The position numbers were made by a program, and so were the translations under genes. From Methylocapsa aurea (GTDB lineage: Bacteria; Pseudomonadota; Alphaproteobacteria; Rhizobiales; Beijerinckiaceae), in the NCBI RefSeq assembly GCF_000746085.1, contig NZ_KN050804.1, positions 1 through 64,000 of the forward strand: a stretch of DNA of 64,000 nt. The letters run 5' to 3'. Below the pieces are notes generated by a model. That model did not search any database and had not been told where the DNA came from. It saw only the letters and a program-made list of their open reading frames with translations. Each line of letters opens with the position of its first letter. Positions within the stretch are counted from its first letter, which is position 1. Shown one piece after another: positions 1 to 64,000 of this stretch.

Positions 1-452
1 TGCCGGTGTTTTTCGCGCTCTACAAGGTCTTGTTCATCACCATCGAAATGCGGCAGGCGCCGTTTTTCGGCTGGATCAAGGATCTCTCGAAGCCCGACCC
101 GACCAATGTCTTCACCCTGTTCGGCCTGCTGCCGTTCGATCCGACCGCGCTGCCGGTGTTCGGCTCGTTCCTGGCGCTCGGCGTCTGGCCGCTGATCATG
201 GGCGTCACCATGTTCATCCAGATGAAGACCAATCCGGAGCCGGCCGACGAGCTGCAACGGAAGGTCTTCACCTGGATGCCGGTGGTCTTCACCTTCACCC
301 TCGGCAGCTTCCCCTCCGGCCTCGTCATCTACTGGACCTGGAACAATATCCTCTCCGTCCTGCAGCAGACCATGATCATGAAACAGGCCGGCGTCAAAAT
401 CGAACTCTGGGACAATCTCGTCAATACGTTCCGAAAAAAAGCCGCAAGCTGA
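1..452 (+). CDS. yidC: Membrane protein insertase YidC (C-terminal part, 5' truncated by window edge)
   Basis: YidC/Oxa1 insertase, which inserts and folds inner-membrane proteins alone or with SecYEG. The reading frame is open from base 3 (...PVFFALYKV), so the gene begins before the window and only about 149 C-terminal residues are seen. They hold the end of the conserved 60KD_IMP domain: a loop with [11 protein letters not shown], then hydrophobic segments ([17 protein letters not shown] and a later one ending [18 protein letters not shown]), and a short Lys/Arg-rich tail ending RKKAAS. The [11 protein letters not shown] signature is typical of YidC. It converges on the minus-strand SDR gene that ends 51 bp away. 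Confidence 0.95.
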
Positions 453-503
453 AATGACCCAAGCCCTGGACCAGCCAGCGGGACAGCGCGGGGGGATCGC
501 CGC

Positions 504-1379
504 TCATTCGCGCCCCTCCCCGGCGTTCCAAAGCGCCTCCAGCCCAACGCGATAGGTCGGAAACGCGAGTTCGACGCCAAGCTCCTCCTTCAGTTTCCGG
601 TTCGAGGCGCGCTTGTTCTCGGCATAGAAGCTGCGCGTCATAGGGGTCATTTCGGCGGTTGCGACATCCTGCTCCGGCGGCGGCTCGACCCCCATCAGCA
701 TGGCCGCGAAAGTGACGACGTCTTGCGGCGGCGCCGGGGCGTCATCGCTCACGTTAAAGACGCCGCCCTTGCCCTCATAGGCGAGCGCGGCGGCGATGGC
801 GCGGCCCACATCCTCGACATGGATGCGGTTGAAGACCTGATCCTCCTTGATGAGGCGGCGCGCGGTTCCCGCCTTGAGATTGACCAGCGCATTGCGGCCG
901 GGACCATAGATTCCCGCCAGGCGCAGGATATGGACCTTCTTGTCGGTTCCCTTGCCGATGGCCGCCCAGGACTTCTCGGCCTGAAGCCTTGCCTGCGAGC
1001 GTCCAGGAGAAGGCGTCGGCGCCTGGGTCTCATCGACCCATTCGCCGCCCCTGTCGCCATAGACTCCGATTGTCGAGAGATAGATGATCGTCTGCTGACG
1101 GCGCGAACTGGCGATGCGGTGGCCGAACCGGGCCAGCACCGGATCGACCGAAACGCCCGGCGGGACCGAGACCAGCAAAACATCGGCATCTGCGACATGC
1201 TGCGCAATAGCCGGATCCTCCCCCTCCGGGCCAAAAACGAAGCAGGCGACGCCTTCCTGTTGAAGCTCGCGCGCCTTTTCCGGGTTCCGCACGGTGCCCG
1301 CGAGCGAATCGAACGAGGAGCCGGAGCCGGCGAGGAAATGCAGCGCGCTATAGCCGAGACCGAAAGCGAAAAGCTTCAT
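504..1379 (-). CDS. SDR-family NAD(P)-dependent epimerase/oxidoreductase (YeeZ-like)
   Basis: About 291 aa. The start is MKLFAFGLGYSALHFL, an N-terminal beta-strand with a GxGxS-type nucleotide-binding turn; an upstream in-frame ATG would add 13 unconserved residues. Later motifs are a YLSTIGVYGDRGG stretch (Ser and Tyr-x-x-x region of extended SDRs), RLAGIYGPGRNAL and NRIHVEDVGRAI, in the order seen in NAD-dependent epimerase/dehydratase proteins of the YeeZ type. A nucleotide-sugar or related substrate is plausible but not shown. No operon partner is evident: the neighbours are convergent yidC and, upstream, a repeat-filled gap. Confidence 0.8.
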   Translation of the reverse strand: MKLFAFGLGYSALHFLAGSGSSFDSLAGTVRNPEKARELQQEGVACFVFGPEGEDPAIAQHVADADVLLVSVPPGVSVDPVLARFGHRIASSRRQQTIIYLSTIGVYGDRGGEWVDETQAPTPSPGRSQARLQAEKSWAAIGKGTDKKVHILRLAGIYGPGRNALVNLKAGTARRLIKEDQVFNRIHVEDVGRAIAAALAYEGKGGVFNVSDDAPAPPQDVVTFAAMLMGVEPPPEQDVATAEMTPMTRSFYAENKRASNRKLKEELGVELAFPTYRVGLEALWNAGEGRE

Positions 1380-1460
1380 GAAAGCCGACCTTCTTTGGCG
1401 CCAAAGGATGATCTGCAAAAACGCGCCAACTTTTCCAAAAGTCTGCGACCCTTTGGCGTC

Positions 1461-1568
1461 ATGCTCTGGAGCGTTTTCGAGCGAAGCAGCGACTGGTTCG
1501 CCTTGAAAAAATGCCTAGAGCATGATGCCGAAAAGTGGAAACCGGTTTTCGGACGACATCATGCTCTA
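1461..1568. repeat. Intergenic hairpin repeat pair (AGAGCATGATG family)
   Basis: Two adjacent elements fill the gap between the SDR gene and queG. The second (1516-1568) has perfect 12-bp arms, TAGAGCATGATG at 1516-1527 and its reverse complement at 1557-1568, with an inner CCGAAAA/TTTTCGG pair. The first (about 1461-1510) contains GAGCGTTTTCGAGCGAAG. Similar elements occur at 19083, 21355, 34716 and 60264. They resemble short palindromic repeats common in Rhizobiales intergenic DNA; function unknown. Confidence 0.75.
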
Positions 1569-1647
1569 ACTCTTTGATAAGAGGCGGATTCAGACTTTGG
1601 ACGAGATCGCGTTGCGATTCCGTCCAAAATCATCCGACTCTAAGGAA

Positions 1648-2802
1648 TCAGAAAGCGATCTGGCCGCCGATCGCCGCGACCCATTCCGCTTCGACCGCCG
1701 AATCTTTCTCACGCGTGCGCCAGCGCTCGGCGAAGGCCAGCAAACAGTCTCGATGCGCGAGCCGGCCCAGCGCCCAAACCGCCATTGCGCGCACAAGAGG
1801 CGACTGCGCGCCGAGCTTTTCGGCGACCGGCGAGACGAGCGCGCCATCGCCGGAATTGCCCGCAGCGATCAAGACATTGCGCATGAAGCGATCCGAACCG
1901 ACTCGCTTCACGGCGCTGCCGGCAAACAACGCGCGAAAGGCGGCATCGTCAAGGCGGAGCAAGTCCGCAATCCGCGGCGCAAGCAATTCGTCGCGCGGCA
2001 GCAGCTTCGGCTCCCGCGCGATCCGCGCGAATTTGTTCCAGGGACAAACCGCGAGGCAATCGTCGCAGCCATAGACGCGATTGCCGATCAGCGGCCGGAA
2101 CTCAAGGGCGATATGGCCCTTATGTTCGATCGTCAGATAGGAAATGCACCGCCGCGCATCCAGCACATAGGGACGCGGAAAAGCCTTGGTCGGGCAAATA
2201 TCGAGACAGGCCCGGCAGCTGCCGCAGTGATCGCTCTCGGGTTGATCGGGCGCGAGCGGCAGCGTCGTGAAGATCGAACCGAGAAACAGCCAGGAGCCCC
2301 ATTCGCGCGACACAAGATTGGTGTGCTTGCCGGCCCAACCAAGACCCGCCGCTTGCGCCAGAGGTTTTTCCATCAGCGGAGCGGTATCGACAAAAACCTT
2401 GAATCCGGCCGCCTCGACGCCGCCCTCCCGCGCCGCCGCCGCGAGCCAGGACGCCAGCATCTTGAGCTTCCCCTTGATCAGATCATGGTAATCCCGGTTC
2501 CGCGCATAAACCGAAATATTGGCGGCGGATCTTTGCGCGAGCGTCGCCAATGGGTCGCCGGAGGGGCCATAATTCATGCCAAGCAGGAGGAGGCTGCGCC
2601 CCTCTGGCCAGAGTGCGCCCGGCGACGCCCGCCGCGCCTTGGTCGCTTCGAGCCAATCCATGTCGCCGGCGGCGCCGGAGTTCAGCCAGGCGTCGAGCCT
2701 CTCCGCCGCCTCGGGAATGGCGGAGGGATGGGTGATCTTGCAGACATCGAAGCCGAGTTGTCGCGCCTTGGCTTGCAGCCTTGCCTTAAGGTTCGAGGTC
2801 AG
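1648..2802 (-). CDS. queG: Epoxyqueuosine reductase QueG
   Basis: Cobalamin-dependent enzyme that reduces epoxyqueuosine to queuosine in tRNA. The body matches the family from KARLQAKARQLGFDVCKI onward. It has GMNYGP, YHDLIKGKL, and two ferredoxin-type cluster motifs, CGSCRACLDICP and CDDCLAVCPW; a HEAT-like C-terminus follows (VKRVGSDRFMRN...AVWALGRL). Start choice is a problem: no ATG, GTG or TTG lies near the expected N-terminus. The best fit is a CTG at 2800-2802 overlapping the TGA of the upstream GST gene (CTGA). An upstream ATG at 2925 would add about 41 residues read through GST sequence. Probably translationally coupled to GST. Confidence 0.9.
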   Translation of the reverse strand: MTSNLKARLQAKARQLGFDVCKITHPSAIPEAAERLDAWLNSGAAGDMDWLEATKARRASPGALWPEGRSLLLLGMNYGPSGDPLATLAQRSAANISVYARNRDYHDLIKGKLKMLASWLAAAAREGGVEAAGFKVFVDTAPLMEKPLAQAAGLGWAGKHTNLVSREWGSWLFLGSIFTTLPLAPDQPESDHCGSCRACLDICPTKAFPRPYVLDARRCISYLTIEHKGHIALEFRPLIGNRVYGCDDCLAVCPWNKFARIAREPKLLPRDELLAPRIADLLRLDDAAFRALFAGSAVKRVGSDRFMRNVLIAAGNSGDGALVSPVAEKLGAQSPLVRAMAVWALGRLAHRDCLLAFAERWRTREKDSAVEAEWVAAIGGQIAF

Positions 2803-3491
2803 AAATCGAGATCGGCATAGATCGGCGCCGGGGAGAGGCCCGGCAGCCGATCGGCGAGCAGGGAGCGGAACGCCGGACGCGACTTCACTTTGGCGTACCA
2901 GAGCTTTGCCCCTTCGTTCTCGTCCCATGGCACATCGCCCAGAAAATCGACGCAGGAGAGTTGCGCGGCGGCGGCGAGATCGGCATGCGAAAGACGGTCT
3001 CCCGCGAGCCATTTGCGCCCGCCCGCCAGATAGGCGATATAGCGCAAATGGGTGCGAATATTGGTTCGCGCCGCGCGCACAAGCTCCATGTCCGGCGCGC
3101 CGCCGCCCCGCTCGCGCGGCATGTAGCGCTTATAGACCTTTTCGGTGACGAGCCAATTGGTGACCTCGTCAAAGAATTTGCGGCTGAACCAATCGAACAG
3201 CCGGCGCACTTCCACCCGCGAGGCGGGATCGTCCGGCAAAAGCCGATGCTTGCCCAAGGCGAGGCCCCGGGTTTCGTCAAAATATTCGGCGATCGGACCA
3301 GCACCCGGCACGACCATGCCGTCCTGTTCGACGAGCACCGGCGTCTGGCCGGCCGGATCGAGGATCAGAAAATCGCGCCGGCGCTCAAAGACGTTTTCCT
3401 CGACCAATTGCGGCTCGATGCCATATTCCCCCAGCAGAAGCCTGACGAAACGCGAATGCGGGCAGATCGGATGATGATACAGAGTGATCAT
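2799..3491 (-). CDS. Glutathione S-transferase family protein
   Basis: 230 aa. The N-terminal thioredoxin-like domain begins MITLYHHPICPHSRFVRLLL with a CPHS active-site motif near residue 10 and a cis-Pro loop (AGQTPVLVEQDG). The all-alpha C-terminal domain includes LSHADLAAAAQLSCVDFLG, the N-capping region of GSTs. The last 20 or so residues are Pro/Leu-rich. Its stop overlaps the proposed queG start, so the two are likely one transcript. Cellular substrate unknown. Confidence 0.85.
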   Translation of the reverse strand: MITLYHHPICPHSRFVRLLLGEYGIEPQLVEENVFERRRDFLILDPAGQTPVLVEQDGMVVPGAGPIAEYFDETRGLALGKHRLLPDDPASRVEVRRLFDWFSRKFFDEVTNWLVTEKVYKRYMPRERGGGAPDMELVRAARTNIRTHLRYIAYLAGGRKWLAGDRLSHADLAAAAQLSCVDFLGDVPWDENEGAKLWYAKVKSRPAFRSLLADRLPGLSPAPIYADLDF

Positions 3492-3757
3492 TCAGCTTCG
3501 GGTTTAGGGACAATCGGAGGGACGCGGGGCGGACCCGGATGGCGAGGGCTGTAAAAGTTCTAAGGAACCCAACCGGCAGAAGATGCTCAAGCCATCCCAA
3601 GTTTCGGTAAAGACTTCGTTAATCTAGCACGGCGGAGGTCGAAGCTCGCGCCTCGGCGAGATCGACGTGGCGCTGGCAAGCCGGGCAGCTGGCGGAACAG
3701 TTTGGTTCGGCTTTGGATTGTTCCCTGGATCAGATCTGGTATACAGTCCAATAAATG

Positions 3758-3805
3758 TATTTTATCGAATTATGGTCAATAGACAATTGGATAAAATACC
3801 ATAAT
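3758..3805. promoter_or_regulatory. Nested palindromes upstream of the small HTH gene (operator candidate)
   Basis: An AT-rich island in GC-rich DNA. Arms at 3758-3771 and 3785-3798 (TATTTTATCGAATT and AATTGGATAAAATA) are complementary at 13 of 14 positions. A second pair, ATTATGGT at 3769-3776 and ACCATAAT at 3798-3805, is perfect and ends within the start codon of the HTH gene. This geometry suggests autoregulation by the encoded protein. Confidence 0.6.
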
Positions 3806-4037
3806 GAACCCGCTGCAATTGAAGATGGCTCGGACCGCACTTGACCTCACCGTACGGCAAGCGGCTGAATTAGCAGCGGTTTCTCATGAGACTATCGTCG
3901 GGATTGAAGCCGGCCGGACCAGCATAAAGCAGTCAACGATCGATAAGGTCCGCGCGGCCCTCGAATCGGCCGGCGTCGAGTTCATCGCTGAGAACGGCGG
4001 CGGGCCGGGCGTGCGGTTGCAGAAGGGCGCGAAATGA
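3804..4037 (+). CDS. Small XRE-type helix-turn-helix transcriptional regulator
   Basis: 77 aa, essentially one Cro/CI-type HTH: RQAAELAAVSHETIVGIEAG spans the two recognition helices. The C-terminus (ALESAGVEFIAENGGGPGVRL) matches the tail common in stand-alone small XRE regulators of Rhizobiales. It lies directly after a palindromic AT-rich element whose right arm touches the ATG, so self-control is likely. No toxin gene pairs with it: the next gene is a YqhA-like membrane protein 45 bp downstream. Confidence 0.8.
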   Translation: MNPLQLKMARTALDLTVRQAAELAAVSHETIVGIEAGRTSIKQSTIDKVRAALESAGVEFIAENGGGPGVRLQKGAK

Positions 4038-4082
4038 GCCTATGCCCTGCTCAACCGTGGACGCGAACGAGGCTTTAGGCAC

Positions 4083-4601
4083 ATGAACGGGATAGGGCGC
4101 GGCATCGAGGCGGTCATCTTCAACAGCCGCTGGCTGGCGGCGCCATTTATTTTTGGGCTCATCGTTGGTTTGGCGGGGCTGCTTTACAAATTCATTGTCA
4201 AGCTTGCCGAATTTGTGTTGCATTTGAAGGATGCCCCCAATTCGGAGGCGTTGGTCGGCATCCTCAGCCTCGTCGATCTCTCGCTCACAGCAAATCTGAT
4301 CTTGATCGTGATCTGCTCAAGCTATGAGAATTTCATCAGACCAATCAACCCCGCCGACCATCCTAATATGCCGAACGGGTTGATCAGGATCGGGTTCGCT
4401 GTCCTGAAGCAGAAGCTGCTGGGCTCGATCGTGGCGATAACGGCGGTCCACGTGCTGGAGTGGTTCATGGACATCGACCACACCGCCAACACGGCCACGC
4501 TCGCCTGGCTCGTGGGCGTCATGATCGCCTTCGCGGTAGTCATGCTTATTGTGGCGACCGCGGACCGGGTGAGCGACTCGGGTGCGAACAAGGACCATTG
4601 A
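4083..4601 (+). CDS. YqhA/UPF0114 (TIGR00645) family inner-membrane protein
   Basis: 172 aa with four hydrophobic segments: about residues 17-40 (WLAAPFIFGLIVGLAGLLY), 58-80 (ALVGILSLVDLSLTANLILI), 110-130 and 138-160 (LAWLVGVMIAFAVVMLIV). The motif SSYENFIRP between helices 2 and 3 is the UPF0114 signature. Molecular function is not established for the family. It follows the small HTH gene on the same strand. Confidence 0.85.
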   Translation: MNGIGRGIEAVIFNSRWLAAPFIFGLIVGLAGLLYKFIVKLAEFVLHLKDAPNSEALVGILSLVDLSLTANLILIVICSSYENFIRPINPADHPNMPNGLIRIGFAVLKQKLLGSIVAITAVHVLEWFMDIDHTANTATLAWLVGVMIAFAVVMLIVATADRVSDSGANKDH

Positions 4602-4649
4602 ACAGGCAACCGCCATTGCATCACCACATTCCCGCGTTCGGCCGCGTCT

Positions 4650-4883
4650 TCACCACATTCGCGATCTGCCCGGCATAGTCTTGAGGCGTGACTGCAACTT
4701 CCCGCGTTCGGCATATTTCTCCAAAGCCGCGCAAAATGCGGTGGCGCTTTCGAATAGCCAATCCTCTGTCTCGAGGACGGGACGCCGTAGATGCGGCGCT
4801 AGTGGCGGCTGAGCGTCAGCGAGCATCGCCAGCGCTTCGGCAATTGCCTTGACCTTGCGATCGCGGCGCAATGAATGGGTCAT
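4650..4883 (-). CDS. Hypothetical small protein
   Basis: 77 aa from MTHSLRRDRKVKAIAEALAM. A good ribosome-binding site (GAGAGGG, about 8 nt upstream) favours this ATG over one at 4910. The chain is mostly helical and charged, with WLFESATAFCAALEKYAERG in the middle; there is no signal peptide or known motif. It has no operon partner. I do not recognise a family; coding is plausible but not certain. Confidence 0.4.
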   Translation of the reverse strand: MTHSLRRDRKVKAIAEALAMLADAQPPLAPHLRRPVLETEDWLFESATAFCAALEKYAERGKLQSRLKTMPGRSRMW

Positions 4884-5161
4884 CGCTTTGCCCTCTCTCA
4901 CATTCGTCAACGGAGATGGTCCGGCAAAAGCGCGTCAAAAACATGGCGCCCCGCTTACGCCAGTCTCCTGGGTTCCAAGCTTGATCCAACCCGACTCGGG
5001 AGTCTGCTCGAGCCGGCGCCACGCGGCGCTTATCCAGCGCCGTTTTTTGCGTCTTCAACGCTTTCGCGGGCTAGCCACGAATCTTAAAATGCCAAGGCTT
5101 AGGTCTTGTGAACGTCAATTGCATACGTTGCTTAGCTCAGCCGTAAAGGTCTGAGCGTCAG

Positions 5162-6784
5162 TCAGCTTCGTAGTCCGGGAGCCTCCTGGCCTGTCCGCGC
5201 AACATACTCCGTGTAGCCGCCGCCATATTTGTGTATGCCCTCCGGCGTCAGTTCGAGCACGCGATTGGACAGCGCCGCAAGGAAGCGCCGGTCGTGCGAG
5301 ACGAACAACATGGTTCCCTCGTACTGCGACAGCGCCGTGATCAGCATCTCCTTTGTCACAATGTCGAGATGGTTGGTGGGTTCGTCCAGCACTAAAAAAT
5401 TCGGCGGATCATAGAGCATTTTTGCCATGACCAGCCGGGCCTTTTCACCGCCCGACAGAACCCGGCACTTCTTCTCCACGTCGTCGCCGGAAAATCCGAA
5501 GCAACCGGCCAGCGCCCGCAGCGATCCTTGCCCCGCCTGCGGGAAGGAGTCCTCCAGCGATTGGAACACCGTGCGCTCGCCGTCGAGCAGATCCATGGCG
5601 TGCTGGGCGAAATAGCCCATCTTGACGGTTCCACCCAAGGCCACCGCGCCGTTGTCCGGCTGCGTGGCGCCGGCCACCAGTTTCAGCAGCGTGGACTTGC
5701 CGGCGCCGTTGACGCCCATCACGCACCAGCGCTCCTTGCGGCTCACCGCGAAGTCGAGACCCTCGTAGATGCTCCGGTTGCCGTAACGCTTGTGCACGTT
5801 TTTCAAGCTCACGACGTCATCGCCGGAGCGCGGCGCCGGCGGGAACTCGAACGCGACAGACTGGCGGCGCTTAGGCGGCTCCACCCGTTCGATCTTGTCC
5901 AGCTTCTTCACCCGGCTTTGCACCTGCGCGGCGTGGGAGGCGCGCGCCTTGAAGCGCTCGATGAACTTGATCTCCTTGGCGAGCATCGCCTGCTGACGCT
6001 CGAACTGGGCCTGCTGCTGCCTCTCGTTCAGCGCGCGTTGCTGTTCATAGAATTCGTAGTCGCCCGAATAGGTCGTCAGCGCGCCGCCATCGATCTCCAC
6101 CACCTTGGTGACGATGCGGTTCATGAATTCGCGATCATGCGAGGTCATCAGCAGCGCGCCGTCATAACCCTTGAGAAAATCCTCCAGCCAGATCAGGCTT
6201 TCGAGGTCGAGATGGTTGCTCGGCTCGTCCAGCAGCATGGCGTCCGGACGCATCAGGAGGATGCGGGCCAGGGCCACGCGCATCTTCCACCCCCCGGAGA
6301 GCGCGCCCACGTCGCCGTCCATCATCTCCTCGCTGAAGCTGAGCCCGGCCAGGACCTCTCGCGCCAGGCCCTCGAGCGCATAGCCTCCAAGGTCCTCGAA
6401 GCGCGCCTGCACCTCGCCGTAGCGCTCGATGATGGCCTCCATGTCATCCGCCCGGTCCGGATCCGCCATGGCGGCTTCAAGTTTCTTCAACTCGGCCGCG
6501 ACGGCGCTCACGGGGCCGGCGCCGTCCATCACCTCCGCGACGGCGCTGCGGCCGAACATCTCGCCGACGTCCTGGCTGAAATAGCCGATGGTAATCCCTC
6601 GATCGGCAACCACCTGACCCTCGTCAGGCTGCTCCTGCCCCGTGATCATCCGAAAGAGCGTCGTTTTGCCGGCGCCATTGGGGCCGACCAGACCGACCTT
6701 CTCGCCTCTCTGGAGCGCCGCCGACGCCTCGACGAAGACGATCTGCTTGCCGTTCTGTTTACCGATGTTATCGAGACGAATCAT
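5162..6784 (-). CDS. ABC-F family ATPase (YbiT-like)
   Basis: 540 aa, two ABC domains without membrane segments, the ABC-F layout of ribosome-associated translation factors. Domain 1 has Walker A GPNGAGKTT (about residue 35), signature LSGGWKMRVALARIL and Walker B MLLDEPSNHLD. The inter-domain linker is Arg/Gln/Lys-rich (LNERQQQAQFERQQAMLAKE), as expected of a P-site tRNA interaction motif. Domain 2 has GVNGAGKST, LSGGEKARLVMAKML and FLVLDEPTNHLD. Length and linker best match the YbiT subgroup (about 530 aa). Monocistronic. Confidence 0.93.
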   Translation of the reverse strand: MIRLDNIGKQNGKQIVFVEASAALQRGEKVGLVGPNGAGKTTLFRMITGQEQPDEGQVVADRGITIGYFSQDVGEMFGRSAVAEVMDGAGPVSAVAAELKKLEAAMADPDRADDMEAIIERYGEVQARFEDLGGYALEGLAREVLAGLSFSEEMMDGDVGALSGGWKMRVALARILLMRPDAMLLDEPSNHLDLESLIWLEDFLKGYDGALLMTSHDREFMNRIVTKVVEIDGGALTTYSGDYEFYEQQRALNERQQQAQFERQQAMLAKEIKFIERFKARASHAAQVQSRVKKLDKIERVEPPKRRQSVAFEFPPAPRSGDDVVSLKNVHKRYGNRSIYEGLDFAVSRKERWCVMGVNGAGKSTLLKLVAGATQPDNGAVALGGTVKMGYFAQHAMDLLDGERTVFQSLEDSFPQAGQGSLRALAGCFGFSGDDVEKKCRVLSGGEKARLVMAKMLYDPPNFLVLDEPTNHLDIVTKEMLITALSQYEGTMLFVSHDRRFLAALSNRVLELTPEGIHKYGGGYTEYVARTGQEAPGLRS

Positions 6785-7115
6785 GAGTGTATGGCATCCA
6801 GATAAGATTCCGCGCCCTTACGCCATGGGGCGCGTAAGCGAAAGAGGGGACCGGTCGCGGCCGTCATCGAGCGGGCGGTCCTGCAGCGCGGGGTCTTGCG
6901 CGGCCGGCGCTCCTCGCTTCCGGGTCATCGCTAATAGCAAGCCAAGCCTGGGTCAAATGGGCTTGGCCGAGGTCATCGGGCGCGCCCGGGGCCCCTCCGG
7001 TCCGGCGCCCATCCGGGGCGAGCGCATTTGACAGCCAGCGCCCCGCGACGCCGAAGACGAGCAGCGCGTCGCAGAGCTTGGCATCCGCATAGCTGGCTAC
7101 CCGTTCCAGCAGGGA

Positions 7116-7301
7116 TTGCGCCGGGAGGACTATGGGACGCATTCGCTTCGCCGAACCAAGGCGTCGATCCTCTATAGGCGGACAGGCAACCTGAGCGCGG
7201 CGCAGATATTGCTCGACCCTGCTAAGATCGAAAGCGCCATTTGGCGCCTCGGCGTCGACATAAAGGATGCGCTCGCCCTTGTAGAAGGCGCGGAGGCATA
7301 G
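7116..7301 (+). pseudogene. Tyrosine-recombinase (phage-type integrase) C-terminal remnant
   Basis: A 61-residue stretch retains DYGTHSLRRTKASILYRRTG and NLSAAQILLDPAKIES...LGVDIKDALALVEGAEA, closely matching the C-terminal catalytic core of a common proteobacterial integrase family. In intact members the second part carries a Gly-His pair and the catalytic Tyr just before LGVD. Here GH is replaced by DP and the Tyr position reads Arg (IWRLGVD), so the active site is lost. No N-terminal domain is found upstream. It sits in a long gene-free stretch (6785-7581) with nothing else I can support. Confidence 0.75.
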
Positions 7302-7581
7302 CGATCTTATGATCTCCTCGACCCAGCGGCGAGAAGTTATGCGCCGGCGATGGCGTCTCCCGCGCTGCGCCAATCGCCCTCGTTCCCAATGATTGATCCT
7401 GCTGCCGCAAGCAGATATTTGTATGCGCGATCTGACGACCGCGCGTAATTGGGCCGCAACTGGCTGCTGCGGATTCAACGTGGCGGACGCCGCGCCTTAT
7501 GCGCTCTAATCTCAATTGGAATTCCGGGCGCGTCGCGCCACAGGCGATCTCTACTTCGTTTGCTTTTCGAGGGGTGACAGG

Positions 7582-8556
7582 ATGAAGGGAAAGATTGGTC
7601 TTGAGGAGCATTTCTCGCATCCCGACACAGTTGGCGACTCGCAAGAGTATTTCGTGGCGGAAAAATGGGATGAGATGAAGAAACGCCTTGTAGACGTCGG
7701 CGACATTCGCCTGAGGCTCATGGATCAGTACGGCATGGAGATGATGATCATCTCATTGAATGCGCCGGCTATCCAAGCCATTTGCGACGTCTCCAAGGCG
7801 ACGGAGATTGCGAGACGGGCGAACGATTTGCTTGCCGAACACGTCTCCAAAAGAGCCGATCGATTTCGCGGATTCGCGGCTTTGCCGCTGCAAGATCCGG
7901 ATGCCGCCGCCCTCGAAGCGCGCCGATGCATCGCCGACCTAGGCTTCGTCGGCGCCCTCATCAACGGCTTTTCTCAGGTCGGCGACGAAGAGACGGTCGT
8001 CTATTTAGATGACGCCCGATACAAAGGATTCTGGGCTGAGTTTGCGAACTTGAATCGTCCATTCTACTTGCACCCTCGCGATCCCATCGCATCGTGGGCC
8101 CGCATCTACGACGGTCATCCTTGGCTCCTTGGCTCAGCATGGGCCTTCGGTGTGGAGACCGCAACGCATGCTCTCAGGCTGATGGGAAGCGGTCTGTTCG
8201 ACCGGCATCCAGATCTACAGATAATCGTGGGTCACCACGGTGAAGGACTCCCCTTCCTGATCTGGCGCGTCGATCATCGGGTTGCCACGGCGCCAAGAGG
8301 CATTCAGATCAAAAAGACGTTTCAAGAATGCTTCCATCGGAATTTCTACATCACCACCTCGGGCTCATTTCGAACCCAAGCCTTGATCAACTCGATTTCG
8401 GAGATCGGATCCGATCGGGTCTTGTTCTCGACTGACTATCCATTCGAGGAAGTCGGCGACGCAGCGACCTGGTTTGACGCCGCGACCATTGCTGAAAACG
8501 ATCGCGAGAAGATCGGCCGCCTAAACGCGGTCAGGCTTTTTGGCCTGCCGGCCTGA
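7582..8556 (+). CDS. Amidohydrolase_2 family protein (resorcylate/dihydroxybenzoate decarboxylase-like)
   Basis: 324 aa from MKGKIGLEEHFSHP, chosen for the AGGGGTGACAGG ribosome site just upstream. The fold is that of ACMSD-related metal-dependent decarboxylases/hydrolases: GLEEHF (first metal-ligand region), FYLHPRDP, VGHHGEGLPFLIWRVDHR (metal His) and LFSTDYPFE (Asp ligand). These motifs match gamma-resorcylate or 2,3-dihydroxybenzoate non-oxidative decarboxylases, but the true substrate is not determined. Codon use is slightly less GC-biased than neighbouring housekeeping genes, and the gene lies between an integrase remnant and a transposase remnant, so acquisition by transfer is possible. 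Confidence 0.8.
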   Translation: MKGKIGLEEHFSHPDTVGDSQEYFVAEKWDEMKKRLVDVGDIRLRLMDQYGMEMMIISLNAPAIQAICDVSKATEIARRANDLLAEHVSKRADRFRGFAALPLQDPDAAALEARRCIADLGFVGALINGFSQVGDEETVVYLDDARYKGFWAEFANLNRPFYLHPRDPIASWARIYDGHPWLLGSAWAFGVETATHALRLMGSGLFDRHPDLQIIVGHHGEGLPFLIWRVDHRVATAPRGIQIKKTFQECFHRNFYITTSGSFRTQALINSISEIGSDRVLFSTDYPFEEVGDAATWFDAATIAENDREKIGRLNAVRLFGLPA

Positions 8557-8673
8557 TCGATTGGCGGCCGCGCCGCGCAGGGCCTCCATGGATCCTCATG
8601 GGGCCCCGGCCGGCCGGCACGTGGCAATGGACGTCCCTGACTCGCGTCATGTGCCGCCGCCGTTTGATGGCCA

Positions 8674-8688
8674 TGTTTACTGTAAACA
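8674..8688. promoter_or_regulatory. Perfect 15-bp palindrome between convergent genes
   Basis: TGTTTAC-T-GTAAACA, seven-base perfect arms, lies in the 195-bp gap between the two convergent amidohydrolase genes. It is operator-like but lies at the 3' ends of both genes and is too short to be a convincing terminator. Role unclear. Confidence 0.3.
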
Positions 8689-8751
8689 AGAAAATCGGCG
8701 GGGCGACTTGCCGCCAACCTTAGACCGCTAAGGGATGCTCGCCCGTTGCAT

Positions 8752-9990
8752 TCACCCAAGTTCGTTCTTGAAAATCACGCCGTCTTTCATGATGAGCTTT
8801 AGATTTTTCTCCGGCTTCAGCATAACGCGCAAATCGGTGAGTGGATCGCCTTCGACAACGAGAATATCAGCATAAGCGCCTGGCGAAATTGTCCCCAAAT
8901 TGCCTTTTTGCATCAGCAGTTCCGCGTTGATTGCCGTGGCGGATCTGATCACATTGGGAGCTGTATCGAGATCAATCCGCATTTCAAATTCTCTGAGCTG
9001 CGATTTTTGCGCCTCCGGGCCCCACAGATCGGTGCCGAACGCGATCGGAACCTTATATTGCTTGGCCCATCTGTAAACCTGTTTTCCCCTTTCGACCGTC
9101 TGCTTGACGTTTTCGACAATCTTATCCGGAAGATGCGTTTCATGAGCGCTTTCGATGCGTTGGACAAGCGATATGAAGGTGAGGTCAAGGAATGCGCCGC
9201 ATTGCGCGATCATTGCGACTGTCTCCTCGCTGGCAAAATTGGCGTGCTCAATTGAACGCACGCCAGCCTTCAGGCACCGCCGCACCCCTTCATCGGTATA
9301 GACATGAGCCATGACATAGGCGCCGCGCGCGTTTGCCTCTTCGACAACGGCGCGCAGTTCGGCTTCAGAAAATTCATAGAGTGTGGAATGGGATTCGGAA
9401 GGAAATACAACGCCGCCGGACGCAAACAGTTTGATTTGCGTCGCGCCCTTCCGCAATTCTTCCCGCGCGGCTTTGCGCACCTCGTCAACGCCATCGGCGA
9501 TGACCGACATAACGGAAAATGGACTGATATGGCCGCAAGGGTCGATCAGTTCGCTGACCTTGCGAAAGTCCGCGCCTCCGCCTGTCTGAGTGAGCGCTTT
9601 GCCTGAATAAAATATTCTCGGGCCTATGATTGCGCCCGTCGCGACAAGGTGGGCAATCGAATAATCGGCGCCGCCAGCCTCCCGAATAGTAGTGTAGCCA
9701 TCCATGAGGCTGTTGCGCAAATAGTTCGCCGAAGCGATAGCGATTTCCGACGCCGGATAGGCAACGTTCTTGGGGCTTAGGGACAGTCCGGTTATATGGG
9801 CGTGTGCGTCGATCAGCCCGGGCATGAGCGTCCGGCCGCCTAGATCAATTATCGCCGCGCCGACGGGATCGATGGGCTCGGTAGACAGCGAATGAATGCG
9901 ATTATTCTTGATGAGAACGTTGTACGATCGCTGCAATTCCGTGAAGCCGTCCAGAACGAGACTGGCATTTGCAAAAAGAGTGTCCGGCAT
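8752..9990 (-). CDS. Amidohydrolase family protein (imidazolonepropionase/prolidase-like)
   Basis: 412 aa. Composite-domain start (MPDTLFANASLVLDG), then the metal-site motif GLIDAHAHI (HxH, about residues 62-64), a Lys in TQIKLFASGGV (likely carboxylated metal bridge), His in YVMAHVYTDEG and RSIEHANF, and Asp in FGTDLWGPE. The C-terminus GTISPGAYADILVVEGDPLTD is characteristic of the superfamily. Related enzymes hydrolyse cyclic amides or dipeptides; the substrate is unknown. No signal peptide. Convergent with another amidohydrolase gene. Confidence 0.85.
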   Translation of the reverse strand: MPDTLFANASLVLDGFTELQRSYNVLIKNNRIHSLSTEPIDPVGAAIIDLGGRTLMPGLIDAHAHITGLSLSPKNVAYPASEIAIASANYLRNSLMDGYTTIREAGGADYSIAHLVATGAIIGPRIFYSGKALTQTGGGADFRKVSELIDPCGHISPFSVMSVIADGVDEVRKAAREELRKGATQIKLFASGGVVFPSESHSTLYEFSEAELRAVVEEANARGAYVMAHVYTDEGVRRCLKAGVRSIEHANFASEETVAMIAQCGAFLDLTFISLVQRIESAHETHLPDKIVENVKQTVERGKQVYRWAKQYKVPIAFGTDLWGPEAQKSQLREFEMRIDLDTAPNVIRSATAINAELLMQKGNLGTISPGAYADILVVEGDPLTDLRVMLKPEKNLKLIMKDGVIFKNELG

Positions 9991-10084
9991 CAGAAACTCG
10001 CGCTATATATCGTCGCGCGCAGTTTCGTGATGATCTCCAGAGCCGTCAAGCGGCATTGATCGAAGGCAGCGTTTCGAATCTTTT

Positions 10085-10558
10085 CTACGAGGCGCTTGCG
10101 AATTGCTCGAGCAAGGAGTCGCGCGCCTCCGTGATGCGACGATAATCTTCGTCGGCGCCGCCTGCGTCGGGATGCGCAGTCTTGGCCAGACGCCGAAAGG
10201 CGGCATTGATCTCCGACGGCTTGAGCGCACCCTCCATCGGCAGGTTCAGGACCTCGCGATGCTCCTGATCGTCATCGAAATCCGGCTGAAACAGGAAGGC
10301 CCGGCGTTTTTTTCGCGCCTCGAGGCGCAGATCGACCTGATTCTCCCGCCATTTCTGGCGCGACATCACGAGGCATGCGCCAAAGGCGATCCGGCCCCGC
10401 GCTTCAAGTTCATCAAGACTGAACGGCCCCACGACGTCATAGGGCGGCGCCAGAAAGGCGCTTCTGCCGCCCTCGCCATCCTCGATATGGCCGATCGTCA
10501 CCTTATCGAGGATTCCCAGCGAGCCATTCCAGACGACCCATTCCTCTTTGTCCGTCAT
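10085..10558 (-). CDS. J-domain (DnaJ-like) protein
   Basis: 157 aa from MTDKEEWVVWNGSLG. The last 60 residues are a J-domain: EGALKPSEINAAFRRLAKTAHPDAGGADEDYRRITEARDSL, with the obligatory HPD tripeptide. The N-terminal 90 residues are of unknown fold (FLAPPYDVVGPFSLDELEARG). As a C-terminal J-domain protein without Gly/Phe or zinc-finger regions it is a class III Hsp40, probably recruiting DnaK to a specific client. An ATG 15 bases upstream is an alternative start. Confidence 0.85.
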   Translation of the reverse strand: MTDKEEWVVWNGSLGILDKVTIGHIEDGEGGRSAFLAPPYDVVGPFSLDELEARGRIAFGACLVMSRQKWRENQVDLRLEARKKRRAFLFQPDFDDDQEHREVLNLPMEGALKPSEINAAFRRLAKTAHPDAGGADEDYRRITEARDSLLEQFASAS

Positions 10559-10763
10559 GCCGCGCTCTTTCATGTAGGAGCCCGCGCCGCCACCCCGTCT
10601 TTTTGTGCGAAAGGGTTCGCGACAGTTGGACCGTCTGCGCGTCCATGCATGTTCAGAGCCAAGGTTTTGAAACCGCATTCGCCGCATGTGACGTAAATCT
10701 GCAGAGCGTGACGCAATTAATCTATCACTTTCAATGGCTTATTTGCGAGTTGCGACTCCGAAC

Positions 10764-10979
10764 ATGGCCAACCCGGCGGGTGAATCGAATGACGGGGCGC
10801 TCAGGCTCGATTTTGATCTCCGTTTGACGCTGCAACTTCGCCGCTTGGTCGCGCCCGATGCTGGACTTCCTGCGTGTCGCGAACGCGACGATGGCCTCGG
10901 CCTCGGTGCGACGGCCGGGGAAGCGCTTGCGGATGTTCGAACCGGCGAGAACGGCCGGCATGCTCTTGTCGGAATGTTG
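10764..10979 (+). pseudogene. IS1380-family transposase remnant (N-terminal fragment)
   Basis: The frame reads ...DGALRLDFDLRLTLQLRR, DAGLPACRERDDGLGLGATA, ALADVRTGENGRHALVGML. This lines up with the start of IS1380-type transposases (typically LRLDFD...SDAGLLAYRELDDALGL...ALADARTGKNGRHALVGLLRQS), as I recall the family. Homology stops after about 72 residues, and no DDE catalytic region or inverted repeats follow. The surrounding stretch 10559-11258 holds nothing else I can support. Confidence 0.65.
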
Positions 10980-11258
10980 CCGCCATGCCGCTCGACCGTG
11001 CGGACGCGAATGTCCGCTCCGCCGCGCCAATCGCCCAAAGCGGACTCGCCTTCCGGCCCGAATAGCATTTGCCTTGGGCCGGTTCGCGGTCATGTCGGTC
11101 GTTTTGCGAGTTATGGAGCCATTGCCCGAAAGCAGCGTTTTTTCGATCGTCGCCCCTGATTATCAACAATGCGCGCCGAAGGTCGCTGTAGAATTATGCA
11201 ATTCTAGCCTTTCCTATTACGCTCGAAGCATGGCGACCTGCGTTTTCGGGATGCACTC

Positions 11259-11966
11259 GTGCTGATAGAATTTGATCATCGGGAATCGGACTCACCTTAT
11301 GTCGAGCGCATATGGCGCAGCCGGAGCCGGCAGGGCGGCTTCTTCCTCTCCATGGCTGAAAGCAGCATCGAGTTCGTCGTCACCAGACTGCCGGAGTTTT
11401 CGGCAGTGACGCTGCGGGGGCCAGTGTCCAAAGGCGTCCTCGTCGAATGTCCACCGAACGGCGAATGGCTAGCCGTCCGCTTTCGGCTGGGCGCCTATCT
11501 ACCGCAGATCCCGACGGCGACTTTAATCGACCATCAGAATATCCATTTGCCAATGCTCGCCGATGGCCGCTTCTGGTTTTCAGGCCAAGCCTGGGAAATC
11601 CCAAGCTATGACAATGCGGAGAACTTCGTCGCTCGCCTGGCGCGCGCCGGCGTTATCGCGCAGAGCCATGCAACCGACGCTGCGATCGAAGGCGATTGCG
11701 ACCGAATGAGCCTGCGTTCGGTGCAGCGCCATTTTCGCCATGTCACCGGCATGACGTTCAGCAGCTATCGGCAAATTGTGCGGGCCCGTCATGCGGCAGC
11801 CTTGTTGATGGATGGGAGCTCGGTCCTCGATGCGACATTCGACACCGGCTATTTCGATCAGGCGCATCTCACCCGCTCGGTCAAACAACTGATCGGCACG
11901 ACCCCTGCGCGGCTTGCGCGCGAGCGGCCGCAACTGTCGTTCTCATACAAAGCAAAAGGCGCCTGA
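11259..11966 (+). CDS. AraC-family transcriptional regulator
   Basis: 235 aa starting at GTG. The N-terminal half (SPYVERIWRSRSRQGGFFLS, LAVRFRLGAYLPQIP) is the ligand-sensing domain seen in short AraC regulators of Rhizobiales. The C-terminal part has two HTHs: MSLRSVQRHFRHVTGMTFSSY and DATFDTGYFDQAHLTRSVKQ, ending IGTTPARLARE. It precedes the DUF4287 and DoxX genes on the same strand and may control them. Ligand unknown. Confidence 0.87.
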   Translation: MLIEFDHRESDSPYVERIWRSRSRQGGFFLSMAESSIEFVVTRLPEFSAVTLRGPVSKGVLVECPPNGEWLAVRFRLGAYLPQIPTATLIDHQNIHLPMLADGRFWFSGQAWEIPSYDNAENFVARLARAGVIAQSHATDAAIEGDCDRMSLRSVQRHFRHVTGMTFSSYRQIVRARHAAALLMDGSSVLDATFDTGYFDQAHLTRSVKQLIGTTPARLARERPQLSFSYKAKGA

Positions 11967-12025
11967 TCGGATATTCGTGGCGCGCACCCGCCTCGGTGGC
12001 GAGAACGAATCGAAGGAGCGCGGCT

Positions 12026-12244
12026 ATGAGTTTTCAGGCCTATCTTGACAATATCGAAGCCAAGACCGGGAAGACCCCGGACCAGTTCCGCCAGTGGGGC
12101 GTCGACCGGGGTTTTTCTACAGGGCAAGGACTTGCGGAGGGCATGAAGGCGGGCGCCATCGTCGCCGCCTTGAAGGATGAGTTCGGCCTCGGCCATGGTC
12201 ACGCCATGGCGATCGTTGCGCTTCTCAAAGGCAAGAATAGCTAG
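12026..12244 (+). CDS. DUF4287 domain-containing small protein
   Basis: 72 aa. The ATG follows AAGGAGCGCGGCT. SFQAYLDNIEAKTGKTPDQFR, then GLAEGMKAGAIVAALKDEFGLGHGHAMAIVALLKG, which together are the DUF4287 pattern of a helical domain often found alone or fused to DUF5655. Function unknown. It lies 59 bp after the AraC gene and is probably co-transcribed. Confidence 0.8.
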   Translation: MSFQAYLDNIEAKTGKTPDQFRQWGVDRGFSTGQGLAEGMKAGAIVAALKDEFGLGHGHAMAIVALLKGKNS

Positions 12245-12371
12245 GGCCAAGGAATAGCTAGGTTGAGGCGCGCTCAGCCCCATCTTCATTATTCCGATCC
12301 GCTGGATATTCATGGCCCGCAATCGGCGCTCGGTCGGGCGATGTCCTGCAGCTTCAAGACAGGGAAAGATA

Positions 12372-12779
12372 ATGACGAAAGAAAGATTTGGACGCGCAGC
12401 CGGCTATGTGATGAGCGGGCTCGTCATCGCCTTCATGCTGCTCGACGGCGGGATGAAACTGGTCCCGCTGGACGTGGTGATCAAGACGACCGCCGAACTC
12501 GGCTATCCGCCATTGCCGGAGCTGGCGCGAGGGCTGGGCGTGGTGGCGTTGCTGTGCACCGCGCTCTATGCTTTCCCGCGAACGGCGGTGCTCGGTGCGA
12601 TCCTGCTGACGGCCTACATGGGGGGCGCCGTTGCAACGCATCTGCGCGTGGGCAATCCGCTCTTCACCCATATGCTGTTCGGGGCTTATCTGGCTGTCCT
12701 CGCATGGGGTGGCCTTTTTCTGCGCGACTCCCGGATCAGGGCCTTGCTTCCCTTGAGATCGCCATCGGAGGAACTGTGA
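12372..12779 (+). CDS. DoxX-family membrane protein
   Basis: 135 aa, four hydrophobic helices (GYVMSGLVIAFMLLDG; ELARGLGVVALLCTALY; TAVLGAILLTAYMGGAVATH; LFTHMLFGAYLAVLAWGGLF). The arrangement and the AYMGGAVATHLR stretch fit DoxX-like proteins. Start ATG has GGGAAAGATA upstream; an earlier ATG at 12312 adds an unconserved leader. Follows the AraC and DUF4287 genes on the same strand. Confidence 0.85.
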   Translation: MTKERFGRAAGYVMSGLVIAFMLLDGGMKLVPLDVVIKTTAELGYPPLPELARGLGVVALLCTALYAFPRTAVLGAILLTAYMGGAVATHLRVGNPLFTHMLFGAYLAVLAWGGLFLRDSRIRALLPLRSPSEEL

Positions 12780-13062
12780 TACCGGGGATGGTGATGGCAC
12801 TTATGCGCGCACCGGAGGCAATTCCGATGCGCTCGTCAATGGATAGAGCATATGCTTGGAGTCTAAAGCAGCCGGCCTCCGCTTGCTGGATCGAACGGCT
12901 GCTTCTCCAATTGCCACGCTCCAAAGCAGTCCGGCTGCGATCGGCCAACTCCGATCATTAGACGATCTGCCATGGAATGTCTGAGAAGGCTCGGACGCGG
13001 TAGTTCACCCCGCGGCGGGGCTAGAGACCGTTCATTTGGCCACGATCGCTGATAAATAGTCA

Positions 13063-13096
13063 GTAGGTCGCGGGTTCGACTCCTGCAACCGCACCA
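13063..13096 (+). other. tRNA 3'-end fragment (T-arm, acceptor and CCA), possible attachment-site scar
   Basis: The stretch contains a T-stem/loop GCGGG-TTCGACT-CCTGC followed by an acceptor half AACCGCA and encoded CCA. I cannot find the matching 5' acceptor strand, D-arm or anticodon arm in the preceding 150 bp, so this is not a complete tRNA. Such 3' tRNA copies are left where integrases recombine into tRNA genes. It lies in a 565-bp gene-poor gap (12780-13344) with nothing else clear. Confidence 0.5.
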
Positions 13097-13344
13097 AAGG
13101 GCTTTACGGCTTTCCGATTGCTGCGCGCTCGCAAGCTTGAGTTGCCTTTACGAGATTCCCCTTGAACGGCTGCCTTGGCTTCTCGTCCTCCCCGCTGCCC
13201 ATAAGCGCACCCCTTTTGCTTGGTCTAACCCGCTTATTTTCAATGACTTACGAGAGGCAGCTTTCGCGTAGACGGGCTCCTTTATGCGCGGCGGATAATG
13301 TCCAATATGAAAGGCTCGCCGGCATCCGAGCCTCCCCTCCGCGC

Positions 13345-14235
13345 TCAGACCCCGGCCGGCTCCCTTGGCACGACATCGACGCTGACATCGACATCCTGCT
13401 CCCTTGACCCGAGGATAATTCCGGCGACGGGCGAGATATCGGCGTAGTCGCGGCCTTTCGCCAATTCGATATGGTCATTGCCGATCATCATCGAATTGGT
13501 CGGATCGAGATCGACCCAGCCGCAGTCCTCGCCGCACCACAGCGACACCCAGGCGTGCATCGCGTCGGCGCCTTCGAGGCGCTTTTTCCCTGCCGGGGGA
13601 ATGGTGCGGATATACCCGCTGACATAGGCGGCGGGCAGCCCAAGCCCGCGCAAGCCCGCGATCATGATATGGGCGAAATCCTGGCAGACGCCGCGGCGCT
13701 TCTCGAAAGCCTCTGAAATGGGCGTCGAGACCACCGTCGCTTTGGTGTCATATTTGAAATCGGCCCTGATGCGATGCATCAACTCGGCGGCGCCTTCGAG
13801 AACCGGCCGGCCCTGGGGGAAGCTCGCGCGCGCATATTCGGCGGCGGGCGGGAACCTCGGCACGAAGCGGCTGGGATGCAGGAAATGCGCGGGCGAATCC
13901 GGAGCAAGCGATTCGCTGTCGAAAGCCTGTTCGCGCACCTCCTCGAAGCTAAGTGTCACCGCCGGGCGCGGCGGTTCGGGACGGTCGAGCTCGACGCTCG
14001 TGCGCGCCTCGACGATCAACTCGCGATGCGCGGTCTCGATCGTGATGGAAGTGACGCGATTGCCGAAAAAGCACAGCCGCTCGACGATCTGCGCCGGCTT
14101 CGGATCGATGGCGAGTTCGCTCGCGAGCACCGTTTGACCCGGCGCGTCGGTCGGCAGCAGCCGCAGCGCGCAATGGGCGAAAGTCACGCTCGATGCATAT
14201 TCATAGGTCGTCACATGACGAATGTCATAGATCAT
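13345..14235 (-). CDS. Transglutaminase-like cysteine peptidase family protein
   Basis: 296 aa. An N-terminal bacterial transglutaminase-associated region (IRHVTTYEYASSVTFAHCALRL) is followed by the papain-like core with Cys in RRGVCQDFAHIM (about 181), His in GADAMHAWVSLW and Asp in WVDLDPTNS. No signal peptide. It overlaps the upstream ATP-grasp/alpha-E gene by 4 bp (ATGA), a pairing widely conserved and thought to act in peptide-bond or amide chemistry on an unidentified substrate. Confidence 0.9.
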   Translation of the reverse strand: MIYDIRHVTTYEYASSVTFAHCALRLLPTDAPGQTVLASELAIDPKPAQIVERLCFFGNRVTSITIETAHRELIVEARTSVELDRPEPPRPAVTLSFEEVREQAFDSESLAPDSPAHFLHPSRFVPRFPPAAEYARASFPQGRPVLEGAAELMHRIRADFKYDTKATVVSTPISEAFEKRRGVCQDFAHIMIAGLRGLGLPAAYVSGYIRTIPPAGKKRLEGADAMHAWVSLWCGEDCGWVDLDPTNSMMIGNDHIELAKGRDYADISPVAGIILGSREQDVDVSVDVVPREPAGV

Positions 14236-16751
14236 GCCAGACCGCTCGACTTGTCGGCCCGCGCGACATGCGGCCCTTGCAGGAAATAACGCGCGGCGAC
14301 GGCGTCGGCGAGTTCGAGAATGCTTTTCTCGAAGCCGAGAATTTTTTCATTGTCGAGCTTGGAGGCGACCGCAGTCGCAATTTCGGCGGCGAGCTTTACG
14401 ATCAGCCGGCGCGGCGTCTCAAGCATGCCGTCATCGCTCAGCAAAGGCAGGTTTTCCAGATGCTCGTCGAGCCGCTCGACCTGGAACGCAACGGAGCGCG
14501 GATTGAACGGATCGAGCACGACCATGTCGCGAACCGTGCTCAGCGTCACGCCCATCAGATAGCGCGAACGATAGGTGATCTGCGAATCGAAGAGGTCGAG
14601 CAAGACGTCGAGATCGTCGGCCGGCGCGTCGCGATTGGCGAAATGGCGGGCGAAACGGCAGCCGTTGATGCCGCGCTCGACGCGCCGCCCGATATCGAAC
14701 AGCCGCCAGCCGGCGCCGCGATTCATGTTTTCCTGGGCCAAGCCGGAAATCCCGGCGATCGTCCGCAAAGCCGCATCGGCATGTTCGAAGGCCTCGGCTT
14801 CAGTCAGCAGGGCCTTGGGGGCCATTTCCAAAGCGAGGTTGAGGTCGCCGATCAGCCGCCAGGCGTCGGGCGAAAGCCTTTCGCGAATGAATGAAGCGGC
14901 GCGGCGCGCATCGCGGACGATCGACAGAGCCGAGCCATAGTCCTCATCGCCGTGCAGGGCGATCGCCGCGAGCCCCATGGAATCGCTGGCGGCGGCGCGC
15001 GGCGCGGCGTGCCAGGAGACGAGCAAGCTCGTCAGCTTGGAGACGGTCCATCCCGCATTGACGGTCTGCGCGTCGGTGTCGATCATCCGCCCGGCGAGGC
15101 AGCGGATCAGCCGCAAGGTCGCCTCGGCGCGCTCGAGATAGCGCCCGAGCCAGAACAGATTATCGGCGGCCCGGCTCGGCAGATTGCCCATGACGCGGCG
15201 GATGCGGACGGTCTCGTCGGTCGGCAGCAAAGTGACCATTTCGACCGGCTTGTCGGCGAGCACCCAGACATCGGCCGATTGCACCCCTTCGCCCATCGAC
15301 ACGGCGCGGGCGTCGGCGCGGTCCGAAATGCGGCAGAATCCGCCAGGCATGATCCGCCAGCCGTCGGGCGTGCGCGCGGCATAGACGCGCAGAACAAAGG
15401 GCCGGGGCGTCAGCCGGCCGTCGTTCCATACCGGCGTCGTCGAGAGATTGACGACCTCCTGGCCGACGAAATCGACGCCGCGTTCGGCGATGGCCTTGAC
15501 GAGCCGGCTTTTCTCTTCCGGCGTGAGCGCGGCTCCAATGACCGGCTGATTGGCCGGAAAGCGCAGAACCGGATTGCCGAAAGCGCCGGCGATCGCCAGT
15601 TCGTCCAGGTCGGAGATGACCGACTCGCGCTCCTTTTGCTGGCCGCACCACCAGGTCGCGATATTGGGCAGGCGGAGGTCTTCGCCCAGCAATTTGCGGC
15701 AGAGCTTCGGCATGAAGCTCATCATGGCCGGCGCCTCGAGAACTCCGGAGCCGAGCGCATTGGCGAGCACCACCCCACCCTCCCGCAAGGCGTCGACGAG
15801 ACCCGGCACGCCGAGGCGGGAGCGGGCGTTGAGTTCGAGCGGATCGGCGAAATCGCTGTCGATGCGCCGCCAGATGACATCCGCCCGCTTCAGCCCGGCG
15901 ATGGTCCGCACATGGACCTTGCCTTCGCGCATCGTCAGGTCGCCGCCTTCCACCAGCAGAAAGCCGAGATAGCGGGCGAGATAGGCCTGCTCGAAATAGG
16001 TCTCGTTGAGAGGACCCGGCGTCAACAGGCAGATCCGTGGGTCGGAACGCTGCGCCATCGACATCAGGCCGAAGCGGAACGCCTGAAAAAACGGCGCCAG
16101 CCGCTCGACATTCATGTCCCGGTAAAGGGCGGGGAAGGCGCGCGACAGGACGAGACGGTTGGCCAGCGCGTAGCCGGCGCCGGAGGGCGCCTGAGCCCGG
16201 TCGCCGATCACCCACCATCTCCCATCCGGCCCGCGCCCGATGTCGGCCGCGTAAATATGCAGGAATTTGCCGCCCGGAGGCTTCACGCCATGCAAGGGAT
16301 GCAGAAAATCGGGGCAGCCGGTAACCGCCGCGGCAGGGAGGTCGCCGGCCGCGATCAGCCGCCCATCGCCATAAATATCGGCGAGAACCAGCTCCATGAG
16401 CTGCACGCGTTGCTCGATCCCCTGGGCGATCTCGCGCCATTCCCCCGCCTCGATCAAAAGCGGCACATGGGAGAGCGGCCAGGCCCGCTCGTTCGAATCG
16501 CCATAAATGCGGTAGGAGACGCCAGCATCGCGAATATGCCGATCCGCCGTCGCGAAGCGCCGACCGATGTCGTCGGCGCCAAGATCCGTCAGCGAGTCGA
16601 GGTAACGCAGCCAGTGCGCGCGCGGGCGCCCATCCGCGCCGATGAATTCATCGGGGATGCCGGCGAGCGGCTTGTAATTGGCGACGAGCGCCGCCAGACG
16701 CTGCGCCGCGGTCAAATTTTTTGTCATCGCATCCGCGGCGGTGAAGCTCAT
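14232..16751 (-). CDS. Circularly permuted ATP-grasp plus alpha-E domain fusion protein
   Basis: 839 aa. Residues about 80-480 form the circularly permuted ATP-grasp (DUF404/DUF407): YRIYGDSNERAWPLSHVPL, GRWWVIGDRAQAPSGAGYAL, LLTPGPLNETYFEQAYLARY, LKRADVIWRRIDSDFADPLE, and LANALGSGVLEAPA. Residues about 525-830 are the helical alpha-E domain (DUF403), beginning SRAADNLFWLGRYLERAEAT. In many bacteria these are two separate genes; here they are fused. ATP-grasp enzymes of this type are predicted amide ligases. The ATG directly abuts the mogA stop. Confidence 0.9.
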   Translation of the reverse strand: MSFTAADAMTKNLTAAQRLAALVANYKPLAGIPDEFIGADGRPRAHWLRYLDSLTDLGADDIGRRFATADRHIRDAGVSYRIYGDSNERAWPLSHVPLLIEAGEWREIAQGIEQRVQLMELVLADIYGDGRLIAAGDLPAAAVTGCPDFLHPLHGVKPPGGKFLHIYAADIGRGPDGRWWVIGDRAQAPSGAGYALANRLVLSRAFPALYRDMNVERLAPFFQAFRFGLMSMAQRSDPRICLLTPGPLNETYFEQAYLARYLGFLLVEGGDLTMREGKVHVRTIAGLKRADVIWRRIDSDFADPLELNARSRLGVPGLVDALREGGVVLANALGSGVLEAPAMMSFMPKLCRKLLGEDLRLPNIATWWCGQQKERESVISDLDELAIAGAFGNPVLRFPANQPVIGAALTPEEKSRLVKAIAERGVDFVGQEVVNLSTTPVWNDGRLTPRPFVLRVYAARTPDGWRIMPGGFCRISDRADARAVSMGEGVQSADVWVLADKPVEMVTLLPTDETVRIRRVMGNLPSRAADNLFWLGRYLERAEATLRLIRCLAGRMIDTDAQTVNAGWTVSKLTSLLVSWHAAPRAAASDSMGLAAIALHGDEDYGSALSIVRDARRAASFIRERLSPDAWRLIGDLNLALEMAPKALLTEAEAFEHADAALRTIAGISGLAQENMNRGAGWRLFDIGRRVERGINGCRFARHFANRDAPADDLDVLLDLFDSQITYRSRYLMGVTLSTVRDMVVLDPFNPRSVAFQVERLDEHLENLPLLSDDGMLETPRRLIVKLAAEIATAVASKLDNEKILGFEKSILELADAVAARYFLQGPHVARADKSSGLA

Positions 16752-17294
16752 CTATTGTTTCGGCCGGAATGATTTCAAGATCGCGGCGTCGGTCTCAAGA
16801 TAGGCGGCGCCAATGAGATCCAGACAATAAGGCGTCGCGGGAAAAACCGCATTGAGGCATGTTTCGATCGAAGCAGGCTTTCCTGGCAGATTGATGACGA
16901 GACAGGCTCCGCGATGAGCCGCAATCTGGCGCGAGAGGATCGCGGTTGGAACTTGTTTCAAGCTTTCCTGGCGCATGAGTTCGCCAAAGCCCGGCAGCTC
17001 GCGAGGCGCGGCCGCCAGCGTCGCCTCGGGCGTCAGGTCGCGCGGAGCCGGCCCGGTGCCCCCGGTGGTCAGGATCAAGTCGCAATGCTCCGCATCGGCC
17101 AGTTCGATAAGCGCGTCGCGCACGGACTCAAACCCGTCCGGAATGATCCGGCGCACAATATGGAACGGGCTAATCAATATCCGGGCCAGATAGGCCATGA
17201 TGGCCGGCCCGCTCTGGTCCTCGTAGAGGCCGATGCTGGCGCGGTCGGAGATTGTGACCACGCCGATGATCGCCGCGCGCTTCGTCTCCGCCAT
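16752..17294 (-). CDS. mogA: Molybdopterin adenylyltransferase MogA
   Basis: 180 aa. The protein adenylylates molybdopterin before Mo insertion. Seen: IGVVTISDRAS at the N-terminus, then the family hallmark LILTTGGTGPAPRDLTPEAT, and LVINLPGKPASIETCLNAV. Length fits MogA (about 180-195), not the fused Cnx1/MoeA forms. Its product feeds Mo-cofactor enzymes, separate from FeMo-co of the nitrogenase genes downstream. The stop codon is immediately followed by the ATP-grasp ATG, so the three genes 17294 to 13345 form one operon. Confidence 0.92.
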   Translation of the reverse strand: MAETKRAAIIGVVTISDRASIGLYEDQSGPAIMAYLARILISPFHIVRRIIPDGFESVRDALIELADAEHCDLILTTGGTGPAPRDLTPEATLAAAPRELPGFGELMRQESLKQVPTAILSRQIAAHRGACLVINLPGKPASIETCLNAVFPATPYCLDLIGAAYLETDAAILKSFRPKQ

Positions 17295-17619
17295 CGCCCA
17301 CCCTTAAGCCCCTTGCGTCCCACCTTTGACTTTAAGGAGTTGGACGGCATTTGTGAACCGCCGGCGTCGGGGCGCGTTGAACTGCCCCCTGGTCTTACCC
17401 AAGGCATGCGGCCGTTTTGGCAGATAGCGGCGACGGCGCCTTTGACAGTGGCGCCTCCGCCGGCCGGACGAGCTCCCGGCCGATTCCCGCCAGCGGCAAT
17501 GGTCACGCAATTTCCCTGGCTAAAACGCTATCTTAGCAGCATTTGTGGGATATTCTTGAAAAGATCACTGGCGAATCGCCAACCTCCCTTCCGAGGACTT
17601 CCAAGGCGGAGTTGTTTTC

Positions 17620-18429
17620 ATGCAATCGGCGATCCGATTCTTTGTTTTGATCCTTTGCTTCATGTGCTTCGCGCCGCTTCACGCCGCGACCTGCCGCGAT
17701 CCCGCTGGGTTCGAGGCTTGGCTCGCAAGCTTCAAGCGCGAAGCCGCGGCTCAAGGCATTTCCGAATCGGCGATCAGCGCCCTCGATGGCATCGCCTACG
17801 ATCCCTCCATCGTTTCGAAGGATCACGGCCAGCATGTCTTCCGCCAGAGCTTCGAGCAATTCTCCGCTCGGATGGTCAACTCCTACCGGCTGCGCAAGGG
17901 AGCGTCCCTGATCAAGCAATATGCCTCGACCTTCAACCGGATCGAGCAGACCTATGGCGTTCCAGCCGCGATAATCGTCGCGATCTGGGGCCTTGAAACC
18001 GATTTCGGCGCGGTCAACGGCGATGTCCCAACATTGCGCGCCCTCGCGACGCTCGCCTATGATTGCCGCCGCACAGACCGGTTCCAGGCCGAATTCATGG
18101 ACGCCTTGCGCCTCGTTCAGCGCGGCGACCTCGCGCCCAGCGCGATGCGCGGCGCCTGGGCGGGAGAACTCGGCCAGACCCAGTTCATGCCTTCATCCTA
18201 CCTCAAATATGCGGTCGATTTCGATGGCGATGGTCGCCGCGACCTCATTCACGATGTCCCCGACGTTCTCGCTTCGACGGCGAATTACTTGAAGGGCTAC
18301 GGCTGGCAGCGCGGCGCCGGATGGGCCCCAGGGCAGCCCAATTTCGCCGTCATCAAGGAATGGAACAAAGCCGATGTCTATTCGCGGACGATCGCGCTCT
18401 TTGCTACGAAGCTCGCGGGAGGGGAATAG
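17620..18429 (+). CDS. Lytic murein transglycosylase (MltB/SLT_2 type), exported
   Basis: 269 aa. An N-terminal signal peptide (SAIRFFVLILCFMCFAPLHAA, about 22 residues) exports it to the periplasm. Catalytic Glu is in AIWGLETDFGAVNGD (about residue 125), followed by GAWAGELGQTQFMPSSYLKYAVDFDGDGRRDL, typical of the MltB family. There is no lipobox, so it is probably soluble. It lacks a C-terminal peptidoglycan-binding domain, giving a short form. It ends at a strong terminator. Confidence 0.9.
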   Translation: MQSAIRFFVLILCFMCFAPLHAATCRDPAGFEAWLASFKREAAAQGISESAISALDGIAYDPSIVSKDHGQHVFRQSFEQFSARMVNSYRLRKGASLIKQYASTFNRIEQTYGVPAAIIVAIWGLETDFGAVNGDVPTLRALATLAYDCRRTDRFQAEFMDALRLVQRGDLAPSAMRGAWAGELGQTQFMPSSYLKYAVDFDGDGRRDLIHDVPDVLASTANYLKGYGWQRGAGWAPGQPNFAVIKEWNKADVYSRTIALFATKLAGGE

Positions 18430-18477
18430 GCGGGGACCTCCGGCAATCCGATTTCGCCTGCGGTCGTAAGGCAAAAA

Positions 18478-18510
18478 GGCAGGTCCTTCGCCGAGGACCT
18501 GCCATATTTT
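18478..18510. terminator. Rho-independent terminator after the transglycosylase gene
   Basis: Perfect 10-bp stem GGCAGGTCCT (18478-18487) and AGGACCTGCC (18494-18503), a 6-nt loop, then ATATTTT. Preceded by AAAAA on the other side, so it can stop transcripts from both convergent genes. Confidence 0.85.
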
Positions 18511-18631
18511 GAGCCGACGCCCAAAGTCAAGTCGATGCATTCCTTTGCGTTACAAGCCTTAATTCTTGATGCCCCCGTAAAGATTTATTTAGCGTCGGGA
18601 GGCCGCACCGAAAAATGCTCTTTGAGGTGAA

Positions 18632-18958
18632 TTAATACATTCCGCGCAATTGCCTCATGCAGCTCATGCGAAAGTCCTGGCGCACGTCCCCGTACAATCC
18701 TCTGGCGTCGGCTTTCGCCGAACAAACGGCGTTCACATTATAGCCGTCATAGAAGCCGCCGTTGTAGCTGGATTGCATCGGCTGACAGTTTTCCCGATAT
18801 CTACGGCAGTTTCCTTGGCCCCTCTCGCCTAAGCTGTCCTTGTGTAGACAGGCCAGTCGCAGCTCCTCGCAATAACCAGATCGCGCAGAAGCCAAAGTTG
18901 GGGAAAAAAGCATGATCGCGGCAGGCAACGCCAATGACAAGAGAGCTTTGTGCAACAT
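18632..18958 (-). CDS. Small secreted cysteine-containing protein, unknown
   Basis: 108 aa. The ATG follows AGAGGAGAAAGGAA, a strong ribosome site. A clear signal peptide (HKALLSLALPAAIMLFSPTLASA) is followed by a mature part of about 85 residues with six Cys (YCEELRLACLHKDSLG, GNCRRYRENCQP, AVCSAKADA, RMSCMRQ). This looks like a disulfide-bonded periplasmic protein. I recognise no family. Transcribed alone. Confidence 0.65.
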   Translation of the reverse strand: MLHKALLSLALPAAIMLFSPTLASARSGYCEELRLACLHKDSLGERGQGNCRRYRENCQPMQSSYNGGFYDGYNVNAVCSAKADARGLYGDVRQDFRMSCMRQLRGMY

Positions 18959-19082
18959 TTCCTTTCTCCTCTGTTTGAGGCTCATTTGCCTCTTACAGTT
19001 TCTCTAACTATTAGATGTTGGAGAAAATGGATGTGTTCGGAAGCACTTCGCACTTTGCGAGCTTTGACGCCGCCGCGCCTAG

Positions 19083-19123
19083 AGCATGTTCTAAAGAGTT
19101 GATCGACTTTTTCGGAACATGCT
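19083..19123. repeat. Intergenic hairpin repeat (AGAGCAT family)
   Basis: Arms AGCATGTTC (19083-19091) and GAACATGCT (19115-19123) with a 23-nt middle. It belongs to the family at 1516, 21355, 34716 and 60264. The 450-bp gap 18959-19410 also holds a GAGCGCTT element (19140-19190) and the direct repeat at 19326. Confidence 0.6.
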
Positions 19124-19325
19124 TCAACCCCTGAATTTTGAGCGCTTCCTTTTCGATCAAACGCTTTCCATCTGATCCGAAAGCGCCTCAGGTCAGCGAC
19201 GCTGCGCTCAGCGCGACGTCCAGAATGTTCTGGCCTCCGCCGCGGCTTGACTCAAGGATATGGGTGGCCCTCCCCCCGGGCGGCCCAATTCGTCGTTATA
19301 AAGAAATGGCGCGAGGCCGCCCCGA

Positions 19326-19390
19326 GAGCGCTTTCCGATCGAATGGAGTCATTCGATCGATCAGAAATTGCTCCAGTGTTAAAGAGGCTG
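19326..19390 (+). repeat. 65-bp direct repeat, copy A (3' side of the GH15 gene)
   Basis: Begins GAGCGCTTTCCGATC and ends AAAGAGGCTG. It matches 21291-21355 at 58 of 65 positions in the same orientation, so the two copies flank the GH15 gene. Confidence 0.75.
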
Positions 19391-19410
19391 AAGGGCAGTA
19401 AATAGCGCGC

Positions 19411-21240
19411 TCAAAACAAAGCCGAAGAGTCCTCTTCCTCCCGGCTCTTCGCGCCGGAGCGCTGTTCGCACGGCTTGTCGGCATGGGCCAAATTATAGGC
19501 CGAATTGATCAAGGCGATATGCGAAAAGGCCTGCGGAAAATTGCCGACCATGCGGCCGGTCGCAGGATCATATTCCTCCGCCAGAAGGCCGAGATCGGTG
19601 CGAAGGGCGAGCAGCCGTGCGAACAAGCGCCGGGCGTCCTCGGACCTTCCCAAGAGCACGAGATTATCGACCAGCCAAAAGCTGCAGGCGAGGAAGGCGC
19701 CCTCCCCTGCGGGCAAGCCATCCTTAACCACCCGCGTATCGTAGCGTCGGACGAAACCATCCACCATCAAGCATCGCTCGATCGCCTCGACCGTGCCGCG
19801 CACGCGCGGATCTTCGGGCGGCAAGAAACCGACAAGGGCGATCAAGAGCAGGCTCGCATCGAGCTCCTTCGCGCCATAGCTCTGTGTGAAAGCTCCAAGC
19901 TCCGGGTCGAAACCTTTCTGGCAGATGTCATCATGGATCGTTTGACGCAGGCGCCGCCAATGGTCGAGCGGTCCGACAAAGCCGAATTCCTCGATGCTCC
20001 GGACGCCGCGATCGAAGGCGACCCAGACCATGATTTTCGAATAAGTAAAGTGCCGACGCCCGCCGCGCACCTCCCAAATGCCTTCGTCGGGCTGTTCCCA
20101 GATCGTCTCCAAATGTTTCAACAGCTCGCATTGCAGCATCCAGTCGGCGGCGTCGGTGACGAGCCGATGCTTGCGGCTTTGATAAAACGCGTCAAGAACT
20201 TCGCCATAGATGTCGAGCTGCAATTGTCCGGCGGCGGCATTGCCGGCCCGCACCGGCTGCGAATTAGCGTAGCCTGACAGCCAGGGAAGCGTCCGCTCCG
20301 GGATGCCCCGCTCGCCGGCAATTCCATAGAGAATTTGGACCAGCTCCGGTTCGCCGCCGAGAGCCCGGATCAGCCATTCGCGCCACTTGTTTGCTTCATT
20401 GGCATAGCCCGCGTTCATCAGGGCGAGCAAAGTGAAAGTCGCGTCGCGCAGCCAGCAGAAGCGATAATCCCAATTGCGCGAACCGCCCAATTGCTCGGGC
20501 AGCGAGGTCGTCGGCGCCGCGACGATGCCGCCGCTCGGCTGAAAGATCAGCGCCCGCAGCGTCAGCAGCGCGCGGATCACGACTTCCGACCATGGCCCCG
20601 CGCCCTCGAACGTCGCCGACCATGCGAGCCAGGTCCGCTCGGTTTGCTCGAGCGCTTTAAAGGGGTCGATGGCTCTTGGAGCATCCTGGTAGGAAAGACC
20701 GTAGCTCAGGGTGAACGCGACGCTCTCTCCTTCCACGGTTGAAAATTCCGCGACATGGGTTCGTCCCTCGGGGCGGAGATTGACCGCCGTGCGCAAGACC
20801 AAAAGATCGGGCCCGGCGACAGCCTGCAAACTGCCATCGTCCTGGCGGCGCACCCAAGGCATGACCGATCCGTAATAATAGCGGATGATCAGCTCGGTGC
20901 GGAAGTCGACGCTGCCGCGAACGCCGCGCACCAGACGGACAAGATGCGAGCCGCGGATTTTCGTCGGCATGAATTCGGTCACGACGGCGACGCCGCCTTC
21001 GGTCTCGATCGTGGTCTCCAGGATGAGGGTGTGGCCGCGATAGGCGCGCGTCGCCTTGGCGTTGGGATCCGTCGGCTCGAGCAGCCAGCGCCCGTTCTCG
21101 CGCGCGCCGAGCAGATTGGCGAAACAGGCGGGCGAATCGAAACGCGGCCAGCACAGCCAGTCCACCGATCCGTCGCGGCCGATGAGCGCCGCCGTCTCGC
21201 AATCGCCGACGATCGCGTAATCCTCGATGTTCAACGCCAT
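19411..21240 (-). CDS. Glycoside hydrolase family 15 protein (trehalase/glucoamylase-like)
   Basis: 609 aa from MALNIEDYAIVGDCETAAL; the ATG has GAGGCGGACGC upstream. The N-terminal beta-domain has VDWLCWPRFDSPACFANLLG; the (alpha/alpha)6 barrel has GGSRNWDYRFCWLRDATFTL and, near the C-terminus, GLPAGEGAFLACSFWLVDN containing the second catalytic Glu. No signal peptide, so it is cytoplasmic, as for bacterial GH15 trehalases or isomaltose-type glucohydrolases. Substrate undetermined; trehalose or glycogen turnover is plausible. Flanked by 65-bp direct repeats; no sugar genes adjoin. Confidence 0.9.
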   Translation of the reverse strand: MALNIEDYAIVGDCETAALIGRDGSVDWLCWPRFDSPACFANLLGARENGRWLLEPTDPNAKATRAYRGHTLILETTIETEGGVAVVTEFMPTKIRGSHLVRLVRGVRGSVDFRTELIIRYYYGSVMPWVRRQDDGSLQAVAGPDLLVLRTAVNLRPEGRTHVAEFSTVEGESVAFTLSYGLSYQDAPRAIDPFKALEQTERTWLAWSATFEGAGPWSEVVIRALLTLRALIFQPSGGIVAAPTTSLPEQLGGSRNWDYRFCWLRDATFTLLALMNAGYANEANKWREWLIRALGGEPELVQILYGIAGERGIPERTLPWLSGYANSQPVRAGNAAAGQLQLDIYGEVLDAFYQSRKHRLVTDAADWMLQCELLKHLETIWEQPDEGIWEVRGGRRHFTYSKIMVWVAFDRGVRSIEEFGFVGPLDHWRRLRQTIHDDICQKGFDPELGAFTQSYGAKELDASLLLIALVGFLPPEDPRVRGTVEAIERCLMVDGFVRRYDTRVVKDGLPAGEGAFLACSFWLVDNLVLLGRSEDARRLFARLLALRTDLGLLAEEYDPATGRMVGNFPQAFSHIALINSAYNLAHADKPCEQRSGAKSREEEDSSALF

Positions 21241-21290
21241 GCGTCCGCCTCGCGCGCCAAAGTCGCGCCTGTCGCAAAACCCGCGCCCTG

Positions 21291-21355
21291 GAGCGCTTTC
21301 CGATCCAATGGCGTCATTCGGTCGATCAGAAATCGCTCCAATGCTAAAGAGCCTG
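21291..21355 (+). repeat. 65-bp direct repeat, copy B (5' side of the GH15 gene)
   Basis: Same orientation as copy A (19326-19390), with 7 mismatches in 65 positions. It merges at its right end into a hairpin repeat at 21355. Confidence 0.75.
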
Positions 21356-21403
21356 AGCATATTCTCGTCGAACAGATTGAACCGATCTGTTCGGAATATG
21401 CTC
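21355..21403. repeat. Intergenic hairpin repeat (AGAGCAT family)
   Basis: Outer arms GAGCATATTC (21355-21364) and GAATATGCTC (21394-21403); inner arms CGAACAGAT (21369-21377) and ATCTGTTCG (21385-21393). Both pairs are perfect. It overlaps the stop codon of the small His-rich gene. Confidence 0.7.
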
Positions 21404-21696
21404 TAACGCCAATGATGATATTGCCGCCAATAGGGCGTTCGCAAAAGATGCTGATGCCGATGGCGCCCATAGGGTTTTGGATTGCCGGCCGCGTTGCGGC
21501 CAAGCGTCTGCGGGACAGGATCGGGGAGCAAATGCTGATGCCGATGCGTCCGCCGCGCGCCGCCGCCAATTTGCGCATTGGGTCCGAGCTGTTCCGGATA
21601 GGGCGTTGGCAAGAGCCGTTGTGTGGCTGAGGCGTCGAAGGGATCCCACACTGCAAGCAGAGCCATCGCGGCGCATGCGAACAATGCTGGCCTCAC
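21403..21696 (-). CDS. Small exported His/Pro-rich protein with triple internal repeat, coupled to uvrB
   Basis: 97 aa, GTG start overlapping the uvrB stop (GTGA). A plausible signal peptide ([19 protein letters not shown], cleavage near DASA) is followed by a basic, His-rich tail. Three related units occur: [26 protein letters not shown] and [13 protein letters not shown], about 26-28 residues apart. I recognise no family. The His-rich repeats could bind metal, but that is inference. The stop lies in a hairpin repeat. The coding call rests on the signal peptide and repeats. Confidence 0.5.
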
Positions 21697-24326
21697 CGCC
21701 GCTTCCCTTTGAACACCCGCGTCCCGCCCTTCCCCGCCGAGCTGCGCGCTCTTGCGTCGCCGCGCGGTTTCGCCTCCCCTCCCCCGAAATTATGCGGGCC
21801 CATCTCGGCGTCGGTCGGCTTGTGCGGACGGCTCGCCGGGAGGTTCGCGGCGCTTCCATATTTGCGCTCGCCTTTATAGGCCCCGGCCTGGTCCTCGACA
21901 TCGCGCTGGCGGGCCAGCGGATCGTCGGCGATGGCGAGTTCGACCGCCTGCAGCCGCTTTAACTCGTCGCGGAAACGGGCGGCCTCCTCGAAATCGAGAT
22001 TGGCCGCGGCTTCGCGCATCCGCTTTTCGAGATCGGCGACGGTCGCCTTGAAATTATGCCCGGCGAGAAGCTCCGGCGCGGCGAGTCCGGCGTCAACCGT
22101 GACATGGTCCTGCTCATAGACCGAGCCCAAAATATCCTGAATGCCGCGCTTGATCGTCGCCGGAGTGATGCCATGCTCGGCGTTATAGGCCTCCTGCTTC
22201 TCGCGCCTGCGGCTGGTCTCGGCCATCGCCCGCTGCATCGATCCGGTCTCGTGGTCGGCGTAGAGGATCACCTTGCCGTCGATGTTGCGGGCCGCTCGGC
22301 CGATCGTCTGCACCAGCGATGTCTCGCTGCGCAAGAACCCTTCCTTGTCGGCGTCGAGAATTGCGACGAGGCTGCATTCGGGAATGTCCAGGCCCTCGCG
22401 CAACAAGTTGATGCCGACCAGCGCGTCGAAGGCGCCAAGGCGCAGGTCGCGAATGATCTCGATCCGCTCGATCGTGTCGATGTCGGAATGCATGTAGCGC
22501 ACCCGCACGCCATGCTCGTGCAAATATTCGGTCAGGTCCTCGGCCATGCGTTTGGTCAGGACGGTGATGAGGCTGCGATAGCCCCTCAAGGCGACCTCGC
22601 GCACTTCGCCCAACAGATCGTCGACCTGGGCGCGGGCCGGACGGATCTCGACCGGCGGATCGATGAGCCCGGTTGGGCGGATGACCTGCTCGACAAAGAC
22701 GCCGCCGGTGCGCTCCATCTCCCACGAGCCCGGTGTCGCCGAGACATGGACGGTCGGCGGGCGCATCGCCTCCCATTCCTCGAAGCGCAGCGGACGGTTG
22801 TCGAGGCAGGACGGCAGCCGGAAGCCATATTCGGCCAGCGTCGCCTTGCGCCGAAAATCGCCGCGATACATGGCCCCGATCTGCGGCACGGTCACATGCG
22901 ATTCATCGGTGAAGACGAGGGCGTTGTCGGGCAGATATTCGAACAAAGTCGGCGGCGGCTCGCCGGGGCGGCGGCCGGTGAGATAGCGCGAATAATTCTC
23001 GATGCCGGCGCAAGAGCCCGCCGCCTCCAGCATTTCGAGATCGAACATCGTGCGCTGTTCGAGCCTTTGCGCCTCGAGCAGGCGGCCGGCATTGTTGAGT
23101 TCCTTCAGCCGCTGTTGCAGCTCCGCCTTGATGCCTTTGATCGACTGCAACAGGGTCGGGCGCGGCGTGACATAATGCGAATTGGCGTAGACTTTGACGA
23201 ATTCGAGGTCCTGCGTCTTCTTGCCGGTCAGGGGATCGAATTCAGCGATGGTTTCGATCGAATCGCCGAAGAAGCCGATGCGCCAGGCGCGGTCTTCATA
23301 ATGGGCCGGAAAGAGCTCGATCGTGTCGCCCCTCACCCGAAACACGCCGCGCGAGAAATCGCCCGCCGAGCGCTTATATTGCAGCGCGACCAGATCAGCG
23401 ATGAGCTGGCGCTGATCGATCTTTTCGCCGAGCTTCACGGTGAAGGTCATCGCCGTATAGGTCTCGACCGAGCCTATGCCATAGATGCAGGACACCGAGG
23501 CGACGATGATGACGTCGTCGCGCTCCAGCAGCGCCCGCGTCGCGGCGTGCCGCATCCGGTCGATCTGCTCGTTGATCGAGCTTTCCTTCTCGATATAGGT
23601 GTCGGAGCGCGGCACATAGGCTTCCGGCTGGTAGTAGTCGTAATAGGAGACGAAATATTCGACCGCATTGTCGGGAAAGAAGCTCTTGAACTCGCCATAG
23701 AGCTGCGCCGCCAGCGTCTTGTTCGGCGCTAGGATCAGCGCCGGCCGATTGGTCCTCGCGATCACCTGCGCCATGGTGAAGGTCTTGCCCGAGCCGGTGA
23801 CGCCAAGCAGAACCTGGTCGCGCTCTTGAGCCTCGATCCCCTTGACAAGCTCCTCTATGGCGGCCGGCTGGTCGCCCTTCGGCTCATATTCGGAAACGAT
23901 TTTGAACGCGAGGCCGCCTTCGGACTTGTCCGGGCGGAGCGGCCGGTGCGGCGTCCAGGGCTTTGTCTCGCGCAGATTCGGATCGCCGCGTTCGAGCAGG
24001 TCCTTCAGCGAATCCGCCGTCGCGGCCGCGCCGCTGACGCCCGGCGGCTGATACAGAGGCGCGGAGGGCGCATGCTTCTCGCCGGCGCCGTCGAACCCGA
24101 GCGTCTTGGCCAGCTTGGCGTCGATGCGCGAGACGGGGCCGGCGTCATAGCCCGCCTGCGGCGCCTCGGCGAAACCCTCCCGGCGCTGGTTGAGCGCCGG
24201 GTTGAGCAGAGCCGCCAGATGCTCCCCAAGCGGCTGGAGTTCCGGCTTGCTCGCCTTGGACCGCGGCGGTTTTTTGGTTGGCTTCGCGGCCGGTTTCGAA
24301 GGGGGCGATTCGGGAGCTTTGACCAT
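21693..24326 (-). CDS. uvrB: Excinuclease ABC subunit B
   Basis: 877 aa. UvrB verifies damage and loads UvrC in nucleotide-excision repair. Seen: Walker [15 protein letters not shown], the beta-hairpin region [19 protein letters not shown], helicase motifs including [13 protein letters not shown] and [23 protein letters not shown], motif [11 protein letters not shown], and a C-terminal UVR motif ([28 protein letters not shown]). It carries an N-terminal extension of about 135 Lys/Pro-rich residues not found in E. coli UvrB but common in alphaproteobacteria, and a basic C-terminal tail. No alphaproteobacterial SOS box (GTTC-N7-GTTC) was seen upstream. Confidence 0.96.
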
Positions 24327-24425
24327 GCCGCCAATATGGGGCGAATCGGGCGGGGATCAAAGGGGCGGGCGGCAGATGCAAAATGGATGAGTTCACCCGA
24401 CGAGGTCCGTCGTCTCGGCCTCCGC

Positions 24426-24947
24426 CTAAAACACCGGGACATTGGTCGCATTGAGCCAGGCGGCCAGATGGTCCAGCGCCTTCGCCCGCTTGCGGTAGAA
24501 GGTGTGCGGCGCCCATTGCTTTTCGGCGCAGAGCGCCTTGACCGAGCGCCCCCGCGCCGAGCGCATCGCCCAAAAGCTGGTCACCAGCGCCATGCCGCTA
24601 TCCTCGGCGCGCAATTCGCGCAGCCAATCGAAGGCCGCCTCCATCTGCGCGATTTCGGCGCCGGTCGGGCGGATCGTCACTCGATTGCTGGACTGCGCGC
24701 GGCTCCGGCGTTCGCTGTCGTCGAGTTCGGCCTGGGCCAACTGATCGGCCCATTCGAGCGCATGGCGCGGCCAATGCCCGCCCGGCTCGCGCGGCCCGCG
24801 CATGCGGGGCAGCCGATCGAGCGTGGCGAAGGCCTTGACCAGCCTTTTGCCGACATGCTCCGCCTCCCATTGCGCCGGCAGCCTATCGCGGCGCGGTTCA
24901 TAGGGCTGCTCGAGGGCGTTGATTTTGGGCTCTTCTTCCACGATCAC
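24426..24947 (-). CDS. DUF6362-like protein of the repressor module
   Basis: 173 aa. The pattern EAEHVGKRLVKAFATLDRLPR, then PRHALEWADQLAQAE, EIAQMEAAFDWLRELR and a C-terminal HTH-like part (GRSVKALCAEKQWAPHTFYRKRAKALDHLAAWLN) resembles DUF6362 proteins found near phage-type genes. A DNA-binding role is likely but inferred. The start overlaps the end of the upstream GcrA-like gene by 4 bp, so the two are translated together. Confidence 0.65.
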   Translation of the reverse strand: MIVEEEPKINALEQPYEPRRDRLPAQWEAEHVGKRLVKAFATLDRLPRMRGPREPGGHWPRHALEWADQLAQAELDDSERRSRAQSSNRVTIRPTGAEIAQMEAAFDWLRELRAEDSGMALVTSFWAMRSARGRSVKALCAEKQWAPHTFYRKRAKALDHLAAWLNATNVPVF

Positions 24948-25285
24948 GCTCCATCGTCGAGAATATTGTCGAGCAAGGCCGGCTCGGCCGCCACGACGAG
25001 AAGCAGCAGGCGAATCATGGCTTCGCGGGTGAGGTTGCGCTTGGACGCCGCGGCGTCATAGAGGCTGGCGGCGTCGGGCGGCAGGCGCAGGGCGATGGCG
25101 GCGGCCGCGGCGCGAAAGGCGAGGCCGAAGCGTTGGGCCTGGCGGTGGACATTGTTCGGCGTCGAGGCGATGAGCGGATCTTCGGCGATCCGCCGGGCGT
25201 CCCAGCCCATGCCAAGCAAAAAGCCGAGGCGGGCGATGCGCTCGCCGGTCCAGCGGGCTTTACGGATCTCTGTTGCGACTGTCAT
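24944..25285 (-). CDS. GcrA-like helix-turn-helix protein
   Basis: 113 aa, start MTVATEIRKARWTGERIARL with GGGAGCAG as ribosome site. The N-terminal 50 residues (WTGERIARLGFLLGMGWDAR...STPNNVHRQAQRFGL) follow the WTxERxxxL...NxVxxKxxRLGL layout of the GcrA DNA-binding domain. The remainder is helical. A GcrA cell-cycle role is not implied: the chain is shorter than GcrA and lies divergent from an S24 repressor, suggesting a mobile-element control gene. Expressed from the operator-rich divergent region 25286-25425. Confidence 0.6.
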   Translation of the reverse strand: MTVATEIRKARWTGERIARLGFLLGMGWDARRIAEDPLIASTPNNVHRQAQRFGLAFRAAAAAIALRLPPDAASLYDAAASKRNLTREAMIRLLLLVVAAEPALLDNILDDGA

Positions 25286-25354
25286 GGAACTGCTCCCTGC
25301 TGTCTCGTAGGCGACGTTTGAAGCCAAAGCTTCGCGCCGCCGGACCAGGAATAA

Positions 25355-25388
25355 GGTAGCTCTACCGCTTTGTAAAGGTATTTTTACC
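25355..25388. promoter_or_regulatory. Operators O1 and O2, GGTA-N4-TACC
   Basis: GGTAGCTCTACC at 25355-25366 and GGTATTTTTACC at 25377-25388, 22 bp apart (about two helical turns), in the divergent region between the GcrA-like and S24 repressor genes. Both fit the palindrome GGTA-N4-TACC. A variant (O3) lies at 25411 and further copies downstream of the repressor gene. Confidence 0.6.
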
Positions 25389-25410
25389 GAATGCATTTTT
25401 GGACCGATTC

Positions 25411-25422
25411 GGTTATTTTACC
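25411..25422. promoter_or_regulatory. Operator variant O3 at the repressor start
   Basis: GGTTATTTTACC, 3 bp before the repressor ATG. It shares a CGATT-CGGTTATTT context with the copy at 26130 before the next gene. Confidence 0.45.
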
Positions 25423-25425
25423 CCT

Positions 25426-26061
25426 ATGGAACTCGAAGACGTCCTCACCCGAATCGAAAGCCGGCTCTCCGCCTTGGGGCTCTCCGCGCACGCCGCCTCC
25501 CTGGCCGCCAAGAAGCCCGATGCAATCCGCAACCTGAAGCGGGCGGTCAAGAATGGCGACCGGCGCGGCGTCACCACGGAAACCCTGATCGCTCTCGCGC
25601 CGGTCCTGAAGACGACGGCGGCCTGGCTCCTCGAAGGCGTTGGCGAGGCCAGCCCCGGCAATCGCGTCCGCGTCGTCGGACGCATCGGCGCCGGCGCCGA
25701 GATCCTGCCGGAATTCGAGCAGATCCCCCCCGAGGGGCTGTATGAGATCGAGGTGCCATTCCCGATCGCGCCCGATGCGATCGCCTTCCAGGTCGAGGGC
25801 GACAGCATGTGGCCGCGCTATGATTCCGGCGACGTCATCATCTGCTGGCGGCAAGGGGCAAATGCGGACGAGGTCGTCGGCTGGGAGGCGGCGGTCCGCA
25901 CCGCCGACGGCAAGCGCTATTTGAAACGGATCCAACGCGGCTCGGTGGCGGGAACCTTCGACCTCGAAAGTCACAATGCGGCGCCGATCCGAAGCGTTCA
26001 AATCGAATGGGCGGCTGAAATTCAAGGCGTGGTGCGATCCGGTCAATGGCGCCGGAGATAA
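25426..26061 (+). CDS. S24-family (LexA/CI-like) HTH transcriptional repressor
   Basis: 211 aa. The N-terminal region (ELEDVLTRIESRLSALGLSAHAASLAAKKPDAIRN) is a degenerate HTH of phage-repressor type. The C-terminal half is an S24 peptidase-like domain: IAFQVEGDSMWPRYDSGDVIICW, where GDSMWP holds the catalytic-type Ser, and GKRYLKRIQRG holds the Lys. Such repressors may self-cleave after DNA damage; the Ala-Gly cleavage site is not obvious (a GAGAEILP stretch precedes the domain). ATG at 25426 preferred over an upstream TTG. Divergent from the GcrA-like gene with shared operators. Confidence 0.88.
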   Translation: MELEDVLTRIESRLSALGLSAHAASLAAKKPDAIRNLKRAVKNGDRRGVTTETLIALAPVLKTTAAWLLEGVGEASPGNRVRVVGRIGAGAEILPEFEQIPPEGLYEIEVPFPIAPDAIAFQVEGDSMWPRYDSGDVIICWRQGANADEVVGWEAAVRTADGKRYLKRIQRGSVAGTFDLESHNAAPIRSVQIEWAAEIQGVVRSGQWRRR

Positions 26062-26103
26062 AGGTAAGGCTCGGATATTATCCGGTAGCTGCGCCTTTAC
26101 ATA

Positions 26104-26141
26104 GGTAGAAGTACCTTATAGCGATTTCCGGTTATTTGACC
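26104..26141. promoter_or_regulatory. Operators O4 and O5 upstream of the 110-aa gene
   Basis: GGTAGAAGTACC (26104-26115) fits GGTA-N4-TACC exactly. GGTTATTTGACC (26130-26141) matches variant O3 in sequence and context. They lie 10-48 bp before the start at 26152, so this gene is probably under the same repressor. Confidence 0.55.
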
Positions 26142-26151
26142 GGAGAATGCC

Positions 26152-26484
26152 ATGCCCCGCCAGACCTCCCGCCGCGAGACCGACGCCATTATCCTGGCGC
26201 AAGCCCAGAGGACCGCAGCGGCTATGATCAAAAGCCGCGCAAGGATCTACGCCGCCCGACCCGAAACGCTCGAAAATCTCTGTCCCGGCCTTTCCAGCGC
26301 ACCGGCCGAGACCATGATCTCGATCGCCGAACATTCGCTTCGGATCGAGACTTTGAAGGCAAGGCGCTGGTTCGGCTTCGGCGGCGAAGTCGAAGCGCTC
26401 AATGCGAAAGCGGCCCTCCTGCTCGGGCGGACCTTGCGCCGGCTCTCGGCGCGCGCAACACGCTTAAAGCCGCCGCCAGCATGA
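26152..26484 (+). CDS. Hypothetical protein of the repressor module
   Basis: 110 aa, ATG with CGGAGAATGCC upstream. Highly charged and helical: RQTSRRETDAIILAQAQRTA...ISIAEHSLRIETLKARRWFG, Arg-rich C-terminus (RTLRRLSARATRLKPPP). I recognise no family. Its promoter region carries two operator-like sites shared with the repressor gene. Convergent with the Irr-like gene 14 bp away. Confidence 0.6.
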   Translation: MPRQTSRRETDAIILAQAQRTAAAMIKSRARIYAARPETLENLCPGLSSAPAETMISIAEHSLRIETLKARRWFGFGGEVEALNAKAALLLGRTLRRLSARATRLKPPPA

Positions 26485-26498
26485 TCCAGAGGCGGGAC

Positions 26499-26966
26499 TC
26501 ACGACGGGAGGGATGCGCCCGTCTTGCGCCGCAACCGGACGACGACATCGACCCGGACGATCTCATAGCCTTCGGGAGGCTCGATCTCCTCGGCAATGTT
26601 CAGACCTTGCGCGGAAATATCCTCGATCTCGCCGGTTTCCTCGAAAAAGAAATGACCATGATCGCTCGTATTCGTATCGAAAATGGTCTTGCTGCCGTCG
26701 ATCGCCAAGCCGCGCACCAAGCCGACTTCCGCAAAAAGATTGAGGACATTGTAAACCGTCGCCAAAGACGCGGCCATCCGGGCTGCGCTCGCCTCGGCGG
26801 CCAGGGCGTCGGCGGTCACATGCCGGTCGCCCTTGCTGAACAGCAGCTTTGCAAGACCGAGGCGCTGCCGGGTCGCGCGGAGGCCATATTTTTCCAAGAG
26901 CGTCCGGCTTGGCTGATGCGCCGACGACGAACCGACAGCGAACATGTCTTGTAAGGATCTCATCAT
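26499..26966 (-). CDS. Fur-family regulator, Irr-like
   Basis: 155 aa. Wing-helix domain LLEKYGLRATRQRLGLAKLLFSKGDRHVTADAL, then SLATVYNVLNLFAEVGLVRGLAIDGSKTIFDTN and the Irr-type tail PPEGYEIVRVDVVVRLRRK. Irr proteins control iron and haem genes in Rhizobiales, responding to haem rather than Fe2+. Two Irr features are altered: the N-terminal haem motif (GCPWH-type) is absent, and the usual His-rich stretch reads DHGHFFFEE. Placed just after fixABCX, it may link iron status to nitrogen fixation; inference. Confidence 0.88.
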   Translation of the reverse strand: MMRSLQDMFAVGSSSAHQPSRTLLEKYGLRATRQRLGLAKLLFSKGDRHVTADALAAEASAARMAASLATVYNVLNLFAEVGLVRGLAIDGSKTIFDTNTSDHGHFFFEETGEIEDISAQGLNIAEEIEPPEGYEIVRVDVVVRLRRKTGASLPS

Positions 26967-27144
26967 GGCGACAATCGCTTCCCAAACTGCTCTGCCAATA
27001 CGTCCGGCAACTGCCCTTTGCGCCGCTGGATATGGTCAAAGCAAAGCGCTTTCGCCAAGATCAATTCGACGGTCATATTTCCTACAAAAAGCAATTGTGG
27101 CTTTCCGTTCACCTCATTCGCTGCCTTTTCAGGCGCCGCAACTC

Positions 27145-27196
27145 GGCGCCCCAGGGAGTGCCGCCCCCGGCTCCTTTGCGAGGAGAGTGGGGCGCC
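27145..27196 (-). terminator. Hairpin after fixX (terminator-like)
   Basis: Outer arms GGCGCCCCA (27145-27153) and TGGGGCGCC (27188-27196), inner CTCCT/AGGAG pair around 27171-27185. It begins 17 nt after the fixX stop on the transcribed strand. No clear U-run follows, so it may be a 3' stabiliser rather than a full terminator. Confidence 0.5.
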
Positions 27197-27212
27197 AGGG
27201 CGCGCGCCAATA

Positions 27213-27509
27213 TCAGCCGAACTTGAAAAGGACGCCAAATCCGCCGCGCGGATAGTTCCACGTGATTTCGCCGCTCGGCTCGGCGACGACCCGGCAGGTT
27301 CCGCATTCGACGCAGCCGTCGGTCGTAATCTCGACTTGACCTGAATCCGCCTGCGAATAGCAGCCCGCGGGGCAAATCCGGGTGAGCGACAAGAGCCGCG
27401 GCGAGGGAACGGTATGCGGCGTCACCGATATATGCGGACGCCCGGCATCCACCAGATAACGGTTCTGAAACAGCTTGTCCTCGACGCGGACCACGGTTTC
27501 CGTATTCAT
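27213..27509 (-). CDS. fixX: Ferredoxin-like protein FixX
   Basis: 98 aa. It carries a [4Fe-4S]-type motif ICPAGCYS and CVECGTCRV, with [15 protein letters not shown] at the C-terminus, as in FixX/EtfD-type ferredoxins. With FixC it forms the ETF:quinone oxidoreductase-like half of the bifurcating FixABCX complex that lifts electrons from NADH to ferredoxin or flavodoxin for nitrogenase. Last gene of the operon; 60 bp after fixC. Confidence 0.95.
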
Positions 27510-27569
27510 AGCGCGCTCCTTTCACAACACATTTGAGGATCCGAATAGGGCGACGAATCAATCGGCTCC

Positions 27570-28871
27570 CTACCTCCAAGCACGCGCCATGCCAAGAACG
27601 TCGCCAAGCAGACCCTTGATTCTGCGGGTCTTGAAGAAGGACTTCACGATCTCGTTTTCCTTCGACTTTTTATCGACGCCATCGACGCGGAACCAGGTTT
27701 GCGCCGCCTTCGACAGGAGCTCCGGATAGGTTGTGAAAAGATGCTTGTTGTGCAGCGCGTGCGGAAGGTTCTTGTATTTTTTCAAATCTTTCATCACGAA
27801 AGAATCGTCCAGTCGGGACTTATAGACGGAAAGGTTCCCCGCGCTCATCTGCGCGTTGCGCGCCTTGATGTTGATGATCGTCTCCGCCGCGACCCGGCCC
27901 GTCGTCATCGCGAGATTGGAGCCTTCGCGATGAACCGCATTCACGAATTGGCCGGCGTCGCCGACAATCAGCCAACCGTCGCCGAAAAGCTGCGGGATGG
28001 CTTTGTAGCCGCCCTCTGGAATCATATGCGCGGCATATTCCTTGACCTCGGAGCCCGCCAGCAGCGGCTTGATCGAAGGATGCGCCTTGAAGGCTTCGAG
28101 CAGACCATAGGGCGTCTCGCCCCTATCGGCGAAATCCGAAATCAGGCAGCCGATCCCGATCGAAATGCATTCCTTGTTGGTATAGAGAAACCCGGTTCCG
28201 GTCATGCCATTGGTGATGGTGCCGGCGGCCTCGATGACGACGCCTTCATCGCCTTGCAGGTTGAAGCGCGCCTCGATCGTCTCGCGCGGCAGGAAGTGCA
28301 TTTCCTTGACCGCCAGCGCGACGCTATCTGGCGGCGGAACCGAACGAAGTCCCGCCCGCGCCCCGACCAGTCCGCTGACGCCCTCGGCCATCACCACGAC
28401 ATCGGCATAGATCGCTTCGCCGTCGCGATCGGTCCGCACGCCAATGACCTTGTCCTGCGCATCGCGCACCAATTCGACGACGGTCGTCTCGCAGATGACC
28501 AGCGCGCCGGCCGCGGCGACGCGGCGCGAAAACCATTTGTCGAACTGCGCCCGGATGATCGTGTAACGGTTCGGCCGATCCTCGTTGAAATCCTCCGAAC
28601 GGTAATGAGCGCCGCAATATGAGCGATCATCCATCATCCAAATGCGCTGTTCGATGATGTGCCGCTCCAGCGGCGCGTCCTCGCGAAAATCCGGGATCAG
28701 CTTTTCGAGCGCATCGGCGTAAAGGATCGCGCCCTGCACATTCTTCGAGCCGGGATATTCGCCGCGCTCGAGCTGCAGGACGCGCAAGCCAGCCGTCGCA
28801 AGCGTAAAGGCGCAGGCATTTCCCGAAGGGCCGGCGCCGACGACGATGGCATCGAATTTTTCTTCCGACAT
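27570..28871 (-). CDS. fixC: Electron-transfer flavoprotein-quinone oxidoreductase FixC
   Basis: 433 aa. The FAD-binding Rossmann motif [16 protein letters not shown] is at the N-terminus, a second ([12 protein letters not shown]) in the middle, and [28 protein letters not shown] is the C-terminal FAD-contact motif of the geranylgeranyl-reductase/FixC family. It takes electrons from FixAB and passes them to quinone in the bifurcation scheme. Membrane-associated via its surface; no transmembrane helix. Twelve bases separate it from fixB. Confidence 0.96.
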
Positions 28872-28883
28872 GATGGCCTCCTC

Positions 28884-29987
28884 TTATTCCGCTGCGGCGG
28901 CGGCGACTGAGAGACGCTTGCGGAACGCTTCCGTGAGCGCGGGCAGAACTTGCGTCGCGTCGGCGACGATCCCGACATGGGCGAAATCGAAGATAGGCGC
29001 GTTCTTGTCGGTGTTGATCGCGACGATGAGATCGGCGCCTTCGACGCCGACTCGATGCTGGATCGCCCCCGATATCCCGGCGGCGATGTAAAGGCGCGGC
29101 CGGATTGTCTTGCCGGTCTGGCCGATCTGGCGGTCGGAAGGAATCCAACCCTTTTGGACGAGCGGGCGCGATCCGCCCCATTCGGCGCCGAGCACCCCGG
29201 CGAGTTTGCGGATCAATTGGTAATTGTCGGCGTTCTGCATCCCCAGCCCGCCGGCGACGACAATATCGGCATAGGGGAGATTGGCCTTGTCCGTGCTGCC
29301 GTCCGGCAGGAAGGACAACAGCTTGGTGATGATGTTATCTTCCGGAAGCGAGACGTCATGACGGACAATCCGGCCTGTGCGCCCGGATTGATAGACCGGC
29401 ATCGGCGCGACGCGCGGGCGCATCGTCGCCATCTGCGGCCGGTAGTTCAGCGTATAAATCGTGCATAGCAGCGAACCGCCAAAGGTCGGCCGCGTCGCCG
29501 CCAGCGAACCATCCGCATCGACGGCGAGCTCCGTGCAATCGGCCGTGAGGCCGGTGAGCAGCGTGGTCGCCACGGATCCGGCGAGATCGCGACCAAGGTT
29601 GGTCGCGCCGAGGAGAAGAATTTCGGGCTGATATTTATTGACCAGCTCCGTCATCACCATCGTGTAGGGCTCGTTGCGATAATCGACGAGCGACGGATTT
29701 TCGACAACGTAGCACACGTCCGCGCCATAGGCGAACGCGTCTGTGACAGCCGCTTCCGTTCCCCCTGGAGGCCCAAGGACCACCGCGCCCAGATCGACCT
29801 TGAGTTGGTCGGCGAGCTTGCGGCCCTCGCCGAGGAGCTCCCAGGACACCGGATGGACAACGCCGCGCTCGAGCTCCAGCAAGACCCAAACATGCTTGTA
29901 GCTCTTCAGGTGCTCCGGCAGCTCCTTCTTCTGATTGGCGCGGCCCTTTCCAGCTGGCGCCGCAGGCGCTTTCGCCTTGTCGTTCAT
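28884..29987 (-). CDS. fixB: Electron-transfer flavoprotein alpha subunit FixB
   Basis: 367 aa. Lys/Ala-rich N-terminal extension ([20 protein letters not shown]), then the ETF alpha domain and the C-terminal FAD domain with [28 protein letters not shown], and [21 protein letters not shown]...[17 protein letters not shown]. FixB binds FAD and pairs with FixA to split NADH electrons. Located between fixA and fixC, same strand. Confidence 0.96.
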
Positions 29988-30015
29988 AGAAAGCTTCCCT
30001 TGCTACGGAGATCCA

Positions 30016-30870
30016 TCAAAAGCCTGCCGCCGTCTTCGTCAATTCCTGATCAAGGACCGGCTGCCGCGTTAAAATTTCGGCGATCAACGCCTCGGAAATA
30101 TCGCCCATCGACTTGTCCGCCACCTTGATCTGGAACGCTTTTTCGTCCCGCGCGGTCGGGGCGAAAACCTTTTTCACAATCGTTGGGGAGCCGCGCAAGC
30201 CGCATAGGGTCAGGTCCGCAATTCCCGCGTCCGCCGCACTCCAGGTAATGATCTCCGACCGCGCACCCCTCAATGCATCCTGCATTGTGCCGCGGCGCAT
30301 GTCGTTGGTGCCTTCGAGCATTGTCAGAAGGCAGGGCAGCTTGGTTTTCAGAACCTGGATTCCGCCTTCCGCCCGACGATGCACCGTGATTTCACGCGCC
30401 TCCAGATCGAAATTCTCGATCTTCGCCACATATGTCAGCTGCAATAAATTGAGCCGCTTGGCGATGCCGGGCCCAACTTGCGCAGTGTCGCCGTCGATGG
30501 TCTGCTTGCCGCAGAAAATAAGGTCGGGCGCGCCCCAATTCTCGCTTACTTTGGCAATGAGATGGGCCAACGCATAAGAGGTCGCCAAAGTGTCGGAGCC
30601 CGCGAAGAACCGATCGGTGAGCAGCACCGCCCGATCCGCGCCGAACGTCAGGCATTTGCGCAATGCCGTATCGGCCATGGGCGGACCCATCGTGACAACC
30701 GTCACTTCGCCGCCGTGCCTGTCGCGAAGCCGCAAGGCTTCCTCGAGCGAAAACAGATCATAAGGATTGATGATCGTCGGCACGCCTTGCCGCATGATCG
30801 TGTTCGTGACCGGATGAACGCGGATTTGCGCCGAATCCGGAACCTGCTTGATGCAGACCACGATATGCAT
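30016..30870 (-). CDS. fixA: Electron-transfer flavoprotein beta subunit FixA
   Basis: 284 aa from MHIVVCIKQVPDSAQIRVHP; the chosen ATG follows CGAGAGGTTAACC, and an upstream in-frame codon at 30894 is rejected. Further motifs: NPYDLFSLEEALRLRD, DLIFCGKQTIDGDTAQVGP and KTKLPCLLTM, all ETF beta. FixA contains the NADH-side bifurcating flavin in FixABCX. First gene of the operon, with a sigma-54-type promoter about 50 bp upstream. Confidence 0.96.
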   Translation of the reverse strand: MHIVVCIKQVPDSAQIRVHPVTNTIMRQGVPTIINPYDLFSLEEALRLRDRHGGEVTVVTMGPPMADTALRKCLTFGADRAVLLTDRFFAGSDTLATSYALAHLIAKVSENWGAPDLIFCGKQTIDGDTAQVGPGIAKRLNLLQLTYVAKIENFDLEAREITVHRRAEGGIQVLKTKLPCLLTMLEGTNDMRRGTMQDALRGARSEIITWSAADAGIADLTLCGLRGSPTIVKKVFAPTARDEKAFQIKVADKSMGDISEALIAEILTRQPVLDQELTKTAAGF

Positions 30871-30918
30871 GGTTAACCTCTCGCCTCCGCCCAAAATAAT
30901 TGCTAGATATACTAATAA

Positions 30919-30933
30919 GCAAGTTCTAGGCCA
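30919..30933 (-). promoter_or_regulatory. Sigma-54 promoter candidate for fixABCX
   Basis: Minus strand TGGCCTAGAACTTGC, the GG-N10-GC spacing of -24/-12 promoters with a perfect TTGC. It sits 49 bp before the fixA ATG. I do not see a clean TGT-N10-ACA NifA site in the 100 bp upstream, so activation may use a more distant or degenerate site. Confidence 0.6.
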
Positions 30934-31036
30934 TCAATGATAGGGCCCACGCCGGCATGCTTTGTCGCCGCATCCCGGCCACGGGACGATAATCGCGGCG
31001 AACCGGCAATTCCCCGCCGCGCCGCGATCCGATCGG

Positions 31037-31366
31037 CTATTTTAGAAGATCGGAAAATGGCACGATCGGCGGCGGCGCCGGAGTCTTTTCCTGGACGGCT
31101 TCCTTGAGCACTTTGAAGACGCGCTCTTTCAACGGATCGGATTTTTGGAAGTCCTCATAGGCGCGTTCGAGCGTCGTCTGGCATCGCTGCCGAACGATAT
31201 TGTCGGGCAGGCCCTCGAGGTCTTCCGTCGCCAGATATTGACCCATGCGCTTCATGATGTGCATGCGCACGACATTGACCTTGTCCGGGTCATAAGGAAC
31301 CTCGAGGAGCTTGAAGAAATCCTCCGCGGACGAAAGAGTTTGTAGAGTTTTTAAAGTCTCGCTCAT
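31037..31366 (-). CDS. nifW: Nitrogenase-stabilizing/protective protein NifW
   Basis: 109 aa: TLSSAEDFFKLLEVPYDPDKVNVVRMHIMKRM then DLEGLPDNIVRQRCQTTLERAYEDF, the NifW pattern. NifW binds NifDK and is linked to P-cluster or oxygen protection. Same strand as fixA, 166 bp upstream of it, and 225 bp downstream of cysE; likely with its own promoter, though only a weak GG-N10-GC match was seen. Confidence 0.95.
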   Translation of the reverse strand: MSETLKTLQTLSSAEDFFKLLEVPYDPDKVNVVRMHIMKRMGQYLATEDLEGLPDNIVRQRCQTTLERAYEDFQKSDPLKERVFKVLKEAVQEKTPAPPPIVPFSDLLK

Positions 31367-31591
31367 GACGGTAGCGTCCCCTTGAGCACGATCCCAAAAA
31401 GCTGCGGACTATTTGGATAGATCATGCGTTAAAATGATCAGATAGAGAGCATGGCCGGGCGAAAAGCCGCAGACTTCTTGGAGCGGGCCATGCGTCGCAA
31501 ACACCGGACCGGAGCCGTGATCGCGATACGCCCAAACGACCCTAGCTCCAAGAGCGCTCAATTATGAGGCGCTCAAATATCAAGCACCCAC

Positions 31592-32344
31592 CTATTCGGC
31601 GGCGGCCCGCGCATGGCGCGTCCTGCCTGTGACCTCGCCCTGCAAATGGGTCAGTCTCGCCTCGAGAAATTCGATGCGGTCCAGCAGGGACCCTATCGCA
31701 TCTCCCACGGGATCGGGCATCAGATGATGCTCGAGATCGATCCGGCCGCCGGCCAGCAAACGCCGCTCGCGCGCGTTCCGCACGATGCGCCCGGGAATGC
31801 CGACGACGGTGACGCCGGGCGGAACATCCTCGATCACGACGGAATTAGCGCCAATGCGAGATCCGCGCCCAATTGTTATCGGCCCAAGAATTTTTGCGCC
31901 GCATCCAACGAGCACGCCATCTTCGAGGGTTGGATGCCGTTGGCCCGGAGTCCAGGAAACGCCCCCGAGCGTGACGCCATGATACAACGTCACGTCATTT
32001 CCCACGATCGCGGTTTCCCCTATCACAACACAGGCACCATGATCAATAAAGAAACGGCGTCCGATTGTCGCCCCTGGGTGGATGTCCACATTCGAGACCG
32101 CCCGACCAAACCAGGACAAGAAACGGCCGGGGAACCGAAAGCCCCGCCCCCAAAGCCAATGCGCGATCCGATGCCAGATCAGGGCATGCACGCCCGGATA
32201 GGTGATCAGCGTCTCCAAGGCATTGCGCGCAGCCGGGTCGCGCGCAGCCACACAGCCGAGATCTTCACCGAGCAAACGCCAGAGCGGACGAGCTGTTGCG
32301 ACGCTATCCTTGGCCGGACTCTCCGCAACCGCAGCGTTGCTCAC
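31592..32344 (-). CDS. cysE: Serine O-acetyltransferase (nif-linked, NifP-like)
   Basis: About 250 aa. The chosen GTG start (32344) follows GAGGGAGACAAAA; the TTG at 32359 overlaps the nifV stop and is an alternative. The acetyltransferase left-handed beta-helix is clear: [85 protein letters not shown] supplies O-acetylserine for cysteine and thus sulfur for nitrogenase clusters. Coupling to nifV matches nifP in Azotobacter. Confidence 0.93.
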
Positions 32345-32355
32345 TTTTGTCTCCC

Positions 32356-33573
32356 TCAATTGGGCCGCGCCGCCGCATCAGGCGCATGCAAACACGCCGA
32401 GCCCAATGGCTCCCTATGCACCGCCTTGTAGAAACTCAGCAGCATGTCTTTCGATACGCCGCCCTTCGTTTGTTGGGCATAGGCCTTGATTTCGGTCAAT
32501 ATCGCCTTGGCGTCGTCTGGCGGAACATCGAAGCCCAATTCCTTGAGCGCGTTGACGACGGCGCCAAGACCGGAATGCTTGCCAAGAACCATGCGGTGAC
32601 TGCGACCCAGGACGGCGGGATCGAGCGCCTGATAGCATTGCCTGTCTTTCAACAGCCCATCCACATGTATTCCCGATTCATGCGTGAAAATGGCGTCGCC
32701 AACAATGGCTTTCGCTTCGGGAATGGCGCGGCCGGCGGCGCGCGCAACGATCCCGGCGACCTCGGACAGACGCTGGAGGGCGATCCCGGTCTCAAGCCCA
32801 TAGAGCACCTCCACCGCGACCGCGACCTCCTCAAGCGGCGCATTTCCGGCGCGTTCGCCAAGGCCGACGACTGTGACGCTCGCATGCGCCGCCCCCGCCC
32901 TCAACGCCGCGAGCGTATTGGCGGTCGCCAAGCCCAGATCATCATGCGCATGAATCTCGATCTCGAGATCGCACCCCCGCCGCAATCGCTCAATCATCGC
33001 GAAAGTGGCGAAAGGATCGAGAACGCCTAGAGTATCGGCAAAGCGAATCCGCCTGGCGCCGTTTTCCGAGGCGCAATCGGCGACGCGCAGTAAAAAGTCG
33101 ACATCCGCGCGCGAGGCGTCTTCACACCCAAGCGTGATCTCGAGGCCCTTGTCTCTCGCATAGGGCGCCACGTCCCTGATGAGCTTCAAGGCGTGATCGC
33201 GTCCAGAGCCGAATTTGGCCTTGAGCTGAATATCTGACACGGGAACCGAAATATTGACCATGCCGACGCCAGAGGCGAGCGCAGCGACGACATCGGACCG
33301 CAGCATGCGGCACCAGGCTATCGCGGTGACGGGCAGATCCTCGCGCACGATCGCGTTGATGGCGGCGATTTCCTCCGCGCCCATCGCCGGCGTCCCGACT
33401 TCGATTTCAGGGACGCCCGCGGCGGCAAGGACGCGCGCTATCGCCACTTTTTCTGCGACGGTGAAGGCGACGCCAGGCGCCTGCTCCCCGTCCCGCAAGG
33501 TCGTGTCGTTAAGAACGATTGACGGCCGCCGCTCCGCGATCGAGCCCGCGATGAGATTTTTCATTGCCGGCAT
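32356..33573 (-). CDS. nifV: Homocitrate synthase NifV
   Basis: 405 aa. HMGL-type TIM barrel: [19 protein letters not shown] at the N-terminus, [21 protein letters not shown] with the HxH metal site, and [19 protein letters not shown]; then [15 protein letters not shown]. It condenses acetyl-CoA and 2-oxoglutarate to homocitrate, the organic ligand of FeMo-co. Start: ATG at 33573 preceded by CCGGAGCG; the longer frame to 33603 begins at TTG. Overlaps the cysE ribosome site downstream. Confidence 0.95.
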
Positions 33574-33676
33574 GGGTGTAACGCTCCGGATCGGCCTGAA
33601 CAATCAGGCCGAGATTACCAATGGATGCGAAACAAGGCGACTCCCGCCCTGTAGCCAGCGCGACCGCCTTTGCTGG

Positions 33677-34003
33677 TTATAATTTCACCAGACCGGATCC
33701 GACTGGTATGACGCGGATCATGCGGCCAGTCGCCTCGACAAGCTTCGCTTGGACGCCATTGAGAGTCATCGACGACAATTGGCAGCCGACGCAAGCGCCC
33801 GTCATCTTGACATAGACCTTATCGCCCTGAACATCGATCAATTCGCAGTCGCCCTTGTCCCTTTGAAGGTTCGGACGAATGCTTTCAAGCGTGGCCTCGA
33901 TTATTTTCCGGCGCTCGATCGCGACCGGATCCAGGGCGGCCGCTTCTTTTTGAAGCGCGGCGTCGTCAACTTTGACATCGCCATTTTGAGCGGAATCCAA
34001 CAT
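33677..34003 (-). CDS. NifU C-terminal domain (Nfu-type) Fe-S scaffold protein
   Basis: 108 aa. Nfu fold ending GDKVYVKMTGACVGCQLSSMTLNGVQAKL, with the CxxC (GACVGC) that binds a bridging [4Fe-4S] cluster. It lacks the IscU and ferredoxin-like parts of full NifU, so it is a short Nfu. AAGGGG lies just before the ATG. It follows iscA by 10 bp and precedes nifV, and shares the iscA sigma-54 promoter. Confidence 0.88.
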   Translation of the reverse strand: MLDSAQNGDVKVDDAALQKEAAALDPVAIERRKIIEATLESIRPNLQRDKGDCELIDVQGDKVYVKMTGACVGCQLSSMTLNGVQAKLVEATGRMIRVIPVGSGLVKL

Positions 34004-34013
34004 CAAATGCCCC

Positions 34014-34337
34014 TTAACTGAATGACTTGCCGCAAGAGCAGGAATTGGTCGCGTTTGGATTCTCGAACACAAAACCCGCGCCTTCGAGACTTTCCACGAA
34101 GTCGATTTGCATGCCGGTCAAAAGCGGCTGGGACAGCGAATCGACAAAGACCTTCACATCCTCGCCGGCGTCAACGACGGTGTCGCCTTCGCGCGCCTGC
34201 GCATCGAGGCCGATTTGGTATTTATATCCGGCGCATCCGCCGGCCTCGGCCTTGACCCGGAAGCCCGCCCCTTCTTTCCCAGAACGGACAAGTGCGCTTT
34301 TCACAGCGCTAAGCGCGCTGTCGGTAAGGGAAATCAT
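34014..34337 (-). CDS. Nif-linked IscA/HesB-type Fe-S assembly protein
   Basis: 107 aa, A-type carrier: ISLTDSALSAVKSALV, FRVKAEAGGCAGYKYQIGLD with the first conserved Cys, and C-terminal NSCSCGKSFS with the CxC pair. These three Cys hold iron or a cluster for delivery to apo-proteins. First gene of iscA-nfu-nifV-cysE, under a sigma-54 promoter and NifA site. Confidence 0.93.
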   Translation of the reverse strand: MISLTDSALSAVKSALVRSGKEGAGFRVKAEAGGCAGYKYQIGLDAQAREGDTVVDAGEDVKVFVDSLSQPLLTGMQIDFVESLEGAGFVFENPNATNSCSCGKSFS

Positions 34338-34376
34338 CAGGAAACCTCCGTCACATTAGCTCGACATAACGTACTA

Positions 34377-34391
34377 GCAAGACCCGCGCCA
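34377..34391 (-). promoter_or_regulatory. Sigma-54 promoter for iscA-nfu-nifV-cysE
   Basis: Minus strand TGGCGCGGGTCTTGC, six of seven matches in the TGGCACG half and a perfect TTGC at the right spacing. It lies 40 bp before the iscA ATG. Confidence 0.8.
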
Positions 34392-34458
34392 TGCGCTAAC
34401 TCCCTGTTCTCGCGCAGGATGCCACGATTTGGCGCGGGATGCAGCGAGCGCCGGCTCA

Positions 34459-34474
34459 TGTCGCGATGCCGACA
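34459..34474. promoter_or_regulatory. NifA upstream activator site for iscA
   Basis: TGT-CGCGATGCCG-ACA, an exact TGT-N10-ACA match, centred about 76 bp upstream of the -24 element, the normal range for NifA activation. Confidence 0.7.
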
Positions 34475-34502
34475 TCCGTCTCATCGGCGACATCCGCAGT
34501 CA

Positions 34503-34543
34503 CCATTTGTTTCGGCCGACCAACCCCCGGCCGAAACAAATGG
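34503..34543. repeat. Perfect 16-bp inverted repeat between nifQ and iscA
   Basis: Left arm 34503-34518 (CCATTTGTTTCGGCCG), 9-nt spacer, right arm 34528-34543. No U-run follows on either strand, so it is not a standard terminator. It stands upstream of the NifA site, about 290 bp past the nifQ stop. Confidence 0.8.
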
Positions 34544-34715
34544 CGGCCGACGCCAAAGACCAAATGGATAATGTGATATGGCCTGAAAAACCAGATCATT
34601 TGCCCAACGGAGCTATCCCGCTGGAGCCGGCCCAGGAGCGGCTGAGCGCGCATGCGGCAATCGGGCGCTCCTAATGTCGGCAGGCGAGCGACGCCCAACC
34701 GTAAGAAAATGCGAG

Positions 34716-34790
34716 CTAGAGCATTTTCGTGCGAAGTGGATACCGGTTTGCGTTGATAAAATCCGACAAAACAAAGACCTAGAGCTGCTT
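34716..34790. repeat. Intergenic repeat relic (GAGCATTTTCGTGCGAAG type)
   Basis: Contains TAGAGCATTTTCGTGCGAAG and a later CTAGAGCTGCTTTCTGATTC, resembling the paired elements at 1461-1568. It has lost clean arms. The gap 34338-34830 otherwise holds the iscA promoter, NifA site and the 16-bp inverted repeat. Confidence 0.5.
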
Positions 34791-34830
34791 TCTGATTCCG
34801 CCGAAACTGAAAGTGCTCAAGAAATGTTCG

Positions 34831-35463
34831 TTAATCAGCTTCTTGGCTTTTCCGATTGTTGCGCACGATCTGTGACGCCCCGGATTCGTCGCCGTAGCAG
34901 AGATCAAACTCGGCGCATGAGTCGCAGGTTGGGGATGGGCACATCGAAAAGCCCTCCGCTTCGCAAAGCGCGCGATACAGGAATTTCTTCCAGCGCATGT
35001 TGCGGGTATTTTTGGCTGCCAGAGCGGGGAAATGCCGATCCAGAAGCGTGGAAAGATCACCCCTGGCCGCCAACCCCAGATCCTCCCACAAATGATTCGG
35101 CTCTAAGGCGCGCCGCGCCACGATGCAGGAAATCCATTCCGCAACGGGGCCATTTGCCGCGCAGTTTTGCCTGAGCAGCTCCCGAACCATGATCTCTTCA
35201 TCTTCCGGATCCGTCTGCCTATGCGGCGATCCGCCGAGCAAACTATCGATGCATAAATAGGCGGCCAGCGCTGCAAACCCGCCCCCATCGACGCCGAGCC
35301 GGTCAGGAACCGGCTGCCCTAACCGTTCAGCCTCGGCGGCCGCATGGCGGACCATCCGCACCAGGACCCGCAAATCGAACCCTTGACCGTCCTCGACGCC
35401 AGAATGTTCAAGACCGGCCGAGAGACGGGCAAGATGTCCTTGGGATTGCCCGGTCCCATGCAT
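34831..35463 (-). CDS. nifQ: Molybdenum-delivery protein NifQ
   Basis: 210 aa. The C-terminal CPSPTCDSCAEFDLCYG is the conserved Cx4CxxCx5C of NifQ, which holds a Mo-Fe-S cluster for NifEN/NifH. Upstream WISCIVARRALEPNHLWEDLGL and MRWKKFLYRALCEAEGF also match. Ends the nifH-to-nifQ run; 4 bp after fdxB, so co-translated. Confidence 0.93.
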   Translation of the reverse strand: MHGTGQSQGHLARLSAGLEHSGVEDGQGFDLRVLVRMVRHAAAEAERLGQPVPDRLGVDGGGFAALAAYLCIDSLLGGSPHRQTDPEDEEIMVRELLRQNCAANGPVAEWISCIVARRALEPNHLWEDLGLAARGDLSTLLDRHFPALAAKNTRNMRWKKFLYRALCEAEGFSMCPSPTCDSCAEFDLCYGDESGASQIVRNNRKSQEAD

Positions 35464-35467
35464 TGTT

Positions 35468-35779
35468 TCAAGCGCCTATTTCTTCAACTTCACTTGCCTT
35501 GGTATGCGTTTGGCAATCCTTCGGACAGACGCGAGCGCAGGCCCCGCAGCCGATGCAGGCTCCGATGTCATTCATCGCCATGACTTTGCGATCGAAATCA
35601 TCATCGTCCTCATCTTCGAGCTCAAGGATGTCGCCGTCGGAGTTAACCCCTTTCAAGGTCATGACATCCCGACCGCAAACCTTGTAACAGCGCCCGCAGC
35701 CGATACATGTCTCCGGATCGATCGCGGTCAGAAATTCCGGCTCCCACATGCGGCCGTCGCGCGTTGCTTTTCCGTCCAT
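35468..35779 (-). CDS. fdxB: Nif-specific ferredoxin III (FdxB), 2[4Fe-4S]
   Basis: 103 aa from MDGKATRDGRMWEPEFLTAI. Two ferredoxin motifs, CIGCGRCYKVCGRDVM and CIGCGACARVCPKDC, separated by an acidic loop (LELEDEDDDDFD). FdxB type proteins donate electrons in FeMo-co synthesis. An upstream ATG at 35806 would add nine residues. Four bases lie before nifQ. Confidence 0.92.
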   Translation of the reverse strand: MDGKATRDGRMWEPEFLTAIDPETCIGCGRCYKVCGRDVMTLKGVNSDGDILELEDEDDDDFDRKVMAMNDIGACIGCGACARVCPKDCQTHTKASEVEEIGA

Positions 35780-35810
35780 CCTCTTGCTTCCTTCCAGCTG
35801 CCTCATGCGC

Positions 35811-36011
35811 TCACGCAGGGGATACCGCGTTGAGCGCGGCGCGCTTGTTTTCCAATGTTTCGAAAGCTTCGTGCGCGCGCTGAGCGACCGACAGAATCTG
35901 TTCCCAATTGATCGGCAGCTCTTCGGAAAGATCGTGCAGATCCATCTTCGCCTGCATCGCCCTGGCGGACAGCTTCTTGATCTCCGCCTTCAATTCCTCA
36001 GCCTCGCTCAT
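35811..36011 (-). CDS. CCE_0567/Rop-like small helical metalloprotein of nif clusters
   Basis: 66 aa, two predicted helices: SEAEELKAEIKKLSARAMQAKMDLHDLSEELP and INWEQILSVAQRAHEAFETLENKRAAL. This matches the short Rop-like family (PF05082) regularly found between nifX-type genes and fdxB. A metal-binding role is reported for a cyanobacterial homologue; role in nitrogen fixation is not settled. Confidence 0.88.
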   Translation of the reverse strand: MSEAEELKAEIKKLSARAMQAKMDLHDLSEELPINWEQILSVAQRAHEAFETLENKRAALNAVSPA

Positions 36012-36053
36012 AAATCGAACCTCCGGCCTTCCGCCAATGTTTCAATACTGCTT

Positions 36054-36524
36054 TCAATACTTAGCGACTTCGGGGAATTTATTGATCATCTCAATCCCCG
36101 CGGCCACGGCCTTCTCGCCTTCTTCAGCGAGCTTGTTAAGATTATCGTAGCCATAGCGATGAATGTCGCGCAGCATCTTGTTCACGACAATGAGCCGCCC
36201 GGCCATCAGGATCATCCGGCCGAAACCTTCATGGGACATCTTCATCATCGGCGACACCATGCAACCGGTGGAGCGCTCGATGGTCAGCCCAACTGCATTG
36301 TAAAAGAGCTCAAGACGCCAGATCGTCTCTGGATCCGGATCTCCGACCAAAGGGATTTCCTTGCGCTTCGCCTTATCGACGATGTAGGGCTCCAACAGAT
36401 CGAGATCCGACTTGCCGTCCCAGGCGCCGTGCATATCCTGTGCGCGCCATTGCTTGATCAATTCCTTGACAAAGACGCTATCGATCCCAGCCGGCGTCGG
36501 CGCGGCAACTGCTACTTCAGACAT
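36054..36524 (-). CDS. NifX-associated nitrogen-fixation protein (DUF269)
   Basis: 156 aa from [18 protein letters not shown]269 landmarks: [31 protein letters not shown], then [37 protein letters not shown]. It almost always follows nifX and is thought to help FeMo-co maturation. Eight bases downstream of nifX, so one operon. Confidence 0.93.
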
Positions 36525-36532
36525 GATCCACC

Positions 36533-36934
36533 TCAATCGTCGTAATTGACTTCTTCTTTTTCCGCGCCTTTGGCCATCGCCTTGCGTAACCACGGCGGCG
36601 GAGCGGGGGCTTTCAGAACGTCCTGTAGCTTGGTCAAAAGCTCTGCAATCGATTCAGGCTCCTTGACCTTCATTGGGAATATATTGTTTGCCACGACGCG
36701 CGCGGCCCCTGAGCCGCCGATCGCCGCGACATACAAAATGGCGCAGTCCTTCACGGCGTTGATTTTGGGCTCTAGCTTGTCCTCGTTTCCATCTTCTTGA
36801 AGATCGCCATTGAACTCGATCGTTTCGACGAAAGCGTGCCCTTCCGGCGATACGTCATAGATCGAGATATTCTTAGCCCAACCGAAATGGGCGTCGACTC
36901 TTTCAAGGTCCTGGGTAGCAAAAGCGACTTTCAT
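36533..36934 (-). CDS. nifX: FeMo-cofactor carrier NifX
   Basis: 133 aa. [21 protein letters not shown] and FVETIEF at the N-terminus, then [27 protein letters not shown], the dinitrogenase-iron-molybdenum cofactor binding fold. NifX holds NifB-co or a FeMo-co precursor between NifB, NifEN and NifDK. 44 bp after nifN. Confidence 0.94.
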
Positions 36935-36978
36935 GCGATCTCCTTTATTATTCGTCTTGCGAGCCTACGGAAACGCAT

Positions 36979-38358
36979 TCAGTGCGCCGCCGCAGGCGCG
37001 TGCGCATCATGCTCAAGATCGCCAGCCGGATGCGGATACCAAGTATCTGGCTTGGCGACATGGGCGTTGGAGATAAACATGTTGCCTATATCGAAAATCA
37101 AATCGCGCGCTCCGCGATACCCGACTGTCGTAATATGTCCCGCCCCCAGTCGATCAAAGATCGGCAAACCCAATCTGAAAAAGGGGATCTGCAGCCGTTG
37201 CGCAGCTTGCCGGCCGTGCGCATGGGTGATGAGAAGATCGCAGCCCGGCGCCATTTTTTCAAAATCCTCGAGATCACCAACGAGGACAGATTCGCAGCGC
37301 ATCCGCTCGAGCACCGGTGATAGGTTGGTGGTCACCGCTACGTCGATGCGACAGCCCATATCCACGAGAAAACTGCTGATGTCCCACAGCAGATCGGGCT
37401 CCGCGCCAATCGCTATTTTCTTGCCTCCAATGTGGAAATGACCGTCCAGCATCGCGTCTACCAACTGACCGCGTTGCCGCTTGATTTTGTTTGGAACCGG
37501 CTTGCCGCTGATCTTCGTCAAAAAGGCGATAAATTCGTCATTGGGCAACAAACCGATCATGCGATCGAAAAGTTGAAACGGAACGCCAGCAACTTGCTTC
37601 AGGGCTTCGGCGGCCGTCCGCATTTGTTCGCCAATGGCGATTGCGTAAAACGCATCGCCAAGATCCGCGATTTCCTCCAAGGAGATCCCGCCCAGCGTCG
37701 TCGGGGTGAAATCGTCGGGGATATGACCATCGAGCGAGCCAGCCAGATCAGGCAAGAACAAAGGATCAAAGCCAAAGGATTCGATGATGTCACGCAATTC
37801 ATCGAGATCGCCCGGCGTCATGTGGCACCCAGGCAGCACCGCAATCTTACGTGAGTTCCGCGGAGCGTCCGCAGGGCGCGGCTTGACCAAGGTTGTGATG
37901 ACCTTGGCCACGGTCTTTTCCCAACCGTCCTGGAAGGCGTCCTTAAAGTCCGGAGTCGAGACATATACTAAAGACACATCGCTCAGTTCGGGATGCTGGG
38001 CCCGAACCTCCTTGATGTAGCCGTCGACATCGTCCCCCTTGGTCTCTGTCACGCCAGTGGAACAGATCCCGATGAGGCGCGCGCGCTGCTTGTTCGAAAT
38101 ATTGACGATCGCCTGTTCGACATTCTCATAACCGCCAAGCACCGTGGCGACTTCGCTCATCGCCGTGGTTTGCAGCGGAATCGCTTCGCGAAAATGCCGC
38201 ACGAATAGAACGAGGCCAAAGGATGTGCAGCCCTGCGATCCATGAAACAGCGGCATGCTGTCCTTGATGCCCATGAAGGCGAGCGCGCCTCCGGCCGGCT
38301 GGCTCATCTTCAAGGGATTAACCGTGCAGGCCTTTTTGGTAACTGAGACTTCGGCCAT
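36979..38358 (-). CDS. nifN: FeMo-cofactor scaffold subunit NifN
   Basis: 459 aa from MAEVSVTKKACTVNPLKMSQ; GAGTGAGG lies just upstream. It has FMGIKDSMPLFHGSQGCTSF with one of the cluster Cys, GICSTGVTETKGDD and the nitrogenase-type C-terminal domain (LPIFDRLGAGHITTVGYRGA). Homologue of NifK. With NifE it forms the NifE2N2 scaffold that matures the cofactor. The start is 12 bp after the nifE stop. Confidence 0.95.
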   Translation of the reverse strand: MAEVSVTKKACTVNPLKMSQPAGGALAFMGIKDSMPLFHGSQGCTSFGLVLFVRHFREAIPLQTTAMSEVATVLGGYENVEQAIVNISNKQRARLIGICSTGVTETKGDDVDGYIKEVRAQHPELSDVSLVYVSTPDFKDAFQDGWEKTVAKVITTLVKPRPADAPRNSRKIAVLPGCHMTPGDLDELRDIIESFGFDPLFLPDLAGSLDGHIPDDFTPTTLGGISLEEIADLGDAFYAIAIGEQMRTAAEALKQVAGVPFQLFDRMIGLLPNDEFIAFLTKISGKPVPNKIKRQRGQLVDAMLDGHFHIGGKKIAIGAEPDLLWDISSFLVDMGCRIDVAVTTNLSPVLERMRCESVLVGDLEDFEKMAPGCDLLITHAHGRQAAQRLQIPFFRLGLPIFDRLGAGHITTVGYRGARDLIFDIGNMFISNAHVAKPDTWYPHPAGDLEHDAHAPAAAH

Positions 38359-38369
38359 TGAACTGATCC

Positions 38370-40265
38370 TCACTCGGCCGCGATCGCAACGGGAGCGGCT
38401 TCAGCCGGCGCGACGAGCTCGGCCAGAATATCGTCAATCGAATCGCAGCAACTGGTGCAGCCGCCGCCCGCTTGTGTGGCCGCAGTCACTTCCGCTACCG
38501 TCGTCAAGCCGTTTGCCCGGATGGCGTCTTCGATGGCGCCGCGATCGATTGACTTGCAGTTGCAGATCTTCGTCGCGCGGCGTTTCTCCTCGAGCTTCAC
38601 CGGATCTGTTTCGATCTCGCCAACGCCAAGATCGGCAAGAATCCCATCGATCGTTCCCCGGCAACTCGTGCAACCGCCGCCGGCATGCGTAATCTCGGTG
38701 ACCTGAGCGACCGTCGTCAGCGCATTGGCGCGGATTGCATCCTCGATTGTTCCCAAATCCACGGTTTTGCATTTGCAGATCTTTTTCGAGCGCCGCTTTT
38801 CTTCTGCCTTGGCCGGATCGGCGGCAAGCTCCGCCGCTTCCTTCGCAGCGGCGGCATCGGCCTTGGCCTGCCAGGTGTCCGACGCGTTTTGCCAGGGCGC
38901 GGGCATGCGAACCTGCTCCCAGATCGGGTTGTAAAGCGCTTTGTCGATCTCCTTCACCAAATCGACCATGCCCTCATAGCCCGCATAAGCGTGGTGCCGC
39001 TCCTGATTAATGTCGAGCCAGGGCATCGACGCCTTCAGCGCAATGAATTGCGAACGCCCACCGGACAACATGATGTCTGCCCGCGCATCCTTCAGCATTT
39101 TATACATCTCGCGGGGCGACATATCATCGAACGCATGGGCGTCATCGCCCATCAGCTCCTTGATGCGCTCCTTGTCCTCTTTCGTGGATTTTTTGACGCT
39201 TGTTCCGACAATCTCAAGTCCAACCTCTTGCAAAGCCGCGACGACAGACCAGGACTTGACGCCGCCGGTGATCAGCAAAACCTTCTTGCCTTTGAGGCGC
39301 GGCGTATATTCGGCCATCCGCTCCCACGCCCGTTTCTCTTCACGAGCAATCACGGCTTCGGCTCGGTCCATAAATTCAGGCGGCGCGCCTCGGTCGATCA
39401 CGAGCTGAGCGAGCTGCCGAATGGAGTCGCTCATATCCCCGATCCCGTAGAAGGACCCCTCAAAATAGGGAATTCCATACAGATCTTCGAGTTTGCGCGT
39501 GATGTTGATCATCGCCTTTGAGCAAACCATCATGGTCGCCCGAGCGCGATGCGCGCGCGCAACTTCGTGATATTTTGCGTCGCCGGAAATGCAGGACAAA
39601 ATACGGAAGCCAATCTCCTTCAGAAGCGGCTCGACCTGCCACATTTCGCCCGCAAGATTATATTCGCCGATAATGTTGACATCATAAGGCGTGGTAAAGT
39701 CGGGCTCTTCCGTCCCAATCACATGCGCCAGAAGCGCTTCCCCGGCAAGCTTGTTGCCCAGGTTCTTTGGCCCAACAAAGCCGGGCGAGTTCACCGGAAC
39801 GATGGGTTTGCCGAATTTCTTCGTTGCCGCTTTGCACACCGCGTCGATATCGTCGCCGATCATCGCGGGGACGCAGGTTTGATAGACGAATACGGAGGGA
39901 GGATTGTATTTCTCGATAATTTCCTTGATGCTTTTATAAAGGCGTTTTTCGCCCCCGAAAACGACGTCCGTCTCATTGATGTCGGTCGTAAAGCCGGTGC
40001 GGTATAAGGTCGAGCCTGACGAATAGGCGCCGCGATTGTCCCAAGAATTTCCTTCGCAGGCGATCGGGCCATGGACAAGATGCGCGACATCCGTGATGGG
40101 CTGGAGAGCAATCTTCGCGCCGTCGAACGCGCAGCCGCCGGCGGCTCCTCCCGGCTGCAATTGCTTCGTGCAGCCTTTCTTACGTTCCTTCTCCGATTTC
40201 GCTGCATTCTTGGGGCAAGCGGGTTCGTTGAAAACGTCTTGAACGGTAGCCGAAACACTGCTCAT
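38370..40265 (-). CDS. nifE: FeMo-cofactor scaffold subunit NifE with two C-terminal BFD-like [2Fe-2S] domains
   Basis: 631 aa, against about 450-480 for typical NifE. Residues 1-470 are the NifE core (QPITDVAHLVHGPIACEGNS, VYQTCVPAMIGDDIDAVC, and a C-terminal domain with HHAYAGYEGMVDL). After an Ala/Lys-rich linker come two near-copies of a NifU-middle/BFD-like domain: residues 495-546 (KICKCKTVDLG...AGGGCTSCRG) and 566-617 (KICNCKSIDRG...AGGGCTSCCD), each with CxC and CxxC cluster ligands. The copies are about 70% alike, separated by 19 residues. The extension may store or hand on Fe-S units; inference. Confidence 0.95.
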   Translation of the reverse strand: MSSVSATVQDVFNEPACPKNAAKSEKERKKGCTKQLQPGGAAGGCAFDGAKIALQPITDVAHLVHGPIACEGNSWDNRGAYSSGSTLYRTGFTTDINETDVVFGGEKRLYKSIKEIIEKYNPPSVFVYQTCVPAMIGDDIDAVCKAATKKFGKPIVPVNSPGFVGPKNLGNKLAGEALLAHVIGTEEPDFTTPYDVNIIGEYNLAGEMWQVEPLLKEIGFRILSCISGDAKYHEVARAHRARATMMVCSKAMINITRKLEDLYGIPYFEGSFYGIGDMSDSIRQLAQLVIDRGAPPEFMDRAEAVIAREEKRAWERMAEYTPRLKGKKVLLITGGVKSWSVVAALQEVGLEIVGTSVKKSTKEDKERIKELMGDDAHAFDDMSPREMYKMLKDARADIMLSGGRSQFIALKASMPWLDINQERHHAYAGYEGMVDLVKEIDKALYNPIWEQVRMPAPWQNASDTWQAKADAAAAKEAAELAADPAKAEEKRRSKKICKCKTVDLGTIEDAIRANALTTVAQVTEITHAGGGCTSCRGTIDGILADLGVGEIETDPVKLEEKRRATKICNCKSIDRGAIEDAIRANGLTTVAEVTAATQAGGGCTSCCDSIDDILAELVAPAEAAPVAIAAE

Positions 40266-40432
40266 CAGAACCTCCTCACCCGCCGACCCACCACCGCCGG
40301 GCTATCCACGCCATCCAATTGGCGCAATGCGCCCTCGTGGCGCATAAATGGGCGCCACGATATCCGGCGTCCAAGAGATTAGCGCCCAAGGAATGGACAA
40401 ATTTACCAACAGAAAATGCCTTTAAGATCAAA

Positions 40433-40471
40433 CGGCGGGCGAATGAACTTTTTTAAGTTCGCTGCCCGCCG
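40433..40471 (-). terminator. Strong hairpin after nifK
   Basis: Stem CGGCGGGC (40433-40440) with GCCCGCCG (40464-40471) and an inner GAACTT/AAGTTC pair. On the nifK transcript it begins 25 nt after the stop. The sequence following is TTTGATCTTAAAG, a weak U-run. It may terminate, attenuate, or protect the nifHDK 3' end while letting some read-through to nifE. Confidence 0.6.
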
Positions 40472-40495
40472 CATTGTTAGCGCGCGCGCCGAAGA

Positions 40496-42058
40496 TCAGC
40501 GGATAATGTCGTAGCTGAAATCCGAATGGGCCGGGACGATTGTGTTTCTATCGATCTCTTCGAAAATGCGATCCAGAATCCAGACCAGCACGTTGAGGCC
40601 GCCCTGATAGCCCCACACCGGATAGCGATGGTGATGATGGCGATCAAAGATCGGGAACCCGATGCGAATCAGCGGGGTTCCGGTATCGCGCTCCAGATAC
40701 TTGCCGTAGGTGTTGCCGATCAGGAAGTCGACCGGCTCGGTGAACAGCAGCGAGCGCATGTGCCACAGATCCCGAAGCGGATAAACATGGCAATTGGCGC
40801 CGAACTGGTTGGCGTCGAGCATCGCCTGAACCTTGGCTTCCCATGCCTTGCCGCCATTGGTGGCGAGGATATGGGTGGGTTCGCCGCCGCATTCCATCAA
40901 GAATTCAGCAAGACCGATGCACAGATCCGGATCGCCATAGATGGCGAATTTCTTCCCATGGATATGGGCGCTCGAATCAGCCAGGGCGTCGACGAGACGG
41001 CCGCGCTCGAGTTTGAGCTGGTCGGGAACCGGCTTGCCGGTAATCCGGGAGATCTCCATCAGGAACTTGTCGGTCGCCTGGACGCTGATCGGATGGTTGA
41101 AAGAAACCGTCTCCTGGTCCCATTCCGACTTGATGTAGTTCAGCGTCTTTTCGGTGCAATATTCCTGCATCGAAATGGTCGCCTTGGCATGGACCGCCGC
41201 ATTCATTTCATCAATGGTCGTGCCGCCATCGAACATGCGGAACGTGCCGTCCGTCGGCGTATCCCACACATCGCTATTGTCGGCGATCATCGTATATTCG
41301 ACGCCCATGAGGTCGAAGATCCGCTTGATTTCGCGAAGGTTGCCAACGGTGTAGGGATCAAATCCACCAATGAAATTGATCGTCTCATTCGGCACGCGCT
41401 GGAGCTTTTCGACCGTGCCGGCCTTGCCGCCCCAGAAATGCTCGAACACGCCCTTGAGAACATTGTCGTAGCCGGTGATATGGCTGCCGACGAATGCGGG
41501 AGTATGAGCGAAAGGAACGTCATAGGCTTCGGGAACCGACCCTTTGCTCTTCGCCGTCTTGATGAAGGCATTGAGATCGTCGCCGATCACTTCGGCCATG
41601 CAGGTGGTGGAAACCGAAATCATCTTCGGCTTATAAAGATTGTAGGTATTGGCCAGACCGTCGACCATATTGTTGAGGCCGCCAAAAACCGCCGCATCTT
41701 CCGTCATCGATGACGAGACGCACGAGCTCGGCTCTTTAAAGTGGCGCGAAAAATGGCTCCGGTAATAGGCGACGCAGCCCTGCGAGCCATGGACGAAAGG
41801 CACGGTGCCCTCGAAGCCAACAGCGGCGAACACGGCGCCCAGCGGCTGGCAGGCTTTGGCTGGATTGACGGTCAGAGCTTCGCGGGCAAAATTCTTCTCG
41901 CGATATTCCGGCGTCTTGGTCCATTCGACAACCCGCTGCAACTCGGCTTCGGCAACGGGATTTTCGAAGTTTTTCTTCTTATTCGCGAGCATCTCCCGAT
42001 ATTCCGGCTGCCGGAACAGGTCGAAGTGGTCGAGAACGTGATCGGCGTTTTGAGGCAT
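40496..42058 (-). CDS. nifK: Nitrogenase MoFe protein beta chain NifK
   Basis: 520 aa. P-cluster ligands Cys70 (PAKACQPLG), Cys95 (GSQGCVAYY) and Cys153 ([12 protein letters not shown]) fall at the same numbers as in the Azotobacter protein. The N-terminus [20 protein letters not shown] and the end (DFSYDIIR) are family-typical. Forms the alpha2beta2 MoFe protein with NifD. 79 bp after nifD, with a hairpin between. Confidence 0.98.
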
Positions 42059-42103
42059 TCTGAAAATCCTTTGATGTGTTTTTCCCGCTGCACCCCGGCT
42101 GTG

Positions 42104-42128
42104 GCCCTCCCCTTTTTCAGGGGAGGGC
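42104..42128 (-). promoter_or_regulatory. nifD-nifK intergenic hairpin
   Basis: Perfect 10-bp arms GCCCTCCCCT (42104-42113) and AGGGGAGGGC (42119-42128), 5-nt loop. It lies within the nifHDK transcript and is likely an RNA processing or stability element. Confidence 0.6.
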
Positions 42129-42137
42129 TAGCGGAGA

Positions 42138-43598
42138 TTAGAACGGAGCCTTCGTCAGACCCCAGATCGGGGAATTGATGGCCATGTCCATGTCGCGCGC
42201 GAAAATGGCGAAGCCATCGTAGCCGTGATACGGACCGGAATAATCCCACGAATGCATCTGACGGAAAGGCACGCCCATCTTCTGGAAGACGTATTTTTCC
42301 TTGATGCCCGAACCAACGAGGTCCGGCTGGATCTTTTCGACGAATTTCTCGAACTCGAAGCCGGTCACGTCATCATAGATCAGCGTGCCGTCTTTGACGT
42401 AATGGGTCGTGCGCTGATAGTCGTCATTGTGACCGAACTCGTAGCCGGTCCCGACGACTTCCATGCCGAGATCTTCGTAAGCGCCGATCACGTGCCGAGG
42501 ACGCAGGCCGCCAACGAACAGCATGACCTTGCGGCCATGAAGGCGAGGACGGTATTTCTCGATCACCGCATCCGAAAGAGCCGCATATTTCGCGATGACG
42601 CGCTCGGCGCCTTCCTTGATCTTGTCGTCGAAATGGCTGGCGATGGTGCGCAGCGATTCGGCGATCTTGCTCGGTCCGAAGAAGTTATACTCCACCCACG
42701 GAACGCCAAACTTTTCTTCCATGTGGCGGGAGATGTAGTTCATCGAACGGTAGCAGTGAAGAACGTTGAGCTTCGCCTTCGGCGTCGCCTCGAGTTCGGC
42801 GATCGAACCGTCGCCAGACCACTGCGCAATGACGCGAAGGCCCATTTCTTCGAGCAGAATGCGCGAAGACCAGGCGTCGCCGCCAATGTTGTAATCGCCG
42901 ATGATGGCGACGTCATAGGGCGTCTGTTCGAAGGTGGCGGGCTTGCCCTCCATCTTGTCGAACACCCAGTCGCGGATCGAATCGTTCGCGATGTGATGGC
43001 CGAGCGATTGCGACACGCCGCGGAAGCCTTCGCAGCGGACCGGAACAATGGTCTTGCCGCCGTATTCGCGCGACTTCTGCTTCGACACCGCCTCGATGTC
43101 GTCGCCGATGAGGCCGATTGGGCATTCGGACTGAACCGTAACGCCGTGATTCAGCGGGAACAGCTCCATGATCTCGTCCATGATCTTGGCAAGCTTCTTG
43201 TCGCCGCCGAAGACAATGTCCTTCTCTTGGAAATCCGAGGTGAACTGCATCGTCACGAAAGTGTCGACGCCAGTCGTGCCGATGTAGTAGTTCCGGCGCG
43301 AAGCCCAGGAATACTGACCGCAGCCGACCGGACCGTGGCTGATGTGGATCATGTCCTTGATCGGGCCCCAGACCACGCCCTTCGAACCGGCGTAGGCGCA
43401 ACCGCGAATCGTCATCACGCCCGGGACGGACTTGATGTTGGACTTAACCGAGCAATCGGTCTTGCCTTCATTGAACTGGTTGAGGTGCTTGGCGCGGTTC
43501 TTTTTGCTCTTCTCGGGATAGGCTTCGAGGACCTCGGCAATGAGCTCCTTGTTCCTCTGCTTGATCTCTTCAATTGTTTCGGGTGCTGATAGGCTCAT
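42138..43598 (-). CDS. nifD: Nitrogenase MoFe protein alpha chain NifD
   Basis: 486 aa. P-cluster Cys at 67 (TIRGCAYAG), 93 (PVGCGQYSW) and 159 (QSECPIG); FeMo-co ligands Cys282 (LHCYRSMNY) and His449 ([10 protein letters not shown]). All are present, so the protein should be active Mo-nitrogenase, not a V or Fe-only form. The N-terminus [19 protein letters not shown] is typical. 76 bp after nifH. Confidence 0.98.
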
Positions 43599-43631
43599 GC
43601 CAATCTCCTGAAGTCACTTATAAGCCGATCA

Positions 43632-43655
43632 CTGACCCCTCCGAAGAGGGGTCAG
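43632..43655 (-). promoter_or_regulatory. nifH-nifD intergenic hairpin with UUCG loop
   Basis: Perfect 10-bp stem CTGACCCCTC (43632-43641) and GAGGGGTCAG (43646-43655). On the transcript the loop is C(UUCG)G, an exceptionally stable tetraloop. It is placed to protect the nifH 3' end and give more nifH than nifDK message. Confidence 0.65.
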
Positions 43656-43674
43656 ATCAAAGTTTAAGCAAGCA

Positions 43675-44655
<981 letters not shown>

Positions 44656-44698
44656 TCAAATGCCTTGATCTCGGCGACGTATCCCCGGCCCCTATAAG

Positions 44699-44713
44699 GC
44701 AATCGCCGTGCCA
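44699..44713 (-). promoter_or_regulatory. Sigma-54 promoter of nifHDK
   Basis: Minus strand TGGCACGGCGATTGC, a perfect TGGCACG-N4-TTGC. Transcription should start near 44687, giving a 5' leader of about 137 nt. Confidence 0.9.
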
Positions 44714-44781
44714 CCTCCCAGGGTTTGGGTAACACGTTGAAAACGCAGGGGCGGCGGCGGAATGTTCGGTGCGCTTGGCTA

Positions 44782-44797
44782 TGTTCCGATTCCGACA
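44782..44797. promoter_or_regulatory. NifA activator site UAS1
   Basis: TGT-TCCGATTCCG-ACA, an exact TGT-N10-ACA, centred about 78 bp upstream of the nifH -24 box. Confidence 0.75.
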
Positions 44798-44810
44798 CTG
44801 GCCCTTAGGC

Positions 44811-44826
44811 TGTCATGAACAAAACA
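44811..44826. promoter_or_regulatory. NifA activator site UAS2
   Basis: TGT-CATGAACAAA-ACA, an exact TGT-N10-ACA, 29 bp beyond UAS1. It could serve nifH and the divergent promoter at 44965. Confidence 0.75.
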
Positions 44827-44964
44827 GGTAAGAGGATCGGCTCCGGCCGCGCTTCACGGCATGGCCGCGCTGGCGCGGAGGCATCCTGCCGGGCGGTCGT
44901 CGGGCGGGATGACGCGGCGGAGAAAACGCCGCTGGCCGGGATCGGGGCGGCTCAATCCGCATTA

Positions 44965-44979
44965 AGGAACAAAACTTGC
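44965..44979 (+). promoter_or_regulatory. Divergent sigma-54 promoter candidate for the receiver gene
   Basis: AGGAACAAAACTTGC: GG-N10-GC spacing with a perfect TTGC and a GGxAC -24 half. It lies about 150 bp from UAS2 and 78 bp before the ATG at 45057. Together with the sites above it fills the 506-bp nifH/receiver gap (44551-45056). Confidence 0.55.
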
Positions 44980-45056
44980 TTTTCGCCATTGCGGCGACGC
45001 CCTCGTCAGGCATCAAGAGCGTCGCGACGGGCGAATAAAATTATAGCGAGGTAGAC

Positions 45057-45521
45057 ATGCAGATCGGCGTCGACAATGAACGCAGAGTTGAGAACAAACG
45101 CGTCTTCGTCATCGACAATGATGGAATGACCGGATCCATCCTTCAGTTCATGCTTGAGGATGATAACGAAACGCATGAGTTCGCGACCGTCGCCGAGGCG
45201 TTCGATGCTTCGGAAAAGGTGATTTACGGCAAGACAGAGAAGTCGATCCCGCAGCTTCTGATTGTCGGCGTCAATATTCTGGAAGAAAAAGGCATTGGCG
45301 TCCTGAAGGAAATCGCTGAAAAGTTTCCGCAGGCGAAGATCATCGTCGTCGCCGACAATGCCGAGGTTCCGCTCGCCAAGGAGGCCCTCGCCAAAGGCGG
45401 CGGCGCGCATGGCATTTTAACGAAGCCGCTGACCGTTGAGGTCGTCCGCCGCAAAGTCGACATGCTGCTGGGCCGATTGAAGAGCGAATTCGTGCAACTT
45501 GGCGACTTCAATTTCGGCTGA
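45057..45521 (+). CDS. Degenerate response-regulator receiver protein, divergent from nifH
   Basis: 154 aa, single CheY-like fold without output domain: KRVFVIDNDGMTGSILQFML (strand 1 with acidic pair), PQLLIVGVNILEEKGIGVL (strand 3), AKIIVVADNAEVPLA, GAHGILTKPLTVEVV (conserved Lys and cis-Pro). The phospho-acceptor Asp expected after strand 3 is replaced: LLIVGVNIL reads Gly where LLDLN-type receivers have Asp. So it is probably a phosphorylation-independent or protein-binding receiver. GAGGT precedes the ATG. Position and promoter tie it to nitrogen fixation. Confidence 0.85.
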   Translation: MQIGVDNERRVENKRVFVIDNDGMTGSILQFMLEDDNETHEFATVAEAFDASEKVIYGKTEKSIPQLLIVGVNILEEKGIGVLKEIAEKFPQAKIIVVADNAEVPLAKEALAKGGGAHGILTKPLTVEVVRRKVDMLLGRLKSEFVQLGDFNFG

Positions 45522-45675
45522 GCGCCCGACAAGCCGAAAAATGCGACGTCAAGGCTAGGGGCCATTTCCCTGCGGCCGCATTTCGAAGAACTTCCGGCGC
45601 GGGCGCGGCGGCGCGGATGCGGTCGGGATAAACCCCGGCGCGCCATGGTGAATATAGCGTGACGGAAAAGGCGGC

Positions 45676-46122
45676 ATGGCGGATATTGTCTTTTACGAGA
45701 AGCCGGGCTGCGCCAATAACGCGCGGCAAAAGCAGCTTCTTGAGGCGGCCGGGCACAAGTTGGATGTCCGCAACCTCTTGAACGAGCCCTGGAGCGCCGA
45801 TCGCCTGCTTGCCTTTTTTGGGCGCAGGCCAGTGGCGGAGTGGTTCAATAAGGCGGCGCCAAGGGTGAAATCGGGCGCCATCGACCCAGAAAAGCTGGAC
45901 CCAGCCGGAGCGATCGCGCTGATGCTCGCCGAACCGCTGCTGATCCGGCGCCCGCTGATGGAATCGGGCGGCGTGCGCGCGGTGGGTTTCGATCCCGCCT
46001 ATGTTGACAGCTGGGTGGGGCTGACCAATCCGCGCGCGCAAGGCGCTGACTTGGAGACCTGCCGGCGCGGGTCCTCGACGCCTGATCCGTCAGGGAATGA
46101 GCAAGATGAGGCCGCGCCATGA
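45676..46122 (+). CDS. ArsC/Spx-family nitrogenase-associated protein (NifO-like)
   Basis: 148 aa. Thioredoxin-like ArsC fold: ADIVFYEKPGCANNARQKQLL with the conserved Cys at about residue 12, then HKLDVRNLLNEPWSADRLLAFFG and LLIRRPLMESGG. It is the nitrogenase-associated subfamily (TIGR01616 type), related to NifO of Azotobacter, which affects Mo partition between nitrogenase and nitrate reductase. The C-terminal 30 residues are an acidic tail. Overlaps the next gene by 4 bp. Confidence 0.85.
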   Translation: MADIVFYEKPGCANNARQKQLLEAAGHKLDVRNLLNEPWSADRLLAFFGRRPVAEWFNKAAPRVKSGAIDPEKLDPAGAIALMLAEPLLIRRPLMESGGVRAVGFDPAYVDSWVGLTNPRAQGADLETCRRGSSTPDPSGNEQDEAAP

Positions 46123-48122
46123 CCGCGGCGCCTAATCCCGCGGCAAATGCCGCCGAAGTCATACTCGCCTATCACCAGCGCACCAAACATCGCCTGGAGC
46201 GCTATGCGGCGGGACCCGAAACCCTCGATTGGTCCGAACAGCCAAACCCTTTTCGGGAATTCTCGGGAGCCGCCCGCATTCTGCTCCCTTTGGGGGCGGA
46301 CGATGTCGCGACGCCTTTTTCGGAAATCTATCAAGGCCGGAGCGGCCCGGCCGCGCCCCTCACCCTTGGCTCGCTTGGAACCCTGCTGCAACTCTCCTTG
46401 GCGCTGGCCGCCTGGAAGGAATATGGCCCCGACCGCTGGGCGCTGCGGTGCGCCCCATCGAGCGGCAATCTGCATCCGACCGAGGCCTATGTTCTGAGCC
46501 GGAGGATCGTGGGCCTCGAGGATGGCGTCCATCACTATGTCAGCCGCGATCATAGTCTCGAGAAGCGCTGCGCGGTTGATTGGCCAACGACAGAAAGCGC
46601 GCCGCTGCTTTGGATCGGGCTGGCGTCGATCCATTGGCGCGAGGCCTGGAAATATGGCGAAAGGGCCTTCCGCTATTGCCAGCTCGATGTCGGTCACGCG
46701 ATCGGAGCCTTGCGCTACGCCGCCGGCGCGCTTGGCTGGAAGGCCGAAATGGTCGAGGAGCCCGGCAGCCGGGAGATCGCCCGCTTGCTCGGCCTCGACC
46801 GCGGCGAGGATTTTGGCGCGGCGGAAAGCGAAACCCCTGATCTCCTTCTCGCGCTCTACCCGGCGGCCGAACGCCCCGAGACGGCTCAAAGCCTCATCCC
46901 GCCTGAGCGGCAAACCGGCTGGACGGGGCGCGCCAATGTGCTCGACCGCCACCCGATGTATAAATGGCCGGTGATCGAGGAAGCCTCGCTGGCGACGCGC
47001 AAGAGCGCGGCGGCGCGGGATCAGGCGCAAACACCGCATTTCCCCGCGCTCAATTCCGGGTCGCGGATTGCGGCCAAGGACCTGATCTTGAACCGGCGCA
47101 GCGCGCAAGGATTCGACAAGCGCGGCTCGATGAGCGCGGAGGCCTTCTTTCACATTCTGGACCGCCTGCTGCCGCGCAAGGTCGCGCCCTGGGACGTCTG
47201 GAGCTTTACGCCGCGCATCCATCCGGTCTTTTTCGTTCATCGCGTCGAAGGACTGGAGCCCGGGCTTTATATCCTCCTGCGCAACCCTGGCGCCGAGCCG
47301 CAGCTGCGCGACGCGACGCACAAGGATTTCGTCTGGCGCAAACCCGACGCGGCGCCGGAGCATTTCGATTTCTATCAGCTCATCGCCACCGATTGCGTGA
47401 AATTGGCGAGGACTTTGAACTGCCATCAGCCCATCGCCGCCGATAGCTGCTTCGCGCTCGGCATGATCAGCGAGTTCGAAAGCCTCGTGCGGGCCGAGCC
47501 CTGGCGCTACAAGCAATTGCATTGGGAGGCCGGCCTGCTTGGCCATGTGCTCTATCTGGAGGCCGAGGCGCTGGGTCTGCGCGGCACCGGAATCGGCTGC
47601 TATTTCGACGATTCCATGCATGAAGTCCTCGGTCTGAAGCACGCCGCCTTCGCCTCGCTTTACCATTTTACCCTGGGCCATCCCCTGGTCGACAATCGGA
47701 TCATGACCCTGCCGCCCTATGCCCATCGGGAGGCCGGGGGCGAACCGCCGAGCGAGACTTCGCCCGCCGATGCAACAACCGACGCAACGCAAAAAGGAGC
47801 AGCAGCGATGAGTGAGGAAGCGACGTTCCAGCGCATTGGCGCGGACTTCGCCCGGGAGCTGATGAGCGGCGGGCAAGCCCTGGTCCTAGACATGCGCGAC
47901 CCCGGCTCGTTCGAAAGCGGCCATATCGATGGCGCCGAACATGTCAACGAAGCCAATATCTTCCAATTTCTATCTGGAACGCCGAAGGACAAGCCGGTGC
48001 TGATCTATTGCTACCACGGCAATGCAAGTCAGGTTTACGCCAAGACCTTCGCCGATTTCCGCTTCAGCAAGGTCTATAGCCTCGATGGCGGCTATGAAGG
48101 CTGGAAAAAAGCTGTTGGATAA
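46119..48122 (+). CDS. SagB-type duplicated nitroreductase fused to a rhodanese domain
   Basis: 667 aa. Residues about 25-250 and 310-540 are two nitroreductase-like halves of a SagB/ThcOx FMN oxidoreductase (CAPSSGNLHPTEAYVLSRR and KDLILNRRSAQGFDKRGSMS; GLLGHVLYLEAEALGLRGTGIGCYFDD). Residues 564-667 form a GlpE-like rhodanese: LVLDMRDPGSFESGHIDGA and active-site loop LIYCYHGNASQ with catalytic Cys. A strong internal site, AAGGAG, 8 nt before Met564, could also yield free rhodanese. Peptide-azoline oxidation is the SagB role elsewhere, but no precursor or cyclodehydratase lies nearby, so the function here is open. Confidence 0.85.
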   Translation: MTAAPNPAANAAEVILAYHQRTKHRLERYAAGPETLDWSEQPNPFREFSGAARILLPLGADDVATPFSEIYQGRSGPAAPLTLGSLGTLLQLSLALAAWKEYGPDRWALRCAPSSGNLHPTEAYVLSRRIVGLEDGVHHYVSRDHSLEKRCAVDWPTTESAPLLWIGLASIHWREAWKYGERAFRYCQLDVGHAIGALRYAAGALGWKAEMVEEPGSREIARLLGLDRGEDFGAAESETPDLLLALYPAAERPETAQSLIPPERQTGWTGRANVLDRHPMYKWPVIEEASLATRKSAAARDQAQTPHFPALNSGSRIAAKDLILNRRSAQGFDKRGSMSAEAFFHILDRLLPRKVAPWDVWSFTPRIHPVFFVHRVEGLEPGLYILLRNPGAEPQLRDATHKDFVWRKPDAAPEHFDFYQLIATDCVKLARTLNCHQPIAADSCFALGMISEFESLVRAEPWRYKQLHWEAGLLGHVLYLEAEALGLRGTGIGCYFDDSMHEVLGLKHAAFASLYHFTLGHPLVDNRIMTLPPYAHREAGGEPPSETSPADATTDATQKGAAAMSEEATFQRIGADFARELMSGGQALVLDMRDPGSFESGHIDGAEHVNEANIFQFLSGTPKDKPVLIYCYHGNASQVYAKTFADFRFSKVYSLDGGYEGWKKAVG

Positions 48123-48597
48123 CTCGCCCCCCTGCCTCCCGGCGCTGAGCGAGGCCTTGCAAGCATTCCTTGCCGAACAAGGCTTCCCGCCCGCCGGCGT
48201 CAACGCCGTCGCCGCCAATGATATGACGCCCCTCATGCGGGCCGCCTATCAGGGGCCCCCCGCCCTCGTCGCCGAGCTGCTGCGGGCCGGCGCGCGGGTC
48301 GACTCCTGCAACGGCGATGGCGGCCAGCCGCTCTGGCTCGCCTGCGTCGGCGACGATCCCGAAATCGTCGCGATGATCATCGCGGCGGGGGCCGATCTCG
48401 ACCATAAAAACGTCAATGGGTCGACGGCGCTCATGTATGCCGCCTCCGCCGGCAAGGCCAAGGCCCTGGCGAAACTCCTCGCCGCGGGAGCCGATCTCGA
48501 CTATGAACTCGATGGCGTCGGCGCCCTCGACATGGCCGCGACGCTCGAGTGCCTCAATCTCATGCGGGAAGCAAAGCGCCGCCGGGCAAAATCCTGA
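48094..48597 (+). CDS. Ankyrin-repeat protein, end of the nifO-like operon
   Basis: 167 aa. Three to four ankyrin repeats: DMTPLMRAAYQGPPALVAELLRAGARVDSCN, GGQPLWLACVGDDPEIVAMIIAAGADLDHKN, GSTALMYAASAGKAKALAKLLAAGADLDY. Basic tail REAKRRRAKS. It overlaps the 3' end of the SagB-rhodanese gene by 29 bp in another frame, so translation is coupled; a TTG at 48114 is an alternative start. Probably a protein-binding adapter; partner unknown. Confidence 0.8.
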   Translation: MKAGKKLLDNSPPCLPALSEALQAFLAEQGFPPAGVNAVAANDMTPLMRAAYQGPPALVAELLRAGARVDSCNGDGGQPLWLACVGDDPEIVAMIIAAGADLDHKNVNGSTALMYAASAGKAKALAKLLAAGADLDYELDGVGALDMAATLECLNLMREAKRRRAKS

Positions 48598-48849
48598 AGG
48601 CGGCGCGCCGCGCCAAATTGTCCTGCCTATGGCTTTGTCGTGTGGTTTCCGACAATCACGGGCGCGCGGTGCGGCAAGCTCCAGGCGCCTTAGCCGAGAT
48701 AATCCGTCGAAACAAAGAGATAGCACTCTGGCCATTCCCCTGGCCCCGATCGCGCGCGGGTCTTGCGACCGCATGAGGCCTGATTTCCACCGGCGGCGAA
48801 AATGCTCTAAGAACCTGGAATCAGATTTTCTCAGGTTCGATTGACCCTC

Positions 48850-49515
48850 ATGACGCCGACTTCAGAAAACAGCAGCCATAGCCTCCCGCGCGAATCGGAA
48901 GCCCTCAGCGCGTCGCCGCGCCTGTTCGCCAACCCGGTGCTCGATAAATTGTCCCGGGTCCATTGGTCGACGCCGCTCTTTATCTATCTGCCGCTTGTCG
49001 CCGTCCTCGCCTTTGTCAGCCTTTCGACATATGCCGCTCCGGCCGTCGCCGCCGCCGCCGCCCTTGGCTATCTGATTTGGACCCTCGTCGAATATTTCGG
49101 GCATCGCTATCTGTTCCACTATGAATTCCCCGGCGCGTTCGGCGCGCGAATCCATTTTCTGATCCATGGCGTTCATCACGTGCATCCGAATGATCCGCTG
49201 CGCCTCGTCATGCCGGCGCTGCTCAGCAGCCCGATCATGCTGATCGCCTATGGCCTCCTGCGGCTTCTCTTCGGCCACCCCTTGGCCTATCCGGTCATGA
49301 TGGGCTTTCTCCTCGGCTATCTCGCCTATGACATGGTGCATTACTATGTGCATCATGGCGAGCCGACGACGCGCGTCGGCCTGACTTTCCGGCGTCTCCA
49401 TTTGCTGCATCATTTCCGCGATCCCACCCGCGGCTTCGGGGTCAGCGCGCCCTGGTGGGACTATGTGTTCAAGACCGAATTCGTTCGGCAAAGCCGCACC
49501 GGAGCCGACGCCTGA
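48850..49515 (+). CDS. Fatty-acid hydroxylase/sterol desaturase family protein (FA2H-like)
   Basis: 221 aa membrane protein. Di-iron His boxes: YFGHRYLFHYEFPG, HFLIHGVHHVHPND, YYVHHGEP and LHLLHHFRDPTRGFGVSAPWWDYVF. Hydrophobic segments near residues 40-75 and 120-155. Box spacing is that of FA2H/Scs7, which 2-hydroxylate fatty acids of ceramides. ATG at 48850 preferred to a TTG nine bases earlier. Convergent with a ceramide glucosyltransferase-like gene, which supports a sphingolipid role. The 252-bp gap before it holds a short AACCTG/CAGGTT inverted repeat only. Confidence 0.85.
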   Translation: MTPTSENSSHSLPRESEALSASPRLFANPVLDKLSRVHWSTPLFIYLPLVAVLAFVSLSTYAAPAVAAAAALGYLIWTLVEYFGHRYLFHYEFPGAFGARIHFLIHGVHHVHPNDPLRLVMPALLSSPIMLIAYGLLRLLFGHPLAYPVMMGFLLGYLAYDMVHYYVHHGEPTTRVGLTFRRLHLLHHFRDPTRGFGVSAPWWDYVFKTEFVRQSRTGADA

Positions 49516-49546
49516 CGACAAGACCCCGATCAGGCGGCGCCTTCCG

Positions 49547-50704
49547 TCAGTCGGCATCCTCACGCGAGGCCCTCGCCGCCTCCCGCGCGCCTTTGCGCGC
49601 ATCGAAACGGCCCTTGCCCCAGACAACATCATGGGTGGTCCAGGCGTGAAGCCAAGCCGAAAGGCTGAGTATCTCGCGGCCCAGGAAGGCTAGCGGCGAC
49701 CAAGGCGAAACCTCCCAACCTTTCAAAATGGCAAAAGCCATTTCGGCGCAGAACCATCCGAAGAGAGTAGCGCAAAACCCCCACCAGGCCGGAGTTCCCA
49801 TCAGCGGCGCGGCGAGAGCGCCGGCCAGGGCGGCAGGAAGCGGACTGCCAAGCGGCTCAAGCGGAAAGGAAAAGCGCTCGTTCGCGCGCCGGATCACGCT
49901 CCAGCGCGCCTGGCGCTGATAGATCTCGCGCAGGCTGCGGGCGCCGATCTCCTGAGCGACAGTGCGATGGGCGAACACGGTTCTGAGCCCCAAGCGCGCA
50001 AGACCCGTCGAAATCGCGGTATCTTCGGCAAGCATATGGCTCATCGCCTCGATCCCGCCCGCCCTGGCGAGATCGCTGCGCCGAAACAGCATCGCCTTGC
50101 CAACGCCAAAGCCAATCCCAAGGACCGAGGCGCTGAGCAGCAACCGCGCATGTCCATTGAGCAGGAAAGCTTCAATCCGCCCGGCGAAACTCTCCGGCCG
50201 CACCGCGACCGGAACCGCGACGACGAGGCCGACGCCTCGCGCGAAATTTTGCATGAAAGCAGCCAACGTGTCGCGTTCGAGCGTCATGTTCGAATCCTTG
50301 ATGAAGACGAAATCATGCCGCGCCTGCGCGAGCGGCGCCGTCAGATTGTTGAGCTTGGGACTGACCGCCGCCGCCGCCTCCGAGCGCAGGATGCGGCAGC
50401 AGCGCCAGGGATAGCCGCCAGCGACCCTTCGCGCCGCGTCAAGCGCCGGGGATTGGCTCTCGGCGGCGCTGATCAAAATCTCGTAGTCCGGATAGTCTTG
50501 GAGAAACATCGACTCTTGCGCGGTCTCGAAACCGGACTCGAGCAATTTGATAGGCGCGATCACCGAGACCGGCGGCAGCTTTGCATTTGTCGCCCGCCGC
50601 TTCTGGACAAGGGGTTGCACAAGTCCGCAGCAAAGACTGAGGCAAAAAAGCGCAAGCGCGAGGCACCACCAAACCGCCCCGGCATAGGAAAAAAACGACG
50701 CCAT
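49547..50704 (-). CDS. Glycosyltransferase, ceramide glucosyltransferase-like (GT21)
   Basis: 385 aa. N-terminal membrane anchor (SYAGAVWWCLALALFCLSLCCGLV), then PPVSVIAPIKLLESGFE, AAAVSPKLNNLTAPL, FVFIKDSNMTL (D2 motif), AEDTAIS (D3) and QRQARWSVIRR, the (Q/R)xxRW motif of the family. C-terminal hydrophobic segments anchor it. It should transfer a hexose from a nucleotide sugar to a lipid; ceramide is the best guess because of the FA2H-like neighbour. Confidence 0.8.
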   Translation of the reverse strand: MASFFSYAGAVWWCLALALFCLSLCCGLVQPLVQKRRATNAKLPPVSVIAPIKLLESGFETAQESMFLQDYPDYEILISAAESQSPALDAARRVAGGYPWRCCRILRSEAAAAVSPKLNNLTAPLAQARHDFVFIKDSNMTLERDTLAAFMQNFARGVGLVVAVPVAVRPESFAGRIEAFLLNGHARLLLSASVLGIGFGVGKAMLFRRSDLARAGGIEAMSHMLAEDTAISTGLARLGLRTVFAHRTVAQEIGARSLREIYQRQARWSVIRRANERFSFPLEPLGSPLPAALAGALAAPLMGTPAWWGFCATLFGWFCAEMAFAILKGWEVSPWSPLAFLGREILSLSAWLHAWTTHDVVWGKGRFDARKGAREAARASREDAD

Positions 50705-50976
50705 TGATCCCGCAAAATCCCAAACCGGCCGGAACGCGGCCCGTCAAACCCCTTTCAATAAGTCTTCATCAGGAAAAGCAGAAGAGTTTATCGTCGCGCC
50801 CACGCCGCCAAGGGCCGGAAGCCGAATCCCGGAAGGCGGCATGACCAATGCGCCCTCCGTTTTTCGCCCAAACGCCGGCAAATCCGGCTAAGGATTCCAC
50901 AGGAAAGCTCAAGAATGTCGAAAGCGCGCTTGGGCGCAATTCGACAACCGCCCCCGCGCGAGGAAGGCATGGCGAC

Positions 50977-51756
50977 ATGAACGAAGACCTGCTGTTCAAG
51001 GTCGAGGCGGGAATAGCCCAAGTCGTCTTCAACCGCCCCCGCACGCGCAATGCCTTGACCTCGGGGATGTATGAAGGTTTGGCCGCGATCTGCGCCAAGG
51101 TCGACGCCGACCCGGCAATCAAGGTTTTGATCCTGACTGGCGCTGGCGACCAAGCCTTCGCCTCGGGCACGGACATCGCGGAATTTCGCCAATTCGCCTC
51201 TCCCGACGACGTTTTGGCCTATGAGGCGCGGATCGAGGCCGCGCTCAGCGCTTTGGAGCGCTGCCGAGCCTCGACCATCGCCGCAATCGCCGGTGTCTGC
51301 ACCGGCGGCGGGGCCATGATCGCCGCCTGTTGCGACCTGAGGATCGGCGAACCGGAAACGAAACTGGGCATGCCGATCGCCCGCACGCTCGGCAATTGCC
51401 TATCCATGTCCAATTACGCGCGGCTCGCGGGGCTGATCGGCCCGGCCCGCGTCAAGGATCTGATCTTGACCGCCCGCCTCGTCGGCGCGAAGGAGGCAAT
51501 CGCGATGGGACTTTTAAACGAAGCCGTCGATCAGACGAAAGAGCTTCTTCCGCGCGCGCATGATCTCGGCCGCCGCGTCGCAGGCCACGCGCCCCTGAGC
51601 CTCCGGGCGACGAAGGAAGCCTTGCTTCGCATGCGCGGGCAAGCGCCGCAAAGCGCGGCGGAGGATCTTGTCCTGATGTGCTATCTCAGCGAGGATTTCC
51701 GCGAAGGCGTCGCCGCCTTTCTCGAAAAGAGATCGCCGCGCTGGCGCGGGGTTTAG
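50977..51756 (+). CDS. Enoyl-CoA hydratase/isomerase (crotonase) family protein
   Basis: 259 aa from MNEDLLFKVEAGIAQVVF; an earlier in-frame ATG gives an unconserved leader. Crotonase fold: FNRPRTRNALTSGMYEGL, LILTGAGDQAFASGTDIAEF (oxyanion hole), GVCTGGGAMIAACCDLRIG. The Glu usually following the GGG (GGGCEL in hydratases) is Met here, and the second catalytic Glu is not evident, so hydratase activity is doubtful; an isomerase or hydrolase variant is possible. Transcribed toward mutM. Confidence 0.85.
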   Translation: MNEDLLFKVEAGIAQVVFNRPRTRNALTSGMYEGLAAICAKVDADPAIKVLILTGAGDQAFASGTDIAEFRQFASPDDVLAYEARIEAALSALERCRASTIAAIAGVCTGGGAMIAACCDLRIGEPETKLGMPIARTLGNCLSMSNYARLAGLIGPARVKDLILTARLVGAKEAIAMGLLNEAVDQTKELLPRAHDLGRRVAGHAPLSLRATKEALLRMRGQAPQSAAEDLVLMCYLSEDFREGVAAFLEKRSPRWRGV

Positions 51757-51828
51757 AACATCGGACCGCCGGCCGAGGATTCCCGCGAGCGGCGCTTTTA
51801 GCAATGATCCAAGCAAGGACGCCAAAGG

Positions 51829-52701
51829 GTGCCTGAACTCCCCGAAGTCGAAACGGTTCGCCGCGGGCTCGAACCGGCGATGGTGGGCGCGCGGCTCATC
51901 GGCGTCGATCAGAGGCGGCCCGACCTGCGCTTTCCTTTTCCGGAAAATTTCGCCGCGCGGCTCATCGGCCGCCGCGTCGAAGCCCTGGCGCGAAGGGCGA
52001 AATATCTCCTCGCCGATCTCGACGACGGCGAGGTCCTTGTCATGCATCTTGGCATGTCGGGCTCCTTTCGCATCGAAGACCCCGGGGCGGAGCCAAACCC
52101 GGTCTCCGGCCCCACCAAGAACGCGGCGCATGATCATATCCTCTTCAAGCTCTCGACCGGCGCGCGGATCGTCTATAATGACCCGCGCCGATTTGGCTTC
52201 ATGCAGTTGATCGCGCGCGCCGATCTCGCCTCGCATCCCCTCTTCCGACATGTCGGCATCGAACCGCTTGGGAACGAACTCGACGGCGCCGCTTTGGCGC
52301 TTCTGTTCAAGGGCAGGGCCACTTCTCTAAAAGCCGCGCTTCTCGATCAAAGCCTTATCGCGGGTCTAGGAAATATCTACGTCTGCGAGGCGCTTCATCG
52401 GGCCGGCCTGTCGCCGCGCCGCGCCGCCGGCAGCCTCGCGCGCAAGGATGGCGGCCCGAACGCGCGAGCGCATCTTCTCGCCCGCGTCATTCGCGATGTT
52501 CTCGAAGAGGCTGTGGCGGCGGGAGGCTCATCGCTGCGCGATCATCGCCAGACCGATGGGGCGCTTGGCTATTTCCAGCACAATTTCCGCGTCTACGGCT
52601 GCGATGGGCGCCCATGTCAGACGCCCGGCTGCGGCGGGGTCGTGCGGCGAATCGTTCAATCGGGCCGCGCGACCTTCCTTTGTGGCTCGTGCCAAAAATA
52701 G
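51829..52701 (+). CDS. mutM: Formamidopyrimidine-DNA glycosylase MutM/Fpg
   Basis: 290 aa, GTG start. The protein begins [13 protein letters not shown]: Pro1 and Glu2 are the catalytic pair. [11 protein letters not shown] and NDPRRFGFM (Lys/Arg DNA contacts), [20 protein letters not shown] (H2TH) and the C-terminal zinc finger [19 protein letters not shown]...CGSCQ follow. It excises 8-oxoguanine and nicks the strand. AAGGACGCCAAAGG precedes the start. Confidence 0.96.
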
Positions 52702-52708
52702 CGGCGCG

Positions 52709-53503
52709 TCAAAGACGGTCCGTCTTGGCGACTTTGGCCGGCGCCGTTCCGAGCACGACGACCCGCGTTCCGACGGGCGTGCGCGCATAAAGATCGATGA
52801 CGTCCTGGTTGATCATCCGAATGCAGCCTGACGAGACGCTCTTGCCGATCGTCCACGGCTCGTTCGTGCCGTGGATCCGGAACAAAGTATCCACCTTGCC
52901 CTGCCAAAGATACATGCCGCGCGCGCCGATCGGGTTGTCAGGCCCGCCCGCCATGCCGGTCCCGCTTCTAAGCTGGCTCATCTGCTTCTTGAGCTCTGGC
53001 CGGCGGTCCAACATTTCCTTCGGCGGATACCAGTCCGGCCATTCCTGCTTGCTGTTGATCGTCGCCACGCCCGACCAGACGAAGCCCTCGCGCCCGACGC
53101 CGACGCCATAGCGCGTCGCCCGGCCGCCCTCCTCGACGTGGTAGAGATAATGATTCGCGGGATCGACGACGATCGTCCCCGGCGGCTCCTTGGTGTCGTA
53201 GGCGACGTTCTTGCGCAAGAAAGCGGCGTTGACCTCCGACAATTTAACCGCGGGAACCGGGAACGGCTCGCCGGTCGCTGGCCCATACATCGCGCTGGAT
53301 TGCGGCTCCGCGCCCCCGGCTGCGGCGACCCCTGATTGCGGCGCTGCGGGCTGCAGCGGCTCCGATTGTGGCGGCGGCTGCGGAACTGGAGCGGAGAAAG
53401 CTTGAACCGAAGGATTGGGCGTTGTGCTGACGCAGCCCGCGAGGCCGCAAGCCGCTGCGGCGGAGGCGCCGGTGATGACGAGACGACGGTTCAATCGGGT
53501 CAT
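52709..53503 (-). CDS. L,D-transpeptidase (YkuD) lipoprotein
   Basis: 264 aa from MTRLNRRLVITGASAAAACG. The lipobox LAGC gives a lipid-anchored mature protein starting at Cys; the twin Arg before it may favour Tat export. After a Pro/Gln-rich spacer comes the YkuD domain: GTIVVDPANHYLYHVEEGG...GVGVGREGF and the active site FRIHGTNEPWTIGKSVSSGCIRM with His and Cys. It cross-links peptidoglycan or attaches proteins to it. Convergent with mutM, 7 bp apart. Confidence 0.92.
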   Translation of the reverse strand: MTRLNRRLVITGASAAAACGLAGCVSTTPNPSVQAFSAPVPQPPPQSEPLQPAAPQSGVAAAGGAEPQSSAMYGPATGEPFPVPAVKLSEVNAAFLRKNVAYDTKEPPGTIVVDPANHYLYHVEEGGRATRYGVGVGREGFVWSGVATINSKQEWPDWYPPKEMLDRRPELKKQMSQLRSGTGMAGGPDNPIGARGMYLWQGKVDTLFRIHGTNEPWTIGKSVSSGCIRMINQDVIDLYARTPVGTRVVVLGTAPAKVAKTDRL

Positions 53504-53694
53504 GGGACGATCATTCGTAAGAAGAGCGGAACCCATACCCTAGCCGAGAAAATCGCACGGCGATATTGCAGGAAAGCCACGCTCGCCGCTTTCTTTCGCG
53601 CACGGTCGAGGTGCGCGCCCCAGGCTCGCGTCAAACAAACGCTCGCTCCAAAGGCTCGCTCGACGGTCCGCCTGCCGCCGACAAAAGCGCTCGC

Positions 53695-55515
53695 TCAGGC
53701 GCTTTCCTTGGCCCGGAAGGCGCGCTTGCGCTCGTTCGGGTCGAGATAGGTCTTGCGCAGCCGGATCGATTTCGGCGTGACTTCGACGAGTTCGTCGTCC
53801 TCGATATAGGCGAGAGCGCGCTCCAGCGTCATCCGGATCGGCGGGGTCAGGCGCACCGCCTCATCCTTGCCGGCGGCGCGGATATTGGTGAGCTGCTTGC
53901 CTTTGAGCACATTGATTTCGAGATCGTTCTCGCGCGTATGCTCGCCGACGATCATGCCGCGATAGACCTTCCAGCCGGGCTCGATCATCATCGGGCCGCG
54001 GTCTTCCAGCTTCCACATCGCATAGGCGACGGATTCGCCATTGTCATTCGAGATCAGGACGCCATTGCGCCGGCCGGTGATCTCGCCTTTCCACGGCGCA
54101 TATTCGTGGAACAGGCGGTTCATGATCGCGGTGCCGCGCGTATCTGTCAAAAGTTCGCCCTGATAGCCGATGAGCCCGCGCGTCGGCGCGTGGAACACCA
54201 GCCGCAACCGATTGCCGCCGGAGGGGCGCATCTCGATCATCTCGGCCTTGCGTTCGGCCATTTTTTTGACGACGACGCCGGAATGCTCTTCATCGACGTC
54301 GATGACGACTTCCTCGATCGGCTCCAGCAATTGCTTGCCGTCCTCGGACTTTTGAAAGACCACCTTGGGGCGCGAGACGCCAAGTTCGAACCCTTCCCGG
54401 CGCATGGTCTCGATCAGGATCGCGAGCTGCAATTCGCCGCGGCCGGAGACGATGAAGGAGTCCGAACCAGGCGAATCCTCGATCTTCAAGGCCACATTGC
54501 CTTCCGCCTCCTTGAACAGCCGGTCGCGGATCACGCGGCTGGTGACCTTGTCGCCCTCGGTTCCGGCCAAAGGCGAATCATTGACGAGGAACGTCATCGA
54601 CAGCGTCGGCGGATCGATCGGCTGAGCCTGCAGCGGCTCGACGACCTCAGGCGCGCAGAGCGTGTCGGCCACGTTGAATTTTTCGAGTCCCGCGATGGCG
54701 ATAATGTCGCCAGGCTCGGCTTCATCGATCGGGGTGCGCTCAATGCCGCGGAAGGCCAGAATTTTGGAAACCCGGCCCTGTTCGACGACATTGCCCTTGC
54801 GATCCAGCACTTTGACGCTCTGGTTCGGCTTCACCGACCCTGCGAAAACCCGCCCGGTCACCAGACGGCCGAGATAGGGGTTGGCTTCGAGCAAAGTGCC
54901 GAGCATGCGAAAGCCGCCCTCTTCGATCCGGGGCGGCGGGACATGTTTCAGCACGAGGTCGAACAAGGGGCCCATGCCCTCCTGCGGACCGTCCGGGCTA
55001 TCGGCCATCCAGCCCTGCTTCGCCGAGCCATAGAGAATCGGAAAATCGAGCTGCTCATCGGTGGCGTCGAGAGCGGCGAAAAGATCGAAGACCTCGTTGA
55101 CGACCTCGGTGATCCGGGCGTCCGGCTTATCGACCTTATTGACCGCGACGATAGGCCGAAGGCCAATCTTCAAAGCCTTCCCGACGACGAATTTGGTCTG
55201 CGGCATCGGCCCTTCGGAGGCGTCGACCAGGACGATGGCGCCATCGACCATGGACAGAATCCGCTCCACCTCGCCGCCGAAATCGGCGTGGCCGGGCGTA
55301 TCGACGATATTGATGCGGGTATCCTTCCAGGCGATCGACGTCGCCTTGGCCATGATCGTGATCCCGCGCTCTTTTTCGAGATCGTTCGAATCCATGACCC
55401 GCTCGACCAGGCGCTGATTCTCGCGAAACGCGCCCGATTGCTGGAGCAGGCGATCGACGAGGGTCGTCTTGCCGTGATCGACGTGGGCGATGATGGCGAT
55501 ATTGCGCAGTTTCAT
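53695..55515 (-). CDS. typA: Ribosome-dependent GTPase TypA/BipA
   Basis: 606 aa. G domain: IAIIAHVDHGKTTLVDRLLQ (G1), ERGITI (G2), NIVDTPGHADFGGEVER (G3), VNKVDKP (G4). Domain II, then EF-G III/V-like domains (SGRGELQLAILIETMRREGFEL) and the BipA-specific C-terminus (LTPPIRMTLERALAYIEDDELVEVTPKSIRLRK). Involved in 50S assembly and stress growth. Monocistronic. Confidence 0.97.
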   Translation of the reverse strand: MKLRNIAIIAHVDHGKTTLVDRLLQQSGAFRENQRLVERVMDSNDLEKERGITIMAKATSIAWKDTRINIVDTPGHADFGGEVERILSMVDGAIVLVDASEGPMPQTKFVVGKALKIGLRPIVAVNKVDKPDARITEVVNEVFDLFAALDATDEQLDFPILYGSAKQGWMADSPDGPQEGMGPLFDLVLKHVPPPRIEEGGFRMLGTLLEANPYLGRLVTGRVFAGSVKPNQSVKVLDRKGNVVEQGRVSKILAFRGIERTPIDEAEPGDIIAIAGLEKFNVADTLCAPEVVEPLQAQPIDPPTLSMTFLVNDSPLAGTEGDKVTSRVIRDRLFKEAEGNVALKIEDSPGSDSFIVSGRGELQLAILIETMRREGFELGVSRPKVVFQKSEDGKQLLEPIEEVVIDVDEEHSGVVVKKMAERKAEMIEMRPSGGNRLRLVFHAPTRGLIGYQGELLTDTRGTAIMNRLFHEYAPWKGEITGRRNGVLISNDNGESVAYAMWKLEDRGPMMIEPGWKVYRGMIVGEHTRENDLEINVLKGKQLTNIRAAGKDEAVRLTPPIRMTLERALAYIEDDELVEVTPKSIRLRKTYLDPNERKRAFRAKESA

Positions 55516-55773
55516 AATTAATGCCGCATCTTAATCAGTGTGCCGGGGCCGCGCTTGGGAGCGAGACGGCGAAACAGGGGCGACGCCGAACCAAACAGGC
55601 TCATGCCGGACACGCTCTTACGCCCGGAGTTTCGAGCGATCCAGAGCTGAGCCAGCTAGCGGTTTGGGATAAGCGTCTTCGCAGTTGCAGCATCCCATAT
55701 ACGAAACAACTCGATTTGGAAACAAATATAAATCATTTAGCGCCAACTGCATCTTGGCCGGGATCGCGATCAT

Positions 55774-55995
55774 ATGGACGGCTTGACTTTTTTCGGACTT
55801 GTCGCTGTCAGCCTCATGCTGGCGGCTTACGCTCTGGAGGAGCGCAGCTCCTGGTTCATCCTTGCTTTTGCGGGCGCTTGCTGTCTCGGCTCGCTCTATG
55901 GCTTCTTGCAAGGCGCTTGGCCCTTTGGCCTCGTCGAGGCGATCTGGGCCTTGGTTGCGCTGCGGCGATGGCAACTTCATCGGCGGATCGGTTGA
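55774..55995 (+). CDS. Small membrane protein, CBU_0592-like
   Basis: 73 aa, three hydrophobic segments: LTFFGLVAVSLMLAAYALE, WFILAFAGACCLGSLYGFLQ and FGLVEAIWALVALRRW. The spacing and the final EAIWALVAL fit the CBU_0592-like membrane family. No operon partner; an AT-rich stretch at 55700-55760 (ATATAAATCA) may hold its promoter. Confidence 0.6.
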   Translation: MDGLTFFGLVAVSLMLAAYALEERSSWFILAFAGACCLGSLYGFLQGAWPFGLVEAIWALVALRRWQLHRRIG

Positions 55996-56102
55996 TATGG
56001 AAAGCGCGCGCCCGCGATAGTCCAAAAATCAAGCAATCAAAGGCAGCGGCCAAAGGAGAGTCGGCCTTTCGGCAGCCAGATCCAATTGGCGAGCCGAGCC
56101 GG

Positions 56103-57434
56103 CTATTCGCGAACGATGCGAGGCGCGAAGGGCGCGCGGACCGCGGGCGAAACGCTCTGCCGCCGCTCGGCGATGGCATGGCGGACCTGGGTCAACGCGA
56201 GGCTTGTCGCGGTGAGGCGATTGCCGCTCAAGCCATGATTCGAATCAAGCGCCAGCGCCAAAGCCAGAAGCTCGTCGGCTTCCCGTTCGAATTCATCCAG
56301 CGCATCGAGGCGTTCGACGGATCGCGCGGTCTTCACGATTTCGAGGAGGCGACTTAGAATTCTGTCGATATCCGCGCTTTGGCGGCGGCTGAATCTTGTC
56401 GCAAGGGTGGCGAGTCCGGTTCCGATCAAGCTAAGGAACATCGCCCCGAGATAGATGAAATCGCTGTATTTATCGAAAAAGCTCTGTTCTTCATCGTCGA
56501 GATAGGCCAGCGCCCCCGCATGAACCGGCAATGCCGCGGCCTTGTCCTTAGGCGGCGCCTCGATGCGATTGGCGGCCGGCAGCTGAACGGCGATTTTGGG
56601 CCGCGCCGCCAGCAAGAGTTCGGTCAATTCGCCAACGACGTCATTGCTCAGGCTATGATGCGCGACGAGCCGCGTGCTCGCGCCAAGCGTTTCGAAACTC
56701 GCCGCGGGCTTTGGCTGGGCCCCGCCGAAGGCGCCCCGAAGCACTTCGATTGATTCGAAATGAGGCGAGCGCTGAGCGATCGCCTTTGCCTCGGCGATGG
56801 GAATGAAGGCGAGCTGACCTCGTCCCGCCTGAGCGAAGGCGGAGACGACATCCCGCAAGCCTTGCGATCCGGGAGCGCCCACAGTGAAGACCGCATCGAT
56901 CTCCTTGCGCTCGAGAGCCTTTGACGCCTCGGCGAGGGTCAGCGGAATCATCCTGACGGAGGCCGCCGGAACGTCATATTGGGCGAGCGCCGTATCGAGA
57001 AGGCCGCGATCGCCAGCCATTCCGGTCCGAGCGCCTTGAAGCATGCCGACTCTGCGGCCCTTCAGGTCATCGACCGAGCGAATCCCGGACTGCGCCGGGG
57101 TCAGCAGGATCGCCGCATTCTTATGCATGATCAGCACGGTATGGCTGCTTGGCGGCATTGCGATATCGCTGCGCACAATGGCGAGATCGACGCGCTCTTC
57201 CTCAAAGGCCGTAGAGCTTTCCGCCAGACTGTCGACAACGACCAGCTTCAGGCGGATCGGTTCGCGATCCTGCGCGAATTCCTGCGCCGCCGCCGCCAGA
57301 ACCGCCTGGTCGTCGCCATCGCGCGTCACGGCGACGCGGAGAACTGTCGGCCGCGAATACATGTAAAGCGCCAGACATATTGCGACGATCGCGGCGATGG
57401 CGCCGCCGATTGAGACAATTGTAACTCGGCGCAT
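56103..57434 (-). CDS. TAXI-family TRAP transporter-type solute-binding protein, membrane-anchored
   Basis: 443 aa from MRRVTIVSIGGAIAAIVAIC; CAGGAGGACAG precedes the ATG. An N-terminal anchor (VSIGGAIAAIVAICLALYMYS) places the binding domain in the periplasm. TAXI/NMT1-like landmarks: VDLAIVRSDIAMPPSS, SVDDLKGRRVGMLQGARTG, KEIDAVFTVGAPGSQGLRDV. Unusually, a second TM (YLGAMFLSLIGTGLATLAT, about residue 335) leads to a cytoplasmic helical tail of about 90 residues. No TRAP permease genes adjoin, so it may sense rather than transport. Confidence 0.8.
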   Translation of the reverse strand: MRRVTIVSIGGAIAAIVAICLALYMYSRPTVLRVAVTRDGDDQAVLAAAAQEFAQDREPIRLKLVVVDSLAESSTAFEEERVDLAIVRSDIAMPPSSHTVLIMHKNAAILLTPAQSGIRSVDDLKGRRVGMLQGARTGMAGDRGLLDTALAQYDVPAASVRMIPLTLAEASKALERKEIDAVFTVGAPGSQGLRDVVSAFAQAGRGQLAFIPIAEAKAIAQRSPHFESIEVLRGAFGGAQPKPAASFETLGASTRLVAHHSLSNDVVGELTELLLAARPKIAVQLPAANRIEAPPKDKAAALPVHAGALAYLDDEEQSFFDKYSDFIYLGAMFLSLIGTGLATLATRFSRRQSADIDRILSRLLEIVKTARSVERLDALDEFEREADELLALALALDSNHGLSGNRLTATSLALTQVRHAIAERRQSVSPAVRAPFAPRIVRE

Positions 57435-57603
57435 TCTGTCCTCCTGGACCCTGTTGCTTGAAGCGGAATGGTTCGCCCGAACCAGCCCTTTGAACGTCCC
57501 CCGAAAAACAAACGCAGAATGCCAATCCGACGCCGCCGCTCCGGCAGACGCCTGAATTGGGTAAGGATAGCATCGCAAACAAGGCGGGATAATGGTGGGC
57601 CTG

Positions 57604-59082
57604 TCATTGCGACGCCGCGCCAAATGAGTCCCGCATGGCCTTAGCGGTTTCTTGAACCGGCGACGCGAAGGCCGCCCCGATCAGAATGAGACAGGGCCCG
57701 GACGGCGCGGCTGCGGCGGCTTTGGCTGGAAGCGTCTCGATCGTGCCAAAGATGCTGCGCTCGTCCGGCCAGGTGGCGCGTTCGACGAGAAGCGCTGGAG
57801 TCGCCGGGTCGAGACCATGCTCCAGCAGCCGCGCAGCCAGAATTCCGAGCGTCTTTACCCCCATATAGACGACGCTCGAGGCGCGCGGGTCGCAAAGCGC
57901 GCGCCAATCGAAATCCTCGGGCAGCTTTCCGTCATGCGCATGCGCGGTGATGAATTGCAGCCGCCGGGCCGTGTCGCGCTCAGTTAGCGAGAGCTTTAAC
58001 GTAGCCGCGGCGCCAAGCGCGGCGGTGACGCCGGGCACGATCTCGACCGGAATGCCGGCCGCGCGCAGCGCCGCTATTTCCTCGTTGGCGCGGCCGAAAA
58101 TCATCGGATCGCCGCCTTTGAGGCGCACCACCCGCTTGCCCTCCGACGCCAGCGAAACCAAAAGAGAAACGATATGATCCTGCCGGCAGGAGGGTCTGTA
58201 GCCGCGCTTGCCCACCGGGATTTTTTCCGCCTCCCGCCGCGCCATCGCGACCGCGCCGGGAGCGACGAGATCGTCGTATAAGACGACGTCGGCGGACTGC
58301 AACAAGCGCAAGGCCTTCAGCGTCAGGAGTTCCGGATCGCCAGGGCCAGCGCCGACGAGAGCGACCGATCCCCTCGCCGCCTCCGGTGCGGCGGTCTCGG
58401 CCTCGGCGAGCAGCTTTGTAAAATCGCTCTCGCTTGGTCCCGCGCCGCCCGCGTCGAGCGCCCGGGCGGAAAACAGCTCCCAAAACCGCCGCCGCGCCCT
58501 TGCCGGCAGAGCGCGCGCCGTCACGCTTTGGCGCCAGGCCTTGGCTGCCCCCGCCCAAAGCTTCACCCCTTGAGGCAGCAGGGCTTCCAGCCGGCCCCGC
58601 ACGGCCTGCGCGAGGATCGGCGCGGCGCCGGCTGTTGAAATGCCGATCACAAGGGGCGAGCGATCGACGATCGCGCCAAATTGAAAATCCGAGAATTCCG
58701 GCCTGTCGATAATATTGGCAGGCACTCCGGCGGCCTGCGCCGCCGCCTTGAATGCGGCCGCGTCTTCCCGGCTCTCCATGTCCGCGATGGCCAGCGCGGC
58801 GCCGCGCAGGTCTTCGGGCCGGAAACGACGCTGAACGAGGCTGATCCCGGGACGGCGGCGCGCAAGCGCCAGCAGGCCGGCATCGGGATTTGCGCTATAA
58901 ATGTCCAACTTGGCGCCCGCCGCGTCGAGAAGCTCCGCCTTCCACAGCGCCGCCTTCGCATCGCCCGCGAGGACGACCCGCTTGCCGGCAAGCGCGAAGA
59001 ATACCGGCAGACAGGCGAGGCCCGGCGCGGAGGGCGCACCCTCGCGATCAAGTTTGGCCGGCGCCGAAAGGAGATCGCTCAT
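57604..59082 (-). CDS. cysG: Siroheme synthase CysG (trifunctional)
   Basis: 492 aa. N-terminal precorrin-2 dehydrogenase/ferrochelatase (LPVFFALAGKRVVLAGDA...NIIDRPEFSDFQFGAIVDRSPLVIGISTAGAAPILA) and C-terminal uroporphyrinogen-III methyltransferase (VALVGAGPGDPELLTLKALRLLQSADVVLYDDLV, RLKGGDPMIFGRANEE, EIVPGVTAALGAAA). Makes siroheme for sulfite or nitrite reductase. Start at 59082 favoured because it overlaps the stop of a small upstream gene (ATGA); the ATG at 59091 is possible. Confidence 0.95.
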   Translation of the reverse strand: MSDLLSAPAKLDREGAPSAPGLACLPVFFALAGKRVVLAGDAKAALWKAELLDAAGAKLDIYSANPDAGLLALARRRPGISLVQRRFRPEDLRGAALAIADMESREDAAAFKAAAQAAGVPANIIDRPEFSDFQFGAIVDRSPLVIGISTAGAAPILAQAVRGRLEALLPQGVKLWAGAAKAWRQSVTARALPARARRRFWELFSARALDAGGAGPSESDFTKLLAEAETAAPEAARGSVALVGAGPGDPELLTLKALRLLQSADVVLYDDLVAPGAVAMARREAEKIPVGKRGYRPSCRQDHIVSLLVSLASEGKRVVRLKGGDPMIFGRANEEIAALRAAGIPVEIVPGVTAALGAAATLKLSLTERDTARRLQFITAHAHDGKLPEDFDWRALCDPRASSVVYMGVKTLGILAARLLEHGLDPATPALLVERATWPDERSIFGTIETLPAKAAAAAPSGPCLILIGAAFASPVQETAKAMRDSFGAASQ

Positions 59083-59327
59083 CGAGGCCATATTGTCCTA
59101 TGTCCCGCGCCATGCAAGATGGGCTGCGGCCCGACGGCTTCAACGTCAATTGATCCTGCCGCCGATTTAACGTCACGCCCGAAAAGCCTGCGCTTTTTGT
59201 AGCCATGCTCTTGCGATGGCAATAGGACGTTGGCGATCGCAAAGACAAAGGATAACGTCAAGGCTGCCGCCGTCCGCCACGCCCATGGCTTTTCATCAAA
59301 CGATCGAATGCGCTCTAAGCCTTGCAT
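59079..59327 (-). CDS. Possible small membrane protein coupled to cysG
   Basis: 82 aa from MQGLERIRSFDEKPWAWRTA. One hydrophobic segment (AALTLSFVFAIANVLLPS) and a basic tail. Its TGA overlaps the cysG ATG at 59082, suggesting translational coupling. No strong ribosome site and no recognised family. It occupies most of the 297-bp cysG-to-binding-protein gap. Confidence 0.35.
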   Translation of the reverse strand: MQGLERIRSFDEKPWAWRTAAALTLSFVFAIANVLLPSQEHGYKKRRLFGRDVKSAAGSIDVEAVGPQPILHGAGHRTIWPR

Positions 59328-59379
59328 TTGAAGCCCAAGCAAGCGAGGCGCCGGGGCCCCCGCATCACGAGGATTGGTC

Positions 59380-60240
59380 TTGAAGATCGCGCTTAGGACG
59401 TTCAGATCGACATTCACAGCTTCAACTTTGCTTGCATTTCTCGCTTTCACGCCAGTCTCGGCGCAGGCTGGCGGCGACGTTTTCGCGCCGAGTTTTTGGG
59501 ATCCGCAGCATCGGACCGCCAAACCGGACCTGACCGACCTCCGCAGCATTCGATTTCTAACGGAGGATGACTATCCGCCGTTCCATTTCGCGACGGCGGA
59601 TGGCGCCCTCGCCGGTTTCGACGTCGACCTCGCCCGCGCGCTTTGCGACGAGCTGAAGGTCATCTGCACGATCCAGGCGCGCCGCTGGGATACTTTGATC
59701 GAGGCCCTCGACGAAAACAATGGCGATGCGCTCATCGCGGCGATCCGCATCGACCCGCAAACCCGCGCCAAGCTCGATTTCACTGCGCCTTATTACAAAA
59801 CTCCGGCGCGCTTCGCGACGCTTAAGGCGACGCCATTGGCGGACGCGACGCCCGAAACGCTTGCCGGCAAGACCATCGGCGTGGAGGCTGGAAGCGCGCA
59901 TGAAGCCTTTCTCAAGACGTTTTTCGGCAAGTCGACCCGCAAGCCCTACGCGTCGCAGAAGGCCTTGCGCGAAGCGCTCCAGAAGGGCGAAATCGACGCC
60001 TTGTTCGGCGACGGCATTGCGCTGAGCCGCTGGCTAGATGGGCCGGAGGCGCTTGAGTGCTGCGGCTTTCGCGGCGGCCCCTTCATCGACAGCCGGTTTT
60101 TTGGCGATGGCGTCGGAATTGCCGTGAAAAAAGGCAATCTGGCTTTGCGCCAAGCGCTCGACTACGCCCTCGCGGCGCTGGCCGCAAAGGGAGCCTATAC
60201 CGACCTTTACCTTAAATATTTCCCGCTCGGATTCTATTAG
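59380..60240 (+). CDS. Periplasmic substrate-binding protein, amino-acid type (SBP_bac_3)
   Basis: 286 aa, TTG start at 59380 with GAGGATTGGTC upstream (a TTG at 59374 is possible). Signal peptide RTFRSTFTASTLLAFLAFTPVSAQA. Binding-protein motifs: RFLTEDDYPPFHFATADGALAGFDVDLARAL and ALIAAIRIDPQTRAKLDFTAPYYKTPARF; then IGVEAGSAHEAFL. No ABC permease or ATPase genes adjoin, so transport partners lie elsewhere. Confidence 0.87.
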   Translation: MKIALRTFRSTFTASTLLAFLAFTPVSAQAGGDVFAPSFWDPQHRTAKPDLTDLRSIRFLTEDDYPPFHFATADGALAGFDVDLARALCDELKVICTIQARRWDTLIEALDENNGDALIAAIRIDPQTRAKLDFTAPYYKTPARFATLKATPLADATPETLAGKTIGVEAGSAHEAFLKTFFGKSTRKPYASQKALREALQKGEIDALFGDGIALSRWLDGPEALECCGFRGGPFIDSRFFGDGVGIAVKKGNLALRQALDYALAALAAKGAYTDLYLKYFPLGFY

Positions 60241-60263
60241 CCGCGCGGCCTTTTCCCCAGCAG

Positions 60264-60367
60264 AGAGCATGATGTCCCTTCATGCGGACTCAAGACGCGC
60301 TCTCTATTCTCTTTGTTTCGACGCATGGATCCCTAAAAGTCAGCAACTTTCCCAAAAGTCATGCTCT
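60264..60367. repeat. Intergenic hairpin repeat (AGAGCAT family), long spacer
   Basis: Arms AGAGCATGA (60264-60272) and TCATGCTCT (60359-60367) face each other across 86 nt between the convergent binding-protein and SCO genes; the right arm touches the SCO stop. Confidence 0.5.
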
Positions 60368-60978
60368 TAGAGATAGCTTTCGAGTTCGCGCGCGGCTTGT
60401 TTTGGCGGCTTGCCGAGATTGAAGGCGTTCACGAAACGGCCGCGCTTGTCCATCAGATAGACCACCGCCGTATGATCCACCGTGTACTCCCCGTCTTCAC
60501 CGGGCTTTTTCATTATGAAAACTTTGAAAGCCCTCGCGATCGCCTGTGTTTTCGCCGGGTCGCCGCTCAATCCGATGATCCGCGGATCGAAATTCTCGAG
60601 ATAAGTCTTCAAAGTCTCCGGCGTATCGCGCGCGGGATCGACCGTAATGAAGAGGGCGGCAATCTTCTTGTCCGGTCCCATCTCCTTGAAGACGGCGGAA
60701 ATATCGAAAAGCGCGGTCGGACAAAAGTCCGGGCAATGGGTATAGCCAAAGAACACCAGATACGGGCGCCCTTCGAGATCTTTATTGCTCACGATGCGGC
60801 CGTCATGGGCGGGCATCGCGAAAGGGCCGCCGATGGAGGAAGCGCCCAATTCCGCTCGCCCGGGCAACCCGCTATAGGTCAAGGCGGCCAAGCCGACCAG
60901 CCCTACCGCAAATGCCAAGACGATGAAAAGAAGTTGGCGGGATGCCTTCGCGGAACCTTTGATGGGACGTTTGCTCAT
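60367..60978 (-). CDS. SCO1/SenC-family copper-binding thioredoxin-like protein
   Basis: 203 aa. N-terminal membrane anchor (LLFIVLAFAVGLVGLAALTY), then YLVFFGYTHCPDFCPTALFD with the CxxxC copper ligands and YTVDHTAVVYLMD with the ligand His. SCO proteins insert copper into the CuA or CuB site of cytochrome oxidase. Start at the second nearby ATG (60978); one at 60990 is possible. Stand-alone gene. Confidence 0.92.
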   Translation of the reverse strand: MSKRPIKGSAKASRQLLFIVLAFAVGLVGLAALTYSGLPGRAELGASSIGGPFAMPAHDGRIVSNKDLEGRPYLVFFGYTHCPDFCPTALFDISAVFKEMGPDKKIAALFITVDPARDTPETLKTYLENFDPRIIGLSGDPAKTQAIARAFKVFIMKKPGEDGEYTVDHTAVVYLMDKRGRFVNAFNLGKPPKQAARELESYL

Positions 60979-61100
60979 AGAAAAAAACATATCAAAACGC
61001 GTGGTGATTTCCAATCCGCCAAAACGGACAAATTGAAGCGGCGCTCTTTTGCGCGCAATCCGCGATATGCGTCGCCCGCGCCCGTCTTGCCGGCCATCCG

Positions 61101-61120
61101 TTTATGTTATATTGTTACTT
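61101..61120. promoter_or_regulatory. AT-rich, Zur-box-like element before the metal ABC operon
   Basis: TTTATGTTATATTGTTACTT contains TGTTATAT and a partial partner half, resembling alphaproteobacterial Zur boxes (TGTTATA-N-TATAACA; about 4 of 7 in the second half). It directly precedes the first gene of the operon. Confidence 0.4.
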
Positions 61121-61294
61121 ATGCTTAGAGACCTCATGAGCCTTGCCCCTCACGGCCGTTCGCCGGGGCGACCGACAAGCCCCTCTCTAGTCCCCCCCTT
61201 CTCGCTTCTCCGGCTTTCGGCCTTTGCGCGATTTTGCGGGGTCATGATCCTCATCGCCGGGCTCTGGGCGGCTGTTTTCTGGGCGCTGCGATGA
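61121..61294 (+). CDS. Small membrane protein leading the metal ABC operon
   Basis: 57 aa from MLRDLMSLAPHGRSPGRPTS (ATG at 61136 is an alternative). One C-terminal TM, ARFCGVMILIAGLWAAVFWAL. Its TGA overlaps the ATG of the ABC ATPase gene (ATGA), so the two are coupled. I recognise no family. Coding is supported by position and coupling only. Confidence 0.45.
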   Translation: MLRDLMSLAPHGRSPGRPTSPSLVPPFSLLRLSAFARFCGVMILIAGLWAAVFWALR

Positions 61295-62046
61295 TCGACG
61301 GAGCCGAAGCCCCGGCCATTCGCTTCCGCGATCTCACTCTTGGGTACGACCGGCATCCGGCGGTGCATCATCTCGACGGCGACGTCGAGAGCGGCGCCTT
61401 GCTCGCCATCTGCGGTCCGAACGGCGCCGGCAAATCGACCTTGCTCAAAGGGATCGCCGGCGCTTTGTCTCCGTTCAGCGGCGCCGTAGTCCTGCCGCGC
61501 GCCAAGCGCCGCGAGATCGCCTATCTGCCGCAGGCCGCCGATATCGACAAAAGCTTCCCGATCAATGTCTTCGATGTCGTCGCAATGGGGCTCTGGAAGC
61601 GCTGCGGCCTCTTTGGCGGCATTTCTCGGAAGGAATTGGACAAGGTCCGCGATGCGATCGCAGCGGTTGGGCTCGACGGGTTCGAGGATCGCGCCATAGG
61701 GACGCTTTCAGGCGGCCAATTGCAGCGCATGCTCTTCGCCCGGCTGCTCATTCAGGACGCCGCCATCATTCTCCTCGACGAGCCCTTTACCGCGATCGAC
61801 TCCAAGACCAGCAAGGATCTGCTTTCGCTCATCGCGCGCTGGCGCGCCGAGAAGCGCACCGTCCTCGCTGTCTTGCACGATCTCGATCTGGTGCGCGACT
61901 ATTTCCCACAAACTCTCTTGCTCGCGCGCGAAAAGATCGCCTGGGGGAAGACCGACGCGGTCCTCACCCCGGAAAATCTTCTGCAGGCGCGCGCGATGAT
62001 CGAGGCTTTCGACCGCCAGGCGCATAACTGCGCGCGGGCGGCGTGA
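61291..62046 (+). CDS. znuC: Zinc/manganese ABC transporter ATP-binding protein
   Basis: 251 aa. Walker A GPNGAGKSTLLKG, Q-loop YLPQAADIDKSFPINVFDVVAMGLW (a loop typical of metal ABC ATPases of the ZnuC/MntB type), signature LSGGQLQRMLFARLL, Walker B IILLDEPFTAID, and His switch LAVLHDLDLV. It drives uptake through the permease encoded next. Zn is favoured by the Zur-like box, but Mn is not excluded. Confidence 0.88.
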   Translation: MIDGAEAPAIRFRDLTLGYDRHPAVHHLDGDVESGALLAICGPNGAGKSTLLKGIAGALSPFSGAVVLPRAKRREIAYLPQAADIDKSFPINVFDVVAMGLWKRCGLFGGISRKELDKVRDAIAAVGLDGFEDRAIGTLSGGQLQRMLFARLLIQDAAIILLDEPFTAIDSKTSKDLLSLIARWRAEKRTVLAVLHDLDLVRDYFPQTLLLAREKIAWGKTDAVLTPENLLQARAMIEAFDRQAHNCARAA

Positions 62047-62055
62047 GACCGCTTC

Positions 62056-62925
62056 ATGCTGCATGATCTCTTGATCTCCCCTTTTGTCGAATTCGAGTTC
62101 ATGCGGCGCGCACTCGTCGGCTCGATCGCCTTGGCGCTCGCCGGATCGCCGCTCGGCGTGTTCCTGATCCTGCGCCGAATGTCGCTCACCGGCGACGCCA
62201 TGGCGCATGCGATCCTTCCAGGCGCCGCCATCGGCTATCTTGTCGCCGGCCTCTCGCTCGGACCGATGACCATCGGCGGCCTGATCGCCGGCCTCATCGT
62301 CGCGATCGGGTCGGGCGTCGTCGCGCGAACCACGATTTTGCGCGAGGACGCTTCGCTCGCCGCCTTCTATCTGATCTCCCTGGCGCTTGGCGTCACGGTG
62401 ATCTCCATGCGCGGCTCCAATATAGATCTCCTGCATGTCCTTTTCGGCAGCGTGCTCGCCCTCGACGACGCGACCCTGATCCTCCTGGCCGCGATCTCGA
62501 GCTTGACCCTCGCGGGGCTGGCGCTGCTTTATCGGCCCCTCGTGATGGAGACGGTCGATCCAGGGTTCCTCGCCTCGGTCGGGCGCGCCGGCGGACCGAC
62601 GCAGATTATCTTTCTGGGGCTTGTCGTCTTGAATCTCGTCGGCGGATTTCATGCGCTCGGCACCTTGCTCGCCGTCGGCATGATGATGCTGCCCGCAGCC
62701 TCGGCGCGGCTCATCGCCGAAGACCTGACCGCGATGATCGCGATCGCGGCGGCGCAGGGGATGATCGCCAGCTATGCCGGGCTCATTCTCTCCTTTCACG
62801 CCGGCCTGCCCTCAGGCCCGCTCATTATTCTGGTGGCGGGCCTGCTTTATCTCATCGCCCTGGTGTTTGGACCGGCGGGAGGCCTCTTGCGGCGCTTGAA
62901 GCCGAGACGGCATCTCGAAGCCTGA
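62056..62925 (+). CDS. znuB: Zinc/manganese ABC transporter permease
   Basis: 289 aa, eight to nine hydrophobic segments (RALVGSIALALAGSPLGVFLIL; PGAAIGYLVAGLSLGPMTIGGLIAGLIVAIGSG; LASVGRAGGPTQIIFLGLVVLNLVGGFHALGTLLAVGMMMLPAASARL), the ABC-3 family pattern. RRMSLTGDAMAHAILPGAAIG matches the ATPase-coupling loop. Nine bases after the ATPase gene. Confidence 0.92.
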   Translation: MLHDLLISPFVEFEFMRRALVGSIALALAGSPLGVFLILRRMSLTGDAMAHAILPGAAIGYLVAGLSLGPMTIGGLIAGLIVAIGSGVVARTTILREDASLAAFYLISLALGVTVISMRGSNIDLLHVLFGSVLALDDATLILLAAISSLTLAGLALLYRPLVMETVDPGFLASVGRAGGPTQIIFLGLVVLNLVGGFHALGTLLAVGMMMLPAASARLIAEDLTAMIAIAAAQGMIASYAGLILSFHAGLPSGPLIILVAGLLYLIALVFGPAGGLLRRLKPRRHLEA

Positions 62926-62950
62926 CTCAGCGCTTTTGAGCGGAGCTGTC

Positions 62951-63859
62951 ATGCGCCCTTTTAGCACTGCCATAGCCTTTGCTATTGGCCCGATCCTGGC
63001 GAGCCTGGCTTTATGCGGGGCGGCGCTCGCGCAACCGCCATATCGCTTGCCGGTCGTCGCGACCTTTTCCATTCTCGCCGATTTGGCCCGCAATGTCGGC
63101 GGCGAACGGATCGAGGTCAGCGCGCTCGTCGGACCCAATGGCGACGCCCATGTCTATCAACCAACCCCGGCCGACGGGAAAAGCCTCGGCGCGGCCCGGC
63201 TGATCCTCGCCAACGGCCTCGGCCTCGAGGGCTGGATCGATCGCCTCATCAAGGCGTCGGGCGCCGAGGCCCCAGTCATCGTCGCGACCAAAGGCGTGAG
63301 CCCGCGCGAAATGGAGGAGAAAGGGCACATCGGCGAGGACCCCCACGCTTGGCAGTCGGTCGCCAACGCCAAAATCTATGTGGGCAATGTCCGCGACGGC
63401 CTGATCGCGGTCGATCCGGAAGGAGCAGCGGGTTATCGCGCCAATGCGGAGGCCTATCTCGCCAAGCTCGACGTTCTCGAGACGGAGATCGCGGCGGCGA
63501 TCGCCAAGATCCCGCCAGATCGGCGAAAGATCATCACGACTCACGACGCCTTCGGCTATTTCGGCGCGGCCTATGGCGTGCAGTTCGTCGCGCCGCAGGG
63601 CGTATCGACTGAGACCGAGGCGAGCGCCCGCGACGTCGCAAAAATCATCCGGCAGATCAAGGCCGAGAAAATTCCCGCGGTCTTTCTTGAAAATATCAGC
63701 GACCCGCGAGTGGGCCGCAGGATCGCGGAGGAAAGCGGGGCAAAGATCGGCGGCGCGCTGTTTTCCGATGCGCTTTCCCCGCCCGATGGCTTGGCGCCGA
63801 CCTATATCGATATGATGCGCAACAATGTCAGGGAGCTTTGCGCCGCGCTCGGGAAATAG
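62951..63859 (+). CDS. znuA: Zinc/manganese ABC transporter substrate-binding protein
   Basis: 302 aa; GGAG lies 5 nt before the ATG. Signal peptide ATAIAFAIGPILASLALCGAALA-type. Cluster A-I metal-binding fold: NGDAHVYQPTPADGKSL (first His), GEDPHAWQSVANAKIYVGNV (second His), IITTHDAFGYFGAAYGVQF (third His), FLENISDPRVGRRIAEE (acidic ligand region). No His-rich loop typical of high-affinity ZnuA, so Mn or lower-affinity Zn binding is possible. Beyond it, 63860-64000 holds nothing I can support. Confidence 0.9.
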   Translation: MRPFSTAIAFAIGPILASLALCGAALAQPPYRLPVVATFSILADLARNVGGERIEVSALVGPNGDAHVYQPTPADGKSLGAARLILANGLGLEGWIDRLIKASGAEAPVIVATKGVSPREMEEKGHIGEDPHAWQSVANAKIYVGNVRDGLIAVDPEGAAGYRANAEAYLAKLDVLETEIAAAIAKIPPDRRKIITTHDAFGYFGAAYGVQFVAPQGVSTETEASARDVAKIIRQIKAEKIPAVFLENISDPRVGRRIAEESGAKIGGALFSDALSPPDGLAPTYIDMMRNNVRELCAALGK

Positions 63860-64000
63860 CGCTGCGGCCTTGACGTTCGCCGCCAAACCGGGACAAGTCG
63901 GCGCTGAAAATCTTGAGTTGGCCGCAGCTTTCTCGCCGAGCGTCTTGCGACGCGCGATGAAGCCCGCCATCTCGAATGGCAAGCTCTGGAGCATCGCATG

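What the first reader, a model, noticed from the sequence alone, without database searches (positions are those of the whole stretch)
45676..48597. NifO-like / SagB-rhodanese / ankyrin operon next to nifH
Three genes overlap one another: an ArsC-type nitrogenase-associated protein, a duplicated SagB-type FMN oxidoreductase fused to a rhodanese, and an ankyrin protein. Azotobacter has separate nifO and rhdN (rhodanese) genes near nifQ, so the rhodanese fits sulfur handling for cofactor assembly. A SagB-type flavoenzyme in this setting is not explained by peptide-azoline chemistry, since no precursor or cyclodehydratase is present. It may be a redox or persulfide enzyme for nitrogenase.
Basis: partly seen in the sequence, partly recalled or inferred. 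Interest (0 to 1): 0.7.

Follow-up and report, generated by a model that had tools for sequence, protein, structure and literature searches.

The report
Nitrogenase-linked flavoenzyme fused to rhodanese
Beside the nitrogenase genes of a methanotroph relative lies a little-studied flavin enzyme fused to a sulfur-carrier domain; the same gene set sits next to nitrogenase genes in nitrogen-fixing bacteria of several classes, so it is probably an overlooked helper of nitrogen fixation.

Summary
Divergent from nifHDKEN lie a receiver-like gene, NifO (TIGR01616, above cut-off), a 667-aa protein with two SagB/nitroreductase halves plus a GlpE-like rhodanese, and an ankyrin gene. The last three overlap (4 and at least 29 nt). 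Two NifA-type sites and divergent sigma-54-like promoters lie between nifH and the operon; the paired sites recur in 8 of 8 relatives scanned, the outward promoter in 4. In a 135-row tree the window's clade (39 rows; Alpha-, Beta-, Gammaproteobacteria, Acidithiobacillus) has 33 nif-adjacent rows, 5 with nif elsewhere, 1 without. The rhodanese is fused or next in 33 of 39, against 1 of 96 other rows. Sister lineages pair the gene with nifZ. The wider family is not nif-specific: 25 of 46 carriers in a 398-genome sample lack nifD, and two nif clusters keep NifO-rhodanese without it. The genome has no YcaO, so azoline chemistry is unlikely. Best reading: a NifA-controlled, dispensable FMN redox accessory of nitrogenase working with sulfane sulfur; chemistry inferred, not shown. 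A 2014 paper probably describes one member as a rhodanese; ten searches found no paper naming it a nif flavoenzyme.

The parts
46119..48122 (+). 667-aa fusion: tandem SagB/nitroreductase halves plus C-terminal GlpE-like rhodanese
   Evidence: full-length relatives; AF2 model of residues 1-545 with pLDDT 89.8
46119..46943 (+). N-terminal SagB half (residues 1-275): PSSGNLHP loop, WREAWKYGERAFRYCQLD motif, Cys187
   Evidence: TIGR03605 over cut-off at residues 82-230; conserved columns
46944..47753 (+). C-terminal nitroreductase half (residues 276-545): RRSAQ, Cys435, GTGIGCYFDD with Cys494
   Evidence: second Pfam Nitroreductase stretch; Cys435 and Cys494 in 135 of 135 rows
47823..48113 (+). 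rhodanese domain (residues 569-665), catalytic loop CYHGNAS with Cys631
   Evidence: PF00581, NF001195 stretch 569-665; the Cys in 44 of 44 aligned matches
45676..46122 (+). nifO (draB), ArsC/Spx-type nitrogenase-associated protein; its stop overlaps the SagB start by 4 nt
   Evidence: TIGR01616 178.1 bits; Cys12 in 44 of 44 aligned matches
48094..48597 (+). ankyrin-repeat protein overlapping the end of the rhodanese (alternative start 48022)
   Evidence: PF12796, PF00023; sequence
45057..45521 (+). receiver-domain protein, first gene of the divergent block; Gly at the phospho-acceptor position
   Evidence: PF00072; Gly71 in 32 of 33 aligned matches
44965..44980 (+). sigma-54-like promoter facing the receiver-nifO-SagB operon (9 of 11 consensus positions)
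   Evidence: similar sites at like places in L040, L043, L045, L063; not in L037, L038, L041 at this threshold
44698..44713 (-). sigma-54-like promoter facing nifH (10 of 11)
44782..44797 (.). NifA-type upstream activator site TGT-N10-ACA
   Evidence: a pair of such sites in 8 of 8 relatives scanned
44811..44826 (.). second NifA-type site
43675..44649 (-). nifH
   Evidence: TIGR01287 447.9 bits
36979..43598 (-). nifD, nifK, nifE, nifN
   Evidence: TIGR01282, 01286, 01283, 01285 over cut-off

Best explanation
The operon encodes a nitrogenase accessory module. Shown by sequence: it is a conserved block, divergent from nifH, with NifA-type and sigma-54-like sites, so it is most likely switched on with nifHDK. 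Inferred: the tandem SagB protein is an FMN oxidoreductase whose N half carries the flavin site (as in ThcOx) and whose two halves form the dimer-like fold within one chain. It works with the attached or neighbouring GlpE-type rhodanese, which carries sulfane sulfur as a cysteine persulfide, to set the redox state of thiols or persulfides used in building or repairing nitrogenase metal-sulfur clusters. NifO and the ankyrin protein are partners, for metal or nitrate-related control and for docking. The module helps nitrogen fixation but is dispensable.
For: Block conserved beside nifH in Beijerinckiaceae, Xanthobacter, Azorhizobium, Methylococcus and others. Clade of 39 rows: 33 nif-adjacent, 5 nif elsewhere, 1 none; 30 of the 33 by nifH/D/K/E/N/U/X, 3 only by nifO or draT (contexts). 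Rhodanese fused or next in 33 of 39 against 1 of 96 other rows (labels, counts). Fusion in the window's 7-row subclade and once more in L073 (808-aa frame). Sister lineages: nifZ-SagB beside iscA-nifU-nifS-nifV, or nifHDK-nafY-LRV-nifZ-SagB. NifA/sigma-54 layout. Cys435 and Cys494 in 135 of 135 rows, Cys187 in 129 of 135. A more distant plasmid homologue lies among BolA, Grx4, NifU, LipA, rhodanese, NifU and SelO genes. No YcaO in the genome. Excess with nifD: 13 of 16 against 13 of 133 relatives, 21 of 46 against 20 of 352 in the phylum sample; one-sided Fisher 2.6e-9 and 1.1e-11, not corrected for kinship.
Against: No direct evidence of FMN, substrate, persulfide transfer or phenotype. 20 of 41 nifD genomes in the phylum sample lack the gene, and 25 of 46 carriers lack nifD. 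G003 and G074 keep receiver-nifO-rhodanese beside nifH without a SagB gene there, so the rhodanese does not need it. The sister nifZ lineages have no rhodanese next door. The solved relative 3eo7 lacks the three cysteines at the aligned places but has a Cys one residue away from two of them, so their meaning is unsure. Other neighbours (truncated haemoglobin, flavorubredoxin, DraT/DraG, Rieske protein) fit oxygen or nitric-oxide protection equally well.
Confidence: 0.45

Rival explanations
1. The SagB flavoprotein is a redox-protection enzyme (reducing O2, NO, peroxide or oxidised thiols) co-expressed with nitrogenase, and the rhodanese removes excess sulfane sulfur.
For: Neighbours in relatives include group II truncated haemoglobin and a Rieske protein, flavorubredoxin and DraT/DraG. 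Non-nif members sit beside SelO (3 loci) or a gene of a cluster in 4 loci, one member of which was identified as peptide methionine sulfoxide reductase.
Against: Those neighbours vary between lineages, whereas rhodanese, ankyrin and nifO are the recurrent ones in the window's clade. No oxidase or reductase activity is known.
Confidence: 0.3
2. It is a true SagB-type dehydrogenase that modifies a peptide or protein, oxidising an azoline or similar Cys/Ser/Thr-derived ring.
Against: No YcaO cyclodehydratase in a 99.99% complete genome; recurrent partners are nif, rhodanese and ankyrin genes. A precursor peptide was not searched for.
Confidence: 0.08
3. It is a flavin-binding but non-catalytic protein, storing or buffering FMN like the Acg family, needed when flavin demand rises.
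Against: The Lys-Tyr motif and cysteines are almost invariant, more than flavin storage needs; the rhodanese fusion is unexplained.
Confidence: 0.07
4. Hitch-hiker: the genes travel with nif clusters by descent or transfer without working in nitrogen fixation.
For: Many diazotrophs lack them; the family occurs without nif.
Against: Shared NifA/sigma-54 intergenic layout, different nif contexts in different lineages, overlapping genes and repeated fusion.
Confidence: 0.1

Closest known systems
Ava_2154, PDB 3eo7 (putative nitroreductase, Anabaena variabilis)
   Different: At the aligned places of Cys187, Cys435 and Cys494 it has Ile, Leu and Gly (with a Cys one residue away from the first two); Arg instead of Lys in the KY motif; 511 aa, no rhodanese matched; called unpublished in PMC8795117 (passages)
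SagB / McbC / ThcOx / BmdC FMN dehydrogenases of peptide natural products
   Same: TIGR03605 domain, fold, Lys-Tyr motif; the FMN domain of ThcOx resembles 3eo7 residues 97-245 (PMC5108345, passages)
   Different: No YcaO in the genome, nif context, tandem halves with a rhodanese
A. vinelandii nifOQ-rhdN-grx5nif minor nif cluster
   Same: NifO and a rhodanese among nif genes (PMC9866876, one passage)
   Different: No SagB flavoprotein or ankyrin gene is named in that passage; the rhodanese is separate
draTGB of Azospirillum (DraB = NifO)
   Same: NifO homologue; the DraT-DraG-SagB-rhodanese-ankyrin-nifO block of L138 resembles it (PMC5249018, passages)
   Different: The paper's main text has ankyrin 0 and rhodanese 0 times; SagB was not looked up in it
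'sseA' rhodanese of acid-mine fosmid DX-1A-14 (PMC3912193)
   Same: Listed near nifS, a globin and a receiver gene; 1629 bp, 55% to a Beijerinckia indica rhodanese-domain protein. Locus L089 here has a 1629-bp SagB gene, 55% to L039 over 535 residues, with globin-, nifS- and LRV-like neighbours, so it is probably this SagB protein
   Different: Named a rhodanese there; a 542-aa product hardly has room for both SagB halves and a rhodanese. The fosmid sequence itself was not compared

Membership tests
SagB/ThcOx-type dehydrogenase (TIGR03605) | profile score over the curated cut-off | tested here: met
   99.8 against 78.4 bits, residues 82-230
SagB/ThcOx-type dehydrogenase (TIGR03605) | nitro-FMN reductase fold like McbC/ThcOx | tested here: met
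SagB/ThcOx-type dehydrogenase (TIGR03605) | YcaO cyclodehydratase in the same genome to make azolines | tested here: not met
   PF02624 0 matches in the own genome; control rings in 5 of 14 genomes
SagB/ThcOx-type dehydrogenase (TIGR03605) | precursor peptide | not tested
   no precursor search was made
SagB/ThcOx-type dehydrogenase (TIGR03605) | bound FMN | not testable with these tools
   needs purified protein
GlpE-type rhodanese (NF001195) | equivalog score over cut-off | tested here: not met
   90.4 against 102 bits; the general Rhodanese PF00581 is met
GlpE-type rhodanese (NF001195) | catalytic Cys loop | tested here: met
   Cys in 44 of 44 aligned matches
NifO / nitrogenase-associated protein (TIGR01616) | profile score over cut-off | tested here: met
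   178.1 against 109 bits
NifA/sigma-54 regulon | TGT-N10-ACA sites and a -24/-12 promoter facing the operon | tested here: met
   two sites and a 9-of-11 promoter in the window; consensus recalled
NifA/sigma-54 regulon | NifA-dependent transcription | not testable with these tools
   no expression data at hand
Acg-like flavin-storage proteins | fold and lack of catalysis | tested here: inconclusive

The most novel reading that the evidence does not exclude
A nif-dedicated SagB-type flavoenzyme, fed by a persulfide-carrying rhodanese, performs an unrecognised redox step in maturation or repair of nitrogenase metal clusters; its pairing with NifZ in other lineages points to the P-cluster, with the conserved cysteines as part of the active site.
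Probability: 0.22. Interest if true: 0.85.

Novelty: new variant of a known kind. Interest (0 to 1): 0.6.

Why it matters
It adds a candidate flavin redox component to the list of nif accessory genes, in a form that can be tested by deletion in non-pathogenic diazotrophs. It would show SagB-type enzymes at work outside peptide natural products, may explain why a member is named rhodanese in print (a fusion carried the name over), and may matter for moving nitrogenase into other hosts, where cofactor maturation is a bottleneck.

Tried and rejected
RiPP azoline chemistry: rejected as main reading because the genome has no YcaO match. Family-wide nif exclusivity: rejected, 25 of 46 carriers in the phylum sample lack nifD, though several of these are incomplete assemblies. 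Essentiality for nif: rejected, G003 and G074 have nifHDKEN with receiver-nifO-rhodanese but no SagB gene there; G003 has a 43% paralogue elsewhere. Sigma-54 sites before nifZ-SagB: facing nifZ in 2 of 17 loci scanned, facing iscA in 17 of 17. Paper searches on the tandem family (8 papers, 6 listed; passages of two) and on the Lys-Tyr pair gave no function for it. The second AF2 job was not used; alignment A3 was built for it and left. I found no model coordinates in the Python box, so distances between the cysteines and the flavin site were not measured.

Full report
What is there. The window carries nifHDKEN on the minus strand (36979-44649). On the plus strand, after 407 nt from the nifH ORF start, run a receiver-domain gene (45057-45521), nifO (45676-46122), the 667-aa tandem SagB-rhodanese protein (46119-48122) and an ankyrin gene ending at 48597. 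The own genome has 3.97 Mb in 34 contigs at 99.99% completeness.

Regulation. Between nifH and the receiver gene lie two TGT-N10-ACA sites (44782, 44811) and two sigma-54-like promoters, one facing each way (consensus recalled). The whole window has 13 promoter-like sites of 9 or more out of 11, so about 0.2 would be expected in the 1.1 kb scanned; it holds two, and two of the window's 6 activator-type sites. All eight relatives scanned have at least two activator sites. A promoter facing the receiver operon at the like place was seen in L040, L043, L045 and L063, not at this threshold in L037, L038 and L041; L039 has one, but on the other side of the activator sites.

Conservation of the block. 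Among 149 relatives (own genome included), 16 carry a SagB homologue matching over most of its length, and 13 of these 16 have nifD, against 13 of the other 133 (Fisher 2.6e-9). Of the 3 without nifD, G005 and G063 are 88% and 78% complete; G055 is complete and has a NifO gene but no nifD. Receiver-nifO-SagB-rhodanese next to a divergent nifH was seen in L037, L038, L039, L040, L041, L043 and L045. L052 and L054 have receiver-nifO-rhodanese beside nifH without SagB, a result against a strict need. Of 37 loci measured, the rhodanese is fused to SagB in 8 (the window, L069, L070, L071, L039, L040, L041 and L073, whose 808-aa frame also runs into the ankyrin repeat), separate in 25 (its match starting within 50 nt of the SagB stop in 24), and not found in 4 (L046, L088, L092, L106).

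Beyond the family. nifD was then searched in the genomes of 50 of these 80, none of which showed nifH, D or K in its flanks: 40 of 50 are over the nifD cut-off, 2 more (L078, L125) show only a weaker match that may be nifE, 8 show none. A Methylococcus plasmid has the same block in a gammaproteobacterium, with four extra genes between receiver and nifO.

Tree. FastTree on 135 proteins (SH-like support, no bootstrap). The window sits in a clade of 39 rows (support 99): 33 nif-adjacent, 5 with nif elsewhere (one of these, L078, only by the weaker match), 1 with none (L089, which does have nifS- and LRV-like genes beside it). 'Adjacent' was a label of my own: nifH, D, K, N, O, U, X, a nifE match of 50% or more, nifZ or draT within the fetched locus. 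Since nifO belongs to the block itself, the stricter count is 30 of 39 with nifH/D/K/E/N/U/X; L044, L079 and L138 count only by nifO or draT, and the assembly of L044 has no nifD. The rhodanese is fused or next in 33 of these 39 and in 1 of the other 96; one search counted 29 of 35 plus the four rows that its re-rooting left out. An ankyrin match is present in 35 of 39 by the same count. The next larger clade has 79 rows (support 95): 53 adjacent, 24 elsewhere, 2 none. The remaining rows are mixed. In sister lineages the gene follows nifZ beside iscA-nifU-nifS-nifV-cysE (Methylobacter and kin) or follows nifHDK-nafY-LRV-nifZ.

An even sample. In 398 genomes of the phylum (own included), 46 carry the family at E 1e-60 and 41 carry nifD; 21 carry both, 4.7 expected (Fisher 1.1e-11, not corrected for kinship). 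I looked at the surroundings of 41 of the 46 (5 not fetched; some contigs short): only the own locus, L164, L171 and L199 were nif-adjacent by my label. So the family is broader than nif, and a nif-dedicated clade lies inside it. Outside, neighbours include SelO in three loci, a methionine sulfoxide reductase cluster in four loci and an Fe-S biogenesis cluster on a Polaromonas plasmid.

Mechanism. Shown: the block, its nif link, its regulatory sites, its fusion to a rhodanese with a conserved catalytic cysteine. Inferred: FMN binding, redox work on thiols or persulfides, role in cluster assembly or repair. Redox protection of nitrogenase is the main rival and is not separated by the present data. 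Azoline oxidation is unlikely because YcaO is absent.

Literature. Ten full-text searches of open papers. SagB with nitrogenase: 1 paper, listing only, on exopolysaccharides. nifO, rhodanese, ankyrin, nifH, three of four: none. Nitrogen fixation, nif cluster, nitroreductase, rhodanese: none. SagB, dehydrogenase, rhodanese: none. nifZ, nitroreductase, nifU: 2, listing only. rhdN, nifO, Azotobacter, two of three: 11, passages of two read. McbC and residues: 2 unrelated. nifH, ankyrin, nitroreductase, rhodanese, NifZ, three of five: 8, of which I read passages and two sections of PMC3912193. SagB with nitrogen fixation: 11, 10 listed, listing only; by title the nearest is a survey of peptide gene clusters in Synechococcus. 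3eo7 and tandem nitroreductase: 8, 6 listed, passages of two. PMC3912193 lists a 1629-bp 'rhodanese' gene near nifS, globin and a receiver gene with a sigma-N site; L089 matches its length, identity and neighbours, so this gene family is probably already in print under another name. That L039 is Beijerinckia indica rests on recall of the chromosome length. NifO background comes from PMC5249018 (passages): a proposed role in distributing molybdenum, with no specific function defined.

Noticed in passing
45057-45521 and relatives: The nif-divergent receiver protein has Gly instead of the phospho-acceptor Asp in 32 of 33 aligned matches, and a conserved MQIGV start: a conserved pseudo-receiver next to nifH.
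   Followed up: partly
38373-40265: NifE is 631 aa with a C-terminal stretch (563-627) matching positions 132-196 of NifU; several relatives share it.
   Followed up: no
L073 about 8900-11390: An 808-aa frame joins SagB, rhodanese and part of the ankyrin repeat; could be a true triple fusion or an assembly effect.
   Followed up: partly
L063 10108-10695; L077, L084, L088, L090, L091, L106, L127: A conserved protein of about 200 aa recurs in nif clusters of several classes; the L090 member has no Pfam match.
   Followed up: partly
L067 4242-13584 (Methylocella tundrae plasmid p1): A second, 42%-identical SagB paralogue lies 7.3 kb from a NifO copy, with FixA-like electron-transfer genes and a truncated haemoglobin between.
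   Followed up: no
L066 (Polaromonas plasmid): A SagB relative within an Fe-S biogenesis gene cluster next to SelO and MoaA.
   Followed up: no
L068 (Pseudomonas aeruginosa plasmid): A SagB-like frame broken into pieces and not annotated over most of its length; described only.
   Followed up: no
48841-50704: A fatty-acid hydroxylase-type gene and, on the other strand, an HpnI-like glycosyltransferase below its cut-off follow the operon.
   Followed up: no
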